From assembly GCF_014207185.1 (NCBI RefSeq), contig NZ_JACHCP010000002.1, positions 558,001-622,000 of the forward strand: 64,000 bases of DNA. Direction: 5' to 3'. The DNA is from Rhodanobacter sp. A1T4. GTDB lineage: Bacteria > Pseudomonadota > Gammaproteobacteria > Xanthomonadales > Rhodanobacteraceae. The translations under genes were made by a program, and so were the position numbers. The notes below the pieces were generated by a model that was not told where the DNA came from, did no database searches, and saw only the letters and a program-made list of their open reading frames with translations. Shown in pieces: positions 1 through 64,000 of the stretch (its first letter is position 1; each line of letters opens with the position of its first letter).

Positions 1-239
1 ACACGCCGACCGCTCCACCACGCCGCGCCTACCCCGACCACTACCGCCGCGATGATCAATCCGCGGTTGTGCATGTCCGGCAGGAAGAATGTGGCCAGCA
101 CCGCCACCAACATGCCGTAGCCCGCCCATACGATGCCACCGCGCGCGGTGCGCGGCGAACTCATGCGCTTGAGACCCAAGATGAACAGCAGTGCGGCGAG
201 AAAATAACAGGCCTTGATCAGGCTCGGCAGCCAGATCAT
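1..239 (-). CDS. pntB: NAD(P) transhydrogenase subunit beta, N-terminal part
   Basis: The first ~79 residues of the membrane beta subunit of proton-translocating transhydrogenase, which transfers hydride between NADH and NADP+ using the proton gradient. The reading frame starts MIWLPSLIKACYFLAALLF and continues with hydrophobic helices and an R-M-S-S-P-R-T-A-R-G loop, as in PntB N-termini. Its ATG overlaps the TGA of pntAB (TGATG), indicating translational coupling. The gene runs off the left edge, so the NADP-binding domain is not visible. The identification rests on the short sequence together with its position after pntAB. Confidence 0.88.
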   Translation of the reverse strand, partial: MIWLPSLIKACYFLAALLFILGLKRMSSPRTARGGIVWAGYGMLVAVLATFFLPDMHNRGLIIAAVVVGVGAAWWSGRR

Positions 240-559
240 CACTTGGCCTCCTTGCCGATGGCCGATTTGCCCGCGTCAGGCTTGCTGGACTTGAACATCT
301 CCAGCATCCGCTCCGTCACCACATAGCCACCGGCAGCGTTACCCGCGCCAAGCAGCACACCAATGAAGCCGATCGTCATTTCCAGCGGTGTCTGGGCATG
401 GCCTAGCGCGATCATGGCCCCAACCAGCACAATACCGTGCACAAAGTTGGATCCCGACATCAGTGGCGTATGCAGGATCACCGGCACCCGCGCGATGATT
501 TCATAGCCGGTAAATGCAGCAAGCATGAAGATGTACAGCGCCAGGAAACCGTCGATCAT
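239..559 (-). CDS. pntAB: NAD(P) transhydrogenase subunit alpha part 2 (membrane)
   Basis: A 106-residue inner-membrane protein with three predicted membrane segments, the small alpha-2 subunit of split-type transhydrogenases. Seen: a start at MIDGFLALYIFMLAAFTGYE, the family-typical segment VPVILHTPLMSGSNFVHGIV and the glycine-rich GVLLGAGNAAGGYVVTERML. The chosen ATG follows a GGGTGGGGTC purine-rich stretch; an upstream in-frame ATG would add 36 atypical residues. It overlaps pntB by the TGATG arrangement. Its normal upstream partner pntAA lies 1.8 kb away behind three plus-strand genes, so this gene probably has its own promoter in the 560-697 gap. Confidence 0.92.
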   Translation of the reverse strand: MIDGFLALYIFMLAAFTGYEIIARVPVILHTPLMSGSNFVHGIVLVGAMIALGHAQTPLEMTIGFIGVLLGAGNAAGGYVVTERMLEMFKSSKPDAGKSAIGKEAK

Positions 560-697
560 GACCCCACCCCGCCAGGACTTAGTTATCCGCACACTATACG
601 GTTGCCAGTCAACCCGTGCGAGCCTGCTGCGTTGATTACAGGAGTCGAACCGCTGGAGCCTGAGCATGCATCAACTGACGATGCGGACGCAGTGGCC

Positions 698-1285
698 ATG
701 AGCACGGTGGCCGGTACCTTGGAAGCCGAGCTGCTGCTGGACAGTGCACGCGAAACCCCTGCCACGCTGGACGCCTTTCTGGCGCAGGTCGAACGGCGCG
801 CCTTCCGCATGGCCGAACTCAATCTGCGCCATCGCGAGGATGCGATGGACGCGGTGCAGGACGCCATGCTGCGGCTGGTCAAGCACTACCGTGAAAAGCC
901 TGCCGCCGAGTGGCCGCCGCTGTTCTGGGGCATCCTGCGCCGACGCATCGTCGATCTGCAGCGTCGCCGCAAGGTGCGTTCGATCGTGGTGGGCTGGCTC
1001 GGCGGTGGTCGCGATGACGAAGGCGACGAGATGCCCGTCTGGGAGCCTGCCGATCGCGGCCCCGGCCCGCTCGACCGGCTGCACGATTCGCAGTCGTACG
1101 CGGACATGGCCGACGCTGTAAAAAAGCTGCCGCAGCGCCAGCGCGAGGCTTTCATGTTGCGCATGCTGGAAGGTCTGGATGTCGCGGAAACGGCCCGTTC
1201 CATGGGCTGCTCCGAAGGCAGCGTCAAAACACATCTGTCGCGCGCGATGCATCATCTGCGCGACCAACTGGAGGACTGGCGATGA
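698..1285 (+). CDS. ECF-type RNA polymerase sigma factor
   Basis: A 195-residue sigma-70 family factor that would direct RNA polymerase to a small regulon. Region 2 is seen around residues 30-90 (R-H-R-E-D-A-M-D-A-V-Q-D-A-M, then helices ending in RRRIVDLQRRRK), and region 4 near the C-terminus (LPQRQREAFMLRMLEGLD, then the helix-turn-helix MGCSEGSVKTHLSRAMHHL). An acidic Gly-rich linker separates them. Start ATG 698 gives the usual ECF length; TTG 632 is an in-frame alternative. It overlaps the next gene by ATGA. Its regulon is unknown. Confidence 0.85.
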   Translation: MSTVAGTLEAELLLDSARETPATLDAFLAQVERRAFRMAELNLRHREDAMDAVQDAMLRLVKHYREKPAAEWPPLFWGILRRRIVDLQRRRKVRSIVVGWLGGGRDDEGDEMPVWEPADRGPGPLDRLHDSQSYADMADAVKKLPQRQREAFMLRMLEGLDVAETARSMGCSEGSVKTHLSRAMHHLRDQLEDWR

Positions 1286-1728
1286 CTACGCCTGGCAACA
1301 AGACATCCGATCATCAACCCGGTGATCAGGCCGATCAACGCGATGAGCGCATCGCGCAACGTGCCCGCGAGCTTTTTCGCGAGGCCAGCCAGCGCATCGA
1401 CCCGGTTACGGCCGGGCGCCTGCGCGCCGTGCGTCGACAGGCGCTGGATGCCGCCAAATCGCCACCGCGCCACACTGCCCGCTGGTTGATCCCGAGCAGC
1501 GCATTCGCTGCTGTCGCCTTCGCGATGCTGATGGTTTGGCAGCCGCTGTCGCGCGGTCCGGCCGTGCCGACGAACCACGCCATCAACGCTGCCGATCAGA
1601 GCGCGGATGTGGACAACGACCTGCCACCCGATGCGGAAAAGACCGACCCCAATCTCTACCAGAATCTCGATTTCTACGGTTGGCTGGCCGCCAACAATGC
1701 ATCGAACAATCAGCCGGTGAATCGCTGA
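1282..1728 (+). CDS. Anti-sigma-like single-pass membrane protein
   Basis: A 148-residue protein starting in the ATGA overlap with the sigma gene. The N-terminal ~70 residues are polar and charged (Q-R-A-R-E-L-F-R-E-A-S-Q-R-I-D), then comes one membrane segment (SAFAAVAFAMLMVWQPL) and a ~55-residue polar tail ending in DPNLYQNLDFYGWLA. A cytoplasmic head, one transmembrane helix and a periplasmic tail next to a sigma factor is the usual layout of a sigma-sequestering partner. No HXXXCXXC zinc motif is seen, so the anti-sigma role is inferred from context. Confidence 0.65.
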   Translation: MTTPGNKTSDHQPGDQADQRDERIAQRARELFREASQRIDPVTAGRLRAVRRQALDAAKSPPRHTARWLIPSSAFAAVAFAMLMVWQPLSRGPAVPTNHAINAADQSADVDNDLPPDAEKTDPNLYQNLDFYGWLAANNASNNQPVNR

Positions 1729-1731
1729 ACC

Positions 1732-2265
1732 ATGGGCCGATTTTTTTCACTGGGGGTTGCGATGCTGCTGGCAGCGCTGCTTGCTGGCCCGATCGCCACG
1801 CCGCTGCACGCGCAGGATTTTCCACCGCCGCCACAAGATCAGAACTTGCCGCCTCCGCCGCCGCGGCCATGGAGCAGTCTGAATCCCGCGCAGCGCGACG
1901 TGCTGTCGCCGCTGCGGGACAAGTGGGACACGCTGCCGCCAAGCCGGCAGCAGAACATGCTGCAAAAAGCCGAACACTGGGTGACCCTGCCACCGGAAAA
2001 ACGTGATGAAGTGCGCCTGCGCATCGCCCACTGGCAAGAAATGACGCCCGACCAGCGCAAACAGGCACGGGCCAACGTGCAACAGTTTCGCCAATTGCCA
2101 CCGGAGCAGCGCGCAAAACTGCACGCCGCGTTCGAGCGCTTTCAGGAATTGCCGCCGGAGCAGCGCGATCGGCTGATGCAACAATGGCAGGCGATACCAC
2201 CCGGTCAACGCATGCATTGGTCAGAGCATCAAGGATTGCCGCCCGCTGGTACCCCAGAGCACTAA
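1732..2265 (+). CDS. DUF3106 exported protein
   Basis: A 177-residue exported protein with a signal peptide (residues 1-28, ending LHAQ), a proline-rich stretch, and five or six degenerate repeats of the type L-P-P-E-Q-R-x-x-L / W-x-x-L-x-P, the signature of DUF3106. It starts three bases after the anti-sigma-like gene and ends just before a strong terminator, so the three genes form one unit. Similar repeat proteins occur beside sigma factors in related genomes (from memory). Periplasmic location and an envelope role are inference. Confidence 0.75.
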   Translation: MGRFFSLGVAMLLAALLAGPIATPLHAQDFPPPPQDQNLPPPPPRPWSSLNPAQRDVLSPLRDKWDTLPPSRQQNMLQKAEHWVTLPPEKRDEVRLRIAHWQEMTPDQRKQARANVQQFRQLPPEQRAKLHAAFERFQELPPEQRDRLMQQWQAIPPGQRMHWSEHQGLPPAGTPEH

Positions 2266-2267
2266 CA

Positions 2268-2300
2268 ACCAAAGGCCCCGCCATGTGCGGGGCCTTTGGT
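2268..2300. terminator. Perfect 14-bp stem between convergent units
   Basis: Inverted repeat with arms 2268-2281 and 2287-2300 and a 5-base loop, GC-rich in the stem, followed by TTT on the plus strand. It lies between the DUF3106 stop and the pntAA stop, which converge here, and probably terminates both. Confidence 0.85.
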
Positions 2301-2331
2301 TTTACGGCGTGCTATTTCAGGGTCTGTTGTT

Positions 2332-3432
2332 TCAACCAGCGAAACGCGTTTCGCCGGCGTGACTCAAGCAGCTTTTTGCCACCAGCTCGTCATTGAAATC
2401 CGGCTGCAGCGCACCGTCATGTACCAGCAACTCGACGAAGTTATAGACGTTACGCGCGTACATTTCCGACGCATGCAGCGGTGCGCCGGCCGACAGATTC
2501 AACGGTCCGAGAATCACCACGCCGCCGTGCTCGACCCGCTCGCCCGGTCTGGTCAGCTCGCAGTTGCCGCCGCTTTCGGCAGCGAGATCGACGATCAGCG
2601 CACCCGGCTTCATGCCGTCGACCATGGCCGCAGTGAGAATCTTCGGCGCCGGCCGACCCGGCACCGCCGCGGTGCTCACAATCACATCGACCGTTTTCAG
2701 ATGCTCACCCAACGCCTGTTGCTGCGCGATGCGCTCCTCGGCGGAAAGCTCGCGCGCATAACCACCGCTGCCCGCCGCGCTGACGCCCAGCTCCAGAAAC
2801 TTGGCACCCAGCGATTCGACCTGCTCACGGGTTTCCGGCCGCACGTCATAGCCCTCCGTCTGCGCGCCGAGCCGACGCGCTGTGGCAATCGCCTGCAGTC
2901 CCGCTACACCCGCACCGATCACCAGCACTTTGGACGGCCGAATGGTGCCTGCTGCCGTGGTCAGCATCGGGAAAAATTTGGGCGACGACTCGGCTGCAAT
3001 CAGCATCGCGCGATAACCGGCGACCGCTGCCTGCGAACTCAGCACATCCATCGCCTGCGCACGGGTAGTGCGCGGCAGCAGCTCCAGCGAAAACGCCGTG
3101 AGCTTGTGCGCGCTCAGCGTTGCGACGCGCTCAGGCGCACCATATGGCCGCAGCTGACCGACCACGATAACGCGCTCACGCAACTGCGAGAGCACCGCAT
3201 CGTCCGGTGGCAGCACGCAGGCCAGCAGGTCTGCTTGTGCCAGCACACCGGCGACATCGGCAAATTCGACATCGATATAAAGGCCGTCAGGAAACCCGGC
3301 CGCACGCCCCGCGTCATGTTCGAGCAGAATGCGCAGACCCTTGCCACGCAGCTTCTTGGCCATCTCCGGCGTGATCGCGACGCGGCGTTCTCCCGGTGCG
3401 GTTTCACGCAAGGCAGCTACGGTGATCGGCAT
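2332..3432 (-). CDS. pntAA: NAD(P) transhydrogenase subunit alpha part 1
   Basis: A 366-residue cytosolic NAD(H)-binding subunit of proton-translocating transhydrogenase, related to alanine dehydrogenase. Seen: N-terminal R-E-T-A-P-G-E-R-R-V-A-I-T-P, the Rossmann motif VLVIGAGVAGLQAIATARRLGA near residues 168-190, then the loop region D-V-R-P-E-T-R-E-Q-V and DLAAESGGNCE. A purine-rich AAGGGAA lies about 7 bases before the ATG. It is divergent from cytidine deaminase. Its partners pntAB and pntB lie 1.8 kb downstream beyond three oppositely oriented genes and a terminator. Confidence 0.93.
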   Translation of the reverse strand: MPITVAALRETAPGERRVAITPEMAKKLRGKGLRILLEHDAGRAAGFPDGLYIDVEFADVAGVLAQADLLACVLPPDDAVLSQLRERVIVVGQLRPYGAPERVATLSAHKLTAFSLELLPRTTRAQAMDVLSSQAAVAGYRAMLIAAESSPKFFPMLTTAAGTIRPSKVLVIGAGVAGLQAIATARRLGAQTEGYDVRPETREQVESLGAKFLELGVSAAGSGGYARELSAEERIAQQQALGEHLKTVDVIVSTAAVPGRPAPKILTAAMVDGMKPGALIVDLAAESGGNCELTRPGERVEHGGVVILGPLNLSAGAPLHASEMYARNVYNFVELLVHDGALQPDFNDELVAKSCLSHAGETRFAG

Positions 3433-3575
3433 GAGGCAGTTCCCTTCATATGGTCCAGCTATCTTAGCGGCACTCGGGTGCTTGGGTTCTGCCAGGTTTG
3501 CGGCGCGCTACTGGCAGAGTAAGCTGGCCCGCCGGCAGCGATGGTATGGATCGTTCGGGGTCACCGGAGATCGCG

Positions 3576-3989
3576 ATGTCTGCACCGAATTCATTCGATT
3601 CACTGTTGGCAGCGGCACACGCTGCGCGCGAGCTTGCCTACGCGCCCTACTCCCACTTTCTCGTCGGTGCCGCCTTGCTGACCAACGACGGCCGCCAGTT
3701 CAGCGGCTGCAACGTGGAGAACGCTGCTTACGGCCTGTGCAACTGTGCCGAACGCACCGCACTGTTCAGCGCGATTGCCGCCGGCTGCAAGCCCGGCGAC
3801 TTTGCCGCCATCGCCGTCGTCGGCGACTGCTCCGGCCCGATCAGCCCCTGTGGCTCCTGCCGCCAGGTGATGGCCGAACTGTGCGCCGACGCCATGCCGG
3901 TGCTGCTGGCGAACCTGCGCGATGACAGGCATCAAACGACGGTGGCAGCACTGCTGCCTGGCGCGTTCAAGTTGTCGGAGTCAGGCTGA
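3576..3989 (+). CDS. cdd: Cytidine deaminase
   Basis: A 137-residue zinc-dependent deaminase converting cytidine and deoxycytidine to uridines in pyrimidine salvage. Zinc-site motifs are present: N-C-A-E-R-T-A (Cys ligand and catalytic Glu) and P-C-G-S-C-R-Q (two Cys ligands), the three-cysteine pattern of the small tetrameric class. The substrate-site motif FSGCNVENAAYG is upstream. The start at ATG 3576 follows a GGAG; a longer frame exists but adds non-conserved residues. It is a single gene, divergent from pntAA. Confidence 0.93.
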   Translation: MSAPNSFDSLLAAAHAARELAYAPYSHFLVGAALLTNDGRQFSGCNVENAAYGLCNCAERTALFSAIAAGCKPGDFAAIAVVGDCSGPISPCGSCRQVMAELCADAMPVLLANLRDDRHQTTVAALLPGAFKLSESG

Positions 3990-4099
3990 TCGTTCCGGTC
4001 CTGTCGTGGACATGGTATAGGCGAAAATCGAAATCGTCAGCGATCACAGTTGCAGGATCAGGGCGCCAATACTCAGCAAACTTTTGAGAACACCGGACC

Positions 4100-4759
4100 A
4101 TGTTCGACTACGCGCTGCATTTCATCCCGCTGGCCTTCGCCGCGCTGCTGCCGATCGTCAATCCGGTAGGGTCGGCGCTGATCTTTCTGGGCATCGTTGG
4201 CGTGGAACCGCCAGCGGTATATCGCCAACTGGCTTTGCGTATCGCGATCAACATGTTGATCTTTATCGCGGTGGTCGAGCTGCTTGGCGCCTGGATACTG
4301 AAATTTTTCGGCATTTCCCTGCCGATCCTGCAGGTAGGTGGCGGCATTACGCTCGCAGCCATGGGTTGGAGAATGCTCAATGCTCCGGATGCTGCGACCC
4401 CTGCTGCCGCAGCCATCGAAAGCGACAGTAATGCAGCGATAGATAAAGTCTTCTACCCATTGACGTTTCCCCTGACTGTTGGTCCCGGCACGATCGTGGT
4501 CGTGCTGACGCTCAGTGCAAACGCATCCGGTCACAGCTGGACAGACATTCTTTTGGCGCACGCCTCCATTTTTGTGGCGTCTGCGCTATTGGCTGTGCTG
4601 GTTTTCCTCAGCTATGGCTATGCTCCCGTACTGGCGCGCAAGATTCCCGAGCATGCGTTCAACGGCGTACAGCGCCTCATCTCTTTCATCCTGCTCTGCA
4701 TCGGTGTTCAGATCGCCTGGGGCGGCCTCGATACGCTACTTCGCTCCCTGCCGCATTGA
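4100..4759 (+). CDS. MarC family integral membrane protein
   Basis: A 219-residue inner-membrane protein with six hydrophobic segments, of the MarC/UPF0056 family, whose substrate is not established. Characteristic features are LLPIVNPVGSALIFLGI at residues 17-33 and the internally repeated TFPLTVGPGTIVVVLTLSA at about 123-141. The second half ends with FILLCIGVQIAWGG. It is transcribed alone and ends at a hairpin terminator. The family was once linked to multiple antibiotic resistance, but that role has been disputed. Confidence 0.88.
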   Translation: MFDYALHFIPLAFAALLPIVNPVGSALIFLGIVGVEPPAVYRQLALRIAINMLIFIAVVELLGAWILKFFGISLPILQVGGGITLAAMGWRMLNAPDAATPAAAAIESDSNAAIDKVFYPLTFPLTVGPGTIVVVLTLSANASGHSWTDILLAHASIFVASALLAVLVFLSYGYAPVLARKIPEHAFNGVQRLISFILLCIGVQIAWGGLDTLLRSLPH

Positions 4760-4838
4760 TGGCAGGATATTGATGGCGCGATTACGGTCAGCCCCGAATA
4801 CGGTCAACCCCGAAAATTCGAACAGTCCTTCAATAAAA

Positions 4839-4861
4839 AAACGGCGCATGTAGCGCCGTTT
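4839..4861. terminator. Bidirectional hairpin terminator
   Basis: Stem AAACGGCGC / GCGCCGTTT with a 5-base loop, preceded by an A-run (4835-4841) and followed by TTTC. It lies between the convergent MarC and DUF3465 genes and can serve both. Confidence 0.85.
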
Positions 4862-4888
4862 CTTCGATCAGGACCGAGCGATCAGGAT

Positions 4889-5377
4889 TTACTGATACTC
4901 GGTGCCGTTAACCACAACGTAGCCGGCATGCGGCCACGAGCTGCTGGTTCCATGGTGGGTCCAGTCGATACCCTGGCTGTCGTCGTTGTCGTAGTAGTAA
5001 CGACCCTGCACATAGGTGGTATCGCCTACCGCAACCCATGGCCACTTCGGGGCATTCATCTGATCGAGATCGGAAACGATTTCGATGGTAACGCCCGAGG
5101 CAACCTGTACGTAGAAATAGCCGTGATTGCCGCTACGGGTTTTCTTAGCAGGCAACACGGCCGTCACCATGCCACAAACGTCCTCAAACTGATCGGCGCT
5201 GATTTCGCCGTTTTCGAATTCCTGCTGGTCCTGCAGAAACTGCGAGTTGTTGCATGGAAACGACTGCGCCTTTGCCTGCTTGAATATGCCGTTGCTGTAG
5301 TTGTCCTGGGCATGCGCTGCCGTGCCAATCATCAATGTCGCGCCAAGCAGCGCGAATGACATGTAACGAAGCTTCAT
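4889..5377 (-). CDS. DUF3465 exported protein
   Basis: A 162-residue protein with a signal peptide (MKLRYMSFALLGATLMIGTA, cleavage after AHA). The mature part has a two-cysteine helical region (F-P-C-N-N ... F-E-D-V-C-G) and then an OB-like domain with G-N-H-G-Y-F-Y-V, then G-D-T-T-Y-V-Q-G-R-Y-Y and the diagnostic W-T-H-H near the C-terminus. This matches DUF3465, whose function is unknown. The start at 5377 is backed by AAGGAAGG; a longer frame adds 45 non-signal-like residues. Confidence 0.8.
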   Translation of the reverse strand: MKLRYMSFALLGATLMIGTAAHAQDNYSNGIFKQAKAQSFPCNNSQFLQDQQEFENGEISADQFEDVCGMVTAVLPAKKTRSGNHGYFYVQVASGVTIEIVSDLDQMNAPKWPWVAVGDTTYVQGRYYYDNDDSQGIDWTHHGTSSSWPHAGYVVVNGTEYQ

Positions 5378-5601
5378 GACTACCTTCCTTTGTGCATGTT
5401 GTCCCCCTGCACCGACCACCATAGGAGAACTCTGTGGCGTTTTCTTTAAGAAAAAAAGACATGTAGCGAAAAAGCACGGCGGCAAGCCAATCGCTACCTG
5501 CAACACAACTGCCAAACCGGCTACTGGCCTAACGTGGCCGAAAGTCGCCAGAGAACGTTTCGCCAGTTAGCATGAGCTTCTTTGTATCACCGAGTTGCAT
5601 C

Positions 5602-6171
5602 ATGTCCGATCCGCTCTCGCTGCTTCTGCAGCGCCACTCCGTTCCCTCAAGCCAACTCGGTGAGCCAGCGCCAGACAAGGCGACTTTGCATGCATTGCTG
5701 AAAGCAGCCGTTCGTGTACCGGACCACGGCAAACTGGTGCCGTTTCGTCTGATCAAGCTGAAAGGCAAGTCGAAGCAGCGCTTCGGCGAACAGGTCGCTG
5801 ACATTGCCATACGCAAGGATGCGGATATGTCCGACGCCAGGCTGGACAAGGAGCGTCGGCGCTACACGTTCGCGCCGCTGGTGCTGGTGCTGGTGGCATG
5901 CATCGACAAGCACAGCAAGGTACCGGCGATCGAACAGCAGATGACCGCTGGTTGCGTCGCACAGAACATCCTGATCGGCGCGTACGCGCTTGGCATCGGT
6001 GCACAATGGTTAACTGGCTGGGCCGCGTACGATCCCGACGTGGCGGCGCTGCTCAAGTTGAAAGAAAACGAACATGTGATCGCCTTTATCCACATGGGCA
6101 CGGCGCAGATCGACGTACCCGATCGCGATCGCCCGGCACTGAAAGGCCTGCTCAGCACATGGAAGCCGTAA
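5602..6171 (+). CDS. Nitroreductase family protein, YdjA-like
   Basis: A 189-residue FMN-dependent nitroreductase of the short YdjA type. The N-terminus MSDPLSLLLQRHSVPSSQLG aligns with the family R-R-S FMN-phosphate region, then A-A-V-R-V-P-D-H-G-K-L-V-P-F, E-Q-Q-M-T-A-G-C-V-A-Q-N-I and G-I-G-A-Q-W-L-T-G follow. Start ATG 5602 fits the family N-terminus; ATG 5572 is an in-frame alternative. It overlaps the exonuclease gene by 13 bases, so the two are probably cotranscribed. The physiological substrate is unknown. Confidence 0.88.
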   Translation: MSDPLSLLLQRHSVPSSQLGEPAPDKATLHALLKAAVRVPDHGKLVPFRLIKLKGKSKQRFGEQVADIAIRKDADMSDARLDKERRRYTFAPLVLVLVACIDKHSKVPAIEQQMTAGCVAQNILIGAYALGIGAQWLTGWAAYDPDVAALLKLKENEHVIAFIHMGTAQIDVPDRDRPALKGLLSTWKP

Positions 6172-7073
6172 GTCCGGCAATAAAGTCCACACCCACGGCG
6201 CACCTGGTCGACGGCAGCCTGTATGTATTTCGCGCCTGGCATTCGATGCCGAACGAATTTTTCGATGTGGCCGGCCATCCGATCAACGCGGTGCATGGCT
6301 ACACCCGCTTTCTGTGCGAACTGCTGGAACGTGCACAACCCGAACATATCGCGGTCGCGTTCGATGCATCGCTGACCAGCTCGTTTCGCAACGCGATCTA
6401 TCCCGCTTACAAGGCCAACCGCGAATTGCCGCCGCCGGATCTCGAACGGCAGTTCGTGCAGTGCCGCGCCATCACCGAAGCGCTCGGCATCCACCTGATG
6501 ATCGACCACAGCTTCGAGGCCGACGACCTGATCGGCAGCACTGTGTGGAACCTGCGTGCCCTGGGCTGGCGCAGCGTGATCGTGTCCGCCGACAAGGACT
6601 TCGGTCAGCTGTTGGGTGAACACGACGAGCAATGGGATTACGCACGCAGCCTGCGCTGGGGACCGGCCGGCGTGCATGAGCGGCTCGGCGTTCACCCGCA
6701 TCAGGTGGCCGACTACCTCGCGCTATGCGGCGACGCCGTGGACAATATTCCCGGCGTACCCGGCGTGGGGGCGAAAACAGCAGCCGCGCTGCTCACGCAT
6801 TTCGGCAGCCTGGACAGCTTGCTCGACCGCATCGATGAGGTGGGTTACCTGCGTTTTCGCGGCGCAGCCGCCTGCGCGTTGAAGCTGCGCGAACACGGCG
6901 AAAAGGCGCGGCTCTATCGACGCCTGACACGCATTGCGCTGGATGCACCTGGAGCCAACGCCGCCGATACGCTGCTGCGTCGGCCCGATGCACAGAACCG
7001 TCTCGATAATCTTTGCGACGAGCTGAACTTCGGCGCCTTCACCCGCAGCCGACTGCGCAGCCTGCTGCGCTGA
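6159..7073 (+). CDS. Stand-alone 5'-3' exonuclease (Pol I N-domain type)
   Basis: A 304-residue flap/5'-3' exonuclease corresponding to the N-terminal nuclease domain of DNA polymerase I. Metal-binding acidic positions are visible: H-L-V-D-G-S-L-Y, V-A-F-D-A, S-F-E-A-D-D-L-I-G, S-A-D-K-D-F. The helix-hairpin-helix DNA-binding motif is D-N-I-P-G-V-P-G-V-G-A-K-T-A at about residues 195-210. It starts inside the end of the nitroreductase gene. No polymerase domain follows. It likely takes part in Okazaki-primer or flap processing, perhaps redundantly with polA. Confidence 0.9.
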   Translation: MEAVSPAIKSTPTAHLVDGSLYVFRAWHSMPNEFFDVAGHPINAVHGYTRFLCELLERAQPEHIAVAFDASLTSSFRNAIYPAYKANRELPPPDLERQFVQCRAITEALGIHLMIDHSFEADDLIGSTVWNLRALGWRSVIVSADKDFGQLLGEHDEQWDYARSLRWGPAGVHERLGVHPHQVADYLALCGDAVDNIPGVPGVGAKTAAALLTHFGSLDSLLDRIDEVGYLRFRGAAACALKLREHGEKARLYRRLTRIALDAPGANAADTLLRRPDAQNRLDNLCDELNFGAFTRSRLRSLLR

Positions 7074-7118
7074 GCAGACGCTGGGCCGAATGGGCGGTTT
7101 TCACCCATACTCCGAACC

Positions 7119-8087
7119 ATGCCGCTCGGAATCCTCTACGCCCTGGCTGCGGGCTTGATGTGGGGTCTGGTCTTTATCGCCCCCTTGTTGCTGCCTGATT
7201 ACCCTGCCGCCCTGCTATCGGTCGGGCGCTATTTTGCGTTCGGCCTGATTGCGCTGATGCTGGCCTGGTTCGACCGCGCCGGTCTGCGTCGACTCAGCCG
7301 TGGCGATTGGCTGGAAGCACTCAAGCTCGCCTTGGTCGGCAACTTGTTGTACTACCTGTGCCTAGCCAGCGCGATCCAGCGCGTCGGGGCGCCGCTACCG
7401 ACGATGATCATCGGCACTTTGCCGGTAGTGATCGCGGTCTGCGCGAATCACCGCAACACGCAGCGCGACGGCACCCTGCGCTGGCGCCAGCTGTTGCCTT
7501 CGCTGCTGCTGATCGCCGCCGGCATCGGCTGCGTCAATCGGGTTGAGCTGCTCGACCTGCAGCAACAGACGCCCATCGATGGCAGCAACTATGCGCTCGG
7601 CGTTGTGTTGGCCATTGCAGCCGTTGCCTGCTGGACCTGGTATCCGCTGCGCAATGCCGATTGGCTGCGCGCGCATCCCGATCGGCATCCGCGCGTGTGG
7701 AGCACGGCGCAGGGCGTCGCCGTGCTGCCGCTGGCACTGGCCGGCTATGCCTTGCTGTGGCTGGTCACTCGCACCACCAGCCATCCGCTAGCGTTGCCAT
7801 TCGGCCCGCGGCCCGGGCTATTCATCGGGCTGATGGTAGCCATCGGCTTGTTCGCTTCTTGGCTGGGCACATTGTGCTGGAACGAGGCCAGCCAACGCCT
7901 TCCAACGACCCTGGCCGGCCAGCTGATCGTGTTCGAGACCTTGTCGGCACTGGGCTATGCATTCGCGCTGCGCGGTCAAATGCCTGCACCATTGACGCTG
8001 CTCGGTATCGCACTGCTGATCGCCGGCGTCGCGTTCGCGGTACGGTTGAAACCAGTGCCCGTGGTCGCGCAGGAGCACAGCGCCTGA
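7119..8087 (+). CDS. EamA/DMT superfamily transporter
   Basis: A 322-residue inner-membrane protein with about ten hydrophobic helices in two EamA-like halves. The first begins LGILYALAAGLMWGLVFIAP and contains A-S-A-I-Q-R-V-G-A-P-L-P-T-M-I-I-G; the second contains GLFASWLGTLCWNEASQRLP and Q-L-I-V-F-E-T-L-S-A-L. Drug/metabolite transporters of this kind export metabolites or amino acids. The substrate cannot be told from sequence. It starts 45 bases after the exonuclease and may be cotranscribed. Confidence 0.85.
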   Translation: MPLGILYALAAGLMWGLVFIAPLLLPDYPAALLSVGRYFAFGLIALMLAWFDRAGLRRLSRGDWLEALKLALVGNLLYYLCLASAIQRVGAPLPTMIIGTLPVVIAVCANHRNTQRDGTLRWRQLLPSLLLIAAGIGCVNRVELLDLQQQTPIDGSNYALGVVLAIAAVACWTWYPLRNADWLRAHPDRHPRVWSTAQGVAVLPLALAGYALLWLVTRTTSHPLALPFGPRPGLFIGLMVAIGLFASWLGTLCWNEASQRLPTTLAGQLIVFETLSALGYAFALRGQMPAPLTLLGIALLIAGVAFAVRLKPVPVVAQEHSA

Positions 8088-8154
8088 TCGCACGCACGGT
8101 TGTCGTGCCGGCCCGGACACGGCAACATGCCGAGGCCCCCAAATCAGACCTCCG

Positions 8155-8730
8155 ATGAAGCCCAACACTCATCCGCTACCTGCCGACGCTCATGCATCAG
8201 TCGAAATGCTCTATCAAGGCCGCTGGCTGAGCCTGTACAAGCGCGGCCGTTGGGAATATGTCGAGCGCACCAATCCCGCCGGTGCCGTGATCATTCTGGC
8301 AGTGACTCCCGAGGACGAACTATTGTTCGTCGAGCAGTATCGCGTGCCGATTCAGCAGCACACCATCGAGATGCCCGCGGGATTGGTCGGCGACATCGCC
8401 GAGCAAGCAGACGAGGGCGTGTTACTTGCTGCTCAGCGCGAACTGGAAGAAGAAACCGGCTATCGCTGCCAGCGCCTGGAGTTCATTCATCGCGGACCGT
8501 CATCATCGGGGATGAGCACCGAGATGATCGCCTTTGTACGCGCATACGATCTGGAGAAGGTCAGCGCCGGCGGCGGCGATGAAACGGAAAACATCATCGT
8601 GCATGCGGTGCCGCGCAATGAGGCTGGCGCATGGTTGTTTGCGCGTGCGGCAGAGGGCTATTCCATCGACCCGAAACTGTTCGCCGGACTATGGTTCATC
8701 GAACACGAGAACCTGTTCAAAGCGAAATAA
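8155..8730 (+). CDS. NUDIX hydrolase, ADP-ribose pyrophosphatase-like
   Basis: A 191-residue NUDIX enzyme that probably hydrolyses nucleoside diphosphate compounds such as ADP-ribose. The Nudix box is visible (G-D-I-A-E-Q-A-D-E, then REL and EEETGY at about residues 77-103), with a two-residue insertion between the conserved Gly and Glu. Upstream are A-V-I-I-L-A-V-T and V-E-Q-Y-R-V-P, and downstream G-P-S-S-S-G-M-S-T-E, as in the ADP-ribose pyrophosphatase branch. It lies 67 bases after the EamA gene on the same strand. Confidence 0.88.
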   Translation: MKPNTHPLPADAHASVEMLYQGRWLSLYKRGRWEYVERTNPAGAVIILAVTPEDELLFVEQYRVPIQQHTIEMPAGLVGDIAEQADEGVLLAAQRELEEETGYRCQRLEFIHRGPSSSGMSTEMIAFVRAYDLEKVSAGGGDETENIIVHAVPRNEAGAWLFARAAEGYSIDPKLFAGLWFIEHENLFKAK

Positions 8731-8755
8731 ATAGACGTCCAAATGATTGTCGTGT

Positions 8756-9814
8756 TCAAAGCCTGTCGGTCGCTCGACGCTTGTGCCAGCGCAACCGCCA
8801 GACAGCCAAGGCCATGCCAAGCACGGTAACCAGCAACCAGGCGGTCATGGTCCACGTATCGTTACCGAGCCAAAGCACGGTGGACATCACGCCAACCACC
8901 AGCGCACCCAGACCCAGGGCCAGCAGCGGATCACGGCGGCGATTGCGCGCCACCAGCAATACAAAGGCACCCAACGCAGCCAGCAAAACGGCAGCTATCC
9001 GCCGAAACACCAGATAGTCCGGTGGAATCGGCATGTCAGGCAGCATGTCGAGCAGAGGCACTTCGCCGACCTCGATATCGTAGCCCTTGCCGTCGGCGAC
9101 GTCGGTGGCCGGCACCAACCGATCGCCGTCGATGCGCGCAAAAATCGTCATCTCCCGCAACGGAATTTCGTCCCAGCTCACGCGCACATCACCCACTCTT
9201 GGGCTATCCGGTTGAGTGCTGGTTGTCAGGTACTGCTGATAGGGACTGAAGCTTGCCGCGAGATTGGCTGGCAGCGATTTCATATCCGGTTCAACGGTCG
9301 CGGAACCGGGAAGTGCGCGAACCAGTTCAGGCGAGAGCCTGAAACCACCGATCTGCACCAGTGTCGCGTCGAATTTTTTGCCGCTGATAGGGAAACTGGC
9401 GGGATTGGCGTGACCCACCGGCTGGTCAAAGCGACTGGCATCGAGCAGTCGATCCATCCAGGCGAGCTCGTAACTGATCGCGCTGCCAAAGTGAAGCTCA
9501 CGCCACTGGAACATTTCCACGTGTCGCACAAGCACCGGCGTATTGACCTTCTGGCCAAACTCCGGATCGCTCGGTGGCTCGACTACGCTCGGCGTACCAA
9601 CGACTCTCGCCATGTGGCCATACTGGCCAGTCTGCAGGCTGGTATCGCTACCCAGATCCATTATTTCGCCACCGTGCCGATTGGCAGCCAGGCGGTAATT
9701 CATCAGGCTGTGCGCGGTGAGCGCCACCAGCATCACCCCTGCGAACATCAGCAGGACGCCGACGATGTGCAGCACCACGCAACGCATCGACGCACCGCTG
9801 AATGGGCTCATCAA
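8756..9814 (-). CDS. TMEM43/LUMA family membrane protein
   Basis: A 352-residue membrane protein with one N-terminal helix (C-V-V-L-H-I-V-G-V-L-L-M-F), a ~220-residue soluble domain (E-x-G-x-x-V-N-T-P-V-L-V-R-H-V-E-M-F-Q-W-R-E type region near residues 85-110), and three or four C-terminal helices ending in a basic tail. This layout and the V-E-M-F-Q-W-R-E segment fit the TMEM43 family, best known from the human nuclear-envelope protein LUMA; the bacterial role is unknown. Starts at residue 1, 2 or 10 are all possible. It is downstream of ggt by 60 bases on the same strand. Confidence 0.75.
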   Translation of the reverse strand: MMSPFSGASMRCVVLHIVGVLLMFAGVMLVALTAHSLMNYRLAANRHGGEIMDLGSDTSLQTGQYGHMARVVGTPSVVEPPSDPEFGQKVNTPVLVRHVEMFQWRELHFGSAISYELAWMDRLLDASRFDQPVGHANPASFPISGKKFDATLVQIGGFRLSPELVRALPGSATVEPDMKSLPANLAASFSPYQQYLTTSTQPDSPRVGDVRVSWDEIPLREMTIFARIDGDRLVPATDVADGKGYDIEVGEVPLLDMLPDMPIPPDYLVFRRIAAVLLAALGAFVLLVARNRRRDPLLALGLGALVVGVMSTVLWLGNDTWTMTAWLLVTVLGMALAVWRLRWHKRRATDRL

Positions 9815-9874
9815 GCGAATCCGGCCGCAAATCGCGGCAATGCATGACGGATAGAAGCTTTCGCGGTCACGCGA

Positions 9875-11605
9875 TCACTGCACCTTGCCGAGGCCGGATG
9901 GATGGCGTGGATCGCTGGCCGCATCGAGCTGGTTGGCCTTGCGATCCCAGGTAACCACGTTCATGAAACCCCACGACTCCCGCTGTTTCAACGCATAGCC
10001 CATCTGGGTCAACGCGTCGCTGGTGGGCTGGTCAAACGTGCCGGTCTCCACGTCGACTTCGTCGGGCATGTACTGATGGTGATAGCGCTTGTCCGCGACG
10101 ATCTGCTTCGCACTCTCACCATCGATGAAATGGAGGATGCCTTCAAGCACCTGGGTGATGATGGTCGAGCCGCCCGGCGAGCCGATAACAGCGGTGCGAT
10201 CGGCACCGATCACGATGCTCGGCGACATCGACGAGAGTGGGCGCTTGCCACCTTTTGGCGCGTTAGCCACGCTGCCCAGCAAGCCATAGACGTTGGGCTT
10301 GTTCGGCACCAGGGCGAAGTCATCCATCTCGTCGTTGAGCAGCACGCCGGTACCGGCAGCGACGAAGGTGGAGGCCAGCACGTAGTTCACCGTCGAGGTG
10401 ATACCGACCATATTGCCGTCTGCATCGATGATCGAAAAATGCGTGGTATGCATGCCTGGCTCGCTAGCCTCGGCGGCCGGCAACATCGACGATGGCGTGG
10501 CCCGATCCGGCAGGATGCTCTGACGCAAACCATCGGCGTAGAACGGCGACAGCAGCATGTCCAGCGGCATAGTGACGAAATCCGGATCGCCCAGGTAATC
10601 GTTGTGATCGCGATACGCACGACGCATTGCCTCGACGACGTAATGCACGCGATGCGCCTGATCGAGCTTGTCCAGATCGACACCAGACAATATGTTGAGA
10701 ATCTCGGCAATCGCCACACCACCGGACGACGGCGGTGGCGCGGTCACAATGCGGTATCCGCGATAGTTGACCGTGATCGGCGTGCGCTCCTTCGCGCGGT
10801 AATTGGCCAGGTCAGCCAGCGTCCAATTGCCGCCAGCCGCCTGCACAGCAGCAATCAACTTGGCCGCCGTCTCACCGTGATAAAAACCTTCGTCGCCCTT
10901 CGCAGCGAGCAGTTCGAGCGTGTGTGCCTGATCGGGATCGCGCCAGATGGCGCCCTGCACCGGCGGCGCACCATTGGGCAGATATTTGGCAGCCGAGGCG
11001 GGCCAGCGCTGCAGATCTTTCTGCTGCTCATTGATTGCACCCAGCAGACGCGGGTCCGGCTGAAAGCCATCACGGGCAATGCGGATCGCCGGCGCCAGCG
11101 ACTGCTGCAGCGGCAGCTTGCCGTAACGTTTGGCGATCAGCACCAGGCCTGCCGGTTCGCCGGGAATGCCCGCCGACAGCGGACCTTTCAACGCAGCATC
11201 GCGGTTCGGGCTGCCGTCAGGGTTGAGGTAGTCCTTGCTGTTGACCGCCATCGGTGCCGTTTCGCGAGCGTCGATAAACGTGTCGTGGTCGTCCTTGGCC
11301 CGATGCAGCACGCCCATGAAACCACCACCGATGCCGGAGCTTTCCGGCTCCACCACCGAGAGCGTCGACGCAACCGCGATCGCTGCGTCAAACGCATTGC
11401 CGCCCTTGGCCAACACTTCGAGGCCGGCATTGGTGGCGAGAAAATTGGCGCTGGCGATCGCCGCATGACCCGGGCGTTGCTGGGGGGCGACAGACTTGAT
11501 CGACGTTGAAGGCGAATCTTTTGGTGAACCGTCGGCGGCACAGGCGACACTCGTCACGAATAACAGGCTGCACGACAATGCGCGCCAGCGCAGGGATACC
11601 TTCAT
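9875..11605 (-). CDS. ggt: Gamma-glutamyltransferase
   Basis: A 576-residue periplasmic enzyme that cleaves the gamma-glutamyl bond of glutathione and related peptides and can transfer the group. It has a signal peptide (residues 1-23, ending ACA). Family motifs are seen in order: GGNAFDAAIA, E-P-E-S-S-G-I-G-G-G, SAGIPGEPAG, P-P-P-S-S-G-G. The autoprocessing site with catalytic Thr is M-H-T-T-H-F-S at about residues 384-390, and the small subunit has P-L-S-S-M-S-P-S-I and G-S-P-G-G-S. Its ATG overlaps the ferredoxin stop by four bases, so it is cotranscribed with it. Confidence 0.95.
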   Translation of the reverse strand: MKVSLRWRALSCSLLFVTSVACAADGSPKDSPSTSIKSVAPQQRPGHAAIASANFLATNAGLEVLAKGGNAFDAAIAVASTLSVVEPESSGIGGGFMGVLHRAKDDHDTFIDARETAPMAVNSKDYLNPDGSPNRDAALKGPLSAGIPGEPAGLVLIAKRYGKLPLQQSLAPAIRIARDGFQPDPRLLGAINEQQKDLQRWPASAAKYLPNGAPPVQGAIWRDPDQAHTLELLAAKGDEGFYHGETAAKLIAAVQAAGGNWTLADLANYRAKERTPITVNYRGYRIVTAPPPSSGGVAIAEILNILSGVDLDKLDQAHRVHYVVEAMRRAYRDHNDYLGDPDFVTMPLDMLLSPFYADGLRQSILPDRATPSSMLPAAEASEPGMHTTHFSIIDADGNMVGITSTVNYVLASTFVAAGTGVLLNDEMDDFALVPNKPNVYGLLGSVANAPKGGKRPLSSMSPSIVIGADRTAVIGSPGGSTIITQVLEGILHFIDGESAKQIVADKRYHHQYMPDEVDVETGTFDQPTSDALTQMGYALKQRESWGFMNVVTWDRKANQLDAASDPRHPSGLGKVQ

Positions 11606-11862
11606 GCAACAGACTCCTTGGCCATCAGGTGCTGGTATTTGAGATCGAGCTGCTCGTGCGACTCGACGTTTTCGGGATCAGTGATGATGCATTCGACCGG
11701 ACAGACCACCACACACTGCGGCTCGTCGTGATGACCGATGCATTCGGTGCACAGGTCCGGATCGATCACATAGAACTCCTCACCCAGCGAAATTGCCTTG
11801 TTCGGGCAAGCCGGTTCGCAGACGTCACAGTTGACGCAGGTATCGAGGATTTTGAGAGACAT
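11602..11862 (-). CDS. 2[4Fe-4S] ferredoxin, YfhL type
   Basis: An 86-residue ferredoxin with two cluster motifs: C-V-N-C-D-V-C-E-P-A-C-P near residue 9 and C-T-E-C-I-G-H-H-D-E-P-Q-C-V-V-V-C-P with the eight-residue insertion typical of YfhL/Alvin ferredoxins, followed by a C-terminal helix. It is a low-potential electron carrier in the cytoplasm; the partner is unknown. The gene sits in the conserved rsmD-coaD neighbourhood and overlaps ggt downstream. Confidence 0.92.
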   Translation of the reverse strand: MSLKILDTCVNCDVCEPACPNKAISLGEEFYVIDPDLCTECIGHHDEPQCVVVCPVECIITDPENVESHEQLDLKYQHLMAKESVA

Positions 11863-11994
11863 GCATTCAATAATACATGCTGGGCGCGTGATTCCCGGGG
11901 TAATGGTCGAGCTGGCACGCAGAGTTTCGTCACTGCGGCGATACGGCCGGGAGCAGCCTTTTGTTCACCCTATCCGTAAACAGGGAAGCCCGCG

Positions 11995-12023
11995 AGCTGT
12001 GGCCGCGAGACGCGGCCACAGCT
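11995..12023. repeat. 13-bp perfect inverted repeat, 3-base loop
   Basis: Arms AGCTGTGGCCGCG and CGCGGCCACAGCT flank AGA. It lies 12 bases past the stop of the minus-strand lipoprotein gene and 133 bases before the ferredoxin start. No U-run follows on either strand, so it is either a U-poor terminator/attenuator or an mRNA-processing or stabilising hairpin. Confidence 0.7.
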
Positions 12024-12035
12024 ATTCGCGAGGTC

Positions 12036-13212
<1,177 letters not shown>

Positions 13213-13224
13213 TCATCACTAGTA

Positions 13225-13791
13225 TTAGCGCCGATAGAGCGCAAAGCGCACCTCACCGGCATGACCTTCTCGGTGCAGCTGCCAGTTCGGCGGCAACGGG
13301 GGAACCACGGCACGCGGCGACTCGACATAGACGATGGCCCGCGCGGTCAGCCAGCCGCCCTGCTCCAGCTGCTGTGCCAGCCCGCTCCAGAGATCCAGGG
13401 CAAACGGCGGATCGAGAAACACCAGATCTGCCGGCTGCGGCGAGCCGCCGAGGAACTGCTGCGCGTCGGTGGCGGCCACCTGGCCGGCAGCTGCCTTCAG
13501 CCTATCGAGGTTTTGCCACAACGCCTGCACCGCACGCGCATCGCGCTCGACGAATTGCACACTGGCCGCGCCGCGCGACAGCGCCTCGATGCCCAGCGCG
13601 CCGGTACCGGCGCAAAGATCGAGACAGCGCGCACCTTCAATCGTCGGCGCCAGCCAGTTGAACAGGGTTTCCCGCACTCGCTCGGGCGTCGGGCGCAGCC
13701 CCGGCAGATCAGGTACGTCAAGCCGGGAATTGCGCAGGCTGCCGCCGATGATGCGGATGCGCCCGGGCCCGGCGGCGCGCGCCGCGCTCAC
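13225..13791 (-). CDS. rsmD: 16S rRNA (guanine-966 N2)-methyltransferase
   Basis: A 188-residue SAM-dependent enzyme that methylates G966 of 16S rRNA. Motifs seen: R-I-I-G-G-S-L-R near the N-terminus, R-P-T-P-E-R-V-R-E-T-L-F-N-W-L, the SAM site DLCAGTGALGIEALSRGA and the catalytic D-P-P-F. The gene is divergent from ftsY with 86 bases between starts, the arrangement common in gammaproteobacteria, and it heads the minus-strand rsmD-coaD run. Confidence 0.93.
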   Translation of the reverse strand: MSAARAAGPGRIRIIGGSLRNSRLDVPDLPGLRPTPERVRETLFNWLAPTIEGARCLDLCAGTGALGIEALSRGAASVQFVERDARAVQALWQNLDRLKAAAGQVAATDAQQFLGGSPQPADLVFLDPPFALDLWSGLAQQLEQGGWLTARAIVYVESPRAVVPPLPPNWQLHREGHAGEVRFALYRR

Positions 13792-13877
13792 ATGCGCCTC
13801 CGTGCTACGGAATCCTCAGCGGGCAGTATAGGTTGGGGTGATAGCATGCCCGCCATTGTCTTTGAATCGCCGCCGCA

Positions 13878-15038
13878 ATGCTCAAGTTCTGGAAGAAGAA
13901 GCCCACCGAGACCACGTCGGAGCCGATTACCCCTCCCTCATCGGCTGATGTCGCCGCCACACCGGAAAGCAGCGAGGCAATGCTGCGCGAGGTTCTGGCG
14001 GAAGTTCCGGCGAGTATCGAGCCACAACCGGGCGATCAAGATAACGTGGGACAGCAGCAGGCCGACAACCCTGCTATCAGCGCCATCACCGAAGATCAGG
14101 CACCAGCCAAACGCAGCTGGCGCGATCGACTGTCCGGCAATGCGTTTTCCCGCGGGCTTACCTCACTGTTCGTGCGTCATCCCAAGCTCGACGACGATCT
14201 GCTCGACGAGCTCGAGACCACGCTTATCAGCGCCGATGTCGGTATCGAGGCCAGTACCGAGCTAGTCGAAAACCTGCGCAAGCGCATGCACAAGCGCGAG
14301 TTTGCCGACGCACCGGCGTTGCTGAAAGCGCTGCGCGAGTCGCTGGTCGCCATGCTCAAGCCGATCGAGAAGCCGCTGGATGTGACTGGTCACAAACCCT
14401 TTGTAGTGCTGACTGTCGGCATCAACGGTGCCGGCAAGACCACGACCATTGGCAAATTGGCCCGTCGCTGGAGCGACGAAAAACGTTCAGTGATCTTGGC
14501 CGCCGGCGACACCTTTCGCGCCGCCGCCGTCAACCAGCTGAAAACCTGGGGCGAGCGCAACCAGGTGCCGGTGATCTCGCAGGGACAGGATGCCGATTCG
14601 GCCAGCGTGATCTTCGATGCATTGCAGGCCGCGCGCTCGCGCGGCGCCGATGTGCTGATCGCCGACACCGCCGGTCGTCTGCACACGCAGGGTGGCCTGA
14701 TGGACGAACTGGGCAAGATCGCCCGCGTGTTGAAAAAAATCGATGTCGATGCACCGCACGAGGTGCTGATGGTGATCGACGGCACCACCGGCCAAAACGC
14801 CGTGAATCAGGTGCGGCAATTCCGCCAGATCGTGGGCGTCACCGGACTGGTCGTCACCAAACTTGACGGCACTGCCAAGGGCGGCGTGATCTTCGCGCTG
14901 GCGCGTGAGTTCGGCCTTCCGATCCGATTCGTCGGACTCGGTGAAACCGCGACGGATCTGCGCACGTTCGAAGTCGAGGCGTTTGTCGACGGCCTTTTAC
15001 CCACCAGCCTTGGTCAGGATGAGCGCAGCCATGACTGA
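13878..15038 (+). CDS. ftsY: Signal recognition particle receptor FtsY
   Basis: A 386-residue GTPase that docks the signal recognition particle and its ribosome at the inner membrane. It has an acidic, low-complexity A domain (residues 1-80), the NG core with N-domain four-helix bundle, P-loop GINGAGKTTTIGKLA at about residues 180-194, D-T-F-R-A-A-A-V-N-Q-L, D-T-A-G-R-L-H-T, T-K-L-D-G-T-A-K-G-G and the C-terminal F-V-G-L-G-E-T-A-T-D-L. The A domain is short. An AsmA-like gene follows after 25 bases. Confidence 0.96.
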   Translation: MLKFWKKKPTETTSEPITPPSSADVAATPESSEAMLREVLAEVPASIEPQPGDQDNVGQQQADNPAISAITEDQAPAKRSWRDRLSGNAFSRGLTSLFVRHPKLDDDLLDELETTLISADVGIEASTELVENLRKRMHKREFADAPALLKALRESLVAMLKPIEKPLDVTGHKPFVVLTVGINGAGKTTTIGKLARRWSDEKRSVILAAGDTFRAAAVNQLKTWGERNQVPVISQGQDADSASVIFDALQAARSRGADVLIADTAGRLHTQGGLMDELGKIARVLKKIDVDAPHEVLMVIDGTTGQNAVNQVRQFRQIVGVTGLVVTKLDGTAKGGVIFALAREFGLPIRFVGLGETATDLRTFEVEAFVDGLLPTSLGQDERSHD

Positions 15039-15063
15039 CCACCGGCAATCACGGGGCTGATCG

Positions 15064-16143
15064 ATGCCGCGCCGGTGGCGACTGATCCTGCTAACGCTCG
15101 GCGGCCTCGCGCTGACGGTTGTGCTCGTCGTGGTCACAGCCGTCTATTTGCTGCTGCAGCCGGATCGTTTCACTGCCATGCTCCAAGCCCAGGCACGCGC
15201 TGCAGGGCTTGAGTTGAACCTCGCCAGCCCGGCCAGTCCAACGCTGTTTCCGCGCCCGGCGCTGGATCTCAACGGCATCACCATCAACGCGCAAAATGCC
15301 AGCGTGCCGATCCTGCTGGCCGCGCACGGGGAGCTGGAGCTACCGTGGCGCACATTGCTTGGCGGCCCAACCGTCATCTCGCAACTGCAGATTGATGCAC
15401 CCCGAGTCGACCTCGAAGCGCTGCAAGCGTGGCTGACCGCCTTGCCCGCTCAGCCGCAAAGTGCGCCGACCAATATCCCCCGTATCGATACCGGCGTGAA
15501 CATCGTGCGCGGCAGCATCGTACGCGGTGATCAGCTACTGCTTGGCAACGTCTGGCTCAATGCCGGCAGCCTGATCTCGGGCCAGCCATTTCCGCTGAGT
15601 CTATCCGCCACTACGGCAACAGGCGTGCCACTGCAACTTCGGCTATCGGCCACGCCGCGCATCCACGAAAACTCGCTGCAACTGGATGATGTCGCCCTGC
15701 ATCTCTCGCAAGGCAATTTGCTGGTTCTCGCATTGAGCGGCAGCGCGCGCTGGCATGGTGCTGCCGATGCAGCAGCCAACCTGACCGGTACGCTCGACCA
15801 GGCCAATGCTGGGCAATACGCGATTTCACTATTGCTTACGCCAGCCGACCAGACCAATCCGCTACTGCTCGTACTGAAACTGGATGGACCGGGCAACCAC
15901 GCCGACCTGCGCTTGCCACCGCTGGCATTGGCCAGTTGGTGGAATCAGCTCGGCGGTGAACAACCGCTGCCGCTCAATGCCCCCCCCGTCAACGGTCACC
16001 TTGAAATGGCCAAGCTCCAGGCTGCTGGCGTCACCATCGAAGGGCTGACACTGGATACCGGCGACAGCGTGCCGGCCGCTGCCAGCACGGCGCTCGTCGC
16101 CAAACCCGCCGCGACCCAACTTGCGGTCAACAAAAAACCATGA
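15064..16143 (+). CDS. AsmA-like membrane-anchored protein
   Basis: A 359-residue protein with an N-terminal signal anchor (L-I-L-L-T-L-G-G-L-A-L-T-V-V-L-V) and a large periplasmic part. It has the AsmA-type start L-L-L-Q-P-D-R-F then L-E-L-N-L-A-S-P-A-S-P-T-L-F-P-R-P-A-L and the beta-rich repeat I-D-A-P-R-V-D-L. It is shorter than AsmA (about 600 residues). AsmA-like proteins are implicated in outer-membrane lipid handling, so that role is inferred. It overlaps mutY by ATGA. Confidence 0.72.
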   Translation: MPRRWRLILLTLGGLALTVVLVVVTAVYLLLQPDRFTAMLQAQARAAGLELNLASPASPTLFPRPALDLNGITINAQNASVPILLAAHGELELPWRTLLGGPTVISQLQIDAPRVDLEALQAWLTALPAQPQSAPTNIPRIDTGVNIVRGSIVRGDQLLLGNVWLNAGSLISGQPFPLSLSATTATGVPLQLRLSATPRIHENSLQLDDVALHLSQGNLLVLALSGSARWHGAADAAANLTGTLDQANAGQYAISLLLTPADQTNPLLLVLKLDGPGNHADLRLPPLALASWWNQLGGEQPLPLNAPPVNGHLEMAKLQAAGVTIEGLTLDTGDSVPAAASTALVAKPAATQLAVNKKP

Positions 16144-17186
16144 CGTTATCCGTGGCAAAACGGCTGCTGCGCTGGTTCGACCAGCACGGCCGCAAGGACC
16201 TGCCCTGGCAGCATCCGCGCGACGCCTACCGCGTATGGTTATCCGAAGTGATGCTGCAGCAGACCCAGGTAAGTACAGTCGTCGGCTACTTCGAACGCTT
16301 CGTCACCGCGTTGCCGACACTGCGCGATCTCGCCGAAGCCGATGAAGACACCGTGCTGGCCTTGTGGTCAGGCCTGGGCTACTACCGCCGCGCCCGTTTT
16401 TTGCATCGCGCGGCACAGATTTGCATCGCGCAATACCGCGGTGAGATGCCGCGCGATTACGATGCGCTCGCCGCCCTGCCCGGCATTGGCCGGTCGACCG
16501 CTGGTGCGATATTGGCACAGGCATACGGACTACGTTTCCCGATCCTCGACGGCAACGTGAAACGCGTGCTGACCCGCTATCACGGCATCCACGGCCACAC
16601 TGGTCAAAGCACGGTGGAAAAGCAGCTGTGGAAGCATGCCGACGCCCACACACCCACCGCACGCGTGGCCGACTACACGCAGGCGATCATGGATCTGGGC
16701 GCCACGATTTGCGTGCGTTCACGCCCTCAATGCGAAGCCTGTCCGTTAGCAGGCGACTGCATCGCCTATCGCGACAACCTCACCGCGCTATTGCCCAGCC
16801 GCAAACCAGCCAAGGCCATTCCAACGCGCACTACGGCGATGCTGATTCTGCGCGATGCACGGCGACGCGTGCTGCTGGAGCGCCGCGGCCCGCTCGGCGT
16901 TTGGCCCGGCCTGTGGAGCCTGCCTGAAGCGGCCGATGCAACTACCGCGTGGTCGACTGCGCAAAAGCTCGCGCAGATCGACGACGCGCAGACGCTCACT
17001 TCATTCGTGCACGTTTTCAGCCACTATCGATTGAATATCGAGCCATTGTTGTTTGATGGGGCGACAGCACATCACGGCATCGCCGATAATCCGCAACAGC
17101 GTTGGTGCACCGCAGACGAGCTCGTCACACTGGGCCTGCCCGCGCCGGTGCGTGAGCTGCTTCTGAAGATCAATGACCTGGCCTGA
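16140..17186 (+). CDS. mutY: A/G-specific adenine DNA glycosylase
   Basis: A 348-residue base-excision enzyme removing adenine opposite 8-oxoguanine. Seen: catalytic Glu in S-E-V-M-L-Q-Q-T-Q-V, the helix-hairpin-helix L-P-G-I-G-R-S-T-A-G-A-I, Asp in L-D-G-N-V-K-R-V, the [4Fe-4S] ligands C-x6-C-x2-C-x5-C (CVRSRPQCEACPLAGDC) at about residues 190-206, and a C-terminal NUDIX-like domain with G-V-W-P-G-L-W-S-L-P. It overlaps the AsmA-like gene by four bases and precedes yggX as in E. coli. Confidence 0.95.
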   Translation: MTLSVAKRLLRWFDQHGRKDLPWQHPRDAYRVWLSEVMLQQTQVSTVVGYFERFVTALPTLRDLAEADEDTVLALWSGLGYYRRARFLHRAAQICIAQYRGEMPRDYDALAALPGIGRSTAGAILAQAYGLRFPILDGNVKRVLTRYHGIHGHTGQSTVEKQLWKHADAHTPTARVADYTQAIMDLGATICVRSRPQCEACPLAGDCIAYRDNLTALLPSRKPAKAIPTRTTAMLILRDARRRVLLERRGPLGVWPGLWSLPEAADATTAWSTAQKLAQIDDAQTLTSFVHVFSHYRLNIEPLLFDGATAHHGIADNPQQRWCTADELVTLGLPAPVRELLLKINDLA

Positions 17187-17276
17187 GTCTGAGTCCAGTG
17201 ACCGGCTGGCGCACCCCTTGCACCAAATATCTTCCATAACTGTTGTCTGCAAAGCCGTAACCGCCGAGGATCACCC

Positions 17277-17555
17277 ATGAGCCGCACCATTCACTGCAGC
17301 AAGCTCGACATCGATGCCGAAGGTATGGATTTCGCGCCATGGCCTGGTCCCTTGGGTCAACGCATTTATGCGGAGATTTCAAAGCCCGCGTGGCAACAAT
17401 GGCTGAGCCATCAGACCATGCTCATCAACGAATACCGCCTCAACCCGCTCGATCCGAAAGCGCGTAAGTATCTCGCCGAAGAAATGGAGAAATTCCTGTT
17501 CGGCGGCGACTTCGCCAAACCCACTGGCTACGTCACTCCTGATACTGAGTCTTGA
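17277..17555 (+). CDS. yggX: Fe(2+)-trafficking / oxidative damage protection protein
   Basis: A 92-residue cytosolic protein of the YggX family, linked to iron handling and protection of Fe-S clusters from superoxide. The family start [10 protein letters not shown] with its conserved Cys7 is present, then [12 protein letters not shown][13 protein letters not shown] and [10 protein letters not shown]. Adjacency to mutY is conserved in gammaproteobacteria. Its stop codon overlaps the -35 box of the tRNA-Phe promoter. Confidence 0.95.
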
Positions 17556-17580
17556 CGAAAACCCGCGTATTCGGTTTAAT
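17552..17580 (+). promoter_or_regulatory. Sigma-70 promoter of tRNA-Phe
   Basis: TTGACG (17552-17557) and TTTAAT (17575-17580) are separated by 17 bases, followed by a GC-rich GCGCGG discriminator as in stringently controlled stable-RNA promoters. The -35 box overlaps the yggX stop. The tRNA begins 46 bases downstream of the -10 box. Confidence 0.75.
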
Positions 17581-17626
17581 GCGCGGCTCTACATGGAACG
17601 AACAACCCGCGCGGTTGTGTATCTTC

Positions 17627-17702
17627 GGCCGGGTAGCTCAGTTGGTAGAGCAGGGGATTGAAAATCCCCGTGTCGGCGGTTCGATTCCGTCCCCGGCCAC
17701 CA
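17627..17702 (+). tRNA. tRNA-Phe (GAA)
   Basis: A 76-base cloverleaf with acceptor arms GGCCGGG and CCCGGCC, discriminator A and encoded CCA at 17700-17702. The anticodon stem GGGGA/TCCCC holds the loop TTGAAAA with anticodon GAA at 17660-17662, and the T-loop is TTCGATT. Its last 15 bases are the left part of a 21-bp direct repeat that recurs at 25166-25186, marking it as the integration site of the adjacent element. Confidence 0.97.
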
Positions 17703-17708
17703 TGTAGA
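17688..17708 (+). repeat. Left attachment site (in tRNA-Phe 3' end)
   Basis: A 21-bp sequence containing CCCCGGCCACCATGTAGA, identical to 25166-25186. The first 15 bases are the T-arm/acceptor/CCA end of the tRNA; the other six extend past it. The match ends on both sides (C versus G before, T versus A after). Confidence 0.93.
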
Positions 17709-17898
17709 TAGGGCAAGCGGTTGATACTTAACCGCTTTATCCCTCAACCATCTGAAACATACCCACAGTTCTACCCTCAAACATTTTTCGGCGCCAGATC
17801 TTCGGCTCGACGCTGAATTGGCCCAAAGTCATTCGCTCAACTGCGAAGCTTGCGGATTGCGGATGCGCGCAGCGCCTAACAAGCTTTAATCACCCAAC

Positions 17899-17919
17899 AA
17901 AAAACCCGCGCATGGCGGG
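17899..17919 (-). terminator. Terminator for the leftmost minus-strand genes
   Basis: On the minus strand, stem CCCGC/GCGGG with a 5-base loop is followed by six T. It lies 27 bases beyond the stop of the gene ending at 17946 and closes the 18675-17946 gene pair. Confidence 0.82.
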
Positions 17920-17945
17920 CTCTCGGGATTACGTGAGGTTATGGG

Positions 17946-18266
17946 TCATTTGAAAATGAATGGCCACGCCCATTTAAGAGCTGCACCAAGGACGATCAGC
18001 AACAAAGCGCCGAGGATCGTCCACTGCACGTTACTCACTACGCGCAGAAGCTCCGCGCTGGTCGGCATGTGCGACAGCCGTTCCTCGATACGCCCAGCTG
18101 ATACCTTGATGGCACCCAGGTCAGCATCTATGCGCTCCACGGCGCGGTCCAATCTGTCGATGCGCTCTTTCATACCGTCATCATGGGGTGGCTCATTGCC
18201 GCCTGCAAGTCCCGAAGGGTGATTTTCGTTGTCTCCATAGCTTCCGAGCTTGTGCAAAGTTCCCAT
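17946..18266 (-). CDS. Small coiled-coil protein with C-terminal membrane helix
   Basis: A 106-residue protein of unknown function. A polar N-terminus is followed by a coiled coil (MKERIDRLDRAVERIDADLG, then I-K-V-S-A-G-R-I-E-E-R-L at about residues 32-65) and a single membrane helix (T-I-L-G-A-L-L-L-I-V-L-G-A-A-L) close to the C-terminus, which ends W-P-F-I-F-K. This layout is frequent in small phage or island proteins of the XhlA/holin-accessory type, but the similarity is architectural only. It lies one base after the zinc-ribbon gene and ends at a terminator. Confidence 0.72.
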   Translation of the reverse strand: MGTLHKLGSYGDNENHPSGLAGGNEPPHDDGMKERIDRLDRAVERIDADLGAIKVSAGRIEERLSHMPTSAELLRVVSNVQWTILGALLLIVLGAALKWAWPFIFK

Positions 18267-18267
18267 G

Positions 18268-18675
18268 TCAATCCTTCATCATCTCGGCGTAGCGAGTGGT
18301 TTTAAGCCATTGCATGACGGCGGCTAGGGCCATCATCCATATTGTTCCGCAATTCGAGCAGGAGAGCATGATGACCGGAGTGAACAAATCTACGTCAACC
18401 CGACTCTCATTTTTTGCCGCAGGTATTCCATTACCTCCTACCTCCGGACTCGAATAAACGAACCAGCCCTCGTTCCCACAACGGTGGCACTTTATGTCGG
18501 TAATTCCTTTGGCTTTATGGAACTCCTCGAGCATTTCCGACGAAATGTACGGCAGATCCGTCAATCCAGAAAGCGCGTTCTTATAACCCTCAGCATCCAT
18601 TTCCATCAGTTTCCCCAGATCCCGATCTAGCGCAAATCGCGCTCGTTGAATATAGATACTTGCCCTGTATTGCAC
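18268..18675 (-). CDS. Hypothetical protein with zinc-ribbon cysteines
   Basis: A 135-residue protein not recognised as a known family. The helical N-terminal half (residues 1-58) is followed by two CxxC pairs, I-K-C-H-R-C-G-N-E-G-W-F and L-S-C-S-N-C-G-T-I-W, separated by about 38 residues: a zinc-ribbon pattern. A hydrophobic stretch M-M-A-L-A-A-V-M-Q-W follows. An internal Met (M-E-M-D-A) could be an alternative start. It is immediately upstream of the coiled-coil membrane protein on the same strand, so the two probably form one transcript. Confidence 0.7.
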   Translation of the reverse strand: MQYRASIYIQRARFALDRDLGKLMEMDAEGYKNALSGLTDLPYISSEMLEEFHKAKGITDIKCHRCGNEGWFVYSSPEVGGNGIPAAKNESRVDVDLFTPVIMLSCSNCGTIWMMALAAVMQWLKTTRYAEMMKD

Positions 18676-18712
18676 ATCATCGCATGAGACGGCAGCCGTC
18701 TACCCTGCAGCC

Positions 18713-18880
18713 ATGCCCCGACAACCCAAACGCGCTAAATCCTTTTCGTTCGATCTGCTGGCCGACTGGTCAGCCGTTGCAGCGCCCCTGGATGCTCACA
18801 ACAACCACCTAGGTTGGGTGCTGCATGGGACGGCTATCCGATGCACGAATGGTATCGGCCTACGCAATCTGAGGCTGTAG
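18713..18880 (+). CDS. Small ORF of 55 codons, possibly a remnant
   Basis: An open frame from ATG 18713 to TAG 18880 encoding a basic N-terminus (MPRQPKRAKSFSFDLLADWS) and a short tail. No strong ribosome site is visible (CCTGCAGCC before the ATG). It fills the gap between the zinc-ribbon gene and the XRE gene, on the opposite strand. It may be a genuine small island gene or the 5' end of a decayed larger one; I do not recognise it. Confidence 0.35.
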   Translation: MPRQPKRAKSFSFDLLADWSAVAAPLDAHNNHLGWVLHGTAIRCTNGIGLRNLRL

Positions 18881-18938
18881 GTGATTTCCGAAGACGACGT
18901 AAGACGCTTGAGCCCATTGCGTTGAGAGTGGTTCAGCC

Positions 18939-19217
18939 TTAGCCGCCGCTCGTCCGCTTTTTGACTCGCCTCTGAACTGGCGCGTCATCCATTTTCTCGG
19001 CCAACTCGCGCGCGAGAATAAAAACTTGATCTAGCGATTGCGACAGCTCGGCAGCAAGTCGCTGCATTGACTTGAGTGAAGGATTGCGCCGTCCCCGCTC
19101 TATCCCGCTGACGTAGGTTCGATCTAACCCAGCCCGGAACGCTAGCTCCTCCTGACTTAAATCAATGCTTTCCCGCAACAAGCGAAATGCGGGACCAATG
19201 TAAGGGGTGATATCCAC
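18939..19217 (-). CDS. XRE family transcriptional regulator
   Basis: A 92-residue DNA-binding protein with a Cro/CI-type helix-turn-helix at residues 12-66 (L-R-E-S-I-D-L-S-Q-E-E-L-A-F-R-A-G-L-D, then T-Y-V-S-G-I-E-R-G-R-R-N-P-S), an R-L-A-A-E-L dimer-like helix and a basic tail. Translation appears to start at GTG 19217. It is divergent from the membrane-protein gene at 19326, and the intervening region holds a repeated GGACTATGA, so it probably represses itself and/or that operon. Confidence 0.85.
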   Translation of the reverse strand: MDITPYIGPAFRLLRESIDLSQEELAFRAGLDRTYVSGIERGRRNPSLKSMQRLAAELSQSLDQVFILARELAEKMDDAPVQRRVKKRTSGG

Positions 19218-19238
19218 TCCCTTACGTTCACTTGATGT

Positions 19239-19262
19239 GGACTATGAAACCACGGACTATGA
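19239..19262. promoter_or_regulatory. Direct repeat GGACTATGA, candidate XRE operator
   Basis: GGACTATGA occurs at 19239-19247 and 19254-19262, start-to-start spacing 15 bases, in the 108-base gap between the divergent XRE gene and the membrane-protein gene. Position and repetition suggest a regulator-binding site. Binding is inferred. Confidence 0.5.
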
Positions 19263-19325
19263 GTCACGTTACTTATAGCAATCGCAGGCAGACAGGTGGG
19301 CGGCAGCCCTCAAGAGTGGGGAGAC

Positions 19326-19772
19326 ATGGCAGCTACACGTTGGAAAATTCCCCTGACTGATTCAGGAACGATGCAGAACATCTTTCGATGGCCTTGGTAT
19401 TGGAGATATCCAATCGCCTTCGGCGGTGTGTTTCTATCGACAGCTTTTTATGCATGGCTCGATCACAACCAAGGAGGAGCTTTCGTCCCTCCTATTCTGG
19501 GAGGCATCGGCGTTTTTGTTTCCCTTTGCGCAGCATGGGAACTGCTTTTGCTTCTCGTAGGATGCGCACTTTTGTGGTTTATCTACGCAGAAATCAGCGA
19601 CGCAAATTGGCATGTTTCGCCGGAGCGGGGGTTGCTGATAATGGCGGCCGCATGGGGGATTTATCTACTGATTAAGCTAGACGAGATGAATAAAACAATT
19701 GCCCAGCTCAAGCATCAGCAATCGATGATGGAGATGGACATTCATAACCTTCAACAAAGGCGCAGGATATGA
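19326..19772 (+). CDS. Multi-pass membrane protein with C-terminal coiled coil
   Basis: A 148-residue protein of unknown function. Three to four hydrophobic segments are visible (Y-P-I-A-F-G-G-V-F-L-S-T-A-F; I-L-G-G-I-G-V-F-V-S-L then L-L-L-L-V-G-C-A-L-L-W-F; G-L-L-I-M-A-A-A-W-G-I-Y), followed by a cytoplasmic coiled coil of about 30 residues (M-N-K-T-I-A-Q-L-K-H-Q-Q) ending Q-Q-R-R-R-I. ATG 19326 follows GGGGAG; a GTG at 19296 would add ten residues. It overlaps the next gene by ATGA and faces the XRE regulator. Cargo of the island; a role in phage exclusion is conjecture. Confidence 0.68.
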   Translation: MAATRWKIPLTDSGTMQNIFRWPWYWRYPIAFGGVFLSTAFYAWLDHNQGGAFVPPILGGIGVFVSLCAAWELLLLLVGCALLWFIYAEISDANWHVSPERGLLIMAAAWGIYLLIKLDEMNKTIAQLKHQQSMMEMDIHNLQQRRRI

Positions 19773-20014
19773 AACCCGTGATCTTAGCCTTAGGTCTAAT
19801 TTTGGCCACCGGCGCAGTTGGTGCCGGGACAAGAAACCCGCACCAAAGTGCCTACGCCAGTCACGTTGACGGATACTCGAAGCGCAACGGAAACCGGGTG
19901 GCGCCATCGAACCGCTCGCGTGCCGACGGCAGCAAGACTAATAATTTCTCCTCAAAGGGAAACGTAAACCCGTATACAGGCAGGGCCGGAACGAAAAAAA
20001 CATACGGCCATTGA
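19769..20014 (+). CDS. Small secreted protein with NPYTG motif
   Basis: An 81-residue protein with a signal peptide (MKPVILALGLILATGAVGAG). The mature ~60 residues are polar and basic and contain H-V-D-G-Y-S-K-R-N-G, S-N-R-S-R-A-D-G-S-K-T-N-N-F-S and G-N-V-N-P-Y-T-G-R-A-G. This tyrosine/glycine/asparagine pattern recurs in small exported proteins of many bacteria and their phages, function unknown. Its start overlaps the stop of the membrane-protein gene, so the pair is translationally coupled. Confidence 0.65.
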   Translation: MKPVILALGLILATGAVGAGTRNPHQSAYASHVDGYSKRNGNRVAPSNRSRADGSKTNNFSSKGNVNPYTGRAGTKKTYGH

Positions 20015-20089
20015 CTGCTCCCTAATAACCAAAGTCATTCGCGCGCCCACGCGCGGGCGAAGCGTAGAGAAACCCAGCGAGGCATGCAT

Positions 20090-20374
20090 CTAATCAGCAA
20101 CGGAGCGCTTTGGAAGGTTCGCTGCGACCTTCGCCTTACCCTCTGCGGTGCGCGGCCCTGTTGAATGGCCGCCATGCCATTTACAACGGCGCTTGCCCGG
20201 TACGCTCAGCGCGGTACAGGGCTGGCCATCGCTACGCCGTCGACCGCCGCAAGGCACACGCATATGCGCTGCTAGCCAAGCATGCTTCTGTAGGTAGGCC
20301 GCCGCCCAAACAGGCAACCCAGCTAAGTCATTCGCCCGCGCGCGTACTGGTTCAAAAATTCGCTTTGCCGTCAT
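20090..20374 (-). CDS. HGGxSTGPRT-motif small protein
   Basis: A 94-residue basic protein. The C-terminal half carries C-x(11)-C ... R-C-K-W-H-G-G-H-S-T-G-P-R-T followed by A-E-G-K-A-K-V, the signature of a family of small proteins often encoded on prophages and islands, with probable zinc-binding Cys/His. Function unknown. The N-terminal ~40 residues (F-E-P-V-R-A-R-A-N-D-L-A-G) are helical. It stands alone downstream of the replication operon, on the same strand. Confidence 0.75.
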   Translation of the reverse strand: MTAKRIFEPVRARANDLAGLPVWAAAYLQKHAWLAAHMRVPCGGRRRSDGQPCTALSVPGKRRCKWHGGHSTGPRTAEGKAKVAANLPKRSVAD

Positions 20375-20522
20375 TTTTGCCTCTAACTTGATCGCGCGCG
20401 CGGAAACCGCCTAAATCAAAACTGATCGCTTTCCTGGTGCGTTTGTCTGCAGACCTGTTCTATCTAACGGCGGTATAAGGAGATTCACGAGCTGACTCAG
20501 TTCGTCTGTAAATCATTGTTAT

Positions 20523-20753
20523 TTATTCCGGAAGCTCGCCAGCGGCGATCAGCACCAGCGCATCAATCACTCTGGAATAGTCGCCCCGCTGTGCGCCGAT
20601 AATGCGCAAAGCTTCATCACTGGGGTAGTAGTCGATGCGTGGGTACAATTTCCGGCTCTCGCGCTGCTGCGCCAACTTTCGAGCCTTACGCCACACTTGC
20701 CAGTCGGCGTGGTCGGCAGCCGTCACGAGGGGTAAGCCCGGTTGCCATGTCAT
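20523..20753 (-). CDS. Small protein, last gene of the replication operon
   Basis: A 76-residue protein of unknown function starting MTWQPGLPLVTAADHADWQV, with a charged helix (W-R-K-A-R-K-L-A-Q-Q-R) and Y-P-R-I-D-Y-Y-P-S-D-E-A-L-R-I-I. The ATG overlaps the TGA of the preceding gene (ATGA). A longer frame exists but would duplicate coding of the upstream gene. Being the last member of a five-gene overlapping run suggests a DNA-metabolism or regulatory role (inference). Confidence 0.65.
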   Translation of the reverse strand: MTWQPGLPLVTAADHADWQVWRKARKLAQQRESRKLYPRIDYYPSDEALRIIGAQRGDYSRVIDALVLIAAGELPE

Positions 20754-21208
20754 AAGGCCACCGACGGACGCGGAATATAGCCACCGGCCTTGCGCACAAA
20801 ACACCACGGGCAGCCCAGCGCACGCGGCCAATGGTCGACCACCGGCAACACCTCGGCAATGCTCGGATGTATCCAGACCGGGCCGCACAGTTCGCAGTGC
20901 ATCGCCGCCGTGTCGCCAGCCGGTACACGTCCGGCATGTCGGTCGTCGGTGTCGCGCTGCATCGACTCAAGTGCAGCAAGCTGGCAAGCGTCTAACCGTT
21001 TTAGTGCATCAGTCGCACCAAGCGCACCAGACGCACCAGAAACGGCACTTGGACACGCACCATGCGCAGGTTCTTTTGGTGCGCGGCCATTCCCTTGCAA
21101 AACGTTATCTGCAAGAACCTTGAGCGATGTTTTAGGGCTTTGGTGCGTTGGTGCATTCTTTGGCGGTGCACCCGCGCACCAGGTTCCGTTCGGGTCAGTC
21201 ATCATCAC
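20750..21208 (-). CDS. Hypothetical protein with C-terminal cysteine/histidine cluster
   Basis: A 152-residue protein overlapping both neighbours (14 bases with the ATPase gene, 4 with the next gene). The N-terminal third is low in hydrophobicity and reads through TGGTGC repeats, giving S-G-A-S-G-A-L-G-A-T. The C-terminal third has M-H-C-E-L-C-G-P-V-W-I-H and L-G-C-P-W-C-F-V, a probable zinc-binding domain. The N-terminus (W-C-A-G-A-P-P-K-N-A-P-T-H) resembles a segment of the upstream ATPase. Family not recognised. Confidence 0.65.
   Translation of the reverse strand: MMMTDPNGTWCAGAPPKNAPTHQSPKTSLKVLADNVLQGNGRAPKEPAHGACPSAVSGASGALGATDALKRLDACQLAALESMQRDTDDRHAGRVPAGDTAAMHCELCGPVWIHPSIAEVLPVVDHWPRALGCPWCFVRKAGGYIPRPSVAL
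21014..21182. repeat. Cluster of TGGTGC/GCACCA repeats, site A
   Basis: Eight copies of GCACCA or its complement lie in 168 bases: 21015, 21024, 21033, 21057, 21077, 21141, 21149 and 21176. The first three are tandem 9-mers (CGCACCARR type, 21014-21040). The 21141-21182 part forms a dyad (two TGGTGC, then two GCACC) that recurs at 22171-22212. Roughly 0.1 copy would be expected by chance. The cluster overlaps coding sequence. Iteron-like origin or operator function is inferred. Confidence 0.6.
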
Positions 21209-22310
21209 AGTTCCCCCGTTTCGGCGTGGGCTTTTTTTTCGGCTTTGGCTTCGGGATGTAACGGCCCGCGTCTTTTGCCTTGTTCAGTGCGCGCACTACG
21301 GTCGAATGATTCACACCCAGCTCGCTGCCAATCTCGCGCATGGTCAGACCCAGCCCAGCCAACTCGATCATTTGCTCCTCGCTGGCATCGGATACCGCTC
21401 GCGTCGCCCATGTCTGGTTCCCGTCAGGCAGCGTGGTAAGCGCGGCCTCGAAGGGAGACACATCCTGCCCATAGAGTGCGCGGGCTTTCTCGAAGTGAAC
21501 CTCGAACCGTGCGCCCTGATCGGGTTCGTAATCAGCGGGCTTGCGCAGCGCAATGACGGTGTCGAGAACGTCTTCGCGCTTAGACGTGCCGCGTTGCTGG
21601 CCTCCCTTGCCGGCGTGGTGAACGAAAACAACGCTAAGACCTTGCGAGCGCATTTGTAACGCCCACTCCTGGACCGGCTGCCAGCTCTCTCCCTCGTTCT
21701 CTTTGCCACCACGTACAAGACAGCTCAAGTTGTCCACGATAATCACGCGGGCATTACCTAGAGCCGCGGTGACGGCTTCCCGACCTTCCGGCCGATATAG
21801 GTTAGGCATCACGCCATCCTCTTGCAGGTCGGGCGTGACAAACCGCAGGTATCCGTCCGCTGCCTCGCGTTCATTGCTGGCGATAATCGTGGCAACGCGA
21901 GCTTTCAGATCCGCGCCCGGCATCTCACCATCCAGATACAGCACAGGCGTTTGCACCGTCGCCTTCCAGCCCAGGAACTCGCCACCCGATGCGAGCGCGT
22001 ATGCAACGCCTAGCGCCATGTGCGTTTTGCCGATGCCGCGCGGCGCGTAAATCATCGCGAGCGACTGGGTCGTGAGCCACGGCTTCAGCAGCTTGTCGCG
22101 CGGCGGAAAACTTTCGGACAAAAGCCCTGCAGCATCTACCGCCACGACCTTACGCGGCAGCCTCTCCTCGTGGTGCGCTGGTGCGTTCATAGGATTTGCA
22201 CCATTGCACCAAGGCGAACCCACGGTACGTTCGACAGTGGCCAAGTCGCGTTCGGCGCGTTCATCCAGACTGCGGATGCTGGCGGGAAGTGGTTCCGCGG
22301 CGGGCGTCAT
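21195..22310 (-). CDS. RepA-like AAA ATPase (helicase-type) of the island
   Basis: A 371-residue ATPase of the RepA/AAA_25 type, related to hexameric plasmid helicases. Seen: Walker A Y-A-P-R-G-I-G-K-T-H at about residues 88-97, L-Y-L-D-G-E-M-P, Walker B V-I-I-V-D-N-L-S, sensor segment V-V-F-V-H-H-A-G-K-G-G-Q-Q-R-G-T-S, then a C-terminal helix-turn-helix (L-G-L-T-M-R-E-I-G-S-E-L-G-V-N) and a Lys/Pro tail. It overlaps the primase-like gene by four bases. An internal ATG at 22191 (M-N-A-P-A-H-H) is an alternative start and lies within a TGGTGC repeat. Confidence 0.85.
   Translation of the reverse strand: MTPAAEPLPASIRSLDERAERDLATVERTVGSPWCNGANPMNAPAHHEERLPRKVVAVDAAGLLSESFPPRDKLLKPWLTTQSLAMIYAPRGIGKTHMALGVAYALASGGEFLGWKATVQTPVLYLDGEMPGADLKARVATIIASNEREAADGYLRFVTPDLQEDGVMPNLYRPEGREAVTAALGNARVIIVDNLSCLVRGGKENEGESWQPVQEWALQMRSQGLSVVFVHHAGKGGQQRGTSKREDVLDTVIALRKPADYEPDQGARFEVHFEKARALYGQDVSPFEAALTTLPDGNQTWATRAVSDASEEQMIELAGLGLTMREIGSELGVNHSTVVRALNKAKDAGRYIPKPKPKKKPTPKRGNCDDD
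22171..22212. repeat. TGGTGC repeats, site B (42-bp copy of part of site A)
   Basis: TGGTGC at 22171 and 22179, and GCACCA at 22198 and 22206, each pair spaced 8 bases. It aligns over 42 bases with 21141-21182, mismatching mainly at spacer positions. It lies in the 5' part of the RepA-like gene and spans the alternative start at 22191. Confidence 0.6.
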
Positions 22311-22759
22311 ACCAGCACCTCGCGAGCGGTGTCGATTCGATCAATAGCGAGCGCCAGCCGTTCGGCATCGGTATCGTTCAACACGAGGCCGGCTGCAAGG
22401 TCATGCGCGGCGATACTGATAACTTTCGCCTCTCGACCTACGACGCCAAGTGCCGCACCCCATCCCGCTTGCTTGAACGCTTGTTGCGCTGCGCGCCGAC
22501 CTTCGGGGGTTGTATCGCGGATGCGTTCGGGGAACAGGTCACCCATCTGCAAGCCGACAGCATCGAGAATCGCAGGGGTGTCGTGGCAACTGAAACAGGT
22601 CACAAGCAACGCGCCGTTGTTACCCTCACCTACGCTCAGCTTGCGAGACTTGCCGCCACAAACCGGACAGCATGCGCGCCACCCCTTGGCGGTCTTTTGG
22701 ACCCCATCAAGACGTGCCAGCAGCAGAACAGATGGGGCCAAATTAGGAGGTGCACTCAT
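22307..22759 (-). CDS. Primase-like zinc-finger protein
   Basis: A 150-residue protein with an N-terminal zinc finger C-C-P-V-C-G-G-K ... C-F-S-C-H (residues ~30-60) of the kind found at the start of phage and satellite primases, then D-A-V-G-L-Q-M-G-D-L-F-P-E-R. It lacks the catalytic Toprim/primase domain, so it may be a partial primase that works with the ATPase encoded next. The start M-S-A-P-P-N-L overlaps the AlpA stop (ATGA); the stop overlaps the ATPase start. Confidence 0.78.
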   Translation of the reverse strand: MSAPPNLAPSVLLLARLDGVQKTAKGWRACCPVCGGKSRKLSVGEGNNGALLVTCFSCHDTPAILDAVGLQMGDLFPERIRDTTPEGRRAAQQAFKQAGWGAALGVVGREAKVISIAAHDLAAGLVLNDTDAERLALAIDRIDTAREVLV

Positions 22760-22986
22760 TCCGCGGCCTCCTGAGCGTCCATCCACGCTCGTATATCCTC
22801 ACACTTCCAGGCAGTGACGCGCTGGCTGAGTTTTAGAGGTTTTGGAAATTTTTTATCCGCTATCCAACGCCAAAGTGTGCTGGCTCCTATAGGAAGGATG
22901 CCGGCGATTGGTGGCTCAGCTTTCGGGTTGCCCAAAAGCTGGGCTTGACGCAAAAAGCCTGTAATGGGTATGGCGTTTGGTTGCAT
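22756..22986 (-). CDS. AlpA family DNA-binding protein
   Basis: A 76-residue MerR-like helix-turn-helix protein: G-A-S-T-L-W-R-W-I-A-D-K-K-F-P-K-P-L-K-L and V-T-A-W-K-C-E-D-I-R-A-W. AlpA proteins of P4-like elements activate integrase expression or act as excisionases. It heads the overlapping operon that runs to 20523, and a pair of palindromes lies 77-104 bases upstream. Confidence 0.88.
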   Translation of the reverse strand: MQPNAIPITGFLRQAQLLGNPKAEPPIAGILPIGASTLWRWIADKKFPKPLKLSQRVTAWKCEDIRAWMDAQEAAE

Positions 22987-23062
22987 GAAGTGGCTCCAAT
23001 CAAGACCCGGCGGGCCTTGTTGGAAGCCTATTATTCACATGCAGAGCAATCCGAGGCGCAGC

Positions 23063-23090
23063 CGCTAGCGGTTGCGCTTAAGCGCTAGCG
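23063..23090. repeat. Two CGCTAGCG palindromes, 20 bp apart
   Basis: CGCTAGCG at 23063-23070 and 23083-23090 (both followed by RTTG), with palindrome GCGCTTAAGCGC between them. The site lies between the stop of the 23085-23660 gene, which it overlaps, and the alpA start. Two-helical-turn spacing fits a cooperative regulator site; function is inferred. Confidence 0.45.
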
Positions 23091-23660
23091 ATTGGACGTT
23101 TTCCGAAACTTAGCAACCCACCTCCTGATGCCGTCATAAGTTGTGTTATTCACTTTAGAAACTGTTTCCCCTGCAAAGCTTTTAACCGCACCCCGCCTTG
23201 TTCTTTCACGTAAAGGAAGCCGATTCCACAGCTCCAAAACTGTCGCCTCGGCTTCTGCCTTATCAGCGTTTGTAAGTGCTGCACCAGCACTTTTCCTGCT
23301 TGATGCATGGTTAGCCGCCTTGTCGAGCGTCTTAACGGTTCCGGCCAATTTTCTTTTTATTTCGCTGTTTTGAATACCGATCGCGACCCGGTTTGCATCC
23401 CCGTGTATGAGCATTCCCATAAGGTGAGATGCGAGTAAAAGCATATTTTTAGCGTGAACGCGTAATTCTTTAGGGGACATTTCGTCTATGTCTGATGCTC
23501 CCTTAGCGACCATTTCATGACCGATCATCTTTAGCACCAAAGTTCGGCTTTGATTTTGGTCATGCAGGCGCAATGCATCAGCAACTTGCGTCGCGTTCTC
23601 CTCGATAAGAGCCGCAAACAAGACGTCATCTCCTGTCGATGCACTTTTTTTTGCGGCCAT
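23085..23660 (-). CDS. Hypothetical island protein
   Basis: A 191-residue, largely helical protein. Features: basic N-terminus M-A-A-K-K-S-A, A-L-I-E-E-N-A-T-Q-V-A-D-A-L, V-H-A-K-N-M-L-L-L-A-S-H-L-M-G-M-L near residues 70-86, and a basic C-terminal half with R-L-P-L-R-E-R-T-R-R-G-A and Y-D-G-I-R-R-W-V-A-K-F-R. No known domain recognised. The C-terminal basic helices suggest nucleic-acid binding (weak inference). It stands between the integrase and alpA on the same strand with gaps of 110 and 98 bases. Confidence 0.62.
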   Translation of the reverse strand: MAAKKSASTGDDVLFAALIEENATQVADALRLHDQNQSRTLVLKMIGHEMVAKGASDIDEMSPKELRVHAKNMLLLASHLMGMLIHGDANRVAIGIQNSEIKRKLAGTVKTLDKAANHASSRKSAGAALTNADKAEAEATVLELWNRLPLRERTRRGAVKSFAGETVSKVNNTTYDGIRRWVAKFRKTSNR

Positions 23661-23770
23661 AGCGCAGACCCTTGCCCTTTCAAAAGGAGCCGCATCCGCC
23701 TGAGAAAGTGTCAGGGTTTCGGGGATAAGCCTAGACGCGGCGTTGAAATGGTCAATCTCGTGATTGGCCT

Positions 23771-24985
23771 TTACCGACGCGCTCGGCGTCTAATTGGTAT
23801 GACGTCCGCGCCTGACCGCTTCGAGTCGACCAAGTCGGCCCAGCTCTGCAGCAAGTCGCGGCGTTCGTCGATATACGCCGCGCGGTGGTAGGCCGCACGC
23901 ACTTTGTCCTTTGCTACGTGCGCTAGCGCGCGCTCGATGACGTCGGGCTGATGCCCGAGCTCGTTCATCGTCGTGCTAAAGGTGGCCCGGAAGCCGTGTG
24001 CGGTAATGTCGCCAGTTTCGTATCCCATGCGCCTAAGCATCATCAGCAACGCATTCGCCGTGAGCGCCTGTTTCGGCTTTGATGGACTCGGAAACACGAG
24101 GTCACCGCCGCCTGTGAGAGGACGCATGCGCTCCAGCAACGCTAGGGCTTGGCAACTTAGCGGCACCAAGTGGTCAGCGTCCATCTTCATGCGGTCTGCG
24201 GGTATGGTCCACACTTCGGCGTTGAAATCGACCTCAGACCAGCGCATGCCCCGAATCTCGCCCGATCGGCTGGCTGTGTAAACCAGTAGCTCAAGTGCCG
24301 CTTTCGTTTCGGGGTAGGTAGCCACCGCGTCGAGGCGGCGCAGGAAGTCAGGCATCTGATCGAGCTTGAGCGCAGCGTGGTGCTGCACGCGTTTGGTGCG
24401 GATCACTCCAGTAAGCTCGCGGGCTGGGTTGCTGTCAGCACGCAGCGTACGCACAGCAAGCGCAAAGACAGCTGTCATCCGTTGCAACGCCCGGCGAGCC
24501 ATGTCGAGGGCTTCGCGTTTCTCGATGCGCTTTGCAATCGCCAACACCTCGGCCGGCGAGATGTCCCTGACAGGCCTATCGCCAATGGACGGAAAGATGT
24601 CGATCTTGAATTGCGACTCGACGCGGGACATGTGCGATACGCGCCACGTTGCCCGGTGGATGTCTAGCCATTCCTCAGCGACAGCGCGGAACGTGTTCCC
24701 CGCGGCGACTTGGGCCTGAGCCTTGGCCTGTTTACGAAGAGCGGCCGGGTTCTGGCCTGCACGTAGCTTGGCTCGGGCATCCTCGCGCTTCGCGCGGGCA
24801 TCAGCGAGCGACACGTCGGGCCATTGGCCTAGGCTGAGCATTTGCTCCTTGCCGGCGTACCGGTAGCGCAGTCGCCAGAACTTCCCGCCGTCTGGCTGCA
24901 CAAGCAGGGTCAAGCCATTGCCGTCCGCCACCTTATAGGCACGTTCGACAGGTTTAGCGTTCTTGATCTGCAGCAGATTGAGCAT
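23771..24985 (-). CDS. Tyrosine recombinase, P4-type integrase
   Basis: A 404-residue integrase catalysing site-specific insertion into tRNA-Phe. The N-terminal DUF4102 domain (residues ~1-85) contains A-D-G-N-G-L-T-L-L-V and R-L-R-Y-R-Y-A-G-K-E. A SAM-like core-binding domain follows (~100-190). The catalytic domain has Arg in T-A-S-R-S-G-E-I-R, H-G-F-R-A-T, H in R-A-L-A-H-V, and Tyr in A-A-Y-H-R-A-A-Y. It is 180 bases from the right attachment site. The dyad at 24989-25011 abuts its start codon and may autoregulate it. Confidence 0.95.
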   Translation of the reverse strand: MLNLLQIKNAKPVERAYKVADGNGLTLLVQPDGGKFWRLRYRYAGKEQMLSLGQWPDVSLADARAKREDARAKLRAGQNPAALRKQAKAQAQVAAGNTFRAVAEEWLDIHRATWRVSHMSRVESQFKIDIFPSIGDRPVRDISPAEVLAIAKRIEKREALDMARRALQRMTAVFALAVRTLRADSNPARELTGVIRTKRVQHHAALKLDQMPDFLRRLDAVATYPETKAALELLVYTASRSGEIRGMRWSEVDFNAEVWTIPADRMKMDADHLVPLSCQALALLERMRPLTGGGDLVFPSPSKPKQALTANALLMMLRRMGYETGDITAHGFRATFSTTMNELGHQPDVIERALAHVAKDKVRAAYHRAAYIDERRDLLQSWADLVDSKRSGADVIPIRRRARR

Positions 24986-24988
24986 GCG

Positions 24989-25011
24989 GGTAACCCCTTG
25001 CGAGTTACCCT
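24989..25011. promoter_or_regulatory. Inverted repeat GGGTAAC/GTTACCC at the integrase start
   Basis: Seven-base arms at 24989-24995 and 25005-25011 with a 9-base spacer, 4 bases before the integrase ATG on the coding strand. A second dyad CCCTCAA/TTGAGGG spans 25009-25035. These could be arm-type recombination sites or an operator for integrase. Function inferred. Confidence 0.45.
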
Positions 25012-25165
25012 CAATTTACCCACAAAGGTTGAGGGACACAATGGGCTTACATGGGATGGCTTGATTCCATCGATAGCCAGTAAATAGCTTGGTTACGCCG
25101 TTTTATTACCTTGCCGACTGTTCCATAGCGTCCCATCCCGACCCATGAAAACACCAGTTAGTTAG

Positions 25166-25186
25166 CGTCCCCGGCCACCATGTAGA
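25166..25186 (+). repeat. Right attachment site
   Basis: An exact copy of the 21 bases at 17688-17708. Only the 3' end of the tRNA is duplicated, so the copy is not a tRNA gene. It marks the distal end of the integrated element. Confidence 0.93.
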
Positions 25187-25196
25187 ACAATGACTT

Positions 25197-25222
25197 AGCC
25201 TACTCTATCGAGTGGGCTTTTT
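25197..25222 (+). terminator. Probable original tRNA-Phe terminator, displaced by the element
   Basis: Stem AGCCTACTC/GAGTGGGCT (one G-T pair) with loop TATC, followed by a T-run. It lies 10 bases after the right attachment site, where the tRNA terminator would have been before integration. Between here and the gene ending at 25390 (25223-25389) I see nothing further. Confidence 0.78.
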
Positions 25223-25389
25223 CGTTTTGCGGCCCTCTCGGAGTGGCTGTTTTGAACCGCCCGTTTAGGGGCCTAGTCCACAAACAAGGGCACCGAGCTA
25301 CGGGTATTGCCCCATTAAAATATGTAGTAGCCGCTCTTTTTCGTCGAGCGATGTGCCATCGGACGGTCTACGGCAGTTCCGAATACCAC

Positions 25390-25644
25390 CTATCTTTTCT
25401 TGAGACGCTTTTCCTCTGCAGCTGCAATGAGCTGCTGCAGATACGTTATCCCGTCCTCTTCAGGAAAGAATGCCACTACATCTGCCACGGTGAGCCCATA
25501 CCTTCTCTTCAAAGTAAGAAATTCTGCCTTGGCATGATCCAGTCTGGACATCTGTGGTGTCTTCGAAGACTTCGGATCAGATTGGCTATCCAGCGCGGCT
25601 AATTCTTCCTGAAATTTTTTGAAGGCGTCTTTTGAAACGGTCAT
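25390..25644 (-). CDS. Small hypothetical protein
   Basis: An 84-residue protein starting M-T-V-S-K-D-A-F-K-K-F-Q-E-E-L, highly charged and helical, with L-K-R-R-Y-G-L-T-V-A-D-V-V-A-F-F-P and a Lys/Arg tail (E-E-K-R-L-K-K-R). The arrangement recalls small nucleoid or H-NS-like proteins, but no H-NS C-terminal motif is present, so no function is assigned. The start at 25644 lacks a clear ribosome site; a longer frame would begin at 25746. It lies outside the element, just past the right attachment site. Confidence 0.55.
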   Translation of the reverse strand: MTVSKDAFKKFQEELAALDSQSDPKSSKTPQMSRLDHAKAEFLTLKRRYGLTVADVVAFFPEEDGITYLQQLIAAAEEKRLKKR

Positions 25645-25904
25645 AGCAGAATTGGGGTAGTCAGCATGGAAAGCTATTGTCCCACAGGGTGCGAAAGCCA
25701 AGGTCGCTTCTGAGGTTTCCTGGCGGAAAAGGGGCTCACAATGCAATTTCGCCCCATATTCTTCGATCTGTCTGCGACTGTAGTTTTACCATCGCTGATT
25801 TCACCCTTACTTCTTGTAACCGGTGGGTCAAGCTGCCGGCTTTCGAAAAACCGCCGAAGTTTGGCGTGACGCGTTTGAGATCCTGAGCGGACCTGATTGG
25901 CGGA

Positions 25905-26771
25905 TTACTTTTGTCGAGTATTACCGGAAAGTTCCACGCGTCGATTCGGCGATAAACATGCAATCAGCGCAGTACGATCTTTGTCGGTGCATTTGGCCAC
26001 CGGCTTGGCGCTCCCTCGTCCATCGCTATGGATCGCTGATGCGGAAACGCCGCCCTGGATAAGATAGCCCTGCACTGATTTTGCGCGTTGTTTGGACAGC
26101 AGCAGGTTGGCTTGGCTGTTGCCGATGCGATCGGTGTAGCCGACCACCAGAATATCTTCCATCTGGCTGGCTACCAGAACCTCTTGCATGAACTGACCAA
26201 GGCTCTCACGTCCGCCTTCCGTCAAATCAGCGCTATTGAACGCAAACAGAGCATCCGCCGATAGACGTATCGGTTCATTGGGCAGTGCCACCATGGCCGC
26301 TGGCGCCGCAACGGCTTGCGCTATCGGAGCGGCAGCTTCTGGTTTATCCACAATGAACTTGCACGACTCTGGCTTCCAATGCGTTGCCTGCACGTGATGC
26401 TTGTCGTCAAAAACAATCTGGTACTGGCAACGGGAAAAATCAGCCTCACCATCTTCTCGGCGGAAATTCAGAATGTAGTTCCACTGCTTTACACCGAATA
26501 CACCCTCATCGAAATGCGGCGCACCCAGCAATTTGTAGAGCTGATTTTTTGTCATGCCGAGCGTGACTTGCCGAAGGTTTTCCGGACTGATGAAAGCACC
26601 TTCGGGCGCGGTGGATTTGACGGGATCCGGGAACGCAACTTCCCCCTGCACGCTGCTGGCAACAGGCGTGTGATTCGATAACGTGCTGCAACCTGCAATC
26701 AGCAGCAGCCATGCGCAAGCTACCGGCAATACTTTCCAAGGGTGCAATTTAAGCACTCGAATGACATTCAT
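25905..26771 (-). CDS. TpgA-like lipoprotein, copy 2 (BamE-like + OmpA-like)
   Basis: A 288-residue outer-membrane lipoprotein: signal with lipobox L-I-A-G-C at about residue 28, SmpA/BamE-like domain at ~60-145 (L-G-M-T-K-N-Q-L-Y-K-L-L-G-A-P-H-F), Ala/Pro linker, OmpA-like peptidoglycan-binding domain at ~170-280 (A-L-F-A-F-N-S-A-D-L, V-G-Y-T-D-R-I-G, C-L-S-P-N-R-R-V-E-L). In Acinetobacter, TpgA has this architecture and helps anchor the trimeric autotransporter Ata. It is a diverged duplicate of the gene at 27049-27888, and 277 bases separate the two. Confidence 0.82.
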   Translation of the reverse strand: MNVIRVLKLHPWKVLPVACAWLLLIAGCSTLSNHTPVASSVQGEVAFPDPVKSTAPEGAFISPENLRQVTLGMTKNQLYKLLGAPHFDEGVFGVKQWNYILNFRREDGEADFSRCQYQIVFDDKHHVQATHWKPESCKFIVDKPEAAAPIAQAVAAPAAMVALPNEPIRLSADALFAFNSADLTEGGRESLGQFMQEVLVASQMEDILVVGYTDRIGNSQANLLLSKQRAKSVQGYLIQGGVSASAIHSDGRGSAKPVAKCTDKDRTALIACLSPNRRVELSGNTRQK

Positions 26772-27048
26772 CAGCACCCCTGCCAAAGATAATTGCGCGT
26801 TTCCGTGCTCAATATCTCACTATTACGCACTGACGCCAATCGATAGTGCGTAATCAGCACGAATATCGACCCATTTAGTTATTCATTGACCTTGGTAAGA
26901 GCCCGTCCAAAGTTAGTCGGCACGAAAATGGCGCGATATATGCCATCGCACTGTGGTTTTCTGCCATTACACAAGACTGTGCTGAAGACACCCGCACGCC
27001 AAATCGGCGTAATCCCAGGGGCGGCTCATCGCAACGAGCTGAAAACAA

Positions 27049-27888
27049 TCAGGGGCGCGCGACGCCCGATAGCTCGACGCGACGGTTGGGCGACAGGCAT
27101 TTGATCAATGCGGCGTGATTGGCGTCAGAGCATTGCACTACCGGGTCGGCATTACCCTTACCCGTGCTGTGCATCGCCGTTGCAGGGACGCCGCCCTCGG
27201 CGAGATAGCGCTGCACCGCATCTGCGCGACGCTGGGAGAGCGACAAATTGTAGCTATCGCTGCCGATGCGATCGGTGTAGCCGACGATCGAAATATCCTC
27301 GACCTGGCTCGCCTGCTGTATGCGCTGCAGGAATTGACCAAGATTCTGCCGGCCGTCATCGGTCAAATCCGCACGGTTGAACGCGAACAAAGCATCCCCC
27401 GACAGCCGGATTGGCTCTTGCGGCAAAGGTGCAGCGACGTTTGCCACTGCTGCGGGTGCGGCCGCTGGGGTGTCGAGTTCGGATTTGCAGGATTCCGGCT
27501 TCCAGTAAACGGCTTGCGAGTGGTGGTCTTTGCCAAAAACAACTTGGTACTCACAGCGGGAATAGTCAGCCACTCCTCCTGCATTACGAAAATCGAAGAT
27601 ATAGGTCCACTTTCTCACTTCAAAGACGCCCTCGTTGAAGTCCGGTGCTCCAAGCAAGTCGTAAAGCTGGTCTTTGGTCATGCCGGGCTCGACTTTTCTG
27701 AGGTTCGCCAGATTGACGAAGGTACCTTCAGGTCTGGTGGCCTTGGCTGGATCAGGAAAAGTCACCCCTTCCGTAGCACCGCTGTCTGCAGCAGCATGCC
27801 TGGGCACCTTGCTGCAGCCGACAATCGCCAGTAACCCGGCAAAGACGACTGCCAGAGCTTTCCATCCGTGCGCTTGAAACCGTGGCAT
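27049..27888 (-). CDS. TpgA-like lipoprotein, copy 1 (BamE-like + OmpA-like)
   Basis: A 279-residue lipoprotein with lipobox I-V-G-C near residue 25, BamE-like domain (V-E-P-G-M-T-K-D-Q-L-Y-D-L-L-G), linker and OmpA-like domain (A-L-F-A-F-N-R-A-D-L, V-G-Y-T-D-R-I-G-S, L-S-P-N-R-R-V-E-L). The conserved Asp and Arg of peptidoglycan binding are present. It begins 60 bases after the adhesin stop on the same strand, so it is the likely adhesin partner, as in ata-tpgA of Acinetobacter. Function is inferred from architecture and location. Confidence 0.86.
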   Translation of the reverse strand: MPRFQAHGWKALAVVFAGLLAIVGCSKVPRHAAADSGATEGVTFPDPAKATRPEGTFVNLANLRKVEPGMTKDQLYDLLGAPDFNEGVFEVRKWTYIFDFRNAGGVADYSRCEYQVVFGKDHHSQAVYWKPESCKSELDTPAAAPAAVANVAAPLPQEPIRLSGDALFAFNRADLTDDGRQNLGQFLQRIQQASQVEDISIVGYTDRIGSDSYNLSLSQRRADAVQRYLAEGGVPATAMHSTGKGNADPVVQCSDANHAALIKCLSPNRRVELSGVARP

Positions 27889-27948
27889 CTTGCACCCCCC
27901 AGATAACTATCGATAAGAGTTAGCGTTGGCTTGGGCTTGCATCGGGCA

Positions 27949-30900
27949 TTACCACTGCATGCCAGCGCCAATCGACATGCCGCCGTCTCCGCGGGTATCG
28001 ACAGATCCAGTCAACTTGTAGACCCAACGCCCACCTTCGGAGATGGTTGAGACACCGACGGCAATGCTGGACTCACTTCGGAACGTGCCTGCCGCGACAG
28101 CAGCCATGCTCTTTCCAGGCTCATAGGCTTGCGGCAAGCCGGCCATCGCCATGGCTGCTGCAACGCCTGCGTTGGCCCGATTGCCTACCTGCTGGATCTC
28201 ACTGCTGAGCGCGCCAACACGCTGATCGGTGTAGCTGCTCGCCCAGTTTTCCGCCTGCTGCACGCCCGTATTCACCTGCCCCACATTCGCCGCATCGGTA
28301 TCTGACGTCCCTGCAGCAACATTGGTGATCTGTCGCTCGCCACCAGCGGTACCTACAGAAACCGTATTATCCCTATTGGCAAGAGACCCCGCGCCCAGCG
28401 CCACGGAATTGTCCGCAGTGGCTGATGCGCCATTACCCACCGCCACACTATTGGCTCCACTGGCGCTAGCCACTGGGCCGATCGCAACACTGTTCGTGCC
28501 GCCCGCTGTGGCACCACCCAGCGTGGAATTTACCTGGACGTATTTACTGTTTCCGCCGCCGCCCTGCGTGGTGAGACTGTTGAAGTCGTTGTACAGGCTG
28601 TAATTGCTGTACATGTTGCTAGCGTTCTGAGTCCAGTTCCACAGCTGCGAACCATTCACGGCATCCGTACTGGTTGCTGTTTCGGCGCCTGCAGCGACGT
28701 TCGTGATACCGACAGGCGCGCCACTTCCATTGCCAGTAAGGGTAATCGTATTGGTTGGATTGCCAGAGGCGTCGGCATCGTAGAGCACGGCACGATTGCT
28801 CGTACCGCCGCCGCCAGCCGTCGATACGGCCTCCAACTGCGCCAGGTTCACCGCATCATCCGGAGCGGAGCCCGCCGCAACACCGGTGATCTGACGATTG
28901 CCCACGTTCAACTCGCCGGCCGATGTCTGGGGCGCCGAGAGACCGTAGGCGGTGTAGTTGACAAGTGCGCCCACGACGGTTGCCGATCCGGCACCCAGCG
29001 CGATGCTATTCGCAAAGCTGGCATTGGCGCCGTCGCCAACCGCAAGCGCGTCCGCACCGGACGCCACGGCGGTTGGACCGGCCGCTATTGCATTGGTGCC
29101 CGTGGCCTGAGATGCGGCCAGCGTGGAGTCGACGGCGTAATACTTGCTACCAGCCGAATTATTGATGTCGTTGTAGAGACTGGTATTGCTGTACTGATTG
29201 GCGGGATTCAGCGTCCAGTTCCACAGCTGCGCCCCATTTACGGCATCGGTGCTTGTCGAACTCACGGCACCTTGATGGAGGTTGGTCAGGGTGGTTCCAT
29301 TGGTCACTCCGCCATCCGTGCTGGTTACGCCCGCTAGCGTAACGCTGGTATGCGTTGCGGTGTCGTATTGCACTGAATCGCTCGTGTCAGCAGCGACAAC
29401 ACCTTCCAATTGGGCCACGTTCACTGCATCAGTTGCCGCACTGCCAGGCGCCACATTGGTGATCTGTCGCTCCTGACCAGGCGAGCCAATCGAAACTTCA
29501 CCAGCCGAATTCTGGAGTGCGGTAAGCCCATAAGCCGTGTAATTGGCCAACGGTCCGCGATTGGCTATGGACTGGTAGCCGAGCGCCACACTATTGACTG
29601 CATCCGATGTCGCCTCCGCACCGAGAATCGTCTGTGCATTCGCGGTGCCCGAGGCCGAATCGCCAATCACGACCGAGTGCCCGAGGCGCGCCTCGTAATC
29701 GGCTGTCGGCACACCGGTGGGATCCGTGGCATCGTTGACGCCATTACCCGGGAATGCCGTATCGGCATTCACCAGCGGCAAGGTGTGGCTGGCGTTGGTG
29801 CCGATCACGACCTCTTTCGAACCGTTCGCGGTAGCACCGTCACCGACCAGCACCTGATAATCCTGAGCCGCATTGATGCCGTAGCAGGCCACCTGAACCA
29901 CCAGCGCATTCAGACAGGTTGAAGCAAATGCCGGCGCCGCATTCGGCAAGAGGAGACCGAGCACTCCACTGGGGTTGCCGTTGTTGATGTTGTAGATATA
30001 GCTGTTGGAAGTCACGCCGCCCAGCAGGGTGAGATGTGAATTCTCACCCGTGCCGCCTACCAGCGCGCCAGTGGTCGATGTCAGAAGGGTACCCACAGGA
30101 TTAAGCGTGAGCAGAGGAATGCCCAGGACACTGACAACGGAATAGCCCTGGCTGAAATTGGAATTGATGACTTGCAGGGAACCGTTGCTCACATAACCGT
30201 TGCTGCTGGAGAAAAGACTATTGGTCGTGGTGCCGAGCAGTTGGCTCGCCGCTCCCACGAGACCGCCATTACCAACGATAAGGCCAGTAGGCAAACTACT
30301 TGGCGTTGGAAACACTGGCACGGCCGCAGTCACCGGTGCCGCCTGCGAAACTGGAGCTTCCAACGACGACAGCGACGTGGCCGTTGCAACCGAACTCAGC
30401 GGTGAGAATGCCAAGGGAGATACGCCGGTCGGAGATGCGTTCGCAGCAGCAACTTCTGATGTATCGGTATCGTCAAAAACATCCGTGGATTTGGTCTGCC
30501 CCGTATCATTGGCATCAGTGCGATGCTTAAGGCGACGATCGGCGACCTCACTCGTCGAAGCCATCGGACCTGACAAGCTGCTCTTCAACGCCGCATCCGC
30601 AACTACACTCGCTGCGATGGACGCTTTCGGTACCGGTGTCGACGAGGTGGCCGTTGTCGGAGGCGTTGACGCAGCGGTCGCTGCAAGACTCAAGGAAACG
30701 GGAGGTATCGCCTCGACCAAACCTACCTTGTCCGTCGCAGCAACCGTTAACGCAACCGGCTGCTCTGGCCGCTTGATAGCCGGGACCGGTGCGGCAACGT
30801 CAATAGCCTGCACGTCACTCGGACTATCTTGGGTTTTTGTAGTACTCGACTGCTGCGCCAGTTGAGCGCCTACAACCTGCGTAAGCTTTCGATCAGTCGT

Positions 30901-31503
30901 GTCAGCTGCCTGAAAAACAGAACCCTGCGCACTGTTCGGGCTCGCTGATGGGGTCGCTACGGCCGACTGTAGCTGCTGTTGTGATGCAACTGATGCTTTG
31001 GCGAAGACGACTGGCGTCCGACTTGCCACGGTCGACGGAATATCCGCCAATGCGGGGGTAGCCGCGGCAGTGTGGGCTTCACGAGTGGCCGCTGACGCAA
31101 TCCCGGACTGGACGACTGCGGCATGTTTCTTCATTGCGGTTGGCAGTGCAGTGGCAATCGGAGCTTCGTTCGAGACAGAGCTGTTGTTGGCTGCAATCCC
31201 GCTGGAGGCCACCACCTGAGTCGGGGCTGCGCTGGCGTGGCTGGTATCGTATTTCGTAATCAACAGCTGCAAGTCATCCAGCTTTGCATCGCCAGCCGAT
31301 TGAGCCGATACACCTGATGCGAACAACATGCCACTTGCGCCGATAAGCGCAACTAGCAACAACCTGCTTGTCGATCCAGGCGTGCGTCGATCGATCTTGC
31401 CTGCGCCGCTTGATGAGCTGCCGTGGCAAGAGGAAGCCAGCTCCGACGCTACCACCAGAATCTTGCGCGAATGGCACCAAACCAGCCGATATATACGATT
31501 CAT
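27949..31503 (-). CDS. Trimeric autotransporter adhesin (YadA-like)
   Basis: A 1184-residue surface adhesin. The N-terminus has an extended signal region (M-N-R-I-Y-R-L-V-W-C-H-S and A-S-E-L-A) with cleavage near residue 68 (G-V-S-A-Q). Residues ~70-400 are low-complexity Ala/Thr/Ser/Val/Pro. Then come beta-roll head repeats (N-S-I-A-L-G-A-G-S, N-S-V-A-I-G-P) and several neck motifs (E-R-Q-I-T-N-V-A-A-G ... A-V-N). The last ~75 residues form the YadA anchor (A-G-V-A-A-A-M-A-M-A-G-L-P ... M-S-I-G-A-G-M-Q-W). Type Vc secretion; three chains form one outer-membrane pore. TpgA-like partners follow. Confidence 0.95.
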   Translation of the reverse strand: MNRIYRLVWCHSRKILVVASELASSCHGSSSSGAGKIDRRTPGSTSRLLLVALIGASGMLFASGVSAQSAGDAKLDDLQLLITKYDTSHASAAPTQVVASSGIAANNSSVSNEAPIATALPTAMKKHAAVVQSGIASAATREAHTAAATPALADIPSTVASRTPVVFAKASVASQQQLQSAVATPSASPNSAQGSVFQAADTTDRKLTQVVGAQLAQQSSTTKTQDSPSDVQAIDVAAPVPAIKRPEQPVALTVAATDKVGLVEAIPPVSLSLAATAASTPPTTATSSTPVPKASIAASVVADAALKSSLSGPMASTSEVADRRLKHRTDANDTGQTKSTDVFDDTDTSEVAAANASPTGVSPLAFSPLSSVATATSLSSLEAPVSQAAPVTAAVPVFPTPSSLPTGLIVGNGGLVGAASQLLGTTTNSLFSSSNGYVSNGSLQVINSNFSQGYSVVSVLGIPLLTLNPVGTLLTSTTGALVGGTGENSHLTLLGGVTSNSYIYNINNGNPSGVLGLLLPNAAPAFASTCLNALVVQVACYGINAAQDYQVLVGDGATANGSKEVVIGTNASHTLPLVNADTAFPGNGVNDATDPTGVPTADYEARLGHSVVIGDSASGTANAQTILGAEATSDAVNSVALGYQSIANRGPLANYTAYGLTALQNSAGEVSIGSPGQERQITNVAPGSAATDAVNVAQLEGVVAADTSDSVQYDTATHTSVTLAGVTSTDGGVTNGTTLTNLHQGAVSSTSTDAVNGAQLWNWTLNPANQYSNTSLYNDINNSAGSKYYAVDSTLAASQATGTNAIAAGPTAVASGADALAVGDGANASFANSIALGAGSATVVGALVNYTAYGLSAPQTSAGELNVGNRQITGVAAGSAPDDAVNLAQLEAVSTAGGGGTSNRAVLYDADASGNPTNTITLTGNGSGAPVGITNVAAGAETATSTDAVNGSQLWNWTQNASNMYSNYSLYNDFNSLTTQGGGGNSKYVQVNSTLGGATAGGTNSVAIGPVASASGANSVAVGNGASATADNSVALGAGSLANRDNTVSVGTAGGERQITNVAAGTSDTDAANVGQVNTGVQQAENWASSYTDQRVGALSSEIQQVGNRANAGVAAAMAMAGLPQAYEPGKSMAAVAAGTFRSESSIAVGVSTISEGGRWVYKLTGSVDTRGDGGMSIGAGMQW

Positions 31504-31651
31504 TTGCTGCCCCTGATCACTTATCGATGCAAGACGGCGGAATAGCCTCTGTGCAAATGGAAGAGCACCCTATGCGACTCCCATTCGGCGAAACTTGATA
31601 TGACGCACTCATGCTCTATCGGAGTGCAAATTGCGACTCGTCGATAAGCCG

Positions 31652-31680
31652 ATTCGGCAAGAGACTAGACAAATTCGGCA
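31652..31680. promoter_or_regulatory. Direct repeat ATTCGGCA, 21-bp spacing, candidate AraC site
   Basis: ATTCGGCA at 31652-31659 and 31673-31680 lies about 150-180 bases upstream of the adhesin start, on one DNA face. Further copies of ATTCGGC: 31583-31589, and an inverted copy at 31745-31751. An 11-base match CAAATTCGGCA recurs at 32973-32982, upstream of the AraC gene. AraC-type regulators bind such tandem sites; binding is inferred. Confidence 0.5.
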
Positions 31681-31801
31681 TGCGGGCGGCAAGGCGGCAG
31701 AAGAAAAGCATTCGCTGACCACAACATCACCATCGAACACTTCAGCCGAATGAAAACCAGCCACAAGAATTTGGCCAAACTTTTAAATCTGGACTCCAAA
31801 T

Positions 31802-32815
31802 TCAGCCACAGGCCATTTCATGCGCTCCAAGAGATGACGTGAACTCACCCGGAGGTGCGCGCATCAACGTGTCGCGTGGCAACTCGCCGAACGTATGTCG
31901 GTAGTGATCGGCGAAGCGGGAAAGGTCCCATAGTCCACAGCTCAATGCGACGGATTTCACCGAACGCCGACTGGCATCGGCGACAGACAACGCCCGGAAT
32001 GCCGTACAAAGCCGCAGCATGGACAGGTAGCGATTGGGCGACAGACCTAACAGATCGTCGAATGCATAGCGCAAGGCGCGCTCGCTTACTCCTGCAGCGG
32101 CGCACAATTCATCGAGATAGATCACGCGCCGCATGTTTCCACGCATATATTGCTCGGCGCGCTGCACGATCTGATAGTGAGCGCGACGCCCTCGTGAGCA
32201 CTGTGGCCGATCGTCTGCCTGCGCACTAAGGCCGGCCAGCAGGTGATTTTCCAGCAGCATATCGATCTCTTTCTCGATCACAGGATCGGATCTCACAGAT
32301 CGCTGATCATGAATCAGATGCTGATGCACCTTTTCATAATGCGCGGAAAGTGTGGTTCCCTGCTGGGTACTGCTCAGACTAAAAAGAGCGAGCATTCTTG
32401 CGGGAATTTCCACATCAGGATGCACGAGCCGTGCAAATTTAAGCTGGATCTTCCGCAACGGCACCAGCATAAGAACGACGTGGCTACCGGCTCCAAAAAC
32501 GAATTCGCTAATTCCGTTAGGCAAAATGGTAAACGCGGTACCTGAGCTTACCGGTGTGCCGTTGCATCCGCTCGCTTTGGTTGTGTGTTGCAAACAACCG
32601 ATCACGCACCAGTCGGCCGGAATCGTGAAACGACCTCGGAAAGAAAAATCCGTTTCGATATTACAAAAAATCGACTCTCCCACAACCTCGGAATCAATCG
32701 TCGCCCGTCGGAGGTGGGCACCGAGAACCACGGTCTCCATATCGCAGACTTTGAGAACTCCACTCAGTGATATGAGATCTTGTGGAAGCAACGCTTGAGC
32801 GTTTTCTGCAATCAT
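31802..32815 (-). CDS. AraC family transcriptional regulator
   Basis: A 337-residue regulator. The C-terminal AraC DNA-binding domain at ~220-325 shows two helix-turn-helix units: Y-L-D-E-L-C-A-A-A-G-V-S-E-R-A-L-R-Y-A-F and V-K-S-V-A-L-S-C-G-L-W-D-L-S-R-F-A-D-H-Y-R, with T-F-G-E-L-P. The N-terminal ~200 residues are a putative ligand-sensing domain with F-R-G-R-F-T-I-P-A-D-W. The start is ambiguous (32815 or 32830). It is 298 bases upstream of the adhesin on the same strand, so a link to adhesin control is plausible. Confidence 0.88.
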   Translation of the reverse strand: MIAENAQALLPQDLISLSGVLKVCDMETVVLGAHLRRATIDSEVVGESIFCNIETDFSFRGRFTIPADWCVIGCLQHTTKASGCNGTPVSSGTAFTILPNGISEFVFGAGSHVVLMLVPLRKIQLKFARLVHPDVEIPARMLALFSLSSTQQGTTLSAHYEKVHQHLIHDQRSVRSDPVIEKEIDMLLENHLLAGLSAQADDRPQCSRGRRAHYQIVQRAEQYMRGNMRRVIYLDELCAAAGVSERALRYAFDDLLGLSPNRYLSMLRLCTAFRALSVADASRRSVKSVALSCGLWDLSRFADHYRHTFGELPRDTLMRAPPGEFTSSLGAHEMACG

Positions 32816-32830
32816 GATGCCCTGCTCCAT

Positions 32831-33324
32831 TTGGCGACCAATTCATGTAACTGGAATCGACTCCGATTAAATCTCGATCAATTTCGTTTTCCAAAAACGA
32901 CATAACGAGGTTTTGTACGAATCAGGTTGATTTCGGTTGGATTGAATCCGGGTACACAGAGCCAGAATGCGCAAATTCGGCAATATTTCGCTCCTTGCAA
33001 ATTTAAATGTCAACAAATGAGATTTACATCACAAAAAATAGGTGCGCTGATTTCAATTTTGCGAAATAGCTCACTTTTGTTTGGAATCTTTTGGAATTCA
33101 GAAAATAAAGATGCAAATCATTTGCAAGCATAAACCTGCGTAAGTAACCAACCATCAAAACCAGACAAGTCGATCGTCACTGCAGCCTCTGCATGCCAGC
33201 AAGCGCTACTTGACCCACCGTACCGCACCATTAGACTGCGAGTGTTGGGCCGCACGTGTGAGCCCTTTGGCAACCGCAGACCTGGTTTCGTCGCTGGTTG
33301 TCACTTGGCCAGTAACGCAAGGGG
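32831..33324. other. AT-rich intergenic region upstream of AraC and DUF2968 genes
   Basis: About 490 bases without a credible gene, separating divergent AraC and DUF2968 genes. It is noticeably AT-rich around 32870-33125, unlike the flanking GC-rich DNA, and carries one copy of the ATTCGGC motif at 32975. It probably holds the promoters of both genes; such AT-rich segments are typical binding regions for H-NS-like silencers (inference). Confidence 0.5.
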
Positions 33325-33333
33325 TTGAATCCG

Positions 33334-34038
33334 ATGATCGGCAGCGAGAACGTTCGGCGGTTCTTGAGGTTATTGATTGCACTGACTTTTATGGCTGCTT
33401 CAGCGTGCACCACCCAGGTGCACCCTTCCAAGGCACCAAATGTCCAGACGCCACCTGCCCAAAACAACGCTTCGGGCGGAACAGTGTTTTACCTTCACCA
33501 GTTGATGGATAGCCGTCAGCTGACTCAGCTGCGTACCACGTTCAACGGCACCTACGGCGCGACACTGTTCTTTCAGCCGGAAAAGCTCAGTTACTACGTC
33601 GCAATGTTTCACAGCGACGTGTACTGGCGTGTCATCCAGACCGATTCGGAGACGGATGCCGAATCCATCTATCGTGCTTTTTCGCAACAGTCGGAAAAGC
33701 TGGCCGAGGTGGATATTGACGCGATGCGCCTCAAAGCCGGCAATATCTACGCTGAGCGGATGGTCGCGATGAATCAACAGCGACTGCAGAACCTGCAGCA
33801 GGATGCCAGCCTTCGGCAGCAGCAGGCACAGCAAGTAGCAGTACAGCAGCAACAGGCCCAGCAGCAGGCCATAGCTCTATCCAACGATTTGCGTAACAAC
33901 AGCAATCAGCTCGATGCGGTGAAGGAGCGTATTCGGGCACTCGAAGCACAGCAGGCCAATCCGGAGCTGATTCTGCCAACGCCGCCACAGCAAGCCGCGG
34001 CGGCCAATCCACCAGCTCAAAGCACTCCGTCGAACTGA
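33334..34038 (+). CDS. DUF2968 lipoprotein
   Basis: A 234-residue outer-membrane lipoprotein with lipobox A-A-S-A-C-T. The DUF2968 core appears: E/S-R-Q-L-T-Q-L-R-T-T-F-N-G-T-Y-G-A-T-L-F-F, Y-Y-V-A-M-F-H, Y-R-A-F-S-Q-Q-S-E-K-L-A-E-V-D-I, then a Gln-rich coiled coil of about 80 residues and a Pro/Ala tail. Function of the family is unknown. ATG 33334 has AAGGGG nine bases upstream; a TTG at 33325 is in frame. It is divergent from the AraC gene and next to the adhesin locus. Confidence 0.82.
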   Translation: MIGSENVRRFLRLLIALTFMAASACTTQVHPSKAPNVQTPPAQNNASGGTVFYLHQLMDSRQLTQLRTTFNGTYGATLFFQPEKLSYYVAMFHSDVYWRVIQTDSETDAESIYRAFSQQSEKLAEVDIDAMRLKAGNIYAERMVAMNQQRLQNLQQDASLRQQQAQQVAVQQQQAQQQAIALSNDLRNNSNQLDAVKERIRALEAQQANPELILPTPPQQAAAANPPAQSTPSN

Positions 34039-34305
34039 CTCTGTTTGCGGGTCGCCCAACTTGTATTTTAACGCGATGGCCACCAAACGCTTCGCTATGG
34101 CGCCGGTATCGATGGAGCTGGACGGGGAATGTAGGCACTGAGCTGAACCAGCTTCGCTTCAACACGGTCCGTTCGATGCACCTTGCGCGCTGCGTGAAAC
34201 ATCGGCACTTTTCTACGACTCCGCTCCATCGCCTGCACCGGCATTACCCGGCGTCTTCCGACTTATCATGACGTAACTCGGCGGCTTCACACGTCGAATG
34301 TTTCC

Positions 34306-35568
34306 ATGCGCCCGTTGCGCGACGAACCCGTTCACGATGAGCTGATGCCAGACCACTCCATGACCACCATGATTTCTGTCAGCGAGGCGGAAGCGCTGAT
34401 TCGCTCACGCTTGGCCAGATTCCCGACCGAGTCACGGCCGATCGATAGCGTTGGCGGTGCCATCTTGCGCGAACCCATCATCGCCGAGCGTGACCAGCCC
34501 CCCTTCGACCGGGTAACGATGGACGGTATGGCTATCCGCTTCGACGATTTCGCGCACGGCACTCGCCGCTTCGCCGTGACAGGCATGCAAGCAGCCGGCA
34601 TGGCACCGATCTCGATGAATCAAAACAATGCATGCATTGAGGTCATGACCGGCGCGGTGATGCCCGAGGGCTGCGATACGGTGATTGCGGTAGAACAGAC
34701 CCGGCGCAATGGATCGCAGCTCACGATCTCGATCGATCATCACCCCCGGCAAGGGCAATTCATTCACCGCCGTGGCAGCGATTGCCGTGCCGGTGAAACG
34801 CTCATCGAAGCCGGCGCGACACTGCGGGCACCGGAGATCGCCGTGATTGCCGCCAACGGCTGTAAGGTAGTGACCGTATCTCGACAGCCACGGGTAGCCA
34901 TTCTTGCCACCGGCGACGAGCTGGTGGATGTGGACGCTCCGATAGAGACTTGGCAGATCCGCCGATCGAACGATCGTGCGCTCGCCGCATTGCTCGCCAG
35001 CCGTGGTCTGTACGATGTCCGGCTTGAGCATGTGGTTGACGATCGCAATCTGCTGAAGTCATCGATCGAGCAACAATTGAGCACGCGCGATGTGTTGATT
35101 CTGTCCGGCGGCGTATCGATGGGCCAACGCGACTTCGTACCCGATGTATTGCGCGAGCTCGGCGTCGAGCGCGTCTTTCACAAGATCGCTCAACGTCCAG
35201 GCAAACCGATGTGGTTTGGTATCGGGCCGCAGGGCCAGATGGTGTTTGCACTACCCGGCAATCCGGTGTCGGCGCTGGTATGTGGCACACGCTATGTGCT
35301 GCCAGCGCTGCTGGAGGCAATGGGGCATGTAATGGCGCCACCTCAGCGTGTCCGTTTGGCCGCGCCGATGGATTTTGCCGCGGCTCTGACATATTTCGTG
35401 CCGATCCAGCTGCAGCCGGATGCCTCGGGCATGCCTGCAGCCATGCCGTTGCCACCGCAGACTTCGGGCGACTTTTCAGCGCTCACGCAAACTGATGGCT
35501 TTATCGAGCTACCCGCCGACGAGCAGCACTTTCCCGCCGGTTTCATCGCCACCTACTATCCTTGGTAG
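34306..35568 (+). CDS. moeA: Molybdopterin molybdenumtransferase
   Basis: Up to 420 residues; inserts molybdate into adenylylated molybdopterin, the last step of basic Moco formation. Motifs: P-P-F-D-R-V-T-M-D-G-M-A, G-A-V-M-P-E-G-C-D-T-V-I, R-Q-P-R-V-A-I-L-A-T-G-D-E-L, S-G-G-V-S-M-G-Q-R-D-F, G-K-P-M-W-F-G and A-L-P-G-N-P-V-S. Starts at 34306, 34345 or 34363 are possible; none has a strong ribosome site. First of the six Moco genes; moaA follows after two bases. Confidence 0.93.
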   Translation: MRPLRDEPVHDELMPDHSMTTMISVSEAEALIRSRLARFPTESRPIDSVGGAILREPIIAERDQPPFDRVTMDGMAIRFDDFAHGTRRFAVTGMQAAGMAPISMNQNNACIEVMTGAVMPEGCDTVIAVEQTRRNGSQLTISIDHHPRQGQFIHRRGSDCRAGETLIEAGATLRAPEIAVIAANGCKVVTVSRQPRVAILATGDELVDVDAPIETWQIRRSNDRALAALLASRGLYDVRLEHVVDDRNLLKSSIEQQLSTRDVLILSGGVSMGQRDFVPDVLRELGVERVFHKIAQRPGKPMWFGIGPQGQMVFALPGNPVSALVCGTRYVLPALLEAMGHVMAPPQRVRLAAPMDFAAALTYFVPIQLQPDASGMPAAMPLPPQTSGDFSALTQTDGFIELPADEQHFPAGFIATYYPW

Positions 35569-35570
35569 AA

Positions 35571-36626
35571 ATGAACAACGCCGACTCCCTGCCTGACACG
35601 CTGCGCGCCAAGCTCGTTGCACCATTGGACATGCTTGGCCGACAGCTGCACGACCTGCGCATTTCGGTAATGGATCGCTGCAACTTCCGCTGCCCGTACT
35701 GCATGCCGGAGGCGAAATACAGCAAGGATTTCGCTTTTCTGCCGAGCGCCGAACGGCTCGATTTCGACGAGATCGTGCGCCTGACCAGGCTGGCCTCCCT
35801 GCTCGGCGTGCGCAAGGTACGCATCACCGGCGGTGAACCGCTGTTGCGGCCCAACCTGGCCGAACTGATCAGCGAGCTTCGATCTATCGAGTCGATTACC
35901 GACATCGCCCTGACCACCAACGGCGTGCTGCTGGGCCAACAGGCGCCCTCACTGATGGCAGCGGGCTTGAATCGCGTCACGATAAGCCTCGATTCGCTCG
36001 ATCCCGCCGTGTTCTCGATCATGAATGGCGGACGCGGCGAACTGCAGCGCGTACTGAAAGGCATCCGTGCCGCCGCTGATGCGGGATTGACTCATTTGAA
36101 GGTCAATACGGTTGTGCAGCGCGGCGTCAATGATCACACCCTGCTCGACATGCTCGACTATTTTCGCGGCAGCGGCATCGTAGTGCGCTTCATCGAATTC
36201 ATGGATGTGGGCAATCTCAACCACTGGTCGATGGCCGAAGTAGTGCCGTCCGCGGAATTGCTGCAACAGATCGAGCAGCGCTGGCCACTGGAAGCGCTGC
36301 CAGGGAACTACAAAGGCGAAGTTGCACAACGTTATCGCTACCGCGATGGCCAGGGCGAGATCGGTTTCATCTCGTCAGTCACGGCACCTTTTTGCGGCGC
36401 CTGCACCCGTGCACGCATCTCTTCGGATGGCTCGCTCTATACCTGCCTGTTTGCCGAACGCGGCATGGATCTGAAGACGCCGCTGCGCAGCGGCGCCTCG
36501 GATGAGCAACTGCTCGACATGATGCGTAACGCCTGGCTACAGCGCACGGATCGCTACAGCGAAGAACGCGCCACGCCGCAAGCTCACCATCACAAGAAAA
36601 TTGAAATGTATTTCATCGGAGGCTGA
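35571..36626 (+). CDS. moaA: GTP 3',8-cyclase (radical SAM)
   Basis: A 351-residue enzyme that, with MoaC, converts GTP to cyclic pyranopterin monophosphate. The N-terminal radical-SAM site is C-N-F-R-C-P-Y-C-M-P, followed by R-I-T-G-G-E-P-L-L-R and N-T-V-V-Q-R-G-V-N. The second cluster uses F-C-G-A-C-T-R-A-R-I-S-S-D-G and C-L-F. It ends with the family-typical K-I-E-M-Y-F-I-G-G, including the C-terminal Gly-Gly. The ATG at 35571 sits two bases after the moeA stop. Confidence 0.96.
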   Translation: MNNADSLPDTLRAKLVAPLDMLGRQLHDLRISVMDRCNFRCPYCMPEAKYSKDFAFLPSAERLDFDEIVRLTRLASLLGVRKVRITGGEPLLRPNLAELISELRSIESITDIALTTNGVLLGQQAPSLMAAGLNRVTISLDSLDPAVFSIMNGGRGELQRVLKGIRAAADAGLTHLKVNTVVQRGVNDHTLLDMLDYFRGSGIVVRFIEFMDVGNLNHWSMAEVVPSAELLQQIEQRWPLEALPGNYKGEVAQRYRYRDGQGEIGFISSVTAPFCGACTRARISSDGSLYTCLFAERGMDLKTPLRSGASDEQLLDMMRNAWLQRTDRYSEERATPQAHHHKKIEMYFIGG

Positions 36627-37106
36627 ATGCTCTCGCACGTGGGATCGGACAACCAGCCGCGCATGGTCGACGTCGGCGCCAAAGCCGCAACGCAGCGCGT
36701 GGCGCGCGCGCAGGCACGGGTGTTGCTACCTGCTGACGTGGCGGCACAACTGCGCGAGGCCGGCCACATGACGCCGAAAGGTCCGGTACTGACCACCGCC
36801 AACCTGGCCGGCGTAATGGGCGCCAAGGCCACGCCACAATTGATCCCACTATGCCATCCACTGATGCTGCAACGCTGCCATGTGGATATCACCGTCGAGG
36901 ACAACGAGATCGTAATCGTCTGCGAAGTCGCCTGCCACGGCATCACGGGCGTGGAGATGGAGGCGCTGACCGGCGCCAGCATCGCGGCGCTGACGGTGTA
37001 CGACATGTGCAAGGCGATGTCGCACGACATAGTGATCCGCGACGTGCGCCTGCTGCACAAGTCAGGCGGCAAACGCGATGTAGATGCAGGGACTGGCCGG
37101 TCATGA
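36627..37106 (+). CDS. moaC: Cyclic pyranopterin monophosphate synthase
   Basis: A 159-residue accessory protein converting the MoaA product to cPMP. Motifs: R-M-V-D-V-G-A-K, T-P-K-G-P-V-L-T-T-A-N-L-A-G-V-M-G-A-K, L-I-P-L-C-H-P-L (active-site His) and G-V-E-M-E-A-L-T-G-A-S-I-A-A-L-T-V-Y-D-M-C-K-A. It begins directly after the moaA stop and overlaps mobA by ATGA. Confidence 0.96.
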   Translation: MLSHVGSDNQPRMVDVGAKAATQRVARAQARVLLPADVAAQLREAGHMTPKGPVLTTANLAGVMGAKATPQLIPLCHPLMLQRCHVDITVEDNEIVIVCEVACHGITGVEMEALTGASIAALTVYDMCKAMSHDIVIRDVRLLHKSGGKRDVDAGTGRS

Positions 37107-37705
37107 ATGCATCGACCGATTCAACAACAACCGTCTACGGCCTCGTACTCAGCGGTGGTGCCAGCCAACGCATGCAGCGCGACAAAGCGCTGATCGACTA
37201 CCACGGCGAACCGCAACTGCTGTGGACTTACCACCTGCTGGCGTCGGTGCTCCCCCGTGTATTCATTTCGATACGCAACGATCAGCGCAATGAACCGTTA
37301 CGCCGCGAGCTGCCGCAGATCGTCGATGCCTATGAAGATGCCGGCCCAGCGGCCGGCATCCTGTCCGCGCAGGCGCTTTATCCCGACGTCGCCTGGCTGG
37401 TCGTTGCCTGCGACCTGCCCCGACTGGATGCTGCGACCTTGCAGCATTTGCTGCAAGCGCGCGATCCGAAACGCGAAGCCACCGCTTTTGTCAGCAGTCA
37501 TGATGGGCTTCCTGAGCCACTGTGCGCTTTATGGGAACCGGCCAGCCGCGCCAAGCTTCTCGCACGCGTCGAGGAGGGTCGGAGCTGCCCACGCAAAGCG
37601 CTGATTCAGGGCGACACGCAATTGCTGCAACCCTACGCGGCCGATGCGCTGGACAACATCAATACGCCCGAAGAACTGGCCACACTGCGAGCCACACTGC
37701 CATGA
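37103..37705 (+). CDS. mobA: Molybdenum cofactor guanylyltransferase
   Basis: A 200-residue enzyme that attaches GMP to Moco to give the bis-MGD form used by DMSO-reductase-type enzymes. The nucleotide-binding start V-L-S-G-G-A-S-Q-R-M-Q-R-D-K-A is present, with D-A-G-P-A-A-G-I-L and V-A-C-D-L-P-R. Overlapping stops and starts on both sides show translational coupling within the Moco operon. Confidence 0.9.
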   Translation: MNASTDSTTTVYGLVLSGGASQRMQRDKALIDYHGEPQLLWTYHLLASVLPRVFISIRNDQRNEPLRRELPQIVDAYEDAGPAAGILSAQALYPDVAWLVVACDLPRLDAATLQHLLQARDPKREATAFVSSHDGLPEPLCALWEPASRAKLLARVEEGRSCPRKALIQGDTQLLQPYAADALDNINTPEELATLRATLP

Positions 37706-37944
37706 CATCCGTTACCGTCGAATACTACGCACAACTGCGTGAGCAGGCCGGGCAAGGCCGCGAAACCATCACCAGCGATGCCGATTCGCTCGCCGCGTTA
37801 TATGGCGAACTGCGCCAGCGGCACGGCTTCCGGCTCGATATCGCACAGCTGAAAGTCGCCGTGAACGCGCAGTTCCGTGACTGGCAGCAGGCGTTTGCCG
37901 ATGGCGATCTGATCGTTTTCATTCCACCGGTGGCCGGCGGATGA
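37702..37944 (+). CDS. moaD: Molybdopterin synthase sulfur carrier subunit
   Basis: An 80-residue ubiquitin-fold protein that donates sulfur to cPMP. It ends in the required Gly-Gly (P-P-V-A-G-G), which is adenylylated and then thiocarboxylated. The beta-grasp pattern is visible (V-T-V-E-Y-Y-A-Q-L-R, then V-A-V-N). It overlaps mobA (4 bases) and moaE (4 bases). Confidence 0.93.
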   Translation: MTSVTVEYYAQLREQAGQGRETITSDADSLAALYGELRQRHGFRLDIAQLKVAVNAQFRDWQQAFADGDLIVFIPPVAGG

Positions 37945-38396
37945 GCCGCGTCACGATTGCCGCGCAGCCCGTCGATACCAATACGCTGCGAAAGGCATTG
38001 CAGCAACCCGGTTGCGGCGGTTTTTGCGTGTTCGAGGGATGGGTGCGCGAAACCAACGAAGGCCGCGAAGTCAGCGGTCTGGATTACGAGGCCTATAACG
38101 AGCTGGCGATCGGCGAAGGCGAACGCATCATCGACGAAGCCGTGCAACGCTTCGGCATCGCCGATGCGCGTTGCGCGCATCGCGTGGGCAGCCTTGCGGT
38201 CGGTGATACGGCGGTGTGGATCGGCGTGGTTTCACCGCATCGTGATGAGGCGTTCCGCGCCTGTCGCTACATCATCGACCAGGTCAAACAACGTCTGCCG
38301 ATCTGGAAAAAAGAGCATTACCTGGTCGGCGAATCATCCTGGGTGGCATGCGCCCATGCCCCGGCGGACGAACACGACCATGCTCACCAAGGCTGA
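37941..38396 (+). CDS. moaE: Molybdopterin synthase catalytic subunit
   Basis: A 151-residue catalytic subunit that, with MoaD, converts cPMP to molybdopterin. Motifs: G-C-G-G-F-C-V-F-E-G-W-V-R, L-D-Y-E-A-Y, H-R-V-G, V-G-V/G-D-T-A-V-W-I-G-V and I-W-K-K-E-H-Y (active-site Lys). The C-terminus is His/Asp rich (D-E-H-D-H-A-H). It is the last of the six biosynthesis genes; about 230 bases separate it from the cytochrome b gene. Confidence 0.95.
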   Translation: MSRVTIAAQPVDTNTLRKALQQPGCGGFCVFEGWVRETNEGREVSGLDYEAYNELAIGEGERIIDEAVQRFGIADARCAHRVGSLAVGDTAVWIGVVSPHRDEAFRACRYIIDQVKQRLPIWKKEHYLVGESSWVACAHAPADEHDHAHQG

Positions 38397-38553
38397 GTGG
38401 CAGACAAATTCAATCTACTGCACAAAGTAACCTCTGCCTCGTTCGAAACGAAATGGTTGAAGGAAGCCGTCGGATTTCGGTCGTCAAAGTGACCCGTTCG
38501 GCCGCTCATTCAGCCAGACAGCACGTTTCAGAGCGCATTGCGGAGAAATCTTC

Positions 38554-38631
38554 ATGGCAAGACCCTGGCAAGCGCACACTGTGCTGAAGAACCGAACCGC
38601 TCATCCTGCTGATCGGGAGCACATGCCATGA
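38554..38631 (+). CDS. Short coupled leader ORF upstream of the cytochrome b
   Basis: A 25-codon frame from ATG 38554 to TGA 38631, with GGAG eight bases upstream. Its stop overlaps the ATG of the cytochrome b gene (ATGA). Peptide begins MARPWQAHTVLKN. A short well-initiated ORF ending on the next start suggests translational coupling or a leader peptide. It is too short to judge coding potential. Confidence 0.4.
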   Translation: MARPWQAHTVLKNRTAHPADREHMP

Positions 38632-39548
38632 CCACTGAAAACGTGATCGTTGCCGACGCGCAGATAATCGCGCCTCCCGCGCCCGCGAAATCAAAACGTC
38701 TGGTCTACCGCCATTCGCTGCCGATCCGGTTGATGCACTGGATCAACGTGATCAGCCTGTCGCTGATGTTTTTCAGCGGGCTGCAGATTTTCAACGCGCA
38801 TCCCAGCCTGGCGTGGGGCAACTACAACAATCCGGACAAACCACTGCTGTCGCTGGAAGCCCGCGAAGATGCCAGCGGCAATCTGGTCGGCATCACCCGC
38901 ATCGGCAAGCACGAATTCAATACCACTGGCTTACTCGGTGTTTCCAAAGGCCCCGATGGCACGCCAATCGCGCGCGGGTTTCCCTCCTGGCTTACGGTGC
39001 CCGGCCCGGGCTGGCTCTCGATGGGCCGGCAGTGGCATTTCTTCTTTGCCTGGATCTTCGTACTCAACGGGATTTGCTATATCGGCTATTCGCTGGCCAG
39101 GAAACACGTACAGCGGGACCTCTGGCCAACCAAATCCGATTGGCGTGGCATAGGCAAATCGATCGCCGACCATGTGCGCTTCAAGCATCCACACGGTGAG
39201 GAAGCACTGCGCTACAACATCCTGCAGCGACTGGCATATCTGATCGTGATCTTCGTCTTCGGCATCGGCATCGTGCTGATGGGACTGGCGATGTCGCCAC
39301 GGATGGATGCCGTGCTGTCGCCGATGGTGGAGTTCGTCGGCGGTAGGCAGGCAGCTCGCACCATCCACTTCATCATCGCCTGGGCTTTCGTCGCGTTCGT
39401 GCTGATCCACGTATTCGAGGTGCTGATCAGCGGTGCATTCAACCAGCTGCGCGGCATGATCACCGGCTATTACAAGGTGGACGTGGACCCAGTGAAAGTG
39501 GCTGGGCCCGAACCGATTGCCGTGATAAAGGAGGCGCCCCATGACTGA
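38628..39548 (+). CDS. Cytochrome b-type membrane subunit
   Basis: A 306-residue integral membrane protein with four to five helices, of the cytochrome b561/b6-like (Ni-Fe hydrogenase / formate dehydrogenase-type) family. Candidate haem-ligand histidines are in L-M-H-W-I-N, R-Q-W-H-F-F-F-A-W-I-F, T-I-H-F-I-I-A-W-A-F and V-L-I-H-V-F-E-V-L. It overlaps the next gene (a molybdopterin oxidoreductase) by eight bases, so the two form a membrane-anchored electron-transfer pair. Partner quinone not determinable. Confidence 0.85.
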   Translation: MTTENVIVADAQIIAPPAPAKSKRLVYRHSLPIRLMHWINVISLSLMFFSGLQIFNAHPSLAWGNYNNPDKPLLSLEAREDASGNLVGITRIGKHEFNTTGLLGVSKGPDGTPIARGFPSWLTVPGPGWLSMGRQWHFFFAWIFVLNGICYIGYSLARKHVQRDLWPTKSDWRGIGKSIADHVRFKHPHGEEALRYNILQRLAYLIVIFVFGIGIVLMGLAMSPRMDAVLSPMVEFVGGRQAARTIHFIIAWAFVAFVLIHVFEVLISGAFNQLRGMITGYYKVDVDPVKVAGPEPIAVIKEAPHD

Positions 39549-40296
39549 TCGCCGAACGTTTCTGCGCATGGCCATCATGGGCACCGCCGGCCTGCTGGTC
39601 GCCGGCTGCGACAAGATCTCGCAGAGTAGCTGGGGACCGAAAGTACTGGGCAAGGCCCAGGGCTTGAACCGCCGCGTGCAAGCGCTGCTGTCGCCGTCCA
39701 GCGCGATGGCCAAGGAGTACACCGAGGCCGACATCTCGCCGACGTTTCACCCCAACGGCACCACCATGCCGGACACACCCGAATATCAGGCATTGATGGC
39801 GAACAACTTTCGCGACTACAAGCTCAAGGTCACCGGCCTGGTCACGAAGCCGGGCGAGTTCTCCATTGATGATTTAAAGAAACTGGACAACCGTACCCAG
39901 ATCACGCGGCATGACTGCGTCGAAGGCTGGAGCGCCATCGGTAAATGGCAGGGCACGCAATTGTCGGCCCTGCTCGATCACGTCGGCGTCGATCCGAAGG
40001 CGCGCTTCGTGGTGTTCCACTGCCTGGACAATATGGACGAAGACACCCCGTATTACGAAAGCGTCGACATCCGGGAAGCGCGGCATCCGCAGACCCTCCT
40101 AGCCTTCGACCTCAACGACAAGCCGCTGCCGGTATCCAACGGCGCGCCACTGCGTCTGCGCGTGGGTCGGCAGCTCGGCTACAAGCAGGCCAAGTACATA
40201 GGAAGCATCGAGCTGGTCGATACCTTCGCCAAGATTGGCAGCGGCAACGGCGGCTACTGGGAAGACCAGGGCTATGAGTGGTACGCCGGCATCTGA
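39541..40296 (+). CDS. Molybdopterin-dependent oxidoreductase, SUOX-fold
   Basis: A 251-residue protein. The N-terminus has R-R-T-F-L-R-M (twin-arginine-like) with a lipobox-like L-V-A-G-C, suggesting Tat export. The sulfite-oxidase-type molybdopterin domain shows R-H-D-C-V-E-G-W-S with the Cys that ligates molybdenum, then S-A-I-G-K-W, Y-Y-E-S-V-D, N-G-A-P-L-R-L and R-x-x-L-G-Y-K-Q-A-K-Y-I. With the upstream cytochrome b it resembles YedYZ-like pairs; the substrate is not known. Placement after the Moco operon supports that it is a client enzyme. Confidence 0.88.
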   Translation: MTDRRTFLRMAIMGTAGLLVAGCDKISQSSWGPKVLGKAQGLNRRVQALLSPSSAMAKEYTEADISPTFHPNGTTMPDTPEYQALMANNFRDYKLKVTGLVTKPGEFSIDDLKKLDNRTQITRHDCVEGWSAIGKWQGTQLSALLDHVGVDPKARFVVFHCLDNMDEDTPYYESVDIREARHPQTLLAFDLNDKPLPVSNGAPLRLRVGRQLGYKQAKYIGSIELVDTFAKIGSGNGGYWEDQGYEWYAGI

Positions 40297-40351
40297 GGCC
40301 ATCAGCTGATTGGCCAGAAAAATTGGACGTTTATACGGCCATGTCGCCAAG

Positions 40352-41659
40352 CTAACGAAAACTGCCCGTTCGCACACGCAGCACCAGCACGGCAGCCAAC
40401 AACAGGCCAACACCGGCCAGGCGAATCACGTTTTCCGGGTTGTCTGCCAGCACTCCGTGATAAAGCAGTGGGATTGTGATGATCTGCAGCAGCATCGGCG
40501 CCACGATAAAAATGTTGAACAGACCCATGTAGACCCCTGCTCGCTCGGGGGGAATGCTGCCAGCCAGCATCGCGTACGGGTTGCCCATCGTGCTGGCCCA
40601 CGAAAGCCCCAGCCCGATCATCGGCACGAACAGCAGCAGCTGGCTGTGAATCAACGGCAGTGCCAGCAGACCCGCGCCGCCCAACGTAAGGCAAGCGGCA
40701 TGCAGGCGCTGCGGGCCTATCCGGCGTGCCAGTGGGATCATCGCAAAAGCACTCACGAACGCCACGAAATTGTAGAAGCCGCCGATCTGGCCATTGATGA
40801 GTACCGCGTGGCTAAAACCAGCAGAGTCCGCCTCGGTGCTACCGAACAAAGTACGCGCCAGTGACAACGGCACGTATTCCCAGTAGCAGAACATCGCGTA
40901 CCACTGGAACAGCATCATTACCGCCAGCTGGCGCATGGTTGATGGCATCTGTCTTACGGCTGAGGTGATTTCGCCCAGCGTGGCTGCCAGTGATCGTGGC
41001 GCCGCGCGCACACGCTGGCGCTCTTCATCGGACAATGGCAACTCGCGTGTGGTTAGCGTCGACCAGCCAATCGACACCACCGAAAACAGCGCACCAATCA
41101 CGAACGCGGTTACCACCACATACGGAATGCCATGCGCGTTGCGCGCGGCCACGTTCATCCCGAACAGCACCAGCAGCGATGGCGTCAGATAGGCCAGCGT
41201 CTGCGACAGCCCGGTGAAGGCGCTCTGGGTGAGAAAACCCACCGCGTGCTGCGAGCTGTCCAGGCGATCGCTGACAAACGCGCGATACGGCTCCATCGTC
41301 ACGTTGTTGGCCGCGTCCAGTATCCACAGCAGACTCGCGGCCACCCACAGCGTCGGGCTGAACGGCATCGCCAGCAGGCATACACTGCAGATCAGCGCGC
41401 CGATCAGAAAATACGGTGTGCGTCGGCCCAGCCGTGAGTCGGTGCGATCGCTCATTGCTCCGATCAGCGGCTGCACCAACAGGCCGGTGATTGGCCCAGC
41501 CAGCCACAAATATGGAAGGCTGCCGTCGTGTGCACCCAGGTATTTGTAGATTGGGCTCATATTGCTTTGCTGCAGACCAAAGCTGAACTGGATGCCGAAG
41601 AAGCCGACATTCATGTTCAAAATCTGCCAGAAACGCAGACGAGGCTTGGGTGTGGACAT
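40352..41659 (-). CDS. suxC: Sugar transporter of the SLC45/GPH-like MFS type (SuxC-like)
   Basis: A 435-residue inner-membrane transporter with twelve hydrophobic helices. The N-terminus [13 protein letters not shown], the motif [17 protein letters not shown] and G-R-R-T-P-Y-F are typical of sucrose/maltose proton symporters. Adjacent amylosucrase, TonB receptor and LacI genes point to sucrose, as in the Xanthomonas sux locus. The gene is 247 bases downstream of amylosucrase on the same strand; a few bases of that gap carry no gene that I can see. Confidence 0.86.
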
Positions 41660-41906
41660 TCTCTATCTACTCCGTCGACCGTTGTGTAGATGCAATCGTG
41701 CCGGAGCCAAAGGTAATGGCCAGTTCAACATCACCCGATGTAGCGTCATCCACGGAGACATGCCAAGGCTCGGAGCGCACCATCTCAGCCGGCAAGACGC
41801 CGCGCCGGCTACCACTATGGCTGGCGAACTCCACCGCCTCATCGAACAGAACGCCAGCGTGCACTGACGCAGCAGACCTGTCCGGTGCGCCATGCTCTGC
41901 ATCAAC

Positions 41907-43832
41907 TTAGTCATGTGTGCGGCTCCGCCACAGCGTAGCCCACGGTTGCAGCTTCCGCAGGTCACGCGATGTCATCACATCGGCACCTGACGCAAACAGA
42001 TCCGACCATCCAGTCCCTACCCCCAACGATTCCAGATCGACCATCGCGTGGCTGGCAGAAAAATTGAATATGCCCAGCGTCTCGTCCCCACGTTGCACTA
42101 TCAGCAGACCGGGGTTCGGGTGCGCAACGACCGACACTTTGCTGGCACTCGGCCAATGCTGGTGGCGACGTGCAGCGACCAACGCCGTTAGCGCGGCAAA
42201 AGTGGCAGCTGGCACACCTCGCCCACTCGACAGCGCAGCCAGTGCCTCGGTAGAGAGCGCTGGGCGCTGCAACCAGCGACCATCCAGCGCTACGCGCCCA
42301 GCGTCAGCCGGATCCGTATTGCTGTACTGACCCAACTCGTCGCCCATATAGATGAGTGGTACAGCACCGACCCAGAAGGCCAGCGCGTAAAGCAAAACGT
42401 AACGGCGCAACGCTGCGGGCTGGATGTCGTCCAGCATATGCTCTGGCAGCCCGACCAGAGCAGCAGCCATGCCGTTGCTACCGTGCACCCCCTCTCCATC
42501 CAGCGTCTGAAAAGCTGCACCGCGCGCGAAACTGCCGGGTGTGCGACCTTCCAGATAGGCCGCTGCCGCACCGATGCGCCGCGAAAAATCTTCACCAGCA
42601 GCCTCCGCCAGTGGCCTCAACACACCCCACACAATATCGTCGTGGCAGCGCACATAAGTCACCCATCCGCACGCCTCCGGTGGTGGCGGAGTGTCGGCAA
42701 GCAGCTGCTTCGGCAGCCCGGCGTGACCTTCGGCAAGTGCCGCCCACGCAGAAGCCATCAAACCACTGTGATACGCCAGCTGGCACTCGCGCCCGCGCAG
42801 TTCATCGCGACCGAAATAGGCGCTTACCTGCTCTGTGGGCACAATGGCTTCGGCCTTCAGCAACACACCCGGAGCGACCAATTCCACGCAAGCACGCAGC
42901 GCGGCGAGTATTTGATGCACTTCAGGCTGGTTGATGCAGAGGGTACCGAGACGTTTCCAAAGGAACGGTGCGGAATCGAGCCGAAAAACTTTTACACCGC
43001 GATTGGCCAGTTGCAGCAGCGCGTGCGCTATCGCCGCGAAAACGGGTGGGTGGGCGTAGTTGAGATCCCACTGGAACGGATAGAACGTCGTCCAGACCCA
43101 GCCGCCCATGGCCGGTACCTGGCTAAAGTTGCCTGGCGCCGCCTGGGGAAACACTTCCCCCACCGTAGCCTCGTAGGCATCGGGCAGGATGCGATCGGGA
43201 AACACGTGGAAAAATTGGCGCATCGCCGCATCACCGGCAGCCGCCGCTTGCGCCCAGGGATGATCATCGGCCACATGATTGAGGACCAGATCGGCACACA
43301 GGCTTATGCCAGCTTCCTGGAGCTGCGATGCCAGCGTCTCCAAGTCGTCCATCGTTCCCAATGCCGGCTCCACGTGCTCGAAGCTGGATACCGCAAACCC
43401 ACCATCACTCTCGCCCTGGCGCGCCTGCAGAAAGGGCAGAAGATGCAGGTAGTCCACACCGAGCGCTCGCAGGTGGTCGATACGTTCACCCACACCGGCA
43501 AGCGTGCCGCCGAATCGATCGACGTAGGCCGAATAACCCACCATGTGCTGCCGCAAAAACCAGTCCGGCTGCAGCGCACGTTGCTGGTCCAGCGCAACCA
43601 GCGCAGCGGATCGGGTTGCCGCGAGCCGACCAAGGTCCTCATACACCGTAGCCATCCATTCGCCGAATCCGGCGGTGCCGCCGTATACCGCGGCAAGCCG
43701 CTCGGCCAACGCCGGCCCGACCCGATCGAACTGTCGCTCGGCAGCGGCCCGACGCGCGACGCTAAACATCGAGACGAATCGCTGACGCAGCGCGGCCAGC
43801 TCGAACGTCTCCTGGTGCTGCGCTTCACTCAC
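41907..43832 (-). CDS. suxB: Amylosucrase
   Basis: A 641-residue GH13_4 enzyme that splits sucrose and builds an alpha-1,4-glucan from the glucosyl units. The N-terminal helical domain precedes the (beta/alpha)8 barrel with D-L-V-L-N-H-V, nucleophile Asp in V-F-R-L-D-S-A-P-F, acid Glu in L-L-K-A-E-A-I, and H-D-D in V-R-C-H-D-D-I-V-W. The C-terminal barrel tail and an Ig-like region are present. No signal peptide, so the enzyme is cytoplasmic. Its ATG overlaps the suxA stop (ATGA), showing coupled expression. Confidence 0.95.
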   Translation of the reverse strand: MSEAQHQETFELAALRQRFVSMFSVARRAAAERQFDRVGPALAERLAAVYGGTAGFGEWMATVYEDLGRLAATRSAALVALDQQRALQPDWFLRQHMVGYSAYVDRFGGTLAGVGERIDHLRALGVDYLHLLPFLQARQGESDGGFAVSSFEHVEPALGTMDDLETLASQLQEAGISLCADLVLNHVADDHPWAQAAAAGDAAMRQFFHVFPDRILPDAYEATVGEVFPQAAPGNFSQVPAMGGWVWTTFYPFQWDLNYAHPPVFAAIAHALLQLANRGVKVFRLDSAPFLWKRLGTLCINQPEVHQILAALRACVELVAPGVLLKAEAIVPTEQVSAYFGRDELRGRECQLAYHSGLMASAWAALAEGHAGLPKQLLADTPPPPEACGWVTYVRCHDDIVWGVLRPLAEAAGEDFSRRIGAAAAYLEGRTPGSFARGAAFQTLDGEGVHGSNGMAAALVGLPEHMLDDIQPAALRRYVLLYALAFWVGAVPLIYMGDELGQYSNTDPADAGRVALDGRWLQRPALSTEALAALSSGRGVPAATFAALTALVAARRHQHWPSASKVSVVAHPNPGLLIVQRGDETLGIFNFSASHAMVDLESLGVGTGWSDLFASGADVMTSRDLRKLQPWATLWRSRTHD

Positions 43833-46378
43833 AGGCTATAGCGCCAGCTGGCGAATACCGTTCGACCGAGGATCGAACGAGCCGTGTTCAATCCGTTGGT
43901 GGTCACGCCGCCTGGACTCTGGTCGATTTCGGTCAACCCGACCGCGTTGAAGAGGTTGTCCGCCTGCAGCGATACGGTCATGCGCGGGGTGATGTCGTAG
44001 CGGACAAACGCATTGACCTGGGTATAGCCCGGCATCACCAATCCATTTGGCTGAGCAGCGTAGGACTTGGTGGTGCCAATCACCGTGGCGCCGACCGTTA
44101 CCGGGCCGAAGCGATAGCTGGGATTGAGCTGCCACACCCAGTGCGCCTGGCGCTGCGGCTCGTCATCGACGTCGTCCGGAGTGATCTCGTCCTTGGTGAT
44201 CTTCGAGTCGGTGTAGGTCACACCGCCGCGCACGCTGAAATCACCGTAGTCAAGCGAGCCCTCCACCTCAACGCCCTTGGACTTGTAGTCGCGATTGATG
44301 ATCGGATTGGACGGTATCGTGACGTCCTGGTTGGTCTCCTGAGTGGTCGCGTAGAAACCGGTGACGAACAAGCTGGTGTGCTGCGTGCTCCACTTCACGC
44401 CGACCTCGTCCTGTTTCACCACGTTCACCGCCACCGCCGACGGCACCGTGCCATCAGGTAGCACGCCGCCGCCGAACAGCAATCGATCGGAGTTGAAGCG
44501 AGCGCCGTCGCTGATACGCGCAAACAGGGCTACCTCGGTGTTGATCAGGTAGTTGGCGCCAAAGGAGTATTCCAGGTGCTTCTTGTCGTAATTCACCGGC
44601 GAGGCATTGGCTAGATTGACCACCTGAACGTTCTGCTCCGGCGCTTCGATGATGCCGTCGCCGTTAACATCCAGCGGGACGGTCGACGCGCTCGCGTAGC
44701 TGCCGTTGGCTTTCATATAGTCGTAGCGCACGCCACCATCGAGCTGCCAGCTGCCCGGCTGCCAGCTCAGCGACAGGTATGGCGCATCCATCTTGTAGTC
44801 GACGTCCAGATAGCGAGTGCAGCAGTTGCCGAACACCGGCTGGCCATAAGCCACCAGACCATTTTGCGTGACAGCCTGACCGGCCGCGTTGTAGACGTTG
44901 AGCAGCACCGCGTCCTTGCCCTGCACGGTTTCCAGATACTGGTTCCAGTGCCAGTCCTGCTCGATGGTCTGATCGGAATGGTAATAGCCGAACAGCAGGT
45001 TCAACGGGCCGTTGTTCGTATCGAACGAGCGCTTGAGGGTGAGGTTGTTGGTGGCATTGTTCATGTTGGGCAGCGACACATTGAACAACAGCGTGTTCGA
45101 GACCAGTCCATTGCCGCCTACGTTGGCCGCGTTGACGGCCTGCCCGGCCTTGGGGCCGGTGGCATAGGCCAGCGTGGCGCCGGTACCACCGAGAGCTTGG
45201 GCTGCAGACGCAGCAGTTTGCACCGAGCCCGGATACGGCCCGACGAAATCACCGGAGTTGTTGGCGATGCGGAACTGCTCATCCAGTTTCCAGCCATCAC
45301 CGAGGCTGAATTCGCCGAGGCCGCCAATGGCGGCCACCTTGGAATGGTAACCATCTGAAATGTTGGTGAAGATCCGGTCGCCATTGGCGCCGACCGCGAG
45401 GTCGTGCAGGAAGTACGGCGACTGCAGCGCACCGCTCTGGATATTGAAGCCGGGCAGCGAGTTCACGCTCGGGTTGCTGTTGCTGCCGGTGATCGACAGC
45501 GGTACCGGCAGATACACCGGCGACTTGTCGTCCAGCAACTGGAAATTCAGTCGCAGGAATCCACCATCGATGTCGTGAGTCACATTCCCCATCAGCTGGC
45601 CACCCTTCTGGGCGTCGTAGCCGACGTCCTTCTGACCGGTGCCGTCACGCAGATAGCCGCCGATATGGAAGCGCGTTGTGTCGGAAATCGGCTGACCGTA
45701 GTCAAAGTCCAGCCGCTTGGCATCGTAGTTGAGCCCGGTGGTGATGCCGATGTCGCCGCCCTGCTGCTCACCCGTCTTGGTGATGAAGTTGATCACCGCA
45801 CCCGGTGCGTTGCTGGCGAACACCGACGAAGATCCGCCGCGGACGACCTCCACATGATCGATGTTGTAGTCAGGGCGCAGGAAAGTGTCAGGCGTGGCAA
45901 AAGAGATGTCGCCGAATTCCAGCACTGGCATGCCATCGACCTGGAACTGCACGTACTTGCCGCCACCGGAAGCCACCGGAAGGCCACGCACCGAAATATT
46001 GGCATTGCCGTCGCCGCCGGAGGACTCGGCGCGAATACCGGGAATGTTGCGAAGAATGTCTGCAGCGTTCTGCAGGCCGCTGTCGCTGATCTGATCGGCC
46101 TCCAGCGAGCTGACGGAAACGCTGGAGCCCATTTTGGTCAGTGCACCTGGCGACGCGGTGACCACGGTCTCGTCCAGGTTGACCGCCTTGTTGTGATCGG
46201 ACTTGTTCAGCTCTTGCTTGCTCTGACTGGCTTTGCCCTGATCTGATCCGTTGGTGCTGCCAGGCGCCTGCGGACCTGGTTCTCCGCTTGAAGTGCTTTG
46301 CGCCGTCGCGGCCACCGGTATCAAGGCCAGCATCACAGCAACTGCAAGCACATGCTTGCGAATCACGTCAGTTTTCAT
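43829..46378 (-). CDS. suxA: TonB-dependent receptor, SuxA-like
   Basis: An 849-residue outer-membrane receptor with signal peptide (A-A-T-A-Q near residue 27), a Gly/Ser/Lys linker, a plug domain (V-N-L-D-E-T-V-V-T-A, then A-A-D-I-L-R-N-I-P-G-I-R and G-D-G-N-A-N-I-S-V-R-G-L), and a 22-strand barrel ending in a C-terminal aromatic (A-S-W-R-Y-S-L). It probably imports sucrose or a related sugar with TonB-ExbBD, the role of SuxA in Xanthomonas. It is first in the suxA-suxB unit; a palindrome 96 bases upstream is the likely SuxR operator. Confidence 0.88.
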   Translation of the reverse strand: MKTDVIRKHVLAVAVMLALIPVAATAQSTSSGEPGPQAPGSTNGSDQGKASQSKQELNKSDHNKAVNLDETVVTASPGALTKMGSSVSVSSLEADQISDSGLQNAADILRNIPGIRAESSGGDGNANISVRGLPVASGGGKYVQFQVDGMPVLEFGDISFATPDTFLRPDYNIDHVEVVRGGSSSVFASNAPGAVINFITKTGEQQGGDIGITTGLNYDAKRLDFDYGQPISDTTRFHIGGYLRDGTGQKDVGYDAQKGGQLMGNVTHDIDGGFLRLNFQLLDDKSPVYLPVPLSITGSNSNPSVNSLPGFNIQSGALQSPYFLHDLAVGANGDRIFTNISDGYHSKVAAIGGLGEFSLGDGWKLDEQFRIANNSGDFVGPYPGSVQTAASAAQALGGTGATLAYATGPKAGQAVNAANVGGNGLVSNTLLFNVSLPNMNNATNNLTLKRSFDTNNGPLNLLFGYYHSDQTIEQDWHWNQYLETVQGKDAVLLNVYNAAGQAVTQNGLVAYGQPVFGNCCTRYLDVDYKMDAPYLSLSWQPGSWQLDGGVRYDYMKANGSYASASTVPLDVNGDGIIEAPEQNVQVVNLANASPVNYDKKHLEYSFGANYLINTEVALFARISDGARFNSDRLLFGGGVLPDGTVPSAVAVNVVKQDEVGVKWSTQHTSLFVTGFYATTQETNQDVTIPSNPIINRDYKSKGVEVEGSLDYGDFSVRGGVTYTDSKITKDEITPDDVDDEPQRQAHWVWQLNPSYRFGPVTVGATVIGTTKSYAAQPNGLVMPGYTQVNAFVRYDITPRMTVSLQADNLFNAVGLTEIDQSPGGVTTNGLNTARSILGRTVFASWRYSL

Positions 46379-46473
46379 CGCGCATCCCCTTCGAGTTATG
46401 AAGCAGGCATGCGTTCGACTTCGCGCGTGCCTGACCTAGTGTTTCGATCCCCGGGGAGCATGCTCGACTTTAA

Positions 46474-46487
46474 TGCAATCGATTGCA
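46474..46487. promoter_or_regulatory. Palindrome TGCAATCGATTGCA, candidate LacI operator
   Basis: A perfect 14-bp palindrome about 96 bases upstream of the suxA-like start, in the gap between it and the LacI gene. Sequences of the form TGCAA-N4-TTGCA are typical of LacI-family operators. A half-site CGATTGCA recurs at 46571-46578. The regulator-operator link is inferred. Confidence 0.65.
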
Positions 46488-46646
46488 ATTTGCGCTGCAA
46501 CATCACAAAAAAGCTTCTATTAAGTACTTTCTACGAAAATATTGGCACGGAAAAATGCCAGTCATGGGAACGATTGCAGTCGGCATAGCGTCGACCAGAA
46601 CTCACTACATCGCCCCTGATCGATTCAGCAAAAATATTGCGTTGCG

Positions 46647-47714
46647 TCAGTACGCAGCTGTCGCCTGACTGCTTTCCCGCACGATCAGCTGGGTTTCCAG
46701 CGGAGCCGAGACCGGCAAAGACTGCCCTTTGATCAAGCTCAAAAGCGTCTCCACCAGCCGCCCACCGGCTTCATGGATGGGCTGTCGCACCGTAGTGATG
46801 GGTGGATTGAAATACGCCGCCAGCTCAACGTCGTCATAGCCCACTACGGCGACGTCCGCCGGGATGCGACGACCTCGCTCGCGCAGTGCGCCGATGGCAG
46901 CCATCGCCAGCAGATCACTGCTGGCGAAAACTGCATCCAGCGTCGGGTTGGCATCGATCAAGGCCAGCATTGCCTTGCGTCCACTGTCGGCCAGAAACGA
47001 TGCCGCTGCGCGCTGCTGTTCCAGCAGCGGCAATGCGTTCTTGCGCAGGCACTGTGCAAAACCACGATAGCGCTGGGCGACTTCGGGCAGACCCGCATCA
47101 CCGAGAAACACCATACGTCGACGGCCCTGAGCAAGCAGATGCTCAGCCACCAGACGGCCTCCAAGGACGTTGTCGCCACCCACAATGCAATAATTCTGAT
47201 GCGGCAGGCGCGCGCCCCAAACCACCATGGGCAAACCACGTTCTGCCATGGCGTTCAGCTGATCGTGATGACGCCACTGCCCGATCAAAATCAGCCCTGC
47301 GGCACGGCCGCCATCGATCAATGCCGCCGCCATGTCGAGCCGATCAGCATCCATGCGCGACAGCAGCATCTCGTAACCACGCTCGGTAAGCGCATCAGCA
47401 AGGCTACCGATGATTCCATGCAGGAACGGATCGGCAAAACTCTGACGACTGGCCATCTCATAAGGAACCACGACAGCGATCGTGCGCTTGACGCCGGAAC
47501 GCAGGTTGGTCGCAACGCTATTGATGGTGTAGTTGAACTGGCGAGCGAGCGCCTGTATGCGTTCTCGCGTCTCCTCGTTGATCAAGGCGCTACCGCTCAG
47601 TGCGCGCGACACCGTTGAAGTCGACACGCCGGCCAGCCTCGCCAGATCGGCCATCTGCATACGCTGACGCGGAGCATTTGAGTTGCTTTGCCGGGATTTT
47701 GTTAACCGGCTCAT
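46647..47714 (-). CDS. suxR: LacI family repressor, SuxR-like
   Basis: A 355-residue regulator. The LacI helix-turn-helix is A-D-L-A-R-L-A-G-V-S-T-S-T-V-S-R-A-L-S-G near residues 21-40, with hinge and periplasmic-binding-like effector domain (G-L-I-L-I-G-Q-W-R, V-G-G-D-N-V-L-G-G, V-A-V-V-G-Y-D-D-V-E). It would repress the sux genes in the absence of sugar. The start at 47714 (M-S-R-L-T-K) is preferred; a longer frame starts at 47768. It is upstream of suxA on the same strand. Confidence 0.9.
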   Translation of the reverse strand: MSRLTKSRQSNSNAPRQRMQMADLARLAGVSTSTVSRALSGSALINEETRERIQALARQFNYTINSVATNLRSGVKRTIAVVVPYEMASRQSFADPFLHGIIGSLADALTERGYEMLLSRMDADRLDMAAALIDGGRAAGLILIGQWRHHDQLNAMAERGLPMVVWGARLPHQNYCIVGGDNVLGGRLVAEHLLAQGRRRMVFLGDAGLPEVAQRYRGFAQCLRKNALPLLEQQRAAASFLADSGRKAMLALIDANPTLDAVFASSDLLAMAAIGALRERGRRIPADVAVVGYDDVELAAYFNPPITTVRQPIHEAGGRLVETLLSLIKGQSLPVSAPLETQLIVRESSQATAAY

Positions 47715-47944
47715 CGGACGACAACACGCCATGTGCCCGTCAAGTGGCACGGCAAATTCGATCGACAAAAGAAAAATGAAAGCATGAGTAGGAGCATAAC
47801 GGATCAGAGGCTTGACGATTCGTGCACATCATTGCGCGCAACCCGCCTTATCACCTTGGCCGCGAAGGCACCCCCTCGTACGGGTAGACCCGCGTTGGTC
47901 AGTTGCCTACTATCGATGCGGATTCCACAGACAGGTAGCTGCTC

Positions 47945-49603
47945 TTGAAACGACTGATTCTTTCCACGCTCACCTTGGCCGTATCGACGGCTCTGATGGC
48001 TGCTGCCGTCCCCTCACCGACCTTCGATCCACATCGTCTCTCCGAAGAGGACAAGGTACTTTCGTCGGACGCGTTCGAAGGTCGTGGCCCGGCCACGCCT
48101 GCCGAAACCAAGACAATCGACTACGTCGTTTCGCAGATGAAGGCCGCGGGCCTGCAGCCCGGCGGTGACCTGAGCAACGGCAAACGCGCCTGGACCCAGG
48201 CCGTGCCGCTATTGCGCACCGAGATCATCGGCACACCCGCACTCAGCCTGTCGATCGACGGCAAGGCGCAATCACTGACCCAGGGCAACGAGATCGCGGT
48301 GCGTGCGCCGATGGACGGCTCGACGTCCGTCGCGATTGCCAACGCACCGCTGGTCTTCATCGGTTATGGCGTCAATGCGCCGGAGCGTCACTGGGACGAT
48401 TTCAAGGGTGTCGACCTGCACGGCAAGATCGCCGTGGTGCTGATCAACGACCCCGACTTCGAAACCGGCGTCGGCGACTTTGGCGGCAAGGCGATGACCT
48501 ACTACGGCCGCTGGACCTATAAGTACGAGGAAGCCGCGCGTCAGGGCGCGCTGGGCATGCTGGTGATACACGAAACCGCGCCGGCCTCGTACGGCTGGAA
48601 CACGGTGAAGAACTCCAACACCATTACCATGTTCGACATCGTGCGTGACAAGCCGGCCGCGGTGCATCCGCAGCTGGAAGCATGGATCCAGCGCGACCTC
48701 GCCGTCGATATGTTCAAGCGCGCCGGACTCGATTTCGAGGCGCTGAAAAAGCAGGCACAGACACGCGAATTCAAGCCGGTGACGTTGAAGGGCGAGAGTT
48801 TCTCGGCCAATTTCAAGGTCGATTCCAAAGTTATTACCTCGCACAACATCGTCGGCCGCATCGAGGGCAGCAAACATCCCGACCAAACGGTCATCTACAG
48901 CGCGCACTGGGATCATCTCGGCGTCGGCCAGCCCGATGCGAAAGGTGATCGCATCTACAACGGCGCCGTCGACAACGCCACCGGCACGGCAGCGCTGATC
49001 GAGCTGGGTCGAGCCTTTGCCAAGGCGCCACGACCGGAACGCTCGGTGGTATTCCTCAACGTCACCGCCGAAGAAAAGGGTCTGCTGGGTTCGGAGTATT
49101 ACGCAGCCAAGCCGCTGTATCCGCTGGCCACCACCGTTGGCGTGATCAATATGGACGCGCTCGATCCGCACGGCCCGTCGCGCAACTTCACCATCTCGGG
49201 CAGCGCCAAACTCGGGCTACTGGACGATCTGATCGCCAACGCGAAAAAATTCGGCATGGTCTACAGCCCGGACCCGAAGCCGGAAGCCGGTCACTTCTTC
49301 CGCTCCGATCACTTCTCGTTCGCCAAGCGCGGCGTGCCGGCGATCTCCTTCGGCTCGGGTAATGACTGGGTTGCTGGCGGCATCGCCGCCGGCAAGGCCG
49401 CCGAAGACGACTACACCGCCAAACGCTACCACCAGCAGGGCGACGAGTGGCAGGCCGACTGGCCGTTCACCGGCATGGCCCGCGATCTGCAGGTGCTCTA
49501 TGTGCTGGGAAGCGAGCTGGCCAACTCCAACCAGTGGCCGGACTGGAGCCAAGACTCCGAGTTCCGCGCCACCCGGGACAAGACAGCAGCCGATCGCAAG
49601 TAG
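47945..49603 (+). CDS. M28 family metallopeptidase, exported
   Basis: A 552-residue peptidase with a signal peptide (I-L-S-T-L-T-L-A-V-S-T-A-L-M-A-A-A). A PA-like insert domain (about 90-290, with D-F-K-G-V-D-L-H-G-K-I-A-V-V-L) interrupts the M28 catalytic domain. Metal ligands are visible: S-A-H-W-D-H-L-G, G-A-V-D-N-A-T-G-T-A, T-A-E-E-K-G-L-L-G-S-E-Y-Y-A. Likely a periplasmic or secreted aminopeptidase. The start TTG 47945 has AGGT nearby. It ends at a bidirectional terminator; its position between sugar genes is not obviously functional. Confidence 0.88.
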   Translation: MKRLILSTLTLAVSTALMAAAVPSPTFDPHRLSEEDKVLSSDAFEGRGPATPAETKTIDYVVSQMKAAGLQPGGDLSNGKRAWTQAVPLLRTEIIGTPALSLSIDGKAQSLTQGNEIAVRAPMDGSTSVAIANAPLVFIGYGVNAPERHWDDFKGVDLHGKIAVVLINDPDFETGVGDFGGKAMTYYGRWTYKYEEAARQGALGMLVIHETAPASYGWNTVKNSNTITMFDIVRDKPAAVHPQLEAWIQRDLAVDMFKRAGLDFEALKKQAQTREFKPVTLKGESFSANFKVDSKVITSHNIVGRIEGSKHPDQTVIYSAHWDHLGVGQPDAKGDRIYNGAVDNATGTAALIELGRAFAKAPRPERSVVFLNVTAEEKGLLGSEYYAAKPLYPLATTVGVINMDALDPHGPSRNFTISGSAKLGLLDDLIANAKKFGMVYSPDPKPEAGHFFRSDHFSFAKRGVPAISFGSGNDWVAGGIAAGKAAEDDYTAKRYHQQGDEWQADWPFTGMARDLQVLYVLGSELANSNQWPDWSQDSEFRATRDKTAADRK

Positions 49604-49623
49604 TCGGTAACTGCAGCGAAAAT

Positions 49624-49655
49624 AAAAAGCCACTCCCGCATCGGAGTGGCTTTTT
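49624..49655. terminator. Bidirectional terminator
   Basis: Arms A5GCCACTCC and GGAGTGGCT5 (13 bp) with a 6-base loop, and T-runs on both strands. It separates the convergent M28 peptidase and alpha-glucosidase genes. Confidence 0.9.
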
Positions 49656-49656
49656 T

Positions 49657-51330
49657 TCAACCTCTTTCAACAGTCGTGTGGTGAAAGCTACTTGTAGCGC
49701 CGCGGATATCCGACGGCTGCAACGATGCAAACCACAGGCCGTATCCAGGCAGACGCAGTTGCCCATCGTGAAGCGTGCCCTGTAGCAAACCGTGCCCACT
49801 CAGAGCCTCGGCAAAGCCGTTGACCGGCACGCAAATATCGATGGTGGCATCGGCGAGGTTGAACACTGCCAGCAACGTCTCACCCTGGAAACTCCGAGTG
49901 AACGCAAGGACGGGCTCCGCCATCTCGATGAACTGGATATCACCCCAACGCAACGCCGGCTGCGACTGCCGCCAGTGCATGAAGGCGCGAAAGCCGTTGA
50001 GTACGGAATGCGAGTCACCTTCCTGTCGACTCACGGCGCTCGCGCGATGCTCTTCCGCCACCGGCAACCACGGCGTGCCATCGCTGAAACCGGCGTTTGC
50101 GCTATCGCTCCAGGGCATCGGCGTACGGCAGCCATCGCGCCCCTTGAATTGTGGCCAGAAGGCGATGCCGTAAGGATCACGCAACGCATCGAACGGCAAA
50201 TCGGCTTCGGTCAGTCCCAGCTCCTCGCCCTGATAGATGCAGACCGAACCACGCAGCGAACAGACCAGCGCCGTGAGCAAATTGGCCAGCGGCACGACAG
50301 GTTTGCCCTTGCCCCAACGCGAAAGTACACGTTCCACGTCATGGTTGGAGATGGCCCAGCACGGCCAGCCTTCGGTCATCTGCGACTCGAGTGTCTGCAC
50401 TGTGTCGCGGATATAGCCCGCACTGAAATCGTCGGTCAACAGCTCGAAGCTGTAACCCATGTGCAGCCGATGATGCTGAGTGTATTCGGCCATCGTCGCC
50501 AGCGAGTCCTCCGAGGAAATTTCGCCCAGCGCTGCGACATCTGTATAGCCATCCATCAATGCGCGCAGTTCGCCGAGAAAGGCCAGGTTTTCCGGCTGCG
50601 TGTTATTGTAGTAGTGATACTGGAACGCGTAGGGATTATCCGCACTGAAACCGCGACCGATGCGCTTCTCTTTCGGCTTGGGCGGGTTGTCGCGCAGCTG
50701 GCGATCGTGGAAGCAGAAGTTGATCGCATCCAGGCGTACGCCATCGACGCCCTTGTCCAGCCAGAACCGCACGCTATCGAGTATCGCTGCGCGCACCTGC
50801 GGATGATGAAAATTCAGATCCGGCTGCGCTGCCAGAAAATTGTGCAGATAGTACTGGCCACGCCGCGGCTCCCATTGCCAGGCCGAACCGCCGAACAGCG
50901 ACAGCCAGTTGTTCGGTGGACTGCCGTCATCGCGCGCATCGGCCCACACGTACCAGTCCGCTCTCGCATTGTCGCGACTTTCGCGACTCTCACGAAACCA
51001 CGCGTGCTCGACCGATGTATGACTGAGCACCTGGTCGATCATTACTTTCAGGCCGAGCCCATGCGCCTTGGCGAGCAGACGATCGAAATCCGCCAGCGTG
51101 CCGAACAAGGGATCGACGTCACGATAGTCGGCAATGTCATAACCGAAATCAGCCATCGGCGACTTGAAGAATGGCGAAATCCAGATCGCATCCACACCGA
51201 GGCTCGCCACGTAGTCGAGCCGATCGATGATTCCCGGCAGATCACCTACACCATCGGCGTTGGTGTCGAGAAAGCTGCGCGGATAGATCTGATAGATGAC
51301 GGCACCGCGCCACCAGCATGCGTCGGACAT
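49657..51330 (-). CDS. Alpha-glucosidase, GH13_23-type
   Basis: A 557-residue cytoplasmic enzyme (no signal) closely resembling Xanthomonas alpha-glucosidase XgtA: W-W-R-G-A-V-I-Y-Q-I-Y-P-R-S-F-L-D, M-I-D-Q-V-L-S-H-T-S-V-E-H, nucleophile Asp in G-V-R-L-D-A-I-N-F, acid Glu in A-A-L-G-E-I-S-S-E-D, S-N-H-D-V-E-R, and G-C-R-T-P-M-P-W. It hydrolyses alpha-1,4-linked maltose-type substrates. The start at 51330 gives the XgtA-like N-terminus; a longer frame to 51366 exists. It is divergent from the TonB receptor at 51779. Confidence 0.93.
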   Translation of the reverse strand: MSDACWWRGAVIYQIYPRSFLDTNADGVGDLPGIIDRLDYVASLGVDAIWISPFFKSPMADFGYDIADYRDVDPLFGTLADFDRLLAKAHGLGLKVMIDQVLSHTSVEHAWFRESRESRDNARADWYVWADARDDGSPPNNWLSLFGGSAWQWEPRRGQYYLHNFLAAQPDLNFHHPQVRAAILDSVRFWLDKGVDGVRLDAINFCFHDRQLRDNPPKPKEKRIGRGFSADNPYAFQYHYYNNTQPENLAFLGELRALMDGYTDVAALGEISSEDSLATMAEYTQHHRLHMGYSFELLTDDFSAGYIRDTVQTLESQMTEGWPCWAISNHDVERVLSRWGKGKPVVPLANLLTALVCSLRGSVCIYQGEELGLTEADLPFDALRDPYGIAFWPQFKGRDGCRTPMPWSDSANAGFSDGTPWLPVAEEHRASAVSRQEGDSHSVLNGFRAFMHWRQSQPALRWGDIQFIEMAEPVLAFTRSFQGETLLAVFNLADATIDICVPVNGFAEALSGHGLLQGTLHDGQLRLPGYGLWFASLQPSDIRGATSSFHHTTVERG

Positions 51331-51778
51331 TGAACAAAACCCCATGACATGAACCGGCCGTGCCATGCAGGCGCTCGTCGGCGAATGGCAGCAGCTTAGC
51401 GGCAGCCTCGTGACATCACGCAGGGGTCTGCATACGTATTCATTCGTGCTGCGATTGCGTCACGCCATGGAGCGTACAGGTCGAACAGCTCTCCGGAAAT
51501 ATCGGGCAGATGTCCGGAACATCACCTACGGCAAGCCGTTTGCACAGCCATCGCTCATCCGGAAATTCGAACAGCGCGCATCATGCTGCACTGCGATCTG
51601 TCGTTTGGTGCAGCCGTGATGAATACGTATGCAGAAACTGGTGACTCGTGGAATGCCGGCCCTACCATGCCGGCACGCCGCTGGAGATCACCAACCAGTG
51701 CAATCTGCCACCATCGCCAACAGGCATGGGGTAGCAAGCGTCCAAGCAACAACGACATTTTCGTGGGGAGACGAGAAC
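51331..51778. other. Divergent intergenic region, alpha-glucosidase / TonB receptor
   Basis: About 450 bases between the alpha-glucosidase and receptor starts. Short frames inside it look like chance ORFs. A ribosome site GGGGAG lies just before the receptor start. I find no clear palindrome or copy of the TGCAATCGATTGCA operator, so control by the sux repressor is not supported here. Confidence 0.4.
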
Positions 51779-54685
51779 ATGCTACTGAAACGCAACGTGA
51801 TGGCCGTGGCGCTGATATCTGCCGGGATGTGCTTCACCGCTGCTGTCAAGGCGACGCCCACCGATAACAACACCGCGCCGGCCAACACACCCGCAACGCC
51901 GGCCGCCCAGGCATCCGCGCCGCAGGATGCCAGTGGGCCGGCAAGCAATGATCCGAAAAAGAAAGACACCAGCAAAGACAAACTCGCCAAGAGCCTCGAC
52001 GCGATCACGGTCACTGGCTACAGCAAGGGCGCCGAGGCTGCAATCGACATCCAGCGTTATGCCGACACCATCCAGAACGTAGTGACGTCTGCAGACATCG
52101 GCGGCTTGCCGGACCAGTCGATCGCCGACTCGCTGACGCGCCTGCCTGGCGTGAGTGCCGAACGCATCGCAGGCCAGGCATCGCAGATCAATATCCGCGG
52201 CCTCTCGGGCAACTTTATCCAAACCACGCTTGATGGTCGCGAGCAGCCCTCGACCAGCGGCAGCAATTACATCCAATTCGACCAGTACCCGTCCGAGCTG
52301 ATCAACATGGCCACGGTGTACAAGTCCTCGCAGGCGTCGCTGGTCACCGGCGGCGTGGCCGGCACCATTGCCATGCAGACGGCCGATCCTCTGCAGGCTC
52401 CCAAGGAGCAGAACTTCAACCTCGACGCACGCGGCAGCTACGACGGCACCGCGCACGACGTGTCTGGTGCCAACGCGCTTGGCTATCGCCTGAGCGCTGC
52501 CTACCAGGGCAAGTTCCTCGACGATACGCTGGGTGTTGGCCTGGGCGTGGCGCAGATGTACCAGCCGCATGTGGCCGAGCAGTTCGTGGGCGAGGCTTCC
52601 GATGGCGCGGTCTACAAGATGAACTCCAGCGCCAACTCGCCCTCGGGTTACCTGCCCGAGGGCATCCAGTTGCAGCAGAACGGCGGCGAAGAGCGTCGTA
52701 CCGGTGAAGTCGCCACCATCGTGTGGAAGCCCACCGATGAGCTGAAGTTCACCGGCGACGGTTTCTACTCCAAATTCGACAACGAGTCGTTCGGCTATGG
52801 CCTGCGCTCGCAGAACTTCTACGGCAACAACGCGCAGATCACCAACCCGGTGTTCAGCTCACTGGGTACACTGATCGGCGGCACGGTAAGCAGCAATCCG
52901 ACCGGCGTTGGCGGCAACCAGTTCTCCAATGAGACCACCGCCGATAATTACTCGACCACCACTAATGTGCTCTCCGGTGGCCTGAACATGAAGTGGGATC
53001 ACGACCGCTGGCACGTCGATGCCGACGTTTCGCTGTCGCGCGCGACCAGCAACGACATCAACGTGGATACCACGGCCGATCCGTACAGCGGCTTGGGCAC
53101 GGCCAATCCGCAGCTGATGCCGCAGTCGGTGACGTACATGCTGAAGGGTGGCAACATCGGCACGGCGTCGTTCGCCAACCCTGGCCTGTACACCAACCTC
53201 AACGACATGGGGTTATCGCGTTACGGCGTGTACCCATACATCTATCACGACAAGATGAAGGCATTCCGCACCAGCGTGAAGTACGACCTGCCCGACAGCT
53301 CCTGGCTGTCGGCGCTGGAAGCTGGTGTCTATCTGAACAACCACAACTACGAGGCCGACCGCGAGGCTTACGTCTACGGTTCGGAGTGGAACACCTCGCC
53401 GGTGGCGGGCGAGCCGCCGCTGAGCATTCCGGCAGCTGACGCCAAGGTCACCTGCTGGAAGGGTCAGTTCTCCGGCCTGCCGTGCTTCCTGACGCTCAAT
53501 GCACCGGCCATCCTGGCAGCACACGGCATCACCGCCAATCCGGTGAAGGACATCAACACCCAGAACTGGACGTACGTCCAGAGCGGCACGGTCGAAGAGA
53601 AGACCCACGACCTGTTCTTCATGGCCGACATCGACGCCCAGGTGTTCGGCCACGAGCTGACCGGCAACGTCGGCGTGCGCGTCTCGCATCAGTCGCAGTA
53701 CAGCAACGGTCTGCAGCAGGTGGGCAATGGCGCGGGCATTCCGATCACCGATGGCAATGGCTACACCAGCGACGACTTCGCGCCGCTGACCGTCGGCAAG
53801 ACCTATACCGACTACCTGCCTTCGCTGAATCTGATCTATCACCTTACCGACGACGACCAGATGCGCTTCTCGGCCGCCAAGGTGCTGTCGCGCCCGCCGA
53901 TCGACCAGATGCTGGCCGGTGCCGGCTCGTATATAACCAACGGCCAGTACAACGTATACGGCGGTACCAGCCCGCTGCTCAACCCGCTGCGCGCCACGCA
54001 GTACGACCTCGACTACGAGCACTACTTTGACGATTCGTCAGGCGCGCTCACCGCAGGTGTGTTCTTCAAGGACGTGAAGTCGTTCATCCAGCAAGTCACC
54101 TACAACAACTACGATTTCGCCGCGGCCGGCATCACCGTGCCGATCGACCCGACCACCGGCGTGCCCTACCAGAACGGTGAATTCCAGACAGCCTATAACG
54201 CCAAGGGCGGCCTGGTGCGAGGCCTCGAACTGTCCGGCTCGAAGACGCACTTCCTGCCGGGTATCTGGAGCGGACTGGGTGTGGACGGCAACTTCGCGCT
54301 CACCTCGAGCACGGTGCGTAACCCGACCACCCTCGGTGGCCCCACCACCTATGTCGGCCTGCCGGGCCTGTCCAAGCGCGTGGCCAGCATGGCGGTGTTC
54401 TACGACTACGGCCCGTTCTCGGCACGTCTGTCGGGCAACTACCGTTCGGCGTTCCTCTCCGATACGCAGCTTTCAGTAACCAACCAGCTGGTGACCTTCG
54501 CCGGGGAGACGGTGTTCGACTTTCAGGCGTCGTATAACGTCACCAAGCAGTTGAGCGTGGTCTATCAGTTGCTCAACCTGAGCAACCAGCCGACGCGTAC
54601 CTACTTCGGCGGCAACCCCCAACAGACCGGCACGATCCAGTATTTCGGTCGTACGTCTTACGTGGGTTTGAACCTCAAGCTGTAA
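51779..54685 (+). CDS. TonB-dependent receptor, large maltose-type
   Basis: A 968-residue outer-membrane receptor. Signal peptide (A-V-A-L-I-S-A-G-M-C-F-T-A-A-V-K-A), Pro/Ala linker, TonB box-like region S-L-D-A-I-T-V-T-G-Y, plug with G-G-L-P-D-Q-S-I-A-D-S-L-T-R-L-P-G-V-S and I-N-I-R-G-L-S-G-N-F-I-Q-T-T, and barrel ending F-G-R-T-S-Y-V-G-L-N-L-K-L. This size is typical of receptors for maltodextrins and other glycans in Xanthomonadales and Caulobacter. The start 51779 is supported by GGGGAG; it faces the alpha-glucosidase gene, hence the likely substrate (inference). Confidence 0.9.
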   Translation: MLLKRNVMAVALISAGMCFTAAVKATPTDNNTAPANTPATPAAQASAPQDASGPASNDPKKKDTSKDKLAKSLDAITVTGYSKGAEAAIDIQRYADTIQNVVTSADIGGLPDQSIADSLTRLPGVSAERIAGQASQINIRGLSGNFIQTTLDGREQPSTSGSNYIQFDQYPSELINMATVYKSSQASLVTGGVAGTIAMQTADPLQAPKEQNFNLDARGSYDGTAHDVSGANALGYRLSAAYQGKFLDDTLGVGLGVAQMYQPHVAEQFVGEASDGAVYKMNSSANSPSGYLPEGIQLQQNGGEERRTGEVATIVWKPTDELKFTGDGFYSKFDNESFGYGLRSQNFYGNNAQITNPVFSSLGTLIGGTVSSNPTGVGGNQFSNETTADNYSTTTNVLSGGLNMKWDHDRWHVDADVSLSRATSNDINVDTTADPYSGLGTANPQLMPQSVTYMLKGGNIGTASFANPGLYTNLNDMGLSRYGVYPYIYHDKMKAFRTSVKYDLPDSSWLSALEAGVYLNNHNYEADREAYVYGSEWNTSPVAGEPPLSIPAADAKVTCWKGQFSGLPCFLTLNAPAILAAHGITANPVKDINTQNWTYVQSGTVEEKTHDLFFMADIDAQVFGHELTGNVGVRVSHQSQYSNGLQQVGNGAGIPITDGNGYTSDDFAPLTVGKTYTDYLPSLNLIYHLTDDDQMRFSAAKVLSRPPIDQMLAGAGSYITNGQYNVYGGTSPLLNPLRATQYDLDYEHYFDDSSGALTAGVFFKDVKSFIQQVTYNNYDFAAAGITVPIDPTTGVPYQNGEFQTAYNAKGGLVRGLELSGSKTHFLPGIWSGLGVDGNFALTSSTVRNPTTLGGPTTYVGLPGLSKRVASMAVFYDYGPFSARLSGNYRSAFLSDTQLSVTNQLVTFAGETVFDFQASYNVTKQLSVVYQLLNLSNQPTRTYFGGNPQQTGTIQYFGRTSYVGLNLKL

Positions 54686-54692
54686 TCCAGGC

Positions 54693-54771
54693 CGGGCATC
54701 GTCCCTCACGATGCCCGCTTTGCTTCTCCCCGTCCGGTCCTGGGGCTCTGCTCCTCGGGGCCGGTTTTTTT
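54693..54771 (+). terminator. Two consecutive hairpins ending in a T-run
   Basis: First stem CGGGCATCGT/ACGATGCCCG (54693-54717, loop of five). The second hairpin pairs 54734-54740 with 54758-54764 and is followed by seven T (54765-54771). They lie 8 and 50 bases after the TonB receptor stop and close that transcription unit before the alpha-amylase gene. Confidence 0.8.
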
Positions 54772-54824
54772 CGGCGGATTCGGGCTTGCTGTAGCACCAT
54801 CCGCTAGTGTCCCTGGGAGGCTAT

Positions 54825-56423
54825 ATGTCAAAGCACCGCTCCTTTCTGCACCGCATGCTCGCCGGATGGTTCGCTACCATGCTCGGCGCACCGGTTTGTT
54901 TTGCGCATACCCCATCAGCGCCAGCCCATCACGATGCACGGACAGTCGCGGCACATGGCGAACAATCGTCCGGCGTCTATTACGAGATTTTCGTGCGCGC
55001 ATTCGCCGACAGCAACGGCGACGGCATAGGCGATCTCAATGGCATCACGGCCAAACTCGATTACCTGAAATCGCTGGGCGTGAGCGGCCTCTGGCTGATG
55101 CCGATCAACCCGACGCCGAGCTACCACGGCTACGACATCACCGACTATTACGGCATCAATCCGCAGTACGGCACGGCGGCCGATTTTCAGCACCTGCTGA
55201 GCGAAGCGCACAAGCGCGGTATCGCGGTGATCATCGACCTAGTGATCAACCACAGCAGTGACCAGCATCCGTGGTTCAAGTCTGCCGTTGATCCAAAGAG
55301 CCGGTATCACGACTGGTACAGCTGGTCGAATGCGCAAACCGACCTGGGCGCTATCAGCGCCACCGACACTCCGGCATGGCACGCTATCGGCGACCAGCAT
55401 TACCTTGGCGTTTTTACCCGCGCGATGCCCGATCTCAATTACGACAACCCCGCCGTGCGTCAGGAGATGATCAAACTCGGCCGCTTCTGGCTGGACAAGG
55501 GCGTGGATGGTTTCCGGCTGGACGCGGCCCAGCACATCTACTTCGACCTCAAGTCGCAGAAGAACGATCCGAAAATCCTGGCCAAGAACATCACCTGGTG
55601 GTCGGACTTCCGTCACGGTATCGATGCCGTGAAACCCGATGCCTACGTCGTCGGCGAAGTGGCGCGCGACAGCGCCAAAGAAATCGCACCCTACTTCAAG
55701 CCGCTAAGCGCAGCATTCGATTTCCCACTGGCCAAGCAGCTGATCGACAGCGCCAAAAGCGAGCGCGCCGGCGATCTCGGTGCACTGCTCGATCGCACCG
55801 AAACCGCGTATCGCAAAGTGACCGGAAAATCCGGTGTCGATGCACCCTTCCTGTCCAACCACGATCAGGATCGAGTGATGAGCCAGCTCGATGGCAACGC
55901 GCAGCACATGCGCATGGCCGCCGCGATGCTGCTGACCTTGCCCGGCCATCCTTTCATCTATTACGGCGAGGAACTGGGCATGCGCGGGCAGAAGCCCGAC
56001 GAAAATATCCGCGAGCCGATGCGCTGGCATCGCGATGATCATGGCGCCGACGAAACGCGCTGGAAAACCTTCAGCGCCGGCGATGGTCCCGACATCTCGG
56101 TGGATGCCGAGCAGACCAACACCGATTCACTGCTGAACTACTACACCACGTTGATCGGCTGGCGCCGTCAGATCAGCGCATTGCGCGACGGCACACTAAG
56201 CAACTGGCCGCAGGCCAATCCACAGATTGTCGCGTGGCAACTGCGCGATGCACACAGCCGCGTACTGGTGGTACACAACCTCTCAGGGACAGCGCAGACC
56301 GTCGATGTGACGCATGCGACGGGACATCGTTTCGGTGCGTTGCAAGAGCAAAGCAACCCAGGCATCACATTGACTCAGGGGCAGCTGCAGATGCCGCCCT
56401 ACAGCAGCGCGATCGTGCGCTGA
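54825..56423 (+). CDS. Alpha-amylase family glycoside hydrolase (GH13), exported
   Basis: A 532-residue hydrolase with an exported N-terminus (F-L-H-R-M-L-A-G-W-F-A-T-M-L-G-A-P-V). The GH13 barrel is present: Y-Y-E-I-F-V-R-A-F-A-D-S-N-G-D-G-I-G-D-L, D-L-V-I-N-H-S, nucleophile Asp in G-F-R-L-D-A-A-Q-H, acid Glu in V-V-G-E-V-A-R-D, and S-N-H-D-Q-D-R. It would act on starch or maltodextrin in the periplasm or outside. The ATG has GGGAGG upstream; a hairpin terminator follows. Exact specificity (amylase, neopullulanase-like) is not settled. Confidence 0.9.
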   Translation: MSKHRSFLHRMLAGWFATMLGAPVCFAHTPSAPAHHDARTVAAHGEQSSGVYYEIFVRAFADSNGDGIGDLNGITAKLDYLKSLGVSGLWLMPINPTPSYHGYDITDYYGINPQYGTAADFQHLLSEAHKRGIAVIIDLVINHSSDQHPWFKSAVDPKSRYHDWYSWSNAQTDLGAISATDTPAWHAIGDQHYLGVFTRAMPDLNYDNPAVRQEMIKLGRFWLDKGVDGFRLDAAQHIYFDLKSQKNDPKILAKNITWWSDFRHGIDAVKPDAYVVGEVARDSAKEIAPYFKPLSAAFDFPLAKQLIDSAKSERAGDLGALLDRTETAYRKVTGKSGVDAPFLSNHDQDRVMSQLDGNAQHMRMAAAMLLTLPGHPFIYYGEELGMRGQKPDENIREPMRWHRDDHGADETRWKTFSAGDGPDISVDAEQTNTDSLLNYYTTLIGWRRQISALRDGTLSNWPQANPQIVAWQLRDAHSRVLVVHNLSGTAQTVDVTHATGHRFGALQEQSNPGITLTQGQLQMPPYSSAIVR

Positions 56424-56453
56424 AATCGTTGCCGGCAACTCTGTTCAAAACAA

Positions 56454-56482
56454 AAGGCCTCTCCCAAATCGGGAGAGGCCTT
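56454..56482. terminator. Hairpin terminator between convergent genes
   Basis: Arms AAGGCCTCTCCC and GGGAGAGGCCTT with a 5-base loop; an A-rich stretch precedes the left arm, giving a T-rich tail on the minus strand. It serves the convergent alpha-amylase and TonB receptor genes. Confidence 0.82.
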
Positions 56483-56527
56483 CATGTTTGCGCTGACACA
56501 CTTTGCGGTCGAACGATCCGGTGAGGT

Positions 56528-59011
56528 CTAAAAGAAGCTCGCAGAGAACGTCACGAAAAACTGCCGTGGCGGAATCGGATAAGTGTTGTAGGTTCCCGAT
56601 GCCGCTCCGACCACCACCTCGTAGGCACCCTTCTTCTGTAGCAGGTTGCTGACGTTCAAGCTGATCTTGGCGTCGTGCAGAATCCCGAAGGAACCCGGTA
56701 TCGCATAGCTGGCCTGCGCGCTGAGCAGAAAGTAGCTCGGTACCGACAAATCGTTGGTATAAGTCGCATAAACCTTGCCGACATAGTCACCGACCAACTG
56801 CCCGCTGATCGCACCGTAGTTCGCGCTGAGGATGAACTTGTTCAACCACTCCGGGCTGCCCGGCACATTCTTGCCTGAGGTCGGCACGACCGTAGTGCCG
56901 CTGAGATAGTTGTCGTTGTACTGCGACTGGTTGTACGACAGCGCATCGTAAAAGCTGAAGTGATCGCCAAAGTGCAACGTGCCCGCGATATCCACGCCGT
57001 TGGTCGTCACGCTGCCCACGTTGGCGATGATTGGCGCACCACCGACGATGGACGAAATCACCGGCGTCGGGCTGATCGACAGCAGGCGGTTGGAGAAGTC
57101 GACGTGATAGACGCTGACCTGGCCGTCTATACCGCTGATCGGACCGAAATTGAAATCATGCTGCGAACGCAGGCCCAGCTCTTCGGTCCATGAAGTTTCC
57201 GGCGATACGTTCTGCTTGAACTGCTCGAACGCGGCCTGGCTACCCAGGCTCCACGGTGACAGTCCACCCGCACCGTAGGTAATGAACTGGCGCGTGTTTT
57301 TCTGGACGTTGGCGAACAGCTGATCCTGGCTGGTGATATCCCAGGTCGCGCCGATCTGCGGCAGAAACTTCTGACGCGTATCGATCGTGCCTACCGGCAG
57401 CTGGGTGACACCTACCGTCGAACCCGGCAGCGGCTGCGTTGGCACCTGGCCATTGGCGAACTGGAAGCTCGATTTGAAGCCGGCCTGCAGGGTGATCTCC
57501 GGCGTAATGAACCACTGGTCGGACACGTACGGCTGCACGACCTGCGTACGATTCTCGACGTTGTACTGTGTGATCAGCGGCTGCAGGCTGTCGTTGGGAC
57601 GCTGATACGGCGACGTTGGATCGTTGACGTCAAGCGCATACCAGCGACGGTACTGGCCCGAACGATTCAGCTCATACCAGACACCCGCATCAAGCTGGTT
57701 GTTGCCGGCCACCCAGTCCACACTGGAGAGAAAGCCGCGACGATTGATGTCGTATTCGGTCGTGCGCGTGGCGTAACCCGAATTGCCGAATACCTGCTTG
57801 AGGTTCTGACCCGGGTAGTAAACGCTGAATAATGCGGGCAACCCGGCCACCTGGATCGGACCGGCGACCACACCGACGCCGTCATTGTGGTGGTAGTAAA
57901 TCTGGTTGGACCAGGTGACGCCATCACTGATTTTCCAGTCGTATTTGGCATACGTCAGATAATCGGTGCGCTGGGCGTCGCTGTAGTAGTTGCGATAGTT
58001 GTTGCCCGCCGACGCGGGCGGCGCGCCATTGGCGCCAAGGTAGGCCAGCGCATAGGGAAAGTTCGGATAAGTGAAAGCACGGGTATAGGGCAGCACCGTG
58101 CCCTGTCCTGCAGCCGTGCCGTGATAAATGCTGTCCTCGTTTGGCTCGACCTTGTCCGAGTAATCGGCAAACAGGGTGAGCTTGCCATTGCTGTCGTCAT
58201 GGACGAATTTGCCGTCAGCCTGCACACCGCGCTGATGACCAGCGAAATCCCATGCGCGCTGGTCCTGATTGACGATCGAGCCATAGGCCGAGTTGCCGTC
58301 GCCGAAGTTGCCTGTGTCGTAACGCAGATATGTGCGCGTCGCCGAGTAGCTGCCGAAGGTCTGCGCAAACTTGAGGCCCGCTTCCTTGGCCGGATCGCTG
58401 GAAAGCGTGGTGACCGTACCGCCCAGATTGGAGGTCGACGCTGTCGACAGGTCGCCTGCACCGGATGCCAGAGTCACCGAGCCGACGTCTTCGCTGATCA
58501 CCGCTCGCTGCGGCGACAGACCGTTGTAGTTGCCGTACTGCTGATCGCCCAGCGGTACGCCATCCATCGTGTAGCCCAACTGCTGCGTGCTGAAACCATG
58601 CACGAACAGCTGCGTGTTCTGCTCGTTGTTGCCCCACGGATCGGCCGTGAGATAGAGCACGCCAGGCAGGGTCTGGATCGCTTTCAACGGGCTGGCGCCG
58701 GGCTGGATTTTCTGGATTTCCTTGCCGGTCAGCGACACCGCCGAGCGCGTGCTCTTGGCGCTTACGACTACCGAGTCGAGCTGCTTGGCCGACGCGCTGG
58801 AACTGGATGCCGGGGCGTCCTGTGCAGCCGTCGGAGCGGCTGCAGGCGCAACGCCTGCCGGGGTGACATCGGCGGGCGTCGCCAGCACTTCGGTCGCGCC
58901 CACGTTGGTGGCAATCCATGGCGCGGTTATCAAGGCGGTGGCGATGGCGGCGGCGAGCAGCCGGGCACGGTACGGCCGCACGAAAGATCGCGCGGGTTCT
59001 AACTTCAACAT
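56528..59011 (-). CDS. TonB-dependent receptor
   Basis: An 827-residue outer-membrane receptor. Signal peptide (L-L-A-A-A-I-A-T-A-L-I-T-A-P-W), Ala/Pro linker, then plug (L-D-S-V-V-V-S-A-K-S-T-R-S, A-I-Q-T-L-P-G-V-L-Y-L, G-Y-T-M-D-G-V-P-L-G) and barrel; the C-terminal residues F-F-V-T-F-S-A-S-F-F fit outer-membrane assembly. Substrate unknown: location beside amylase suggests a glycan, but its plug differs from the two other receptors in the window. The start at 59011 follows GGAGGCCGCAAA. The antiporter gene lies 135 bases upstream on the same strand. Confidence 0.88.
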   Translation of the reverse strand: MLKLEPARSFVRPYRARLLAAAIATALITAPWIATNVGATEVLATPADVTPAGVAPAAAPTAAQDAPASSSSASAKQLDSVVVSAKSTRSAVSLTGKEIQKIQPGASPLKAIQTLPGVLYLTADPWGNNEQNTQLFVHGFSTQQLGYTMDGVPLGDQQYGNYNGLSPQRAVISEDVGSVTLASGAGDLSTASTSNLGGTVTTLSSDPAKEAGLKFAQTFGSYSATRTYLRYDTGNFGDGNSAYGSIVNQDQRAWDFAGHQRGVQADGKFVHDDSNGKLTLFADYSDKVEPNEDSIYHGTAAGQGTVLPYTRAFTYPNFPYALAYLGANGAPPASAGNNYRNYYSDAQRTDYLTYAKYDWKISDGVTWSNQIYYHHNDGVGVVAGPIQVAGLPALFSVYYPGQNLKQVFGNSGYATRTTEYDINRRGFLSSVDWVAGNNQLDAGVWYELNRSGQYRRWYALDVNDPTSPYQRPNDSLQPLITQYNVENRTQVVQPYVSDQWFITPEITLQAGFKSSFQFANGQVPTQPLPGSTVGVTQLPVGTIDTRQKFLPQIGATWDITSQDQLFANVQKNTRQFITYGAGGLSPWSLGSQAAFEQFKQNVSPETSWTEELGLRSQHDFNFGPISGIDGQVSVYHVDFSNRLLSISPTPVISSIVGGAPIIANVGSVTTNGVDIAGTLHFGDHFSFYDALSYNQSQYNDNYLSGTTVVPTSGKNVPGSPEWLNKFILSANYGAISGQLVGDYVGKVYATYTNDLSVPSYFLLSAQASYAIPGSFGILHDAKISLNVSNLLQKKGAYEVVVGAASGTYNTYPIPPRQFFVTFSASFF

Positions 59012-59146
59012 TTTGCGGCCTCCAATGACGCGGCCGGCACAACGCACGGCCGCCATACAACGCCGGCCCTCAGGCCCGACGCAACATCCTGCGAATGCTA
59101 GGCAGGCGGTATGTCATGGCGACTCAATTAAAGTTACAAAACGATG

Positions 59147-60346
59147 TTACCGACCTGGCAGCGACCGCTCGCGCGCCAGCCGCGGGCTCACCATCGGCAC
59201 AGTCAACATGGTGCTGACCACCGCCATCAATAGCAGCGCGGTAAAGGTGGCGCTGGTGATCAGGTGGCGATCAAGCAGGATGTTGACGAAGATGATCATG
59301 ATCAGCGCCTTGGTTTGCAGCAGCCAGCCGACGATCCACGCATCACCCTTCGGCCAACCCAGCCAACGGCCGGCCAAATGGATGCCAGTCAACTTGCCGG
59401 CGACGCCCGCCATCAGCAGCAGCGCGGCGGCGATGAACACGGCACCGCCGCCCACCGTCCAGTTGGTGCGCAGCCCGGTCGACAAAAAGAACACTGGCAT
59501 CACCACCAGCAGCACGTGTTTGCGCAGCAGATCCATATGCTCCTGATTGAACCACTGCCGGTCGATCACCGCACCGGATAAAAATGCACCCACCATGAAA
59601 TGCAGGCCGGCGCGATCTGCCGCAAAACCACAGGCGGCCAGCCAGATCAAACCGACGTACCAACGGTCCGATTCCGGCATCCATTGCATCAGCCTGCGGA
59701 ATAACCAGGCGGCCGGCGCAAATAGCAGCAGAAACAACAGCTGCAGGCCGACCCGATGCCAGTCGAGCAGGATCAGCGCCAGCACGCCCCAGATCGCGAG
59801 GTCATCCAGGCTGGCGTAACGCAACACGCGCTGTCCCAACGGCGCACGCATGATTTCCAGTTTTTCCATCAGCAGCAGCAGGATAGGCAGCGCCGTCACC
59901 GCACAGGCCATGCCGACACCCAGCAGAAACTGCCACGGCGCCGCGGCTTCGCCGATCCAGCCCTCGCGCCAAACCAGCAGCCCGGCAGCCGCCGCGCTAC
60001 CAAAGATCAGCGGCACGCCCAGCGCCAGGCCGGCGGTAATGCCGCACTCGCGCCGCTGCACCCATACCTGCTTCAAGTCCAGCTCGATGCCAGCTATCCA
60101 CACAAACACCATCACCGCCCACCACGCGATGCCGTTGAGCGCCTGAATCACCGGCGGACTGAATACCGCCGCGTAGTAGGCGGGAAACGCCGCGCCGAGA
60201 ATGCCCGGCCCCAGCAGGATGCCGGTGATGATCTGCACCACCACCAGCGGTGCGTAGTAATCCAAGCGGCCCAGCCGCCAGATCAGGTACGGCACGCCGA
60301 AGATGATCGTCATCGCGATCAGGAAAATATCGGTGCTGTTCATCAC
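59147..60346 (-). CDS. CPA2-family monovalent cation/proton antiporter
   Basis: A 399-residue inner-membrane protein with about twelve helices. Features: I-I-T-G-I-L-L-G-P-G-I-L-G near residues 38-50, F-V-W-I-A-G-I-E-L-D-L near 80, R-Y-A-S-L-D-D-L-A-I-W-G with the conserved Asp pair, and F-L-S-T-G-L-R-T-N-W. It resembles KefB/CPA2 antiporters but has no TrkA-N regulatory domain. It probably exchanges Na+ or K+ for protons; ion and direction are not known. Starts at either of the first two Met are possible. Confidence 0.85.
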   Translation of the reverse strand: MMNSTDIFLIAMTIIFGVPYLIWRLGRLDYYAPLVVVQIITGILLGPGILGAAFPAYYAAVFSPPVIQALNGIAWWAVMVFVWIAGIELDLKQVWVQRRECGITAGLALGVPLIFGSAAAAGLLVWREGWIGEAAAPWQFLLGVGMACAVTALPILLLLMEKLEIMRAPLGQRVLRYASLDDLAIWGVLALILLDWHRVGLQLLFLLLFAPAAWLFRRLMQWMPESDRWYVGLIWLAACGFAADRAGLHFMVGAFLSGAVIDRQWFNQEHMDLLRKHVLLVVMPVFFLSTGLRTNWTVGGGAVFIAAALLLMAGVAGKLTGIHLAGRWLGWPKGDAWIVGWLLQTKALIMIIFVNILLDRHLITSATFTALLLMAVVSTMLTVPMVSPRLARERSLPGR

Positions 60347-60701
60347 TCACCCCAGGATGCGCCAGCCGGCGCGCAAGCGTGTTGAGCGTAGCGGAAATAC
60401 GTGCCGCGCATTCCCCGTTCGTCCGTGGTCCAACGCAATTACGGTTGCTGCTGACACGACCTCTTGGTACAACAACATTGCGCATCGACTTGTTGTGTCG
60501 GACTGGGCGGACGAATGCGCGAAACGCACCGCGATAGTCTGCTCACACGATGACCAGTAAGGTAACCAAACCGATGATCCGATGCCGGGCTGGCAATAAC
60601 TCAGCCTTGGCAACGTCGGGTCGCGATCTACAGATTCGGCTGCATCAGAAAATCATTCCGCGCGGGCCTCCTTCAGTCCCCACCACGCCTATCGAGATCC
60701 C

Positions 60702-63700
60702 ATGTCGATCCATGTCGCCCTGACCCACATCACGCATTACCGCTACGACCGTTCGGTGAAGCTCGGGCCGCAGGTAGTGCGGCTGCGCCCTGCCCCGCAC
60801 AGCCGCACGCCGATCCTCAGCTATTTGCTGAAGGTCGATCCAGCCAAGCACTTCGTGAACTGGCAGCAGGATCCGCAAGGCAACTGGCTGGCGCGGCTGG
60901 TGTTCCCCGAGCCGACGCGCGAGTTGCGCATCGAGGTCGATCTGGTCGCCGAGCTGTCGGTGATCAACCCGTTCGACTTTTTTCTCGAGCCCTACGCCGA
61001 GACCATTCCGTTCCCGTACGACCCGGAACAGAACGAGGAGCTGGCGCCGTACCTCAAGACGCTGCCGATGACGCCGCTGTTCGAGCGCTATCTGGCCAAG
61101 GTGCCGCGCGAACCACTGCGCAGCGTGGATTTTCTGGTCGCGCTGAACCAGATGGTCCAGGGCGACGTCAGCTACCTGATCCGCATGGAACCCGGCGTGC
61201 AAACGCCAGAAGAAACCCTCACTAACGGCTCGGGTTCCTGCCGCGATTCGGCTTGGCTGCTGGTGCAATTGCTGCGCCATCTCGGGCTGGCCGCACGCTT
61301 CGTCTCCGGTTATCTGATCCAGCTGGTGCCCGACGTCAAATCGCTGGACGGTCCATCGGGTACCACGGTCGACTTCACCGACCTGCACGCCTGGTGCGAG
61401 GTCTACCTGCCTGGCGCAGGCTGGATCGGTCTGGACCCGACCTCGGGCCTGTTTGCCGGCGAAGGTCATATTCCGCTGGCAGCTACACCCGAACCCGCCT
61501 CGGCCGCACCGATCAGTGGTGGCGTCGACGAGAGCGAGGTCGAGTTCGAGCACATCATGCGGATCGAACGCGTATGGGAAGCCCCGCGCGTCACCAAGCC
61601 ATATACCGAAGAGCAGTGGCAGACGATCGAGACACTCGGCCATCGCATCGACGACGATCTGGAAAAGCTCGACGTGCGCCTGACCATGGGCGGCGAGCCG
61701 ACCTTCGTGGCGATGGACGATCCCGATGGCGCCGAGTGGAACATCGCCGCGCTAGGCCCGACCAAGCGCAAGCTGGCCGGCGAGCTATTCCACAAGCTGC
61801 GCGACAAGTACGCGCCGCATGGCATGGTGCATTTCGGCCAGGGCAAGTGGTATCCGGGCGAGCAGTTGCCGCGCTGGTCGCTCAACTGTTTCTGGCGCCG
61901 CGACGGCGAGCCGCTGTGGAGCGATCCATCGCTGCATGCCGACGAGCGCAAGCCCGGCAAGGCCGATACGGCTCTGGCCGAGCGCTTTCTGCACGGTGTG
62001 GCCAAGGCGCTGGGCGTGCAGCCCGACCATGTGTTCCCCGCGTACGAGGACAGCTTCTATTACCTGTGGCGCGAACGTCAGCTGCCGATCAATGTCGACC
62101 CCATCGACTCCAAGCTCGACGATGCACTGGAGCGCAAGCGTCTGGCCAAGGTATTTGGGCAAGGGCTAAATAAGGTCGTCGGCCACGTGCTGCCCGTTTC
62201 GCGCAATAGCGACGGCCAGTGGAAAAGCAGTCCATGGTATCTGCGCAGCGAACATTGCTATCTGGTGCCCGGCGATTCGCCGCTGGGCTATCGCCTGCCG
62301 CTGGATTCGCAGCCGTGGGTGAGGAAAATCGATTTCCCGTTTGTCATTCCGCCCGACCCTTCGCGCCCCGTGCTCAAACTGCCGAGTGCCAAAGCGCTGA
62401 AAAAGCAGCTGCTGCCGATCGAGAGCGGCGTCGCATTGAGTGGCCATGTCACCGCCACTGAAGACGCGCCACCAGCGGTCGGTGAATCGGCCGACAACAT
62501 CGCCCGCCGCGCGCTGTGCGCCGAAGCGCGCGACGGCATCCTTTATCTGTTCATGCCGCCCACCGATGAGCTGGACGATTACGTGGCGATCGTCGCCGCG
62601 ATCGAAGCCACTGCCGCTGCACTGAAAACGCCGGTGATACTGGAAGGCTATGAGCCACCGCGCGACCCGCGCATCAACCAGTTCCGCGTCACGCCGGACC
62701 CGGGCGTGATCGAAGTGAACATCCATCCGGCTACCGGCTGGGACGATCTGGTCGAGCGCACCACGCATTTGTACGACACTGCGCGCGAAACGCGGCTGAT
62801 CACCGAGAAGTTCATGCTCGACGGTCGACACACCGGCACTGGCGGCGGCAACCACTTCACCCTGGGCGCCGCGCAGACGCTGGACTCGCCGTTCCTGCGC
62901 CGACCCGATTTGTTGCGCAGCCTGATCTCGTACTGGAACAACCACCCATCGCTGTCGTTCCTGTTTTCCGGCCTGTTCATCGGACCGACCAGCCAGGCAC
63001 CGCGCATCGATGAAGCGCGCAACGATTCGATCTACGAACTGGAAATCGCCTTCCGGCAAATGCCCTCGCCCGGCGGTGATATCGAGCCGTGGGTCGTCGA
63101 TCGCCTGCTGCGCAATCTGCTGATCGACGTCACCGGCAACACCCATCGCGCCGAGTTCTGCATCGACAAGCTGTATTCACCCGACAGCGCCACCGGCCGT
63201 CTCGGCCTGCTGGAAATGCGCGCCTTCGAAATGCCGCCGCACGCGCGCATGTCGCTCGCCCAGCAACTGTTGATCCGCGCACTGATCGCGCGCTTCTGGA
63301 AAGAACCCTACGCACCACCGCGACTGATGCGCTGGGGCACCGAGTTGCATGACCGCTTCATGCTGCCGCACTTCGTCAAGCAAGACCTGGCCGACGTGCT
63401 TGAGGAAACCCGTAACGCCGGCTATCCGATCGACTTGGCATGGTTCGCACCGCACTTCGAATTCCGCTTCCCCAAGGTCGGCGACTTCGCCAGCCTCGGC
63501 GTCGACGTGGATCTGCGTCACGCGCTGGAGCCGTGGCACGTGCTTGGCGAAGAGGGCTCGGCCGGCGGCAACGTGCGCTACGTCGACGCCTCGGTCGAAC
63601 GCATGCAGGTCAAAGTGCGTGGCATGGTCGGCGATCGCTACGTAATCACCTGCAACGGCCGCAGCCTGCCGCTATCGTCCACCGGCGACATCGGCGAATT

Positions 63701-64000
63701 CGTTGCCGGCGTGCGCTACAAGGCCTGGCAGCCGCCGACCAGTTTGCATCCCACCATCCCGGCCGACGCACCGCTGGTATTCGACCTGGTCGACACCTGG
63801 ATGGACCGCAGCATGGGCGGCTGCCAGTACCACGTCTCGCACCCCGGCGGCCGCAGCTACGACGATTTCCCGGTCAACGCCTATGCCGCCGAAAGCCGCC
63901 GCCTCACCCGCTTCTTCCGCATCGGTCATACGCCGGGAAGGATCGGCGCACAGCCGGCCGATCGCAATCCAAATTTTCCGTTTACGCTGGATCTGCGGCG
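60702..64000 (+). CDS. Transglutaminase-like / DUF2126 protein, 3' end cut by window
   Basis: An open frame of about 1100 residues running to the window end. The N-terminus M-S-I-H-V-A-L-T-H-I-T-H-Y-R-Y-D and Bact_transglu_N-type domain (residues 1-150) precede a transglutaminase core with Cys ~180 in G-S-C-R-D-S-A-W, His ~229 in D-L-H-A-W, Asp ~245 in G-L-D-P-T. The DUF2126 region follows (from ~330: L-T-M-G-G-E-P-T-F-V), ending near T-L-D-L-R-R, a typical C-terminus. Cytoplasmic cysteine peptidase-like; the substrate is unknown. The stop lies beyond the window. Confidence 0.93.
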   Translation, partial: MSIHVALTHITHYRYDRSVKLGPQVVRLRPAPHSRTPILSYLLKVDPAKHFVNWQQDPQGNWLARLVFPEPTRELRIEVDLVAELSVINPFDFFLEPYAETIPFPYDPEQNEELAPYLKTLPMTPLFERYLAKVPREPLRSVDFLVALNQMVQGDVSYLIRMEPGVQTPEETLTNGSGSCRDSAWLLVQLLRHLGLAARFVSGYLIQLVPDVKSLDGPSGTTVDFTDLHAWCEVYLPGAGWIGLDPTSGLFAGEGHIPLAATPEPASAAPISGGVDESEVEFEHIMRIERVWEAPRVTKPYTEEQWQTIETLGHRIDDDLEKLDVRLTMGGEPTFVAMDDPDGAEWNIAALGPTKRKLAGELFHKLRDKYAPHGMVHFGQGKWYPGEQLPRWSLNCFWRRDGEPLWSDPSLHADERKPGKADTALAERFLHGVAKALGVQPDHVFPAYEDSFYYLWRERQLPINVDPIDSKLDDALERKRLAKVFGQGLNKVVGHVLPVSRNSDGQWKSSPWYLRSEHCYLVPGDSPLGYRLPLDSQPWVRKIDFPFVIPPDPSRPVLKLPSAKALKKQLLPIESGVALSGHVTATEDAPPAVGESADNIARRALCAEARDGILYLFMPPTDELDDYVAIVAAIEATAAALKTPVILEGYEPPRDPRINQFRVTPDPGVIEVNIHPATGWDDLVERTTHLYDTARETRLITEKFMLDGRHTGTGGGNHFTLGAAQTLDSPFLRRPDLLRSLISYWNNHPSLSFLFSGLFIGPTSQAPRIDEARNDSIYELEIAFRQMPSPGGDIEPWVVDRLLRNLLIDVTGNTHRAEFCIDKLYSPDSATGRLGLLEMRAFEMPPHARMSLAQQLLIRALIARFWKEPYAPPRLMRWGTELHDRFMLPHFVKQDLADVLEETRNAGYPIDLAWFAPHFEFRFPKVGDFASLGVDVDLRHALEPWHVLGEEGSAGGNVRYVDASVERMQVKVRGMVGDRYVITCNGRSLPLSSTGDIGEFVAGVRYKAWQPPTSLHPTIPADAPLVFDLVDTWMDRSMGGCQYHVSHPGGRSYDDFPVNAYAAESRRLTRFFRIGHTPGRIGAQPADRNPNFPFTLDLR

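Follow-up and report, generated by a model that had tools for sequence, protein, structure and literature searches.

In the genome of a strain of Rhodanobacter, a soil bacterium, a unit of 7,478 bp is bounded at both ends by a perfect direct repeat of 21 bp (Table 1). The analysed stretch of 64 kb, referred to here as the window, contains the 21-mer CGTCCCCGGCCACCATGTAGA in exactly two copies on the plus strand and in none on the minus strand, bearing out the repeat that the initial annotation had described at the 3' end of tRNA-Phe. The left core is composed of 15 bp of the tRNA-Phe 3' end and 6 further bp. Within 17800-40000, the runner-up ungapped match to the 3' end of the tRNA scores 10 versus 21, and besides the att pair the window holds one direct exact repeat of at least 21 bp, located within two adjacent OmpA-type genes. 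Repeats were examined at 13 of the 14 tRNA-Phe-site loci, with L092 left out.

Table 1. Features of the integrative element and its flanks, in window coordinates
Feature	Position	Strand	Evidence or remark
tRNA-Phe (GAA), integration target, 3' end intact at left junction	17627..17702	+	ARAGORN
Left att core	17688..17708	+	exact 21-bp repeat; junction test
Two TACCCWCA motifs, probable integrase arm-type sites	17760-17767, 17772-17779	+	position beside left core
106-aa protein, coiled coil and membrane helix by eye	17946..18266	-	phage families of unknown function: phrog_3556 3.3e-6, phrog_6136 1.1e-5
135-aa protein, CxxC pairs by eye	18268..18675	-	Pfam matches all below cut-off
HTH_3 regulator	18939..19217	-	PF01381 2.5e-14; PADLOC Control_protein 2.3e-15
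158-aa ORF, membrane-protein-like by eye (cargo)	19296..19772	+	ORF; no family match
81-aa protein, signal-like start by eye	19769..20014	+	phrog_29674 (unknown function) 5.9e-16
HGGxSTG-domain protein	20090..20374	-	NF041373 4.6e-13
76-aa protein	20523..20753	-	listed as 121 aa (20523-20888); start taken from OK091 copy
152-aa protein, zinc-ribbon-like by eye	20750..21208	-	downstream of repA in related elements too
RepA-type helicase (AAA ATPase)	21195..22310	-	PF13481 5e-30; PDB 1g8y RSF1010 RepA 6.1e-12; tree
Primase zinc-domain protein	22307..22786	-	phrog_6088 1.1e-5, positions 8-75 of 772
AlpA, probable excisionase/activator	22756..22986	-	PF05930 2.4e-8
191-aa protein, between int and alpA	23085..23660	-	present in 2/233 family genomes (window's, OK091's)
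P4-type tyrosine integrase	23771..24985	-	PF13356, PF22022, PF00589
Two TACCCWCA motifs, probable integrase arm-type sites	25006-25013, 25017-25024	+	position beside right core
Right att core	25166..25186	+	exact 21-bp repeat; junction test
Displaced tRNA-Phe terminator	25197..25222	+	directly after tRNA in G025, G041 empty sites

The empty site, for which the initial annotation had proposed that relatives be searched, is present in two of them, G025 and G041, leaving the integration reading unrefuted. These empty sites align across the junction with the joined window flanks over 478 bp at 88% and 476 bp at 87%, of which 40 bp each extend to the right of the junction. The neighbourhood is the same as in the window, with mutY, yggX and tRNA-Phe to the left of the site and OmpA/YadA genes to its right; the gap between terminator and OmpA gene is about 0.5 kb longer in the window, where it holds a 118-aa gene. 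In G025, TGTAGAACAATGACTTAG and then a hairpin come directly after the tRNA CCA, and the identical 18 nt occur in the right flank of the window, as expected from the suggested insertion between the tRNA gene and its terminator. Comparison with the empty sites thus shows that the element entered tRNA-Phe at the 21-bp core, displacing the terminator. In keeping with a tRNA-targeted integrative element, tRNA-derived att repeats surround an integrase-bearing segment, and relatives hold the empty site.

The paired TACCCWCA motifs beside both cores are probably arm-type sites of the integrase. The motif, which was picked after inspection of the element ends, has six copies in the window, four of them adjoining the att cores; shuffled sequences have a mean of 1.28 and reached six in 0 of 100 cases, and among 20000 random pairs of 200-bp segments none had two copies in each segment. 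A different repeat, AAGTCATTCGC, was set aside as evidence, given three exact copies in the element and four matches at one mismatch, a number equalled by 3 of 100 shuffles.

The annotated P4-type integrase, AlpA and RepA-like genes are confirmed by Pfam, the integrase scoring 287.5 bits against PRK09692, under the cut-off of 434 bits. The element RepA is a helicase of the RSF1010 RepA type. The label "primase-like" proved overstated for the fourth gene: its zinc-binding domain stands, as the profiles phrog_6088 (772 positions) and phrog_47 (947 positions) are matched over their first ~70-90 positions, which form the zinc-binding part, and the profile search revealed no primase catalytic domain. 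The start of this gene probably lies at 22759, resulting in a 4-nt overlap with alpA. All four genes are open frames.

The reported absence of structural, packaging and transfer genes agrees with the searches, in which none was recognised. None of the 13 element proteins has a structural Pfam match, and none has a relaxase or conjugation match; a relaxase-bearing mobilizable element was rejected. A PHROG scan covered the 44 ORFs of 50 aa or more that fall entirely between the two att cores; of its 41 matched families 25 are listed, and no structural family is among these. Another scan lists 25 of 43 matched families. Neither TerS nor terminase families occur among the Pfam and PHROG matches listed. 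The head proteins of two related viral contigs, L068 and L070, gave no tblastn match in the window, and neither phrog_24 nor phrog_12 was matched in the window genome. One T7-like prophage was noticed by eye in this genome; it has no DNA in common with the element according to blastn. A known defence island was likewise rejected, since PADLOC on 10 of the 13 proteins (all except AlpA and the 81-aa and 106-aa proteins) gave HTH matches for the regulator, chiefly to control-protein and RmrA models with isolated weaker hits besides, and for RepA a mad8 match that was weak (4.8e-4); no restriction-modification partner for the regulator was matched.

The kinship of the element can be traced through RepA. 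In a tree of 32 rows, the window RepA sits in a clade of 12 rows with a support of 100/99. The tree omits the loci L055, L067 and L076, the rows L047, L048 and L081, which share their places with L084, L087 and L045, and L072, treated as a near-duplicate of L050 on the strength of its match values. The clade includes four cf-PICI-like IMG/VR contigs, L068-L071, which carry head genes and in which a tail gene was not seen. The PHROG matches of L068/L070 comprise capsid (2e-71), portal (7e-117), TerL (1e-127), TerS (3e-31), protease (6e-41) and head closure (5e-31), and among the four contigs the zinc-domain gene was matched in L068 and L069 only. Two att-bounded Rhodanobacteraceae elements of the clade, L082 and L084, contain a chaperone-like gene and a tape measure protein (TMP) gene, the latter matching phrog_24 at 1e-52 and 2e-49; neither a capsid nor a terminase was found in these two elements, one of which has a MuF-like fragment. 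A third tail-module element is without RepA. Adjacent TAC-like and TMP genes with an integrase alongside are found in L082, L084 and L164, and a coiled-coil/TAC-like/TMP block is common to the three tail-module elements, on two different replication modules. The coiled-coil protein of this block has a predicted fold with a pLDDT of 78.4, for which Foldseek searches of BFVD and PDB gave nothing under E 0.001.

The closest RepA relatives, in OK091 (89%) and G044 (87%), belong to elements whose integrases have diverged to 43% and 34% identity with that of the window element and whose neighbours are tmRNA and tRNA-Ser, respectively. The OK091 element has a bare layout like that of the window element at a different site; its second att copy at tmRNA was not found. 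RepA has 50 matches in 50,697 phage records, below 60% in every case and at 27-32% for the 20 listed. The gene content of the more distant RepA loci was covered by a phrog_24 search and, for a few viral contigs, by lists of their ORFs. Nothing relevant on satellites in Xanthomonadales appears among the literature matches listed.

P4-like satellites carry an alpha primase-helicase and the capsid-size genes sid, psu and delta. The window element resembles them in its P4-type integrase and AlpA family, and differs in that neither an alpha-type primase nor psu, sid or delta (gene names partly after PMC4936722) occurs among the Pfam and PHROG families listed (25 of 41 between the cores). The Pseudomonas satellite AH14b (PMC4936722) measures 16.8 kb and has a DNA primase of its own, compared with 7.5 kb and a zinc domain here; its authors infer that helper capsids package it as multimers. 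Gram-negative PICIs (PMC6092414) have a terminal int, an AlpA gene, a replication module, a defined att and no structural or lysis genes. The window element is similar in all these respects (no structural or lysis gene in Pfam or among the 25 of 41 PHROG families listed) and has the order int, AlpA, pri/rep, with the "primase" represented by the zinc domain plus the RepA-type helicase; it differs by having no recognised primase catalytic domain, TerS or cos, and by its size from the about 15 kb quoted there for Gram-positive PICIs. With cf-PICIs (PMC12987554, PMC11389934) it is linked by the RepA shared with the cf-PICI-type L068-L071; a plain cf-PICI label was dropped, as the head module (capsid, portal, terminases) is absent by tblastn and among the PHROG families listed. 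The PICMI label was also dropped. According to PMC10803314, integration at fis is mandatory in the Vibrionaceae model of these elements and optional in the authors' first model, whereas the target here is tRNA-Phe; the PICMI primase domains DUF3987/DUF5906 were not found by Pfam, and the 191-aa gene, which lies between int and alpA, has no overlap with the former. In two AlpA satellites, the helper phage induces the cycle via alpA (PMC6092414, PMC10803314). PLE satellites encode their own TMP and tail chaperone (PMC12987554); L082, L084 and L164 are likened to them by gene content, and the window element, unlike PLEs, has no TAC-like or TMP genes.

On this evidence, the element is probably an integrative element of small size and phage satellite-like character, which entered tRNA-Phe and would be packaged by a helper; within its RepA lineage it represents the bare form. 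The satellite-type character proposed initially gains support through kinship, the RepA clade being common to head-module and tail-module elements, and it rests on kinship because no virion gene is recognised on the element. Points against it are the lack of phrog_24 and phrog_12 matches in the window genome, the T7-like prophage that has no DNA in common with the element by blastn, and the primase catalytic domain that was looked for and not seen. The head-only and part-tail members suggest that such elements travel by borrowing the remaining parts from helper viruses. In the corresponding cycle, the integrase would excise the element with AlpA as excision partner or activator; RepA, the zinc-domain protein and the downstream small proteins, encoded in one overlapping gene row, would copy the circle; and a tailed helper phage would supply packaging, head and tail.

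It is unlikely that the element is a stranded remnant, now inert, of a head- or tail-module satellite or a prophage that lost its virion genes. Related elements do possess such modules and no virion or packaging gene was recognised (PHROG, 25 of 41 families listed), but the four integration and replication genes are open, the att cores are identical, and the OK091 element is similarly bare at a different site. An integrative mobilizable element with oriT alone, moved by a conjugative helper while the RSF1010-like RepA copies the circle, appears improbable given the phage head and tail modules in the RepA clade and the lack of relaxase or conjugation Pfam matches. In its favour, the nearest solved relative of RepA is RSF1010 RepA, weaker relatives are found on 662 plasmid records, of which 564 are typed as conjugative or mobilizable, and the HTH part of the regulator matches the TrbA and MobT models at 30.7 bits (cut-off 96) and 19.2 bits (cut-off 600), far too low to pass. 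The plasmid relatives and these HTH matches also count against the satellite reading. Spread of an integrative replicon by generalized transduction or natural transformation alone, with no dedicated helper, would accord with integration and replication genes unaccompanied by a packaging gene (PHROG, 25 of 41 families listed), but is highly improbable in view of the virion modules of the relatives and the helper induction of AlpA satellites cited above.

Read as a satellite, the window element alone is one more small island of this kind, and its value comes from its kin, among which the interchangeable virion modules are of main interest. Tentatively, and with somewhat less than even confidence, Rhodanobacteraceae and their kin may possess a satellite kit: one RepA core to which integrase/att modules and virion modules can be fitted interchangeably (head, tail chaperone-like plus TMP without capsid or terminase, or none), in which tail-module members would borrow the helper head and replace the tail core. 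If so, these members would be a second user, outside Vibrio, of the chimeric-tail strategy that PMC12987554 describes for PLEs. There, TMP-encoding satellites besides PLEs are presented as previously unreported, and Vibrio elements and cf-PICIs are shown to hold putative tmp genes; the tape-measure elements here, in which a capsid was not found, are candidates for such satellites. Since one replicon in the 12-row clade occurs with a head module, a tail module or neither, which virion parts satellites bring and which they borrow becomes a testable question.

Several of the smaller genes recur in related elements. The 191-aa protein yielded an unusable AlphaFold model (pLDDT 54.8). In the OK091 element (L045), the 81-aa protein has a relative at 38%, and the 76-aa protein one at 83% identity across residues 46-121 of the longer listed frame. 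The 152-aa protein has identities of 78% in L045, 66% in L082, 62% (part) in L086 and 31% in L085. The HGGxSTG protein, with no relative confirmed in the viral-contig scan, recurs near the end of related elements; it was matched in 24 of 233 family genomes, its own included and some copies being weak or with stops.

The 7.5-kb unit at the tRNA-Phe gene (7,478 bp) is almost certainly an integrated mobile element. It is a bare member of a kit-like lineage, and that lineage is the larger point. The 21-mer CGTCCCCGGCCACCATGTAGA, in which bases 1-15 are the tRNA 3' end including CCA and the last six lie beyond the tRNA, occurs exactly twice in the window, both copies on one strand, confirming that a repeat of the tRNA end brackets the element; the only other direct exact repeat of at least 21 bp lies within two adjacent OmpA-type genes. 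The initial annotation had also placed the tRNA terminator past the right repeat, which agrees with the relative G025, where the tRNA gene is followed by TGTAGAACAATGACTTAG and then the terminator, as in the right flank of the window.

A yggX search of 45 genomes of the genus, including that of the window, gave a match in 44, and the tRNA-Phe gene is present in 27 of the 29 relatives' loci examined. In G025 and G041, mutY, yggX, and tRNA-Phe are followed by OmpA and YadA-type genes with the element absent, and when the two window flanks are joined, they align across the junction with both (478 bp at 88.5% and 476 bp at 87.0%, respectively, with 40 bp of each to the right of the junction). Two relatives thus offer empty sites, whose absence would, by the initial annotation, have refuted the insertion. 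The OmpA region farther right aligns again (817 bp at 75.5% and 763 bp at 76.3%), and the intervening ~0.5 kb, present in the window and absent from both relatives, contains a 118-aa gene that is taken as host flank because its relatives lie downstream of tRNA-Phe in four further genomes (L080, L083, L091, and L094).

Coordinates of the features discussed (window positions unless a contig or locus is named)
Feature	Position	Remark
tRNA-Phe(GAA)	17627-17702	ARAGORN
att cores	17688-17708, 25166-25186	21-mer
118-aa gene	25390-25746	within the ~0.5 kb extra of the window
OmpA-type gene pair	25905-27888	
YadA-type adhesin	27949-31503	adjoins the OmpA-type pair
tRNA-Phe-like stretch (L005)	G000:C3:502827-502879	degenerate
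T7-like (podophage) prophage (L158, L159)	G000:C3 ~77-108 kb	window genome, by eye
RepA-clade element	L086 (G131), ~2.3-9.1 kb	- strand
Head-module element	L172 (G080:C10:55000-74500), ~4.0-12.8 kb	- strand
Tail-module element	L164 (G023:C8:1094000-1113500), ~4.4-13.9 kb	- strand

Repeats of 46-48 bp of the tRNA-Phe end occur downstream in three of 13 loci tested, twice in one of them, which marks the site as a hotspot. Islands other than the window element, with such repeats, are seen at the tRNA-Phe 3' end in L090, L091, and L093, L090 having two copies, as of tandem elements. Elsewhere in the window genome, a tRNA-Phe terminator copy comes after the stretch L005, with no ARAGORN tRNA call there. 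The two OmpA-type genes have in common a 52-bp stretch at 85%, and the first, which the domain scan covered, carries a BamE domain.

The motif TACCCWCA occurs six times in the window against a shuffle mean of 1.28 (six reached in 0 of 100 shuffles), four copies forming two pairs, each less than 200 bp from an att core, and when 200-bp segments were drawn in 20,000 random pairs, no pair held two copies in both, figures that are flattering since the motif was chosen after inspection of the element ends. The pairs are probably arm-type sites of the integrase.

The integrase shows the P4-type domain set (arm, middle, and catalytic) and is followed, by coordinates, by an overlapping row of genes for AlpA, a protein with a primase zinc domain, RepA, and a further two small proteins, with two gene starts set by overlap or by the copy in Rhodanobacter sp. 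OK091. RepA matches RSF1010 RepA (1g8y, 6e-12). The integrase, AlpA, and RepA-like genes reported earlier stand, and the primase-like gene stands only as a primase zinc domain, its match to primase profiles being confined to their start. The HGGxSTG protein, the HTH regulator, and membrane-like and secreted-like proteins are cargo; PADLOC, applied to 10 of the 13 element proteins, gave no defence system, its matches being of HTH type apart from a weak one to mad8. The HGGxSTG gene recurs in integrase-bearing elements (L147, L149, L155, L157, and the OK091 locus L045), several of which lie near tRNA genes and some of which also carry alpA or the zinc-domain gene. Excision of PICMI115 needs int, alpA, and iolg and its efficient replication needs prim (PMC10803314), and AlpA is the driver of the Gram-negative PICI EcCICFT073 (PMC6092414); the papers listed by a limited literature search showed nothing on the Rhodanobacter element.

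RepA is found at E 1e-20 or better in seven of 233 host-family genomes, the window's own included. The OK091 element has int, the 191-aa gene, alpA, the zinc-domain gene, repA, and the 152-aa gene, together with the HGGxSTG and 76-aa genes in swapped order relative to the window. It adjoins tmRNA, followed by a gene resembling smpB by eye, and a search for an att repeat there found none. The G044 element abuts tRNA-Ser, with imperfect tRNA-end repeats (24/27 and 20/22 positions, 14 bp exact). RepA is 89% and 87% identical to that of the window in OK091 and G044, whereas the integrases are at 43% and 34%, and the closest integrase among those compared (63%) belongs to G200, whose element lies between copies of a 19-bp tRNA-Cys repeat; core and integrase thus have separate histories. 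In a 32-row RepA tree, a 12-row clade (support 100/99) unites the window, OK091, G044 (L082), G200 (L084), G062 (L085), G131 (L086), G086 (L087, truncated at a contig end), a betaproteobacterial fragment, and the IMG/VR viral contigs L068-L071. The pairing of the window with OK091 versus G044 is weakly supported (93/62). The downstream part of the L086 element includes a piece of an SLT transglycosylase (1.1e-8) as well as short frames resembling, by eye, a broken podophage ejection protein.

L068-L071, which form one group in the tree (96/93), look like capsid-forming PICIs (cf-PICIs): by tblastn, RepA is accompanied in them by genes for capsid, protease, portal, TerS, TerL, and head closure. 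The scanned proteins of L068 and L070 received PHROG names with E down to 1e-127, and their ORF lists showed no tail gene by eye (for L070, over 12.0 of the 14.5 kb contig). A head-module (cf-PICI-like) element also occurs in the host family, in G080, where a RepA match was sought and none found.

L082 and L084, which do not group together in the tree, encode a coiled-coil protein, a short protein like a tail assembly chaperone (TAC), so labelled from its position before the tape measure gene and by-eye likeness to the gene at that place in prophages and named by no family, and a tape measure protein (TMP) of 890 and 924 aa, respectively, matching phrog_24 (1e-52 and 2e-49) and, in L082, PF06791 (4.6e-31). 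A head-type part is present in L082 as well, a MuF-like fragment matching phrog_2662 (annotated portal, 7.7e-14), with Pfam Phage_Mu_F below cut-off. For all ORFs of 80 aa or more in the two elements (116), no capsid or terminase appears among the 25 of 43 matched PHROG families listed; each of the others, by list order, has one match, weaker than 7.7e-14. The search for TMP relatives gave 15 viral contigs; five of six compared have a MuF match, and as these six TMPs measure 811-960 aa, no shorter tail is predicted. Three such contigs (L132, L135, and L137) look by eye like ordinary siphophages in their gene lists. A phrog_24 search of 23 genomes or records with RepA gave a match in three: in the element of G200 (G234), in the viral contig of L075, and a weak one. 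The coiled-coil pair matched four of 233 genomes, namely its two sources, G023, and, weakly, G066, where none of the other query proteins matched. The G023 element combines an integrase (69% to that of G044), coiled-coil and TAC-like proteins, a 966-aa TMP, DUF5681, and two genes like an initiator and a DnaC-type loader by eye; neither a RepA match in the element nor a tRNA in the stretch was found. With no RepA match for the tail-module element of G023 or the head-module element of G080, modules appear to swap both ways.

The window element is probably a phage satellite, as had been suggested, although no packaging gene is recognised in it and no helper is proposed. A mobilizable element is an alternative: 662 plasmid records contain RepA relatives, each less than 60% identical, which leaves room for it. 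The weak TrbA/MobT matches and the head-type fragment of L082 lower the odds of a satellite slightly. The window genome has no match to phrog_24 or phrog_12 and two weak matches to phrog_2, one within the T7-like prophage, with which the element has no common DNA by blastn. For satellites that build tails, a full-text search yielded only PMC12987554 as relevant by title and opening of the abstract; it describes PLEs that use a TMP of their own to make chimeric tails, and it shows putative tmp genes in PLE-like elements and cf-PICIs.
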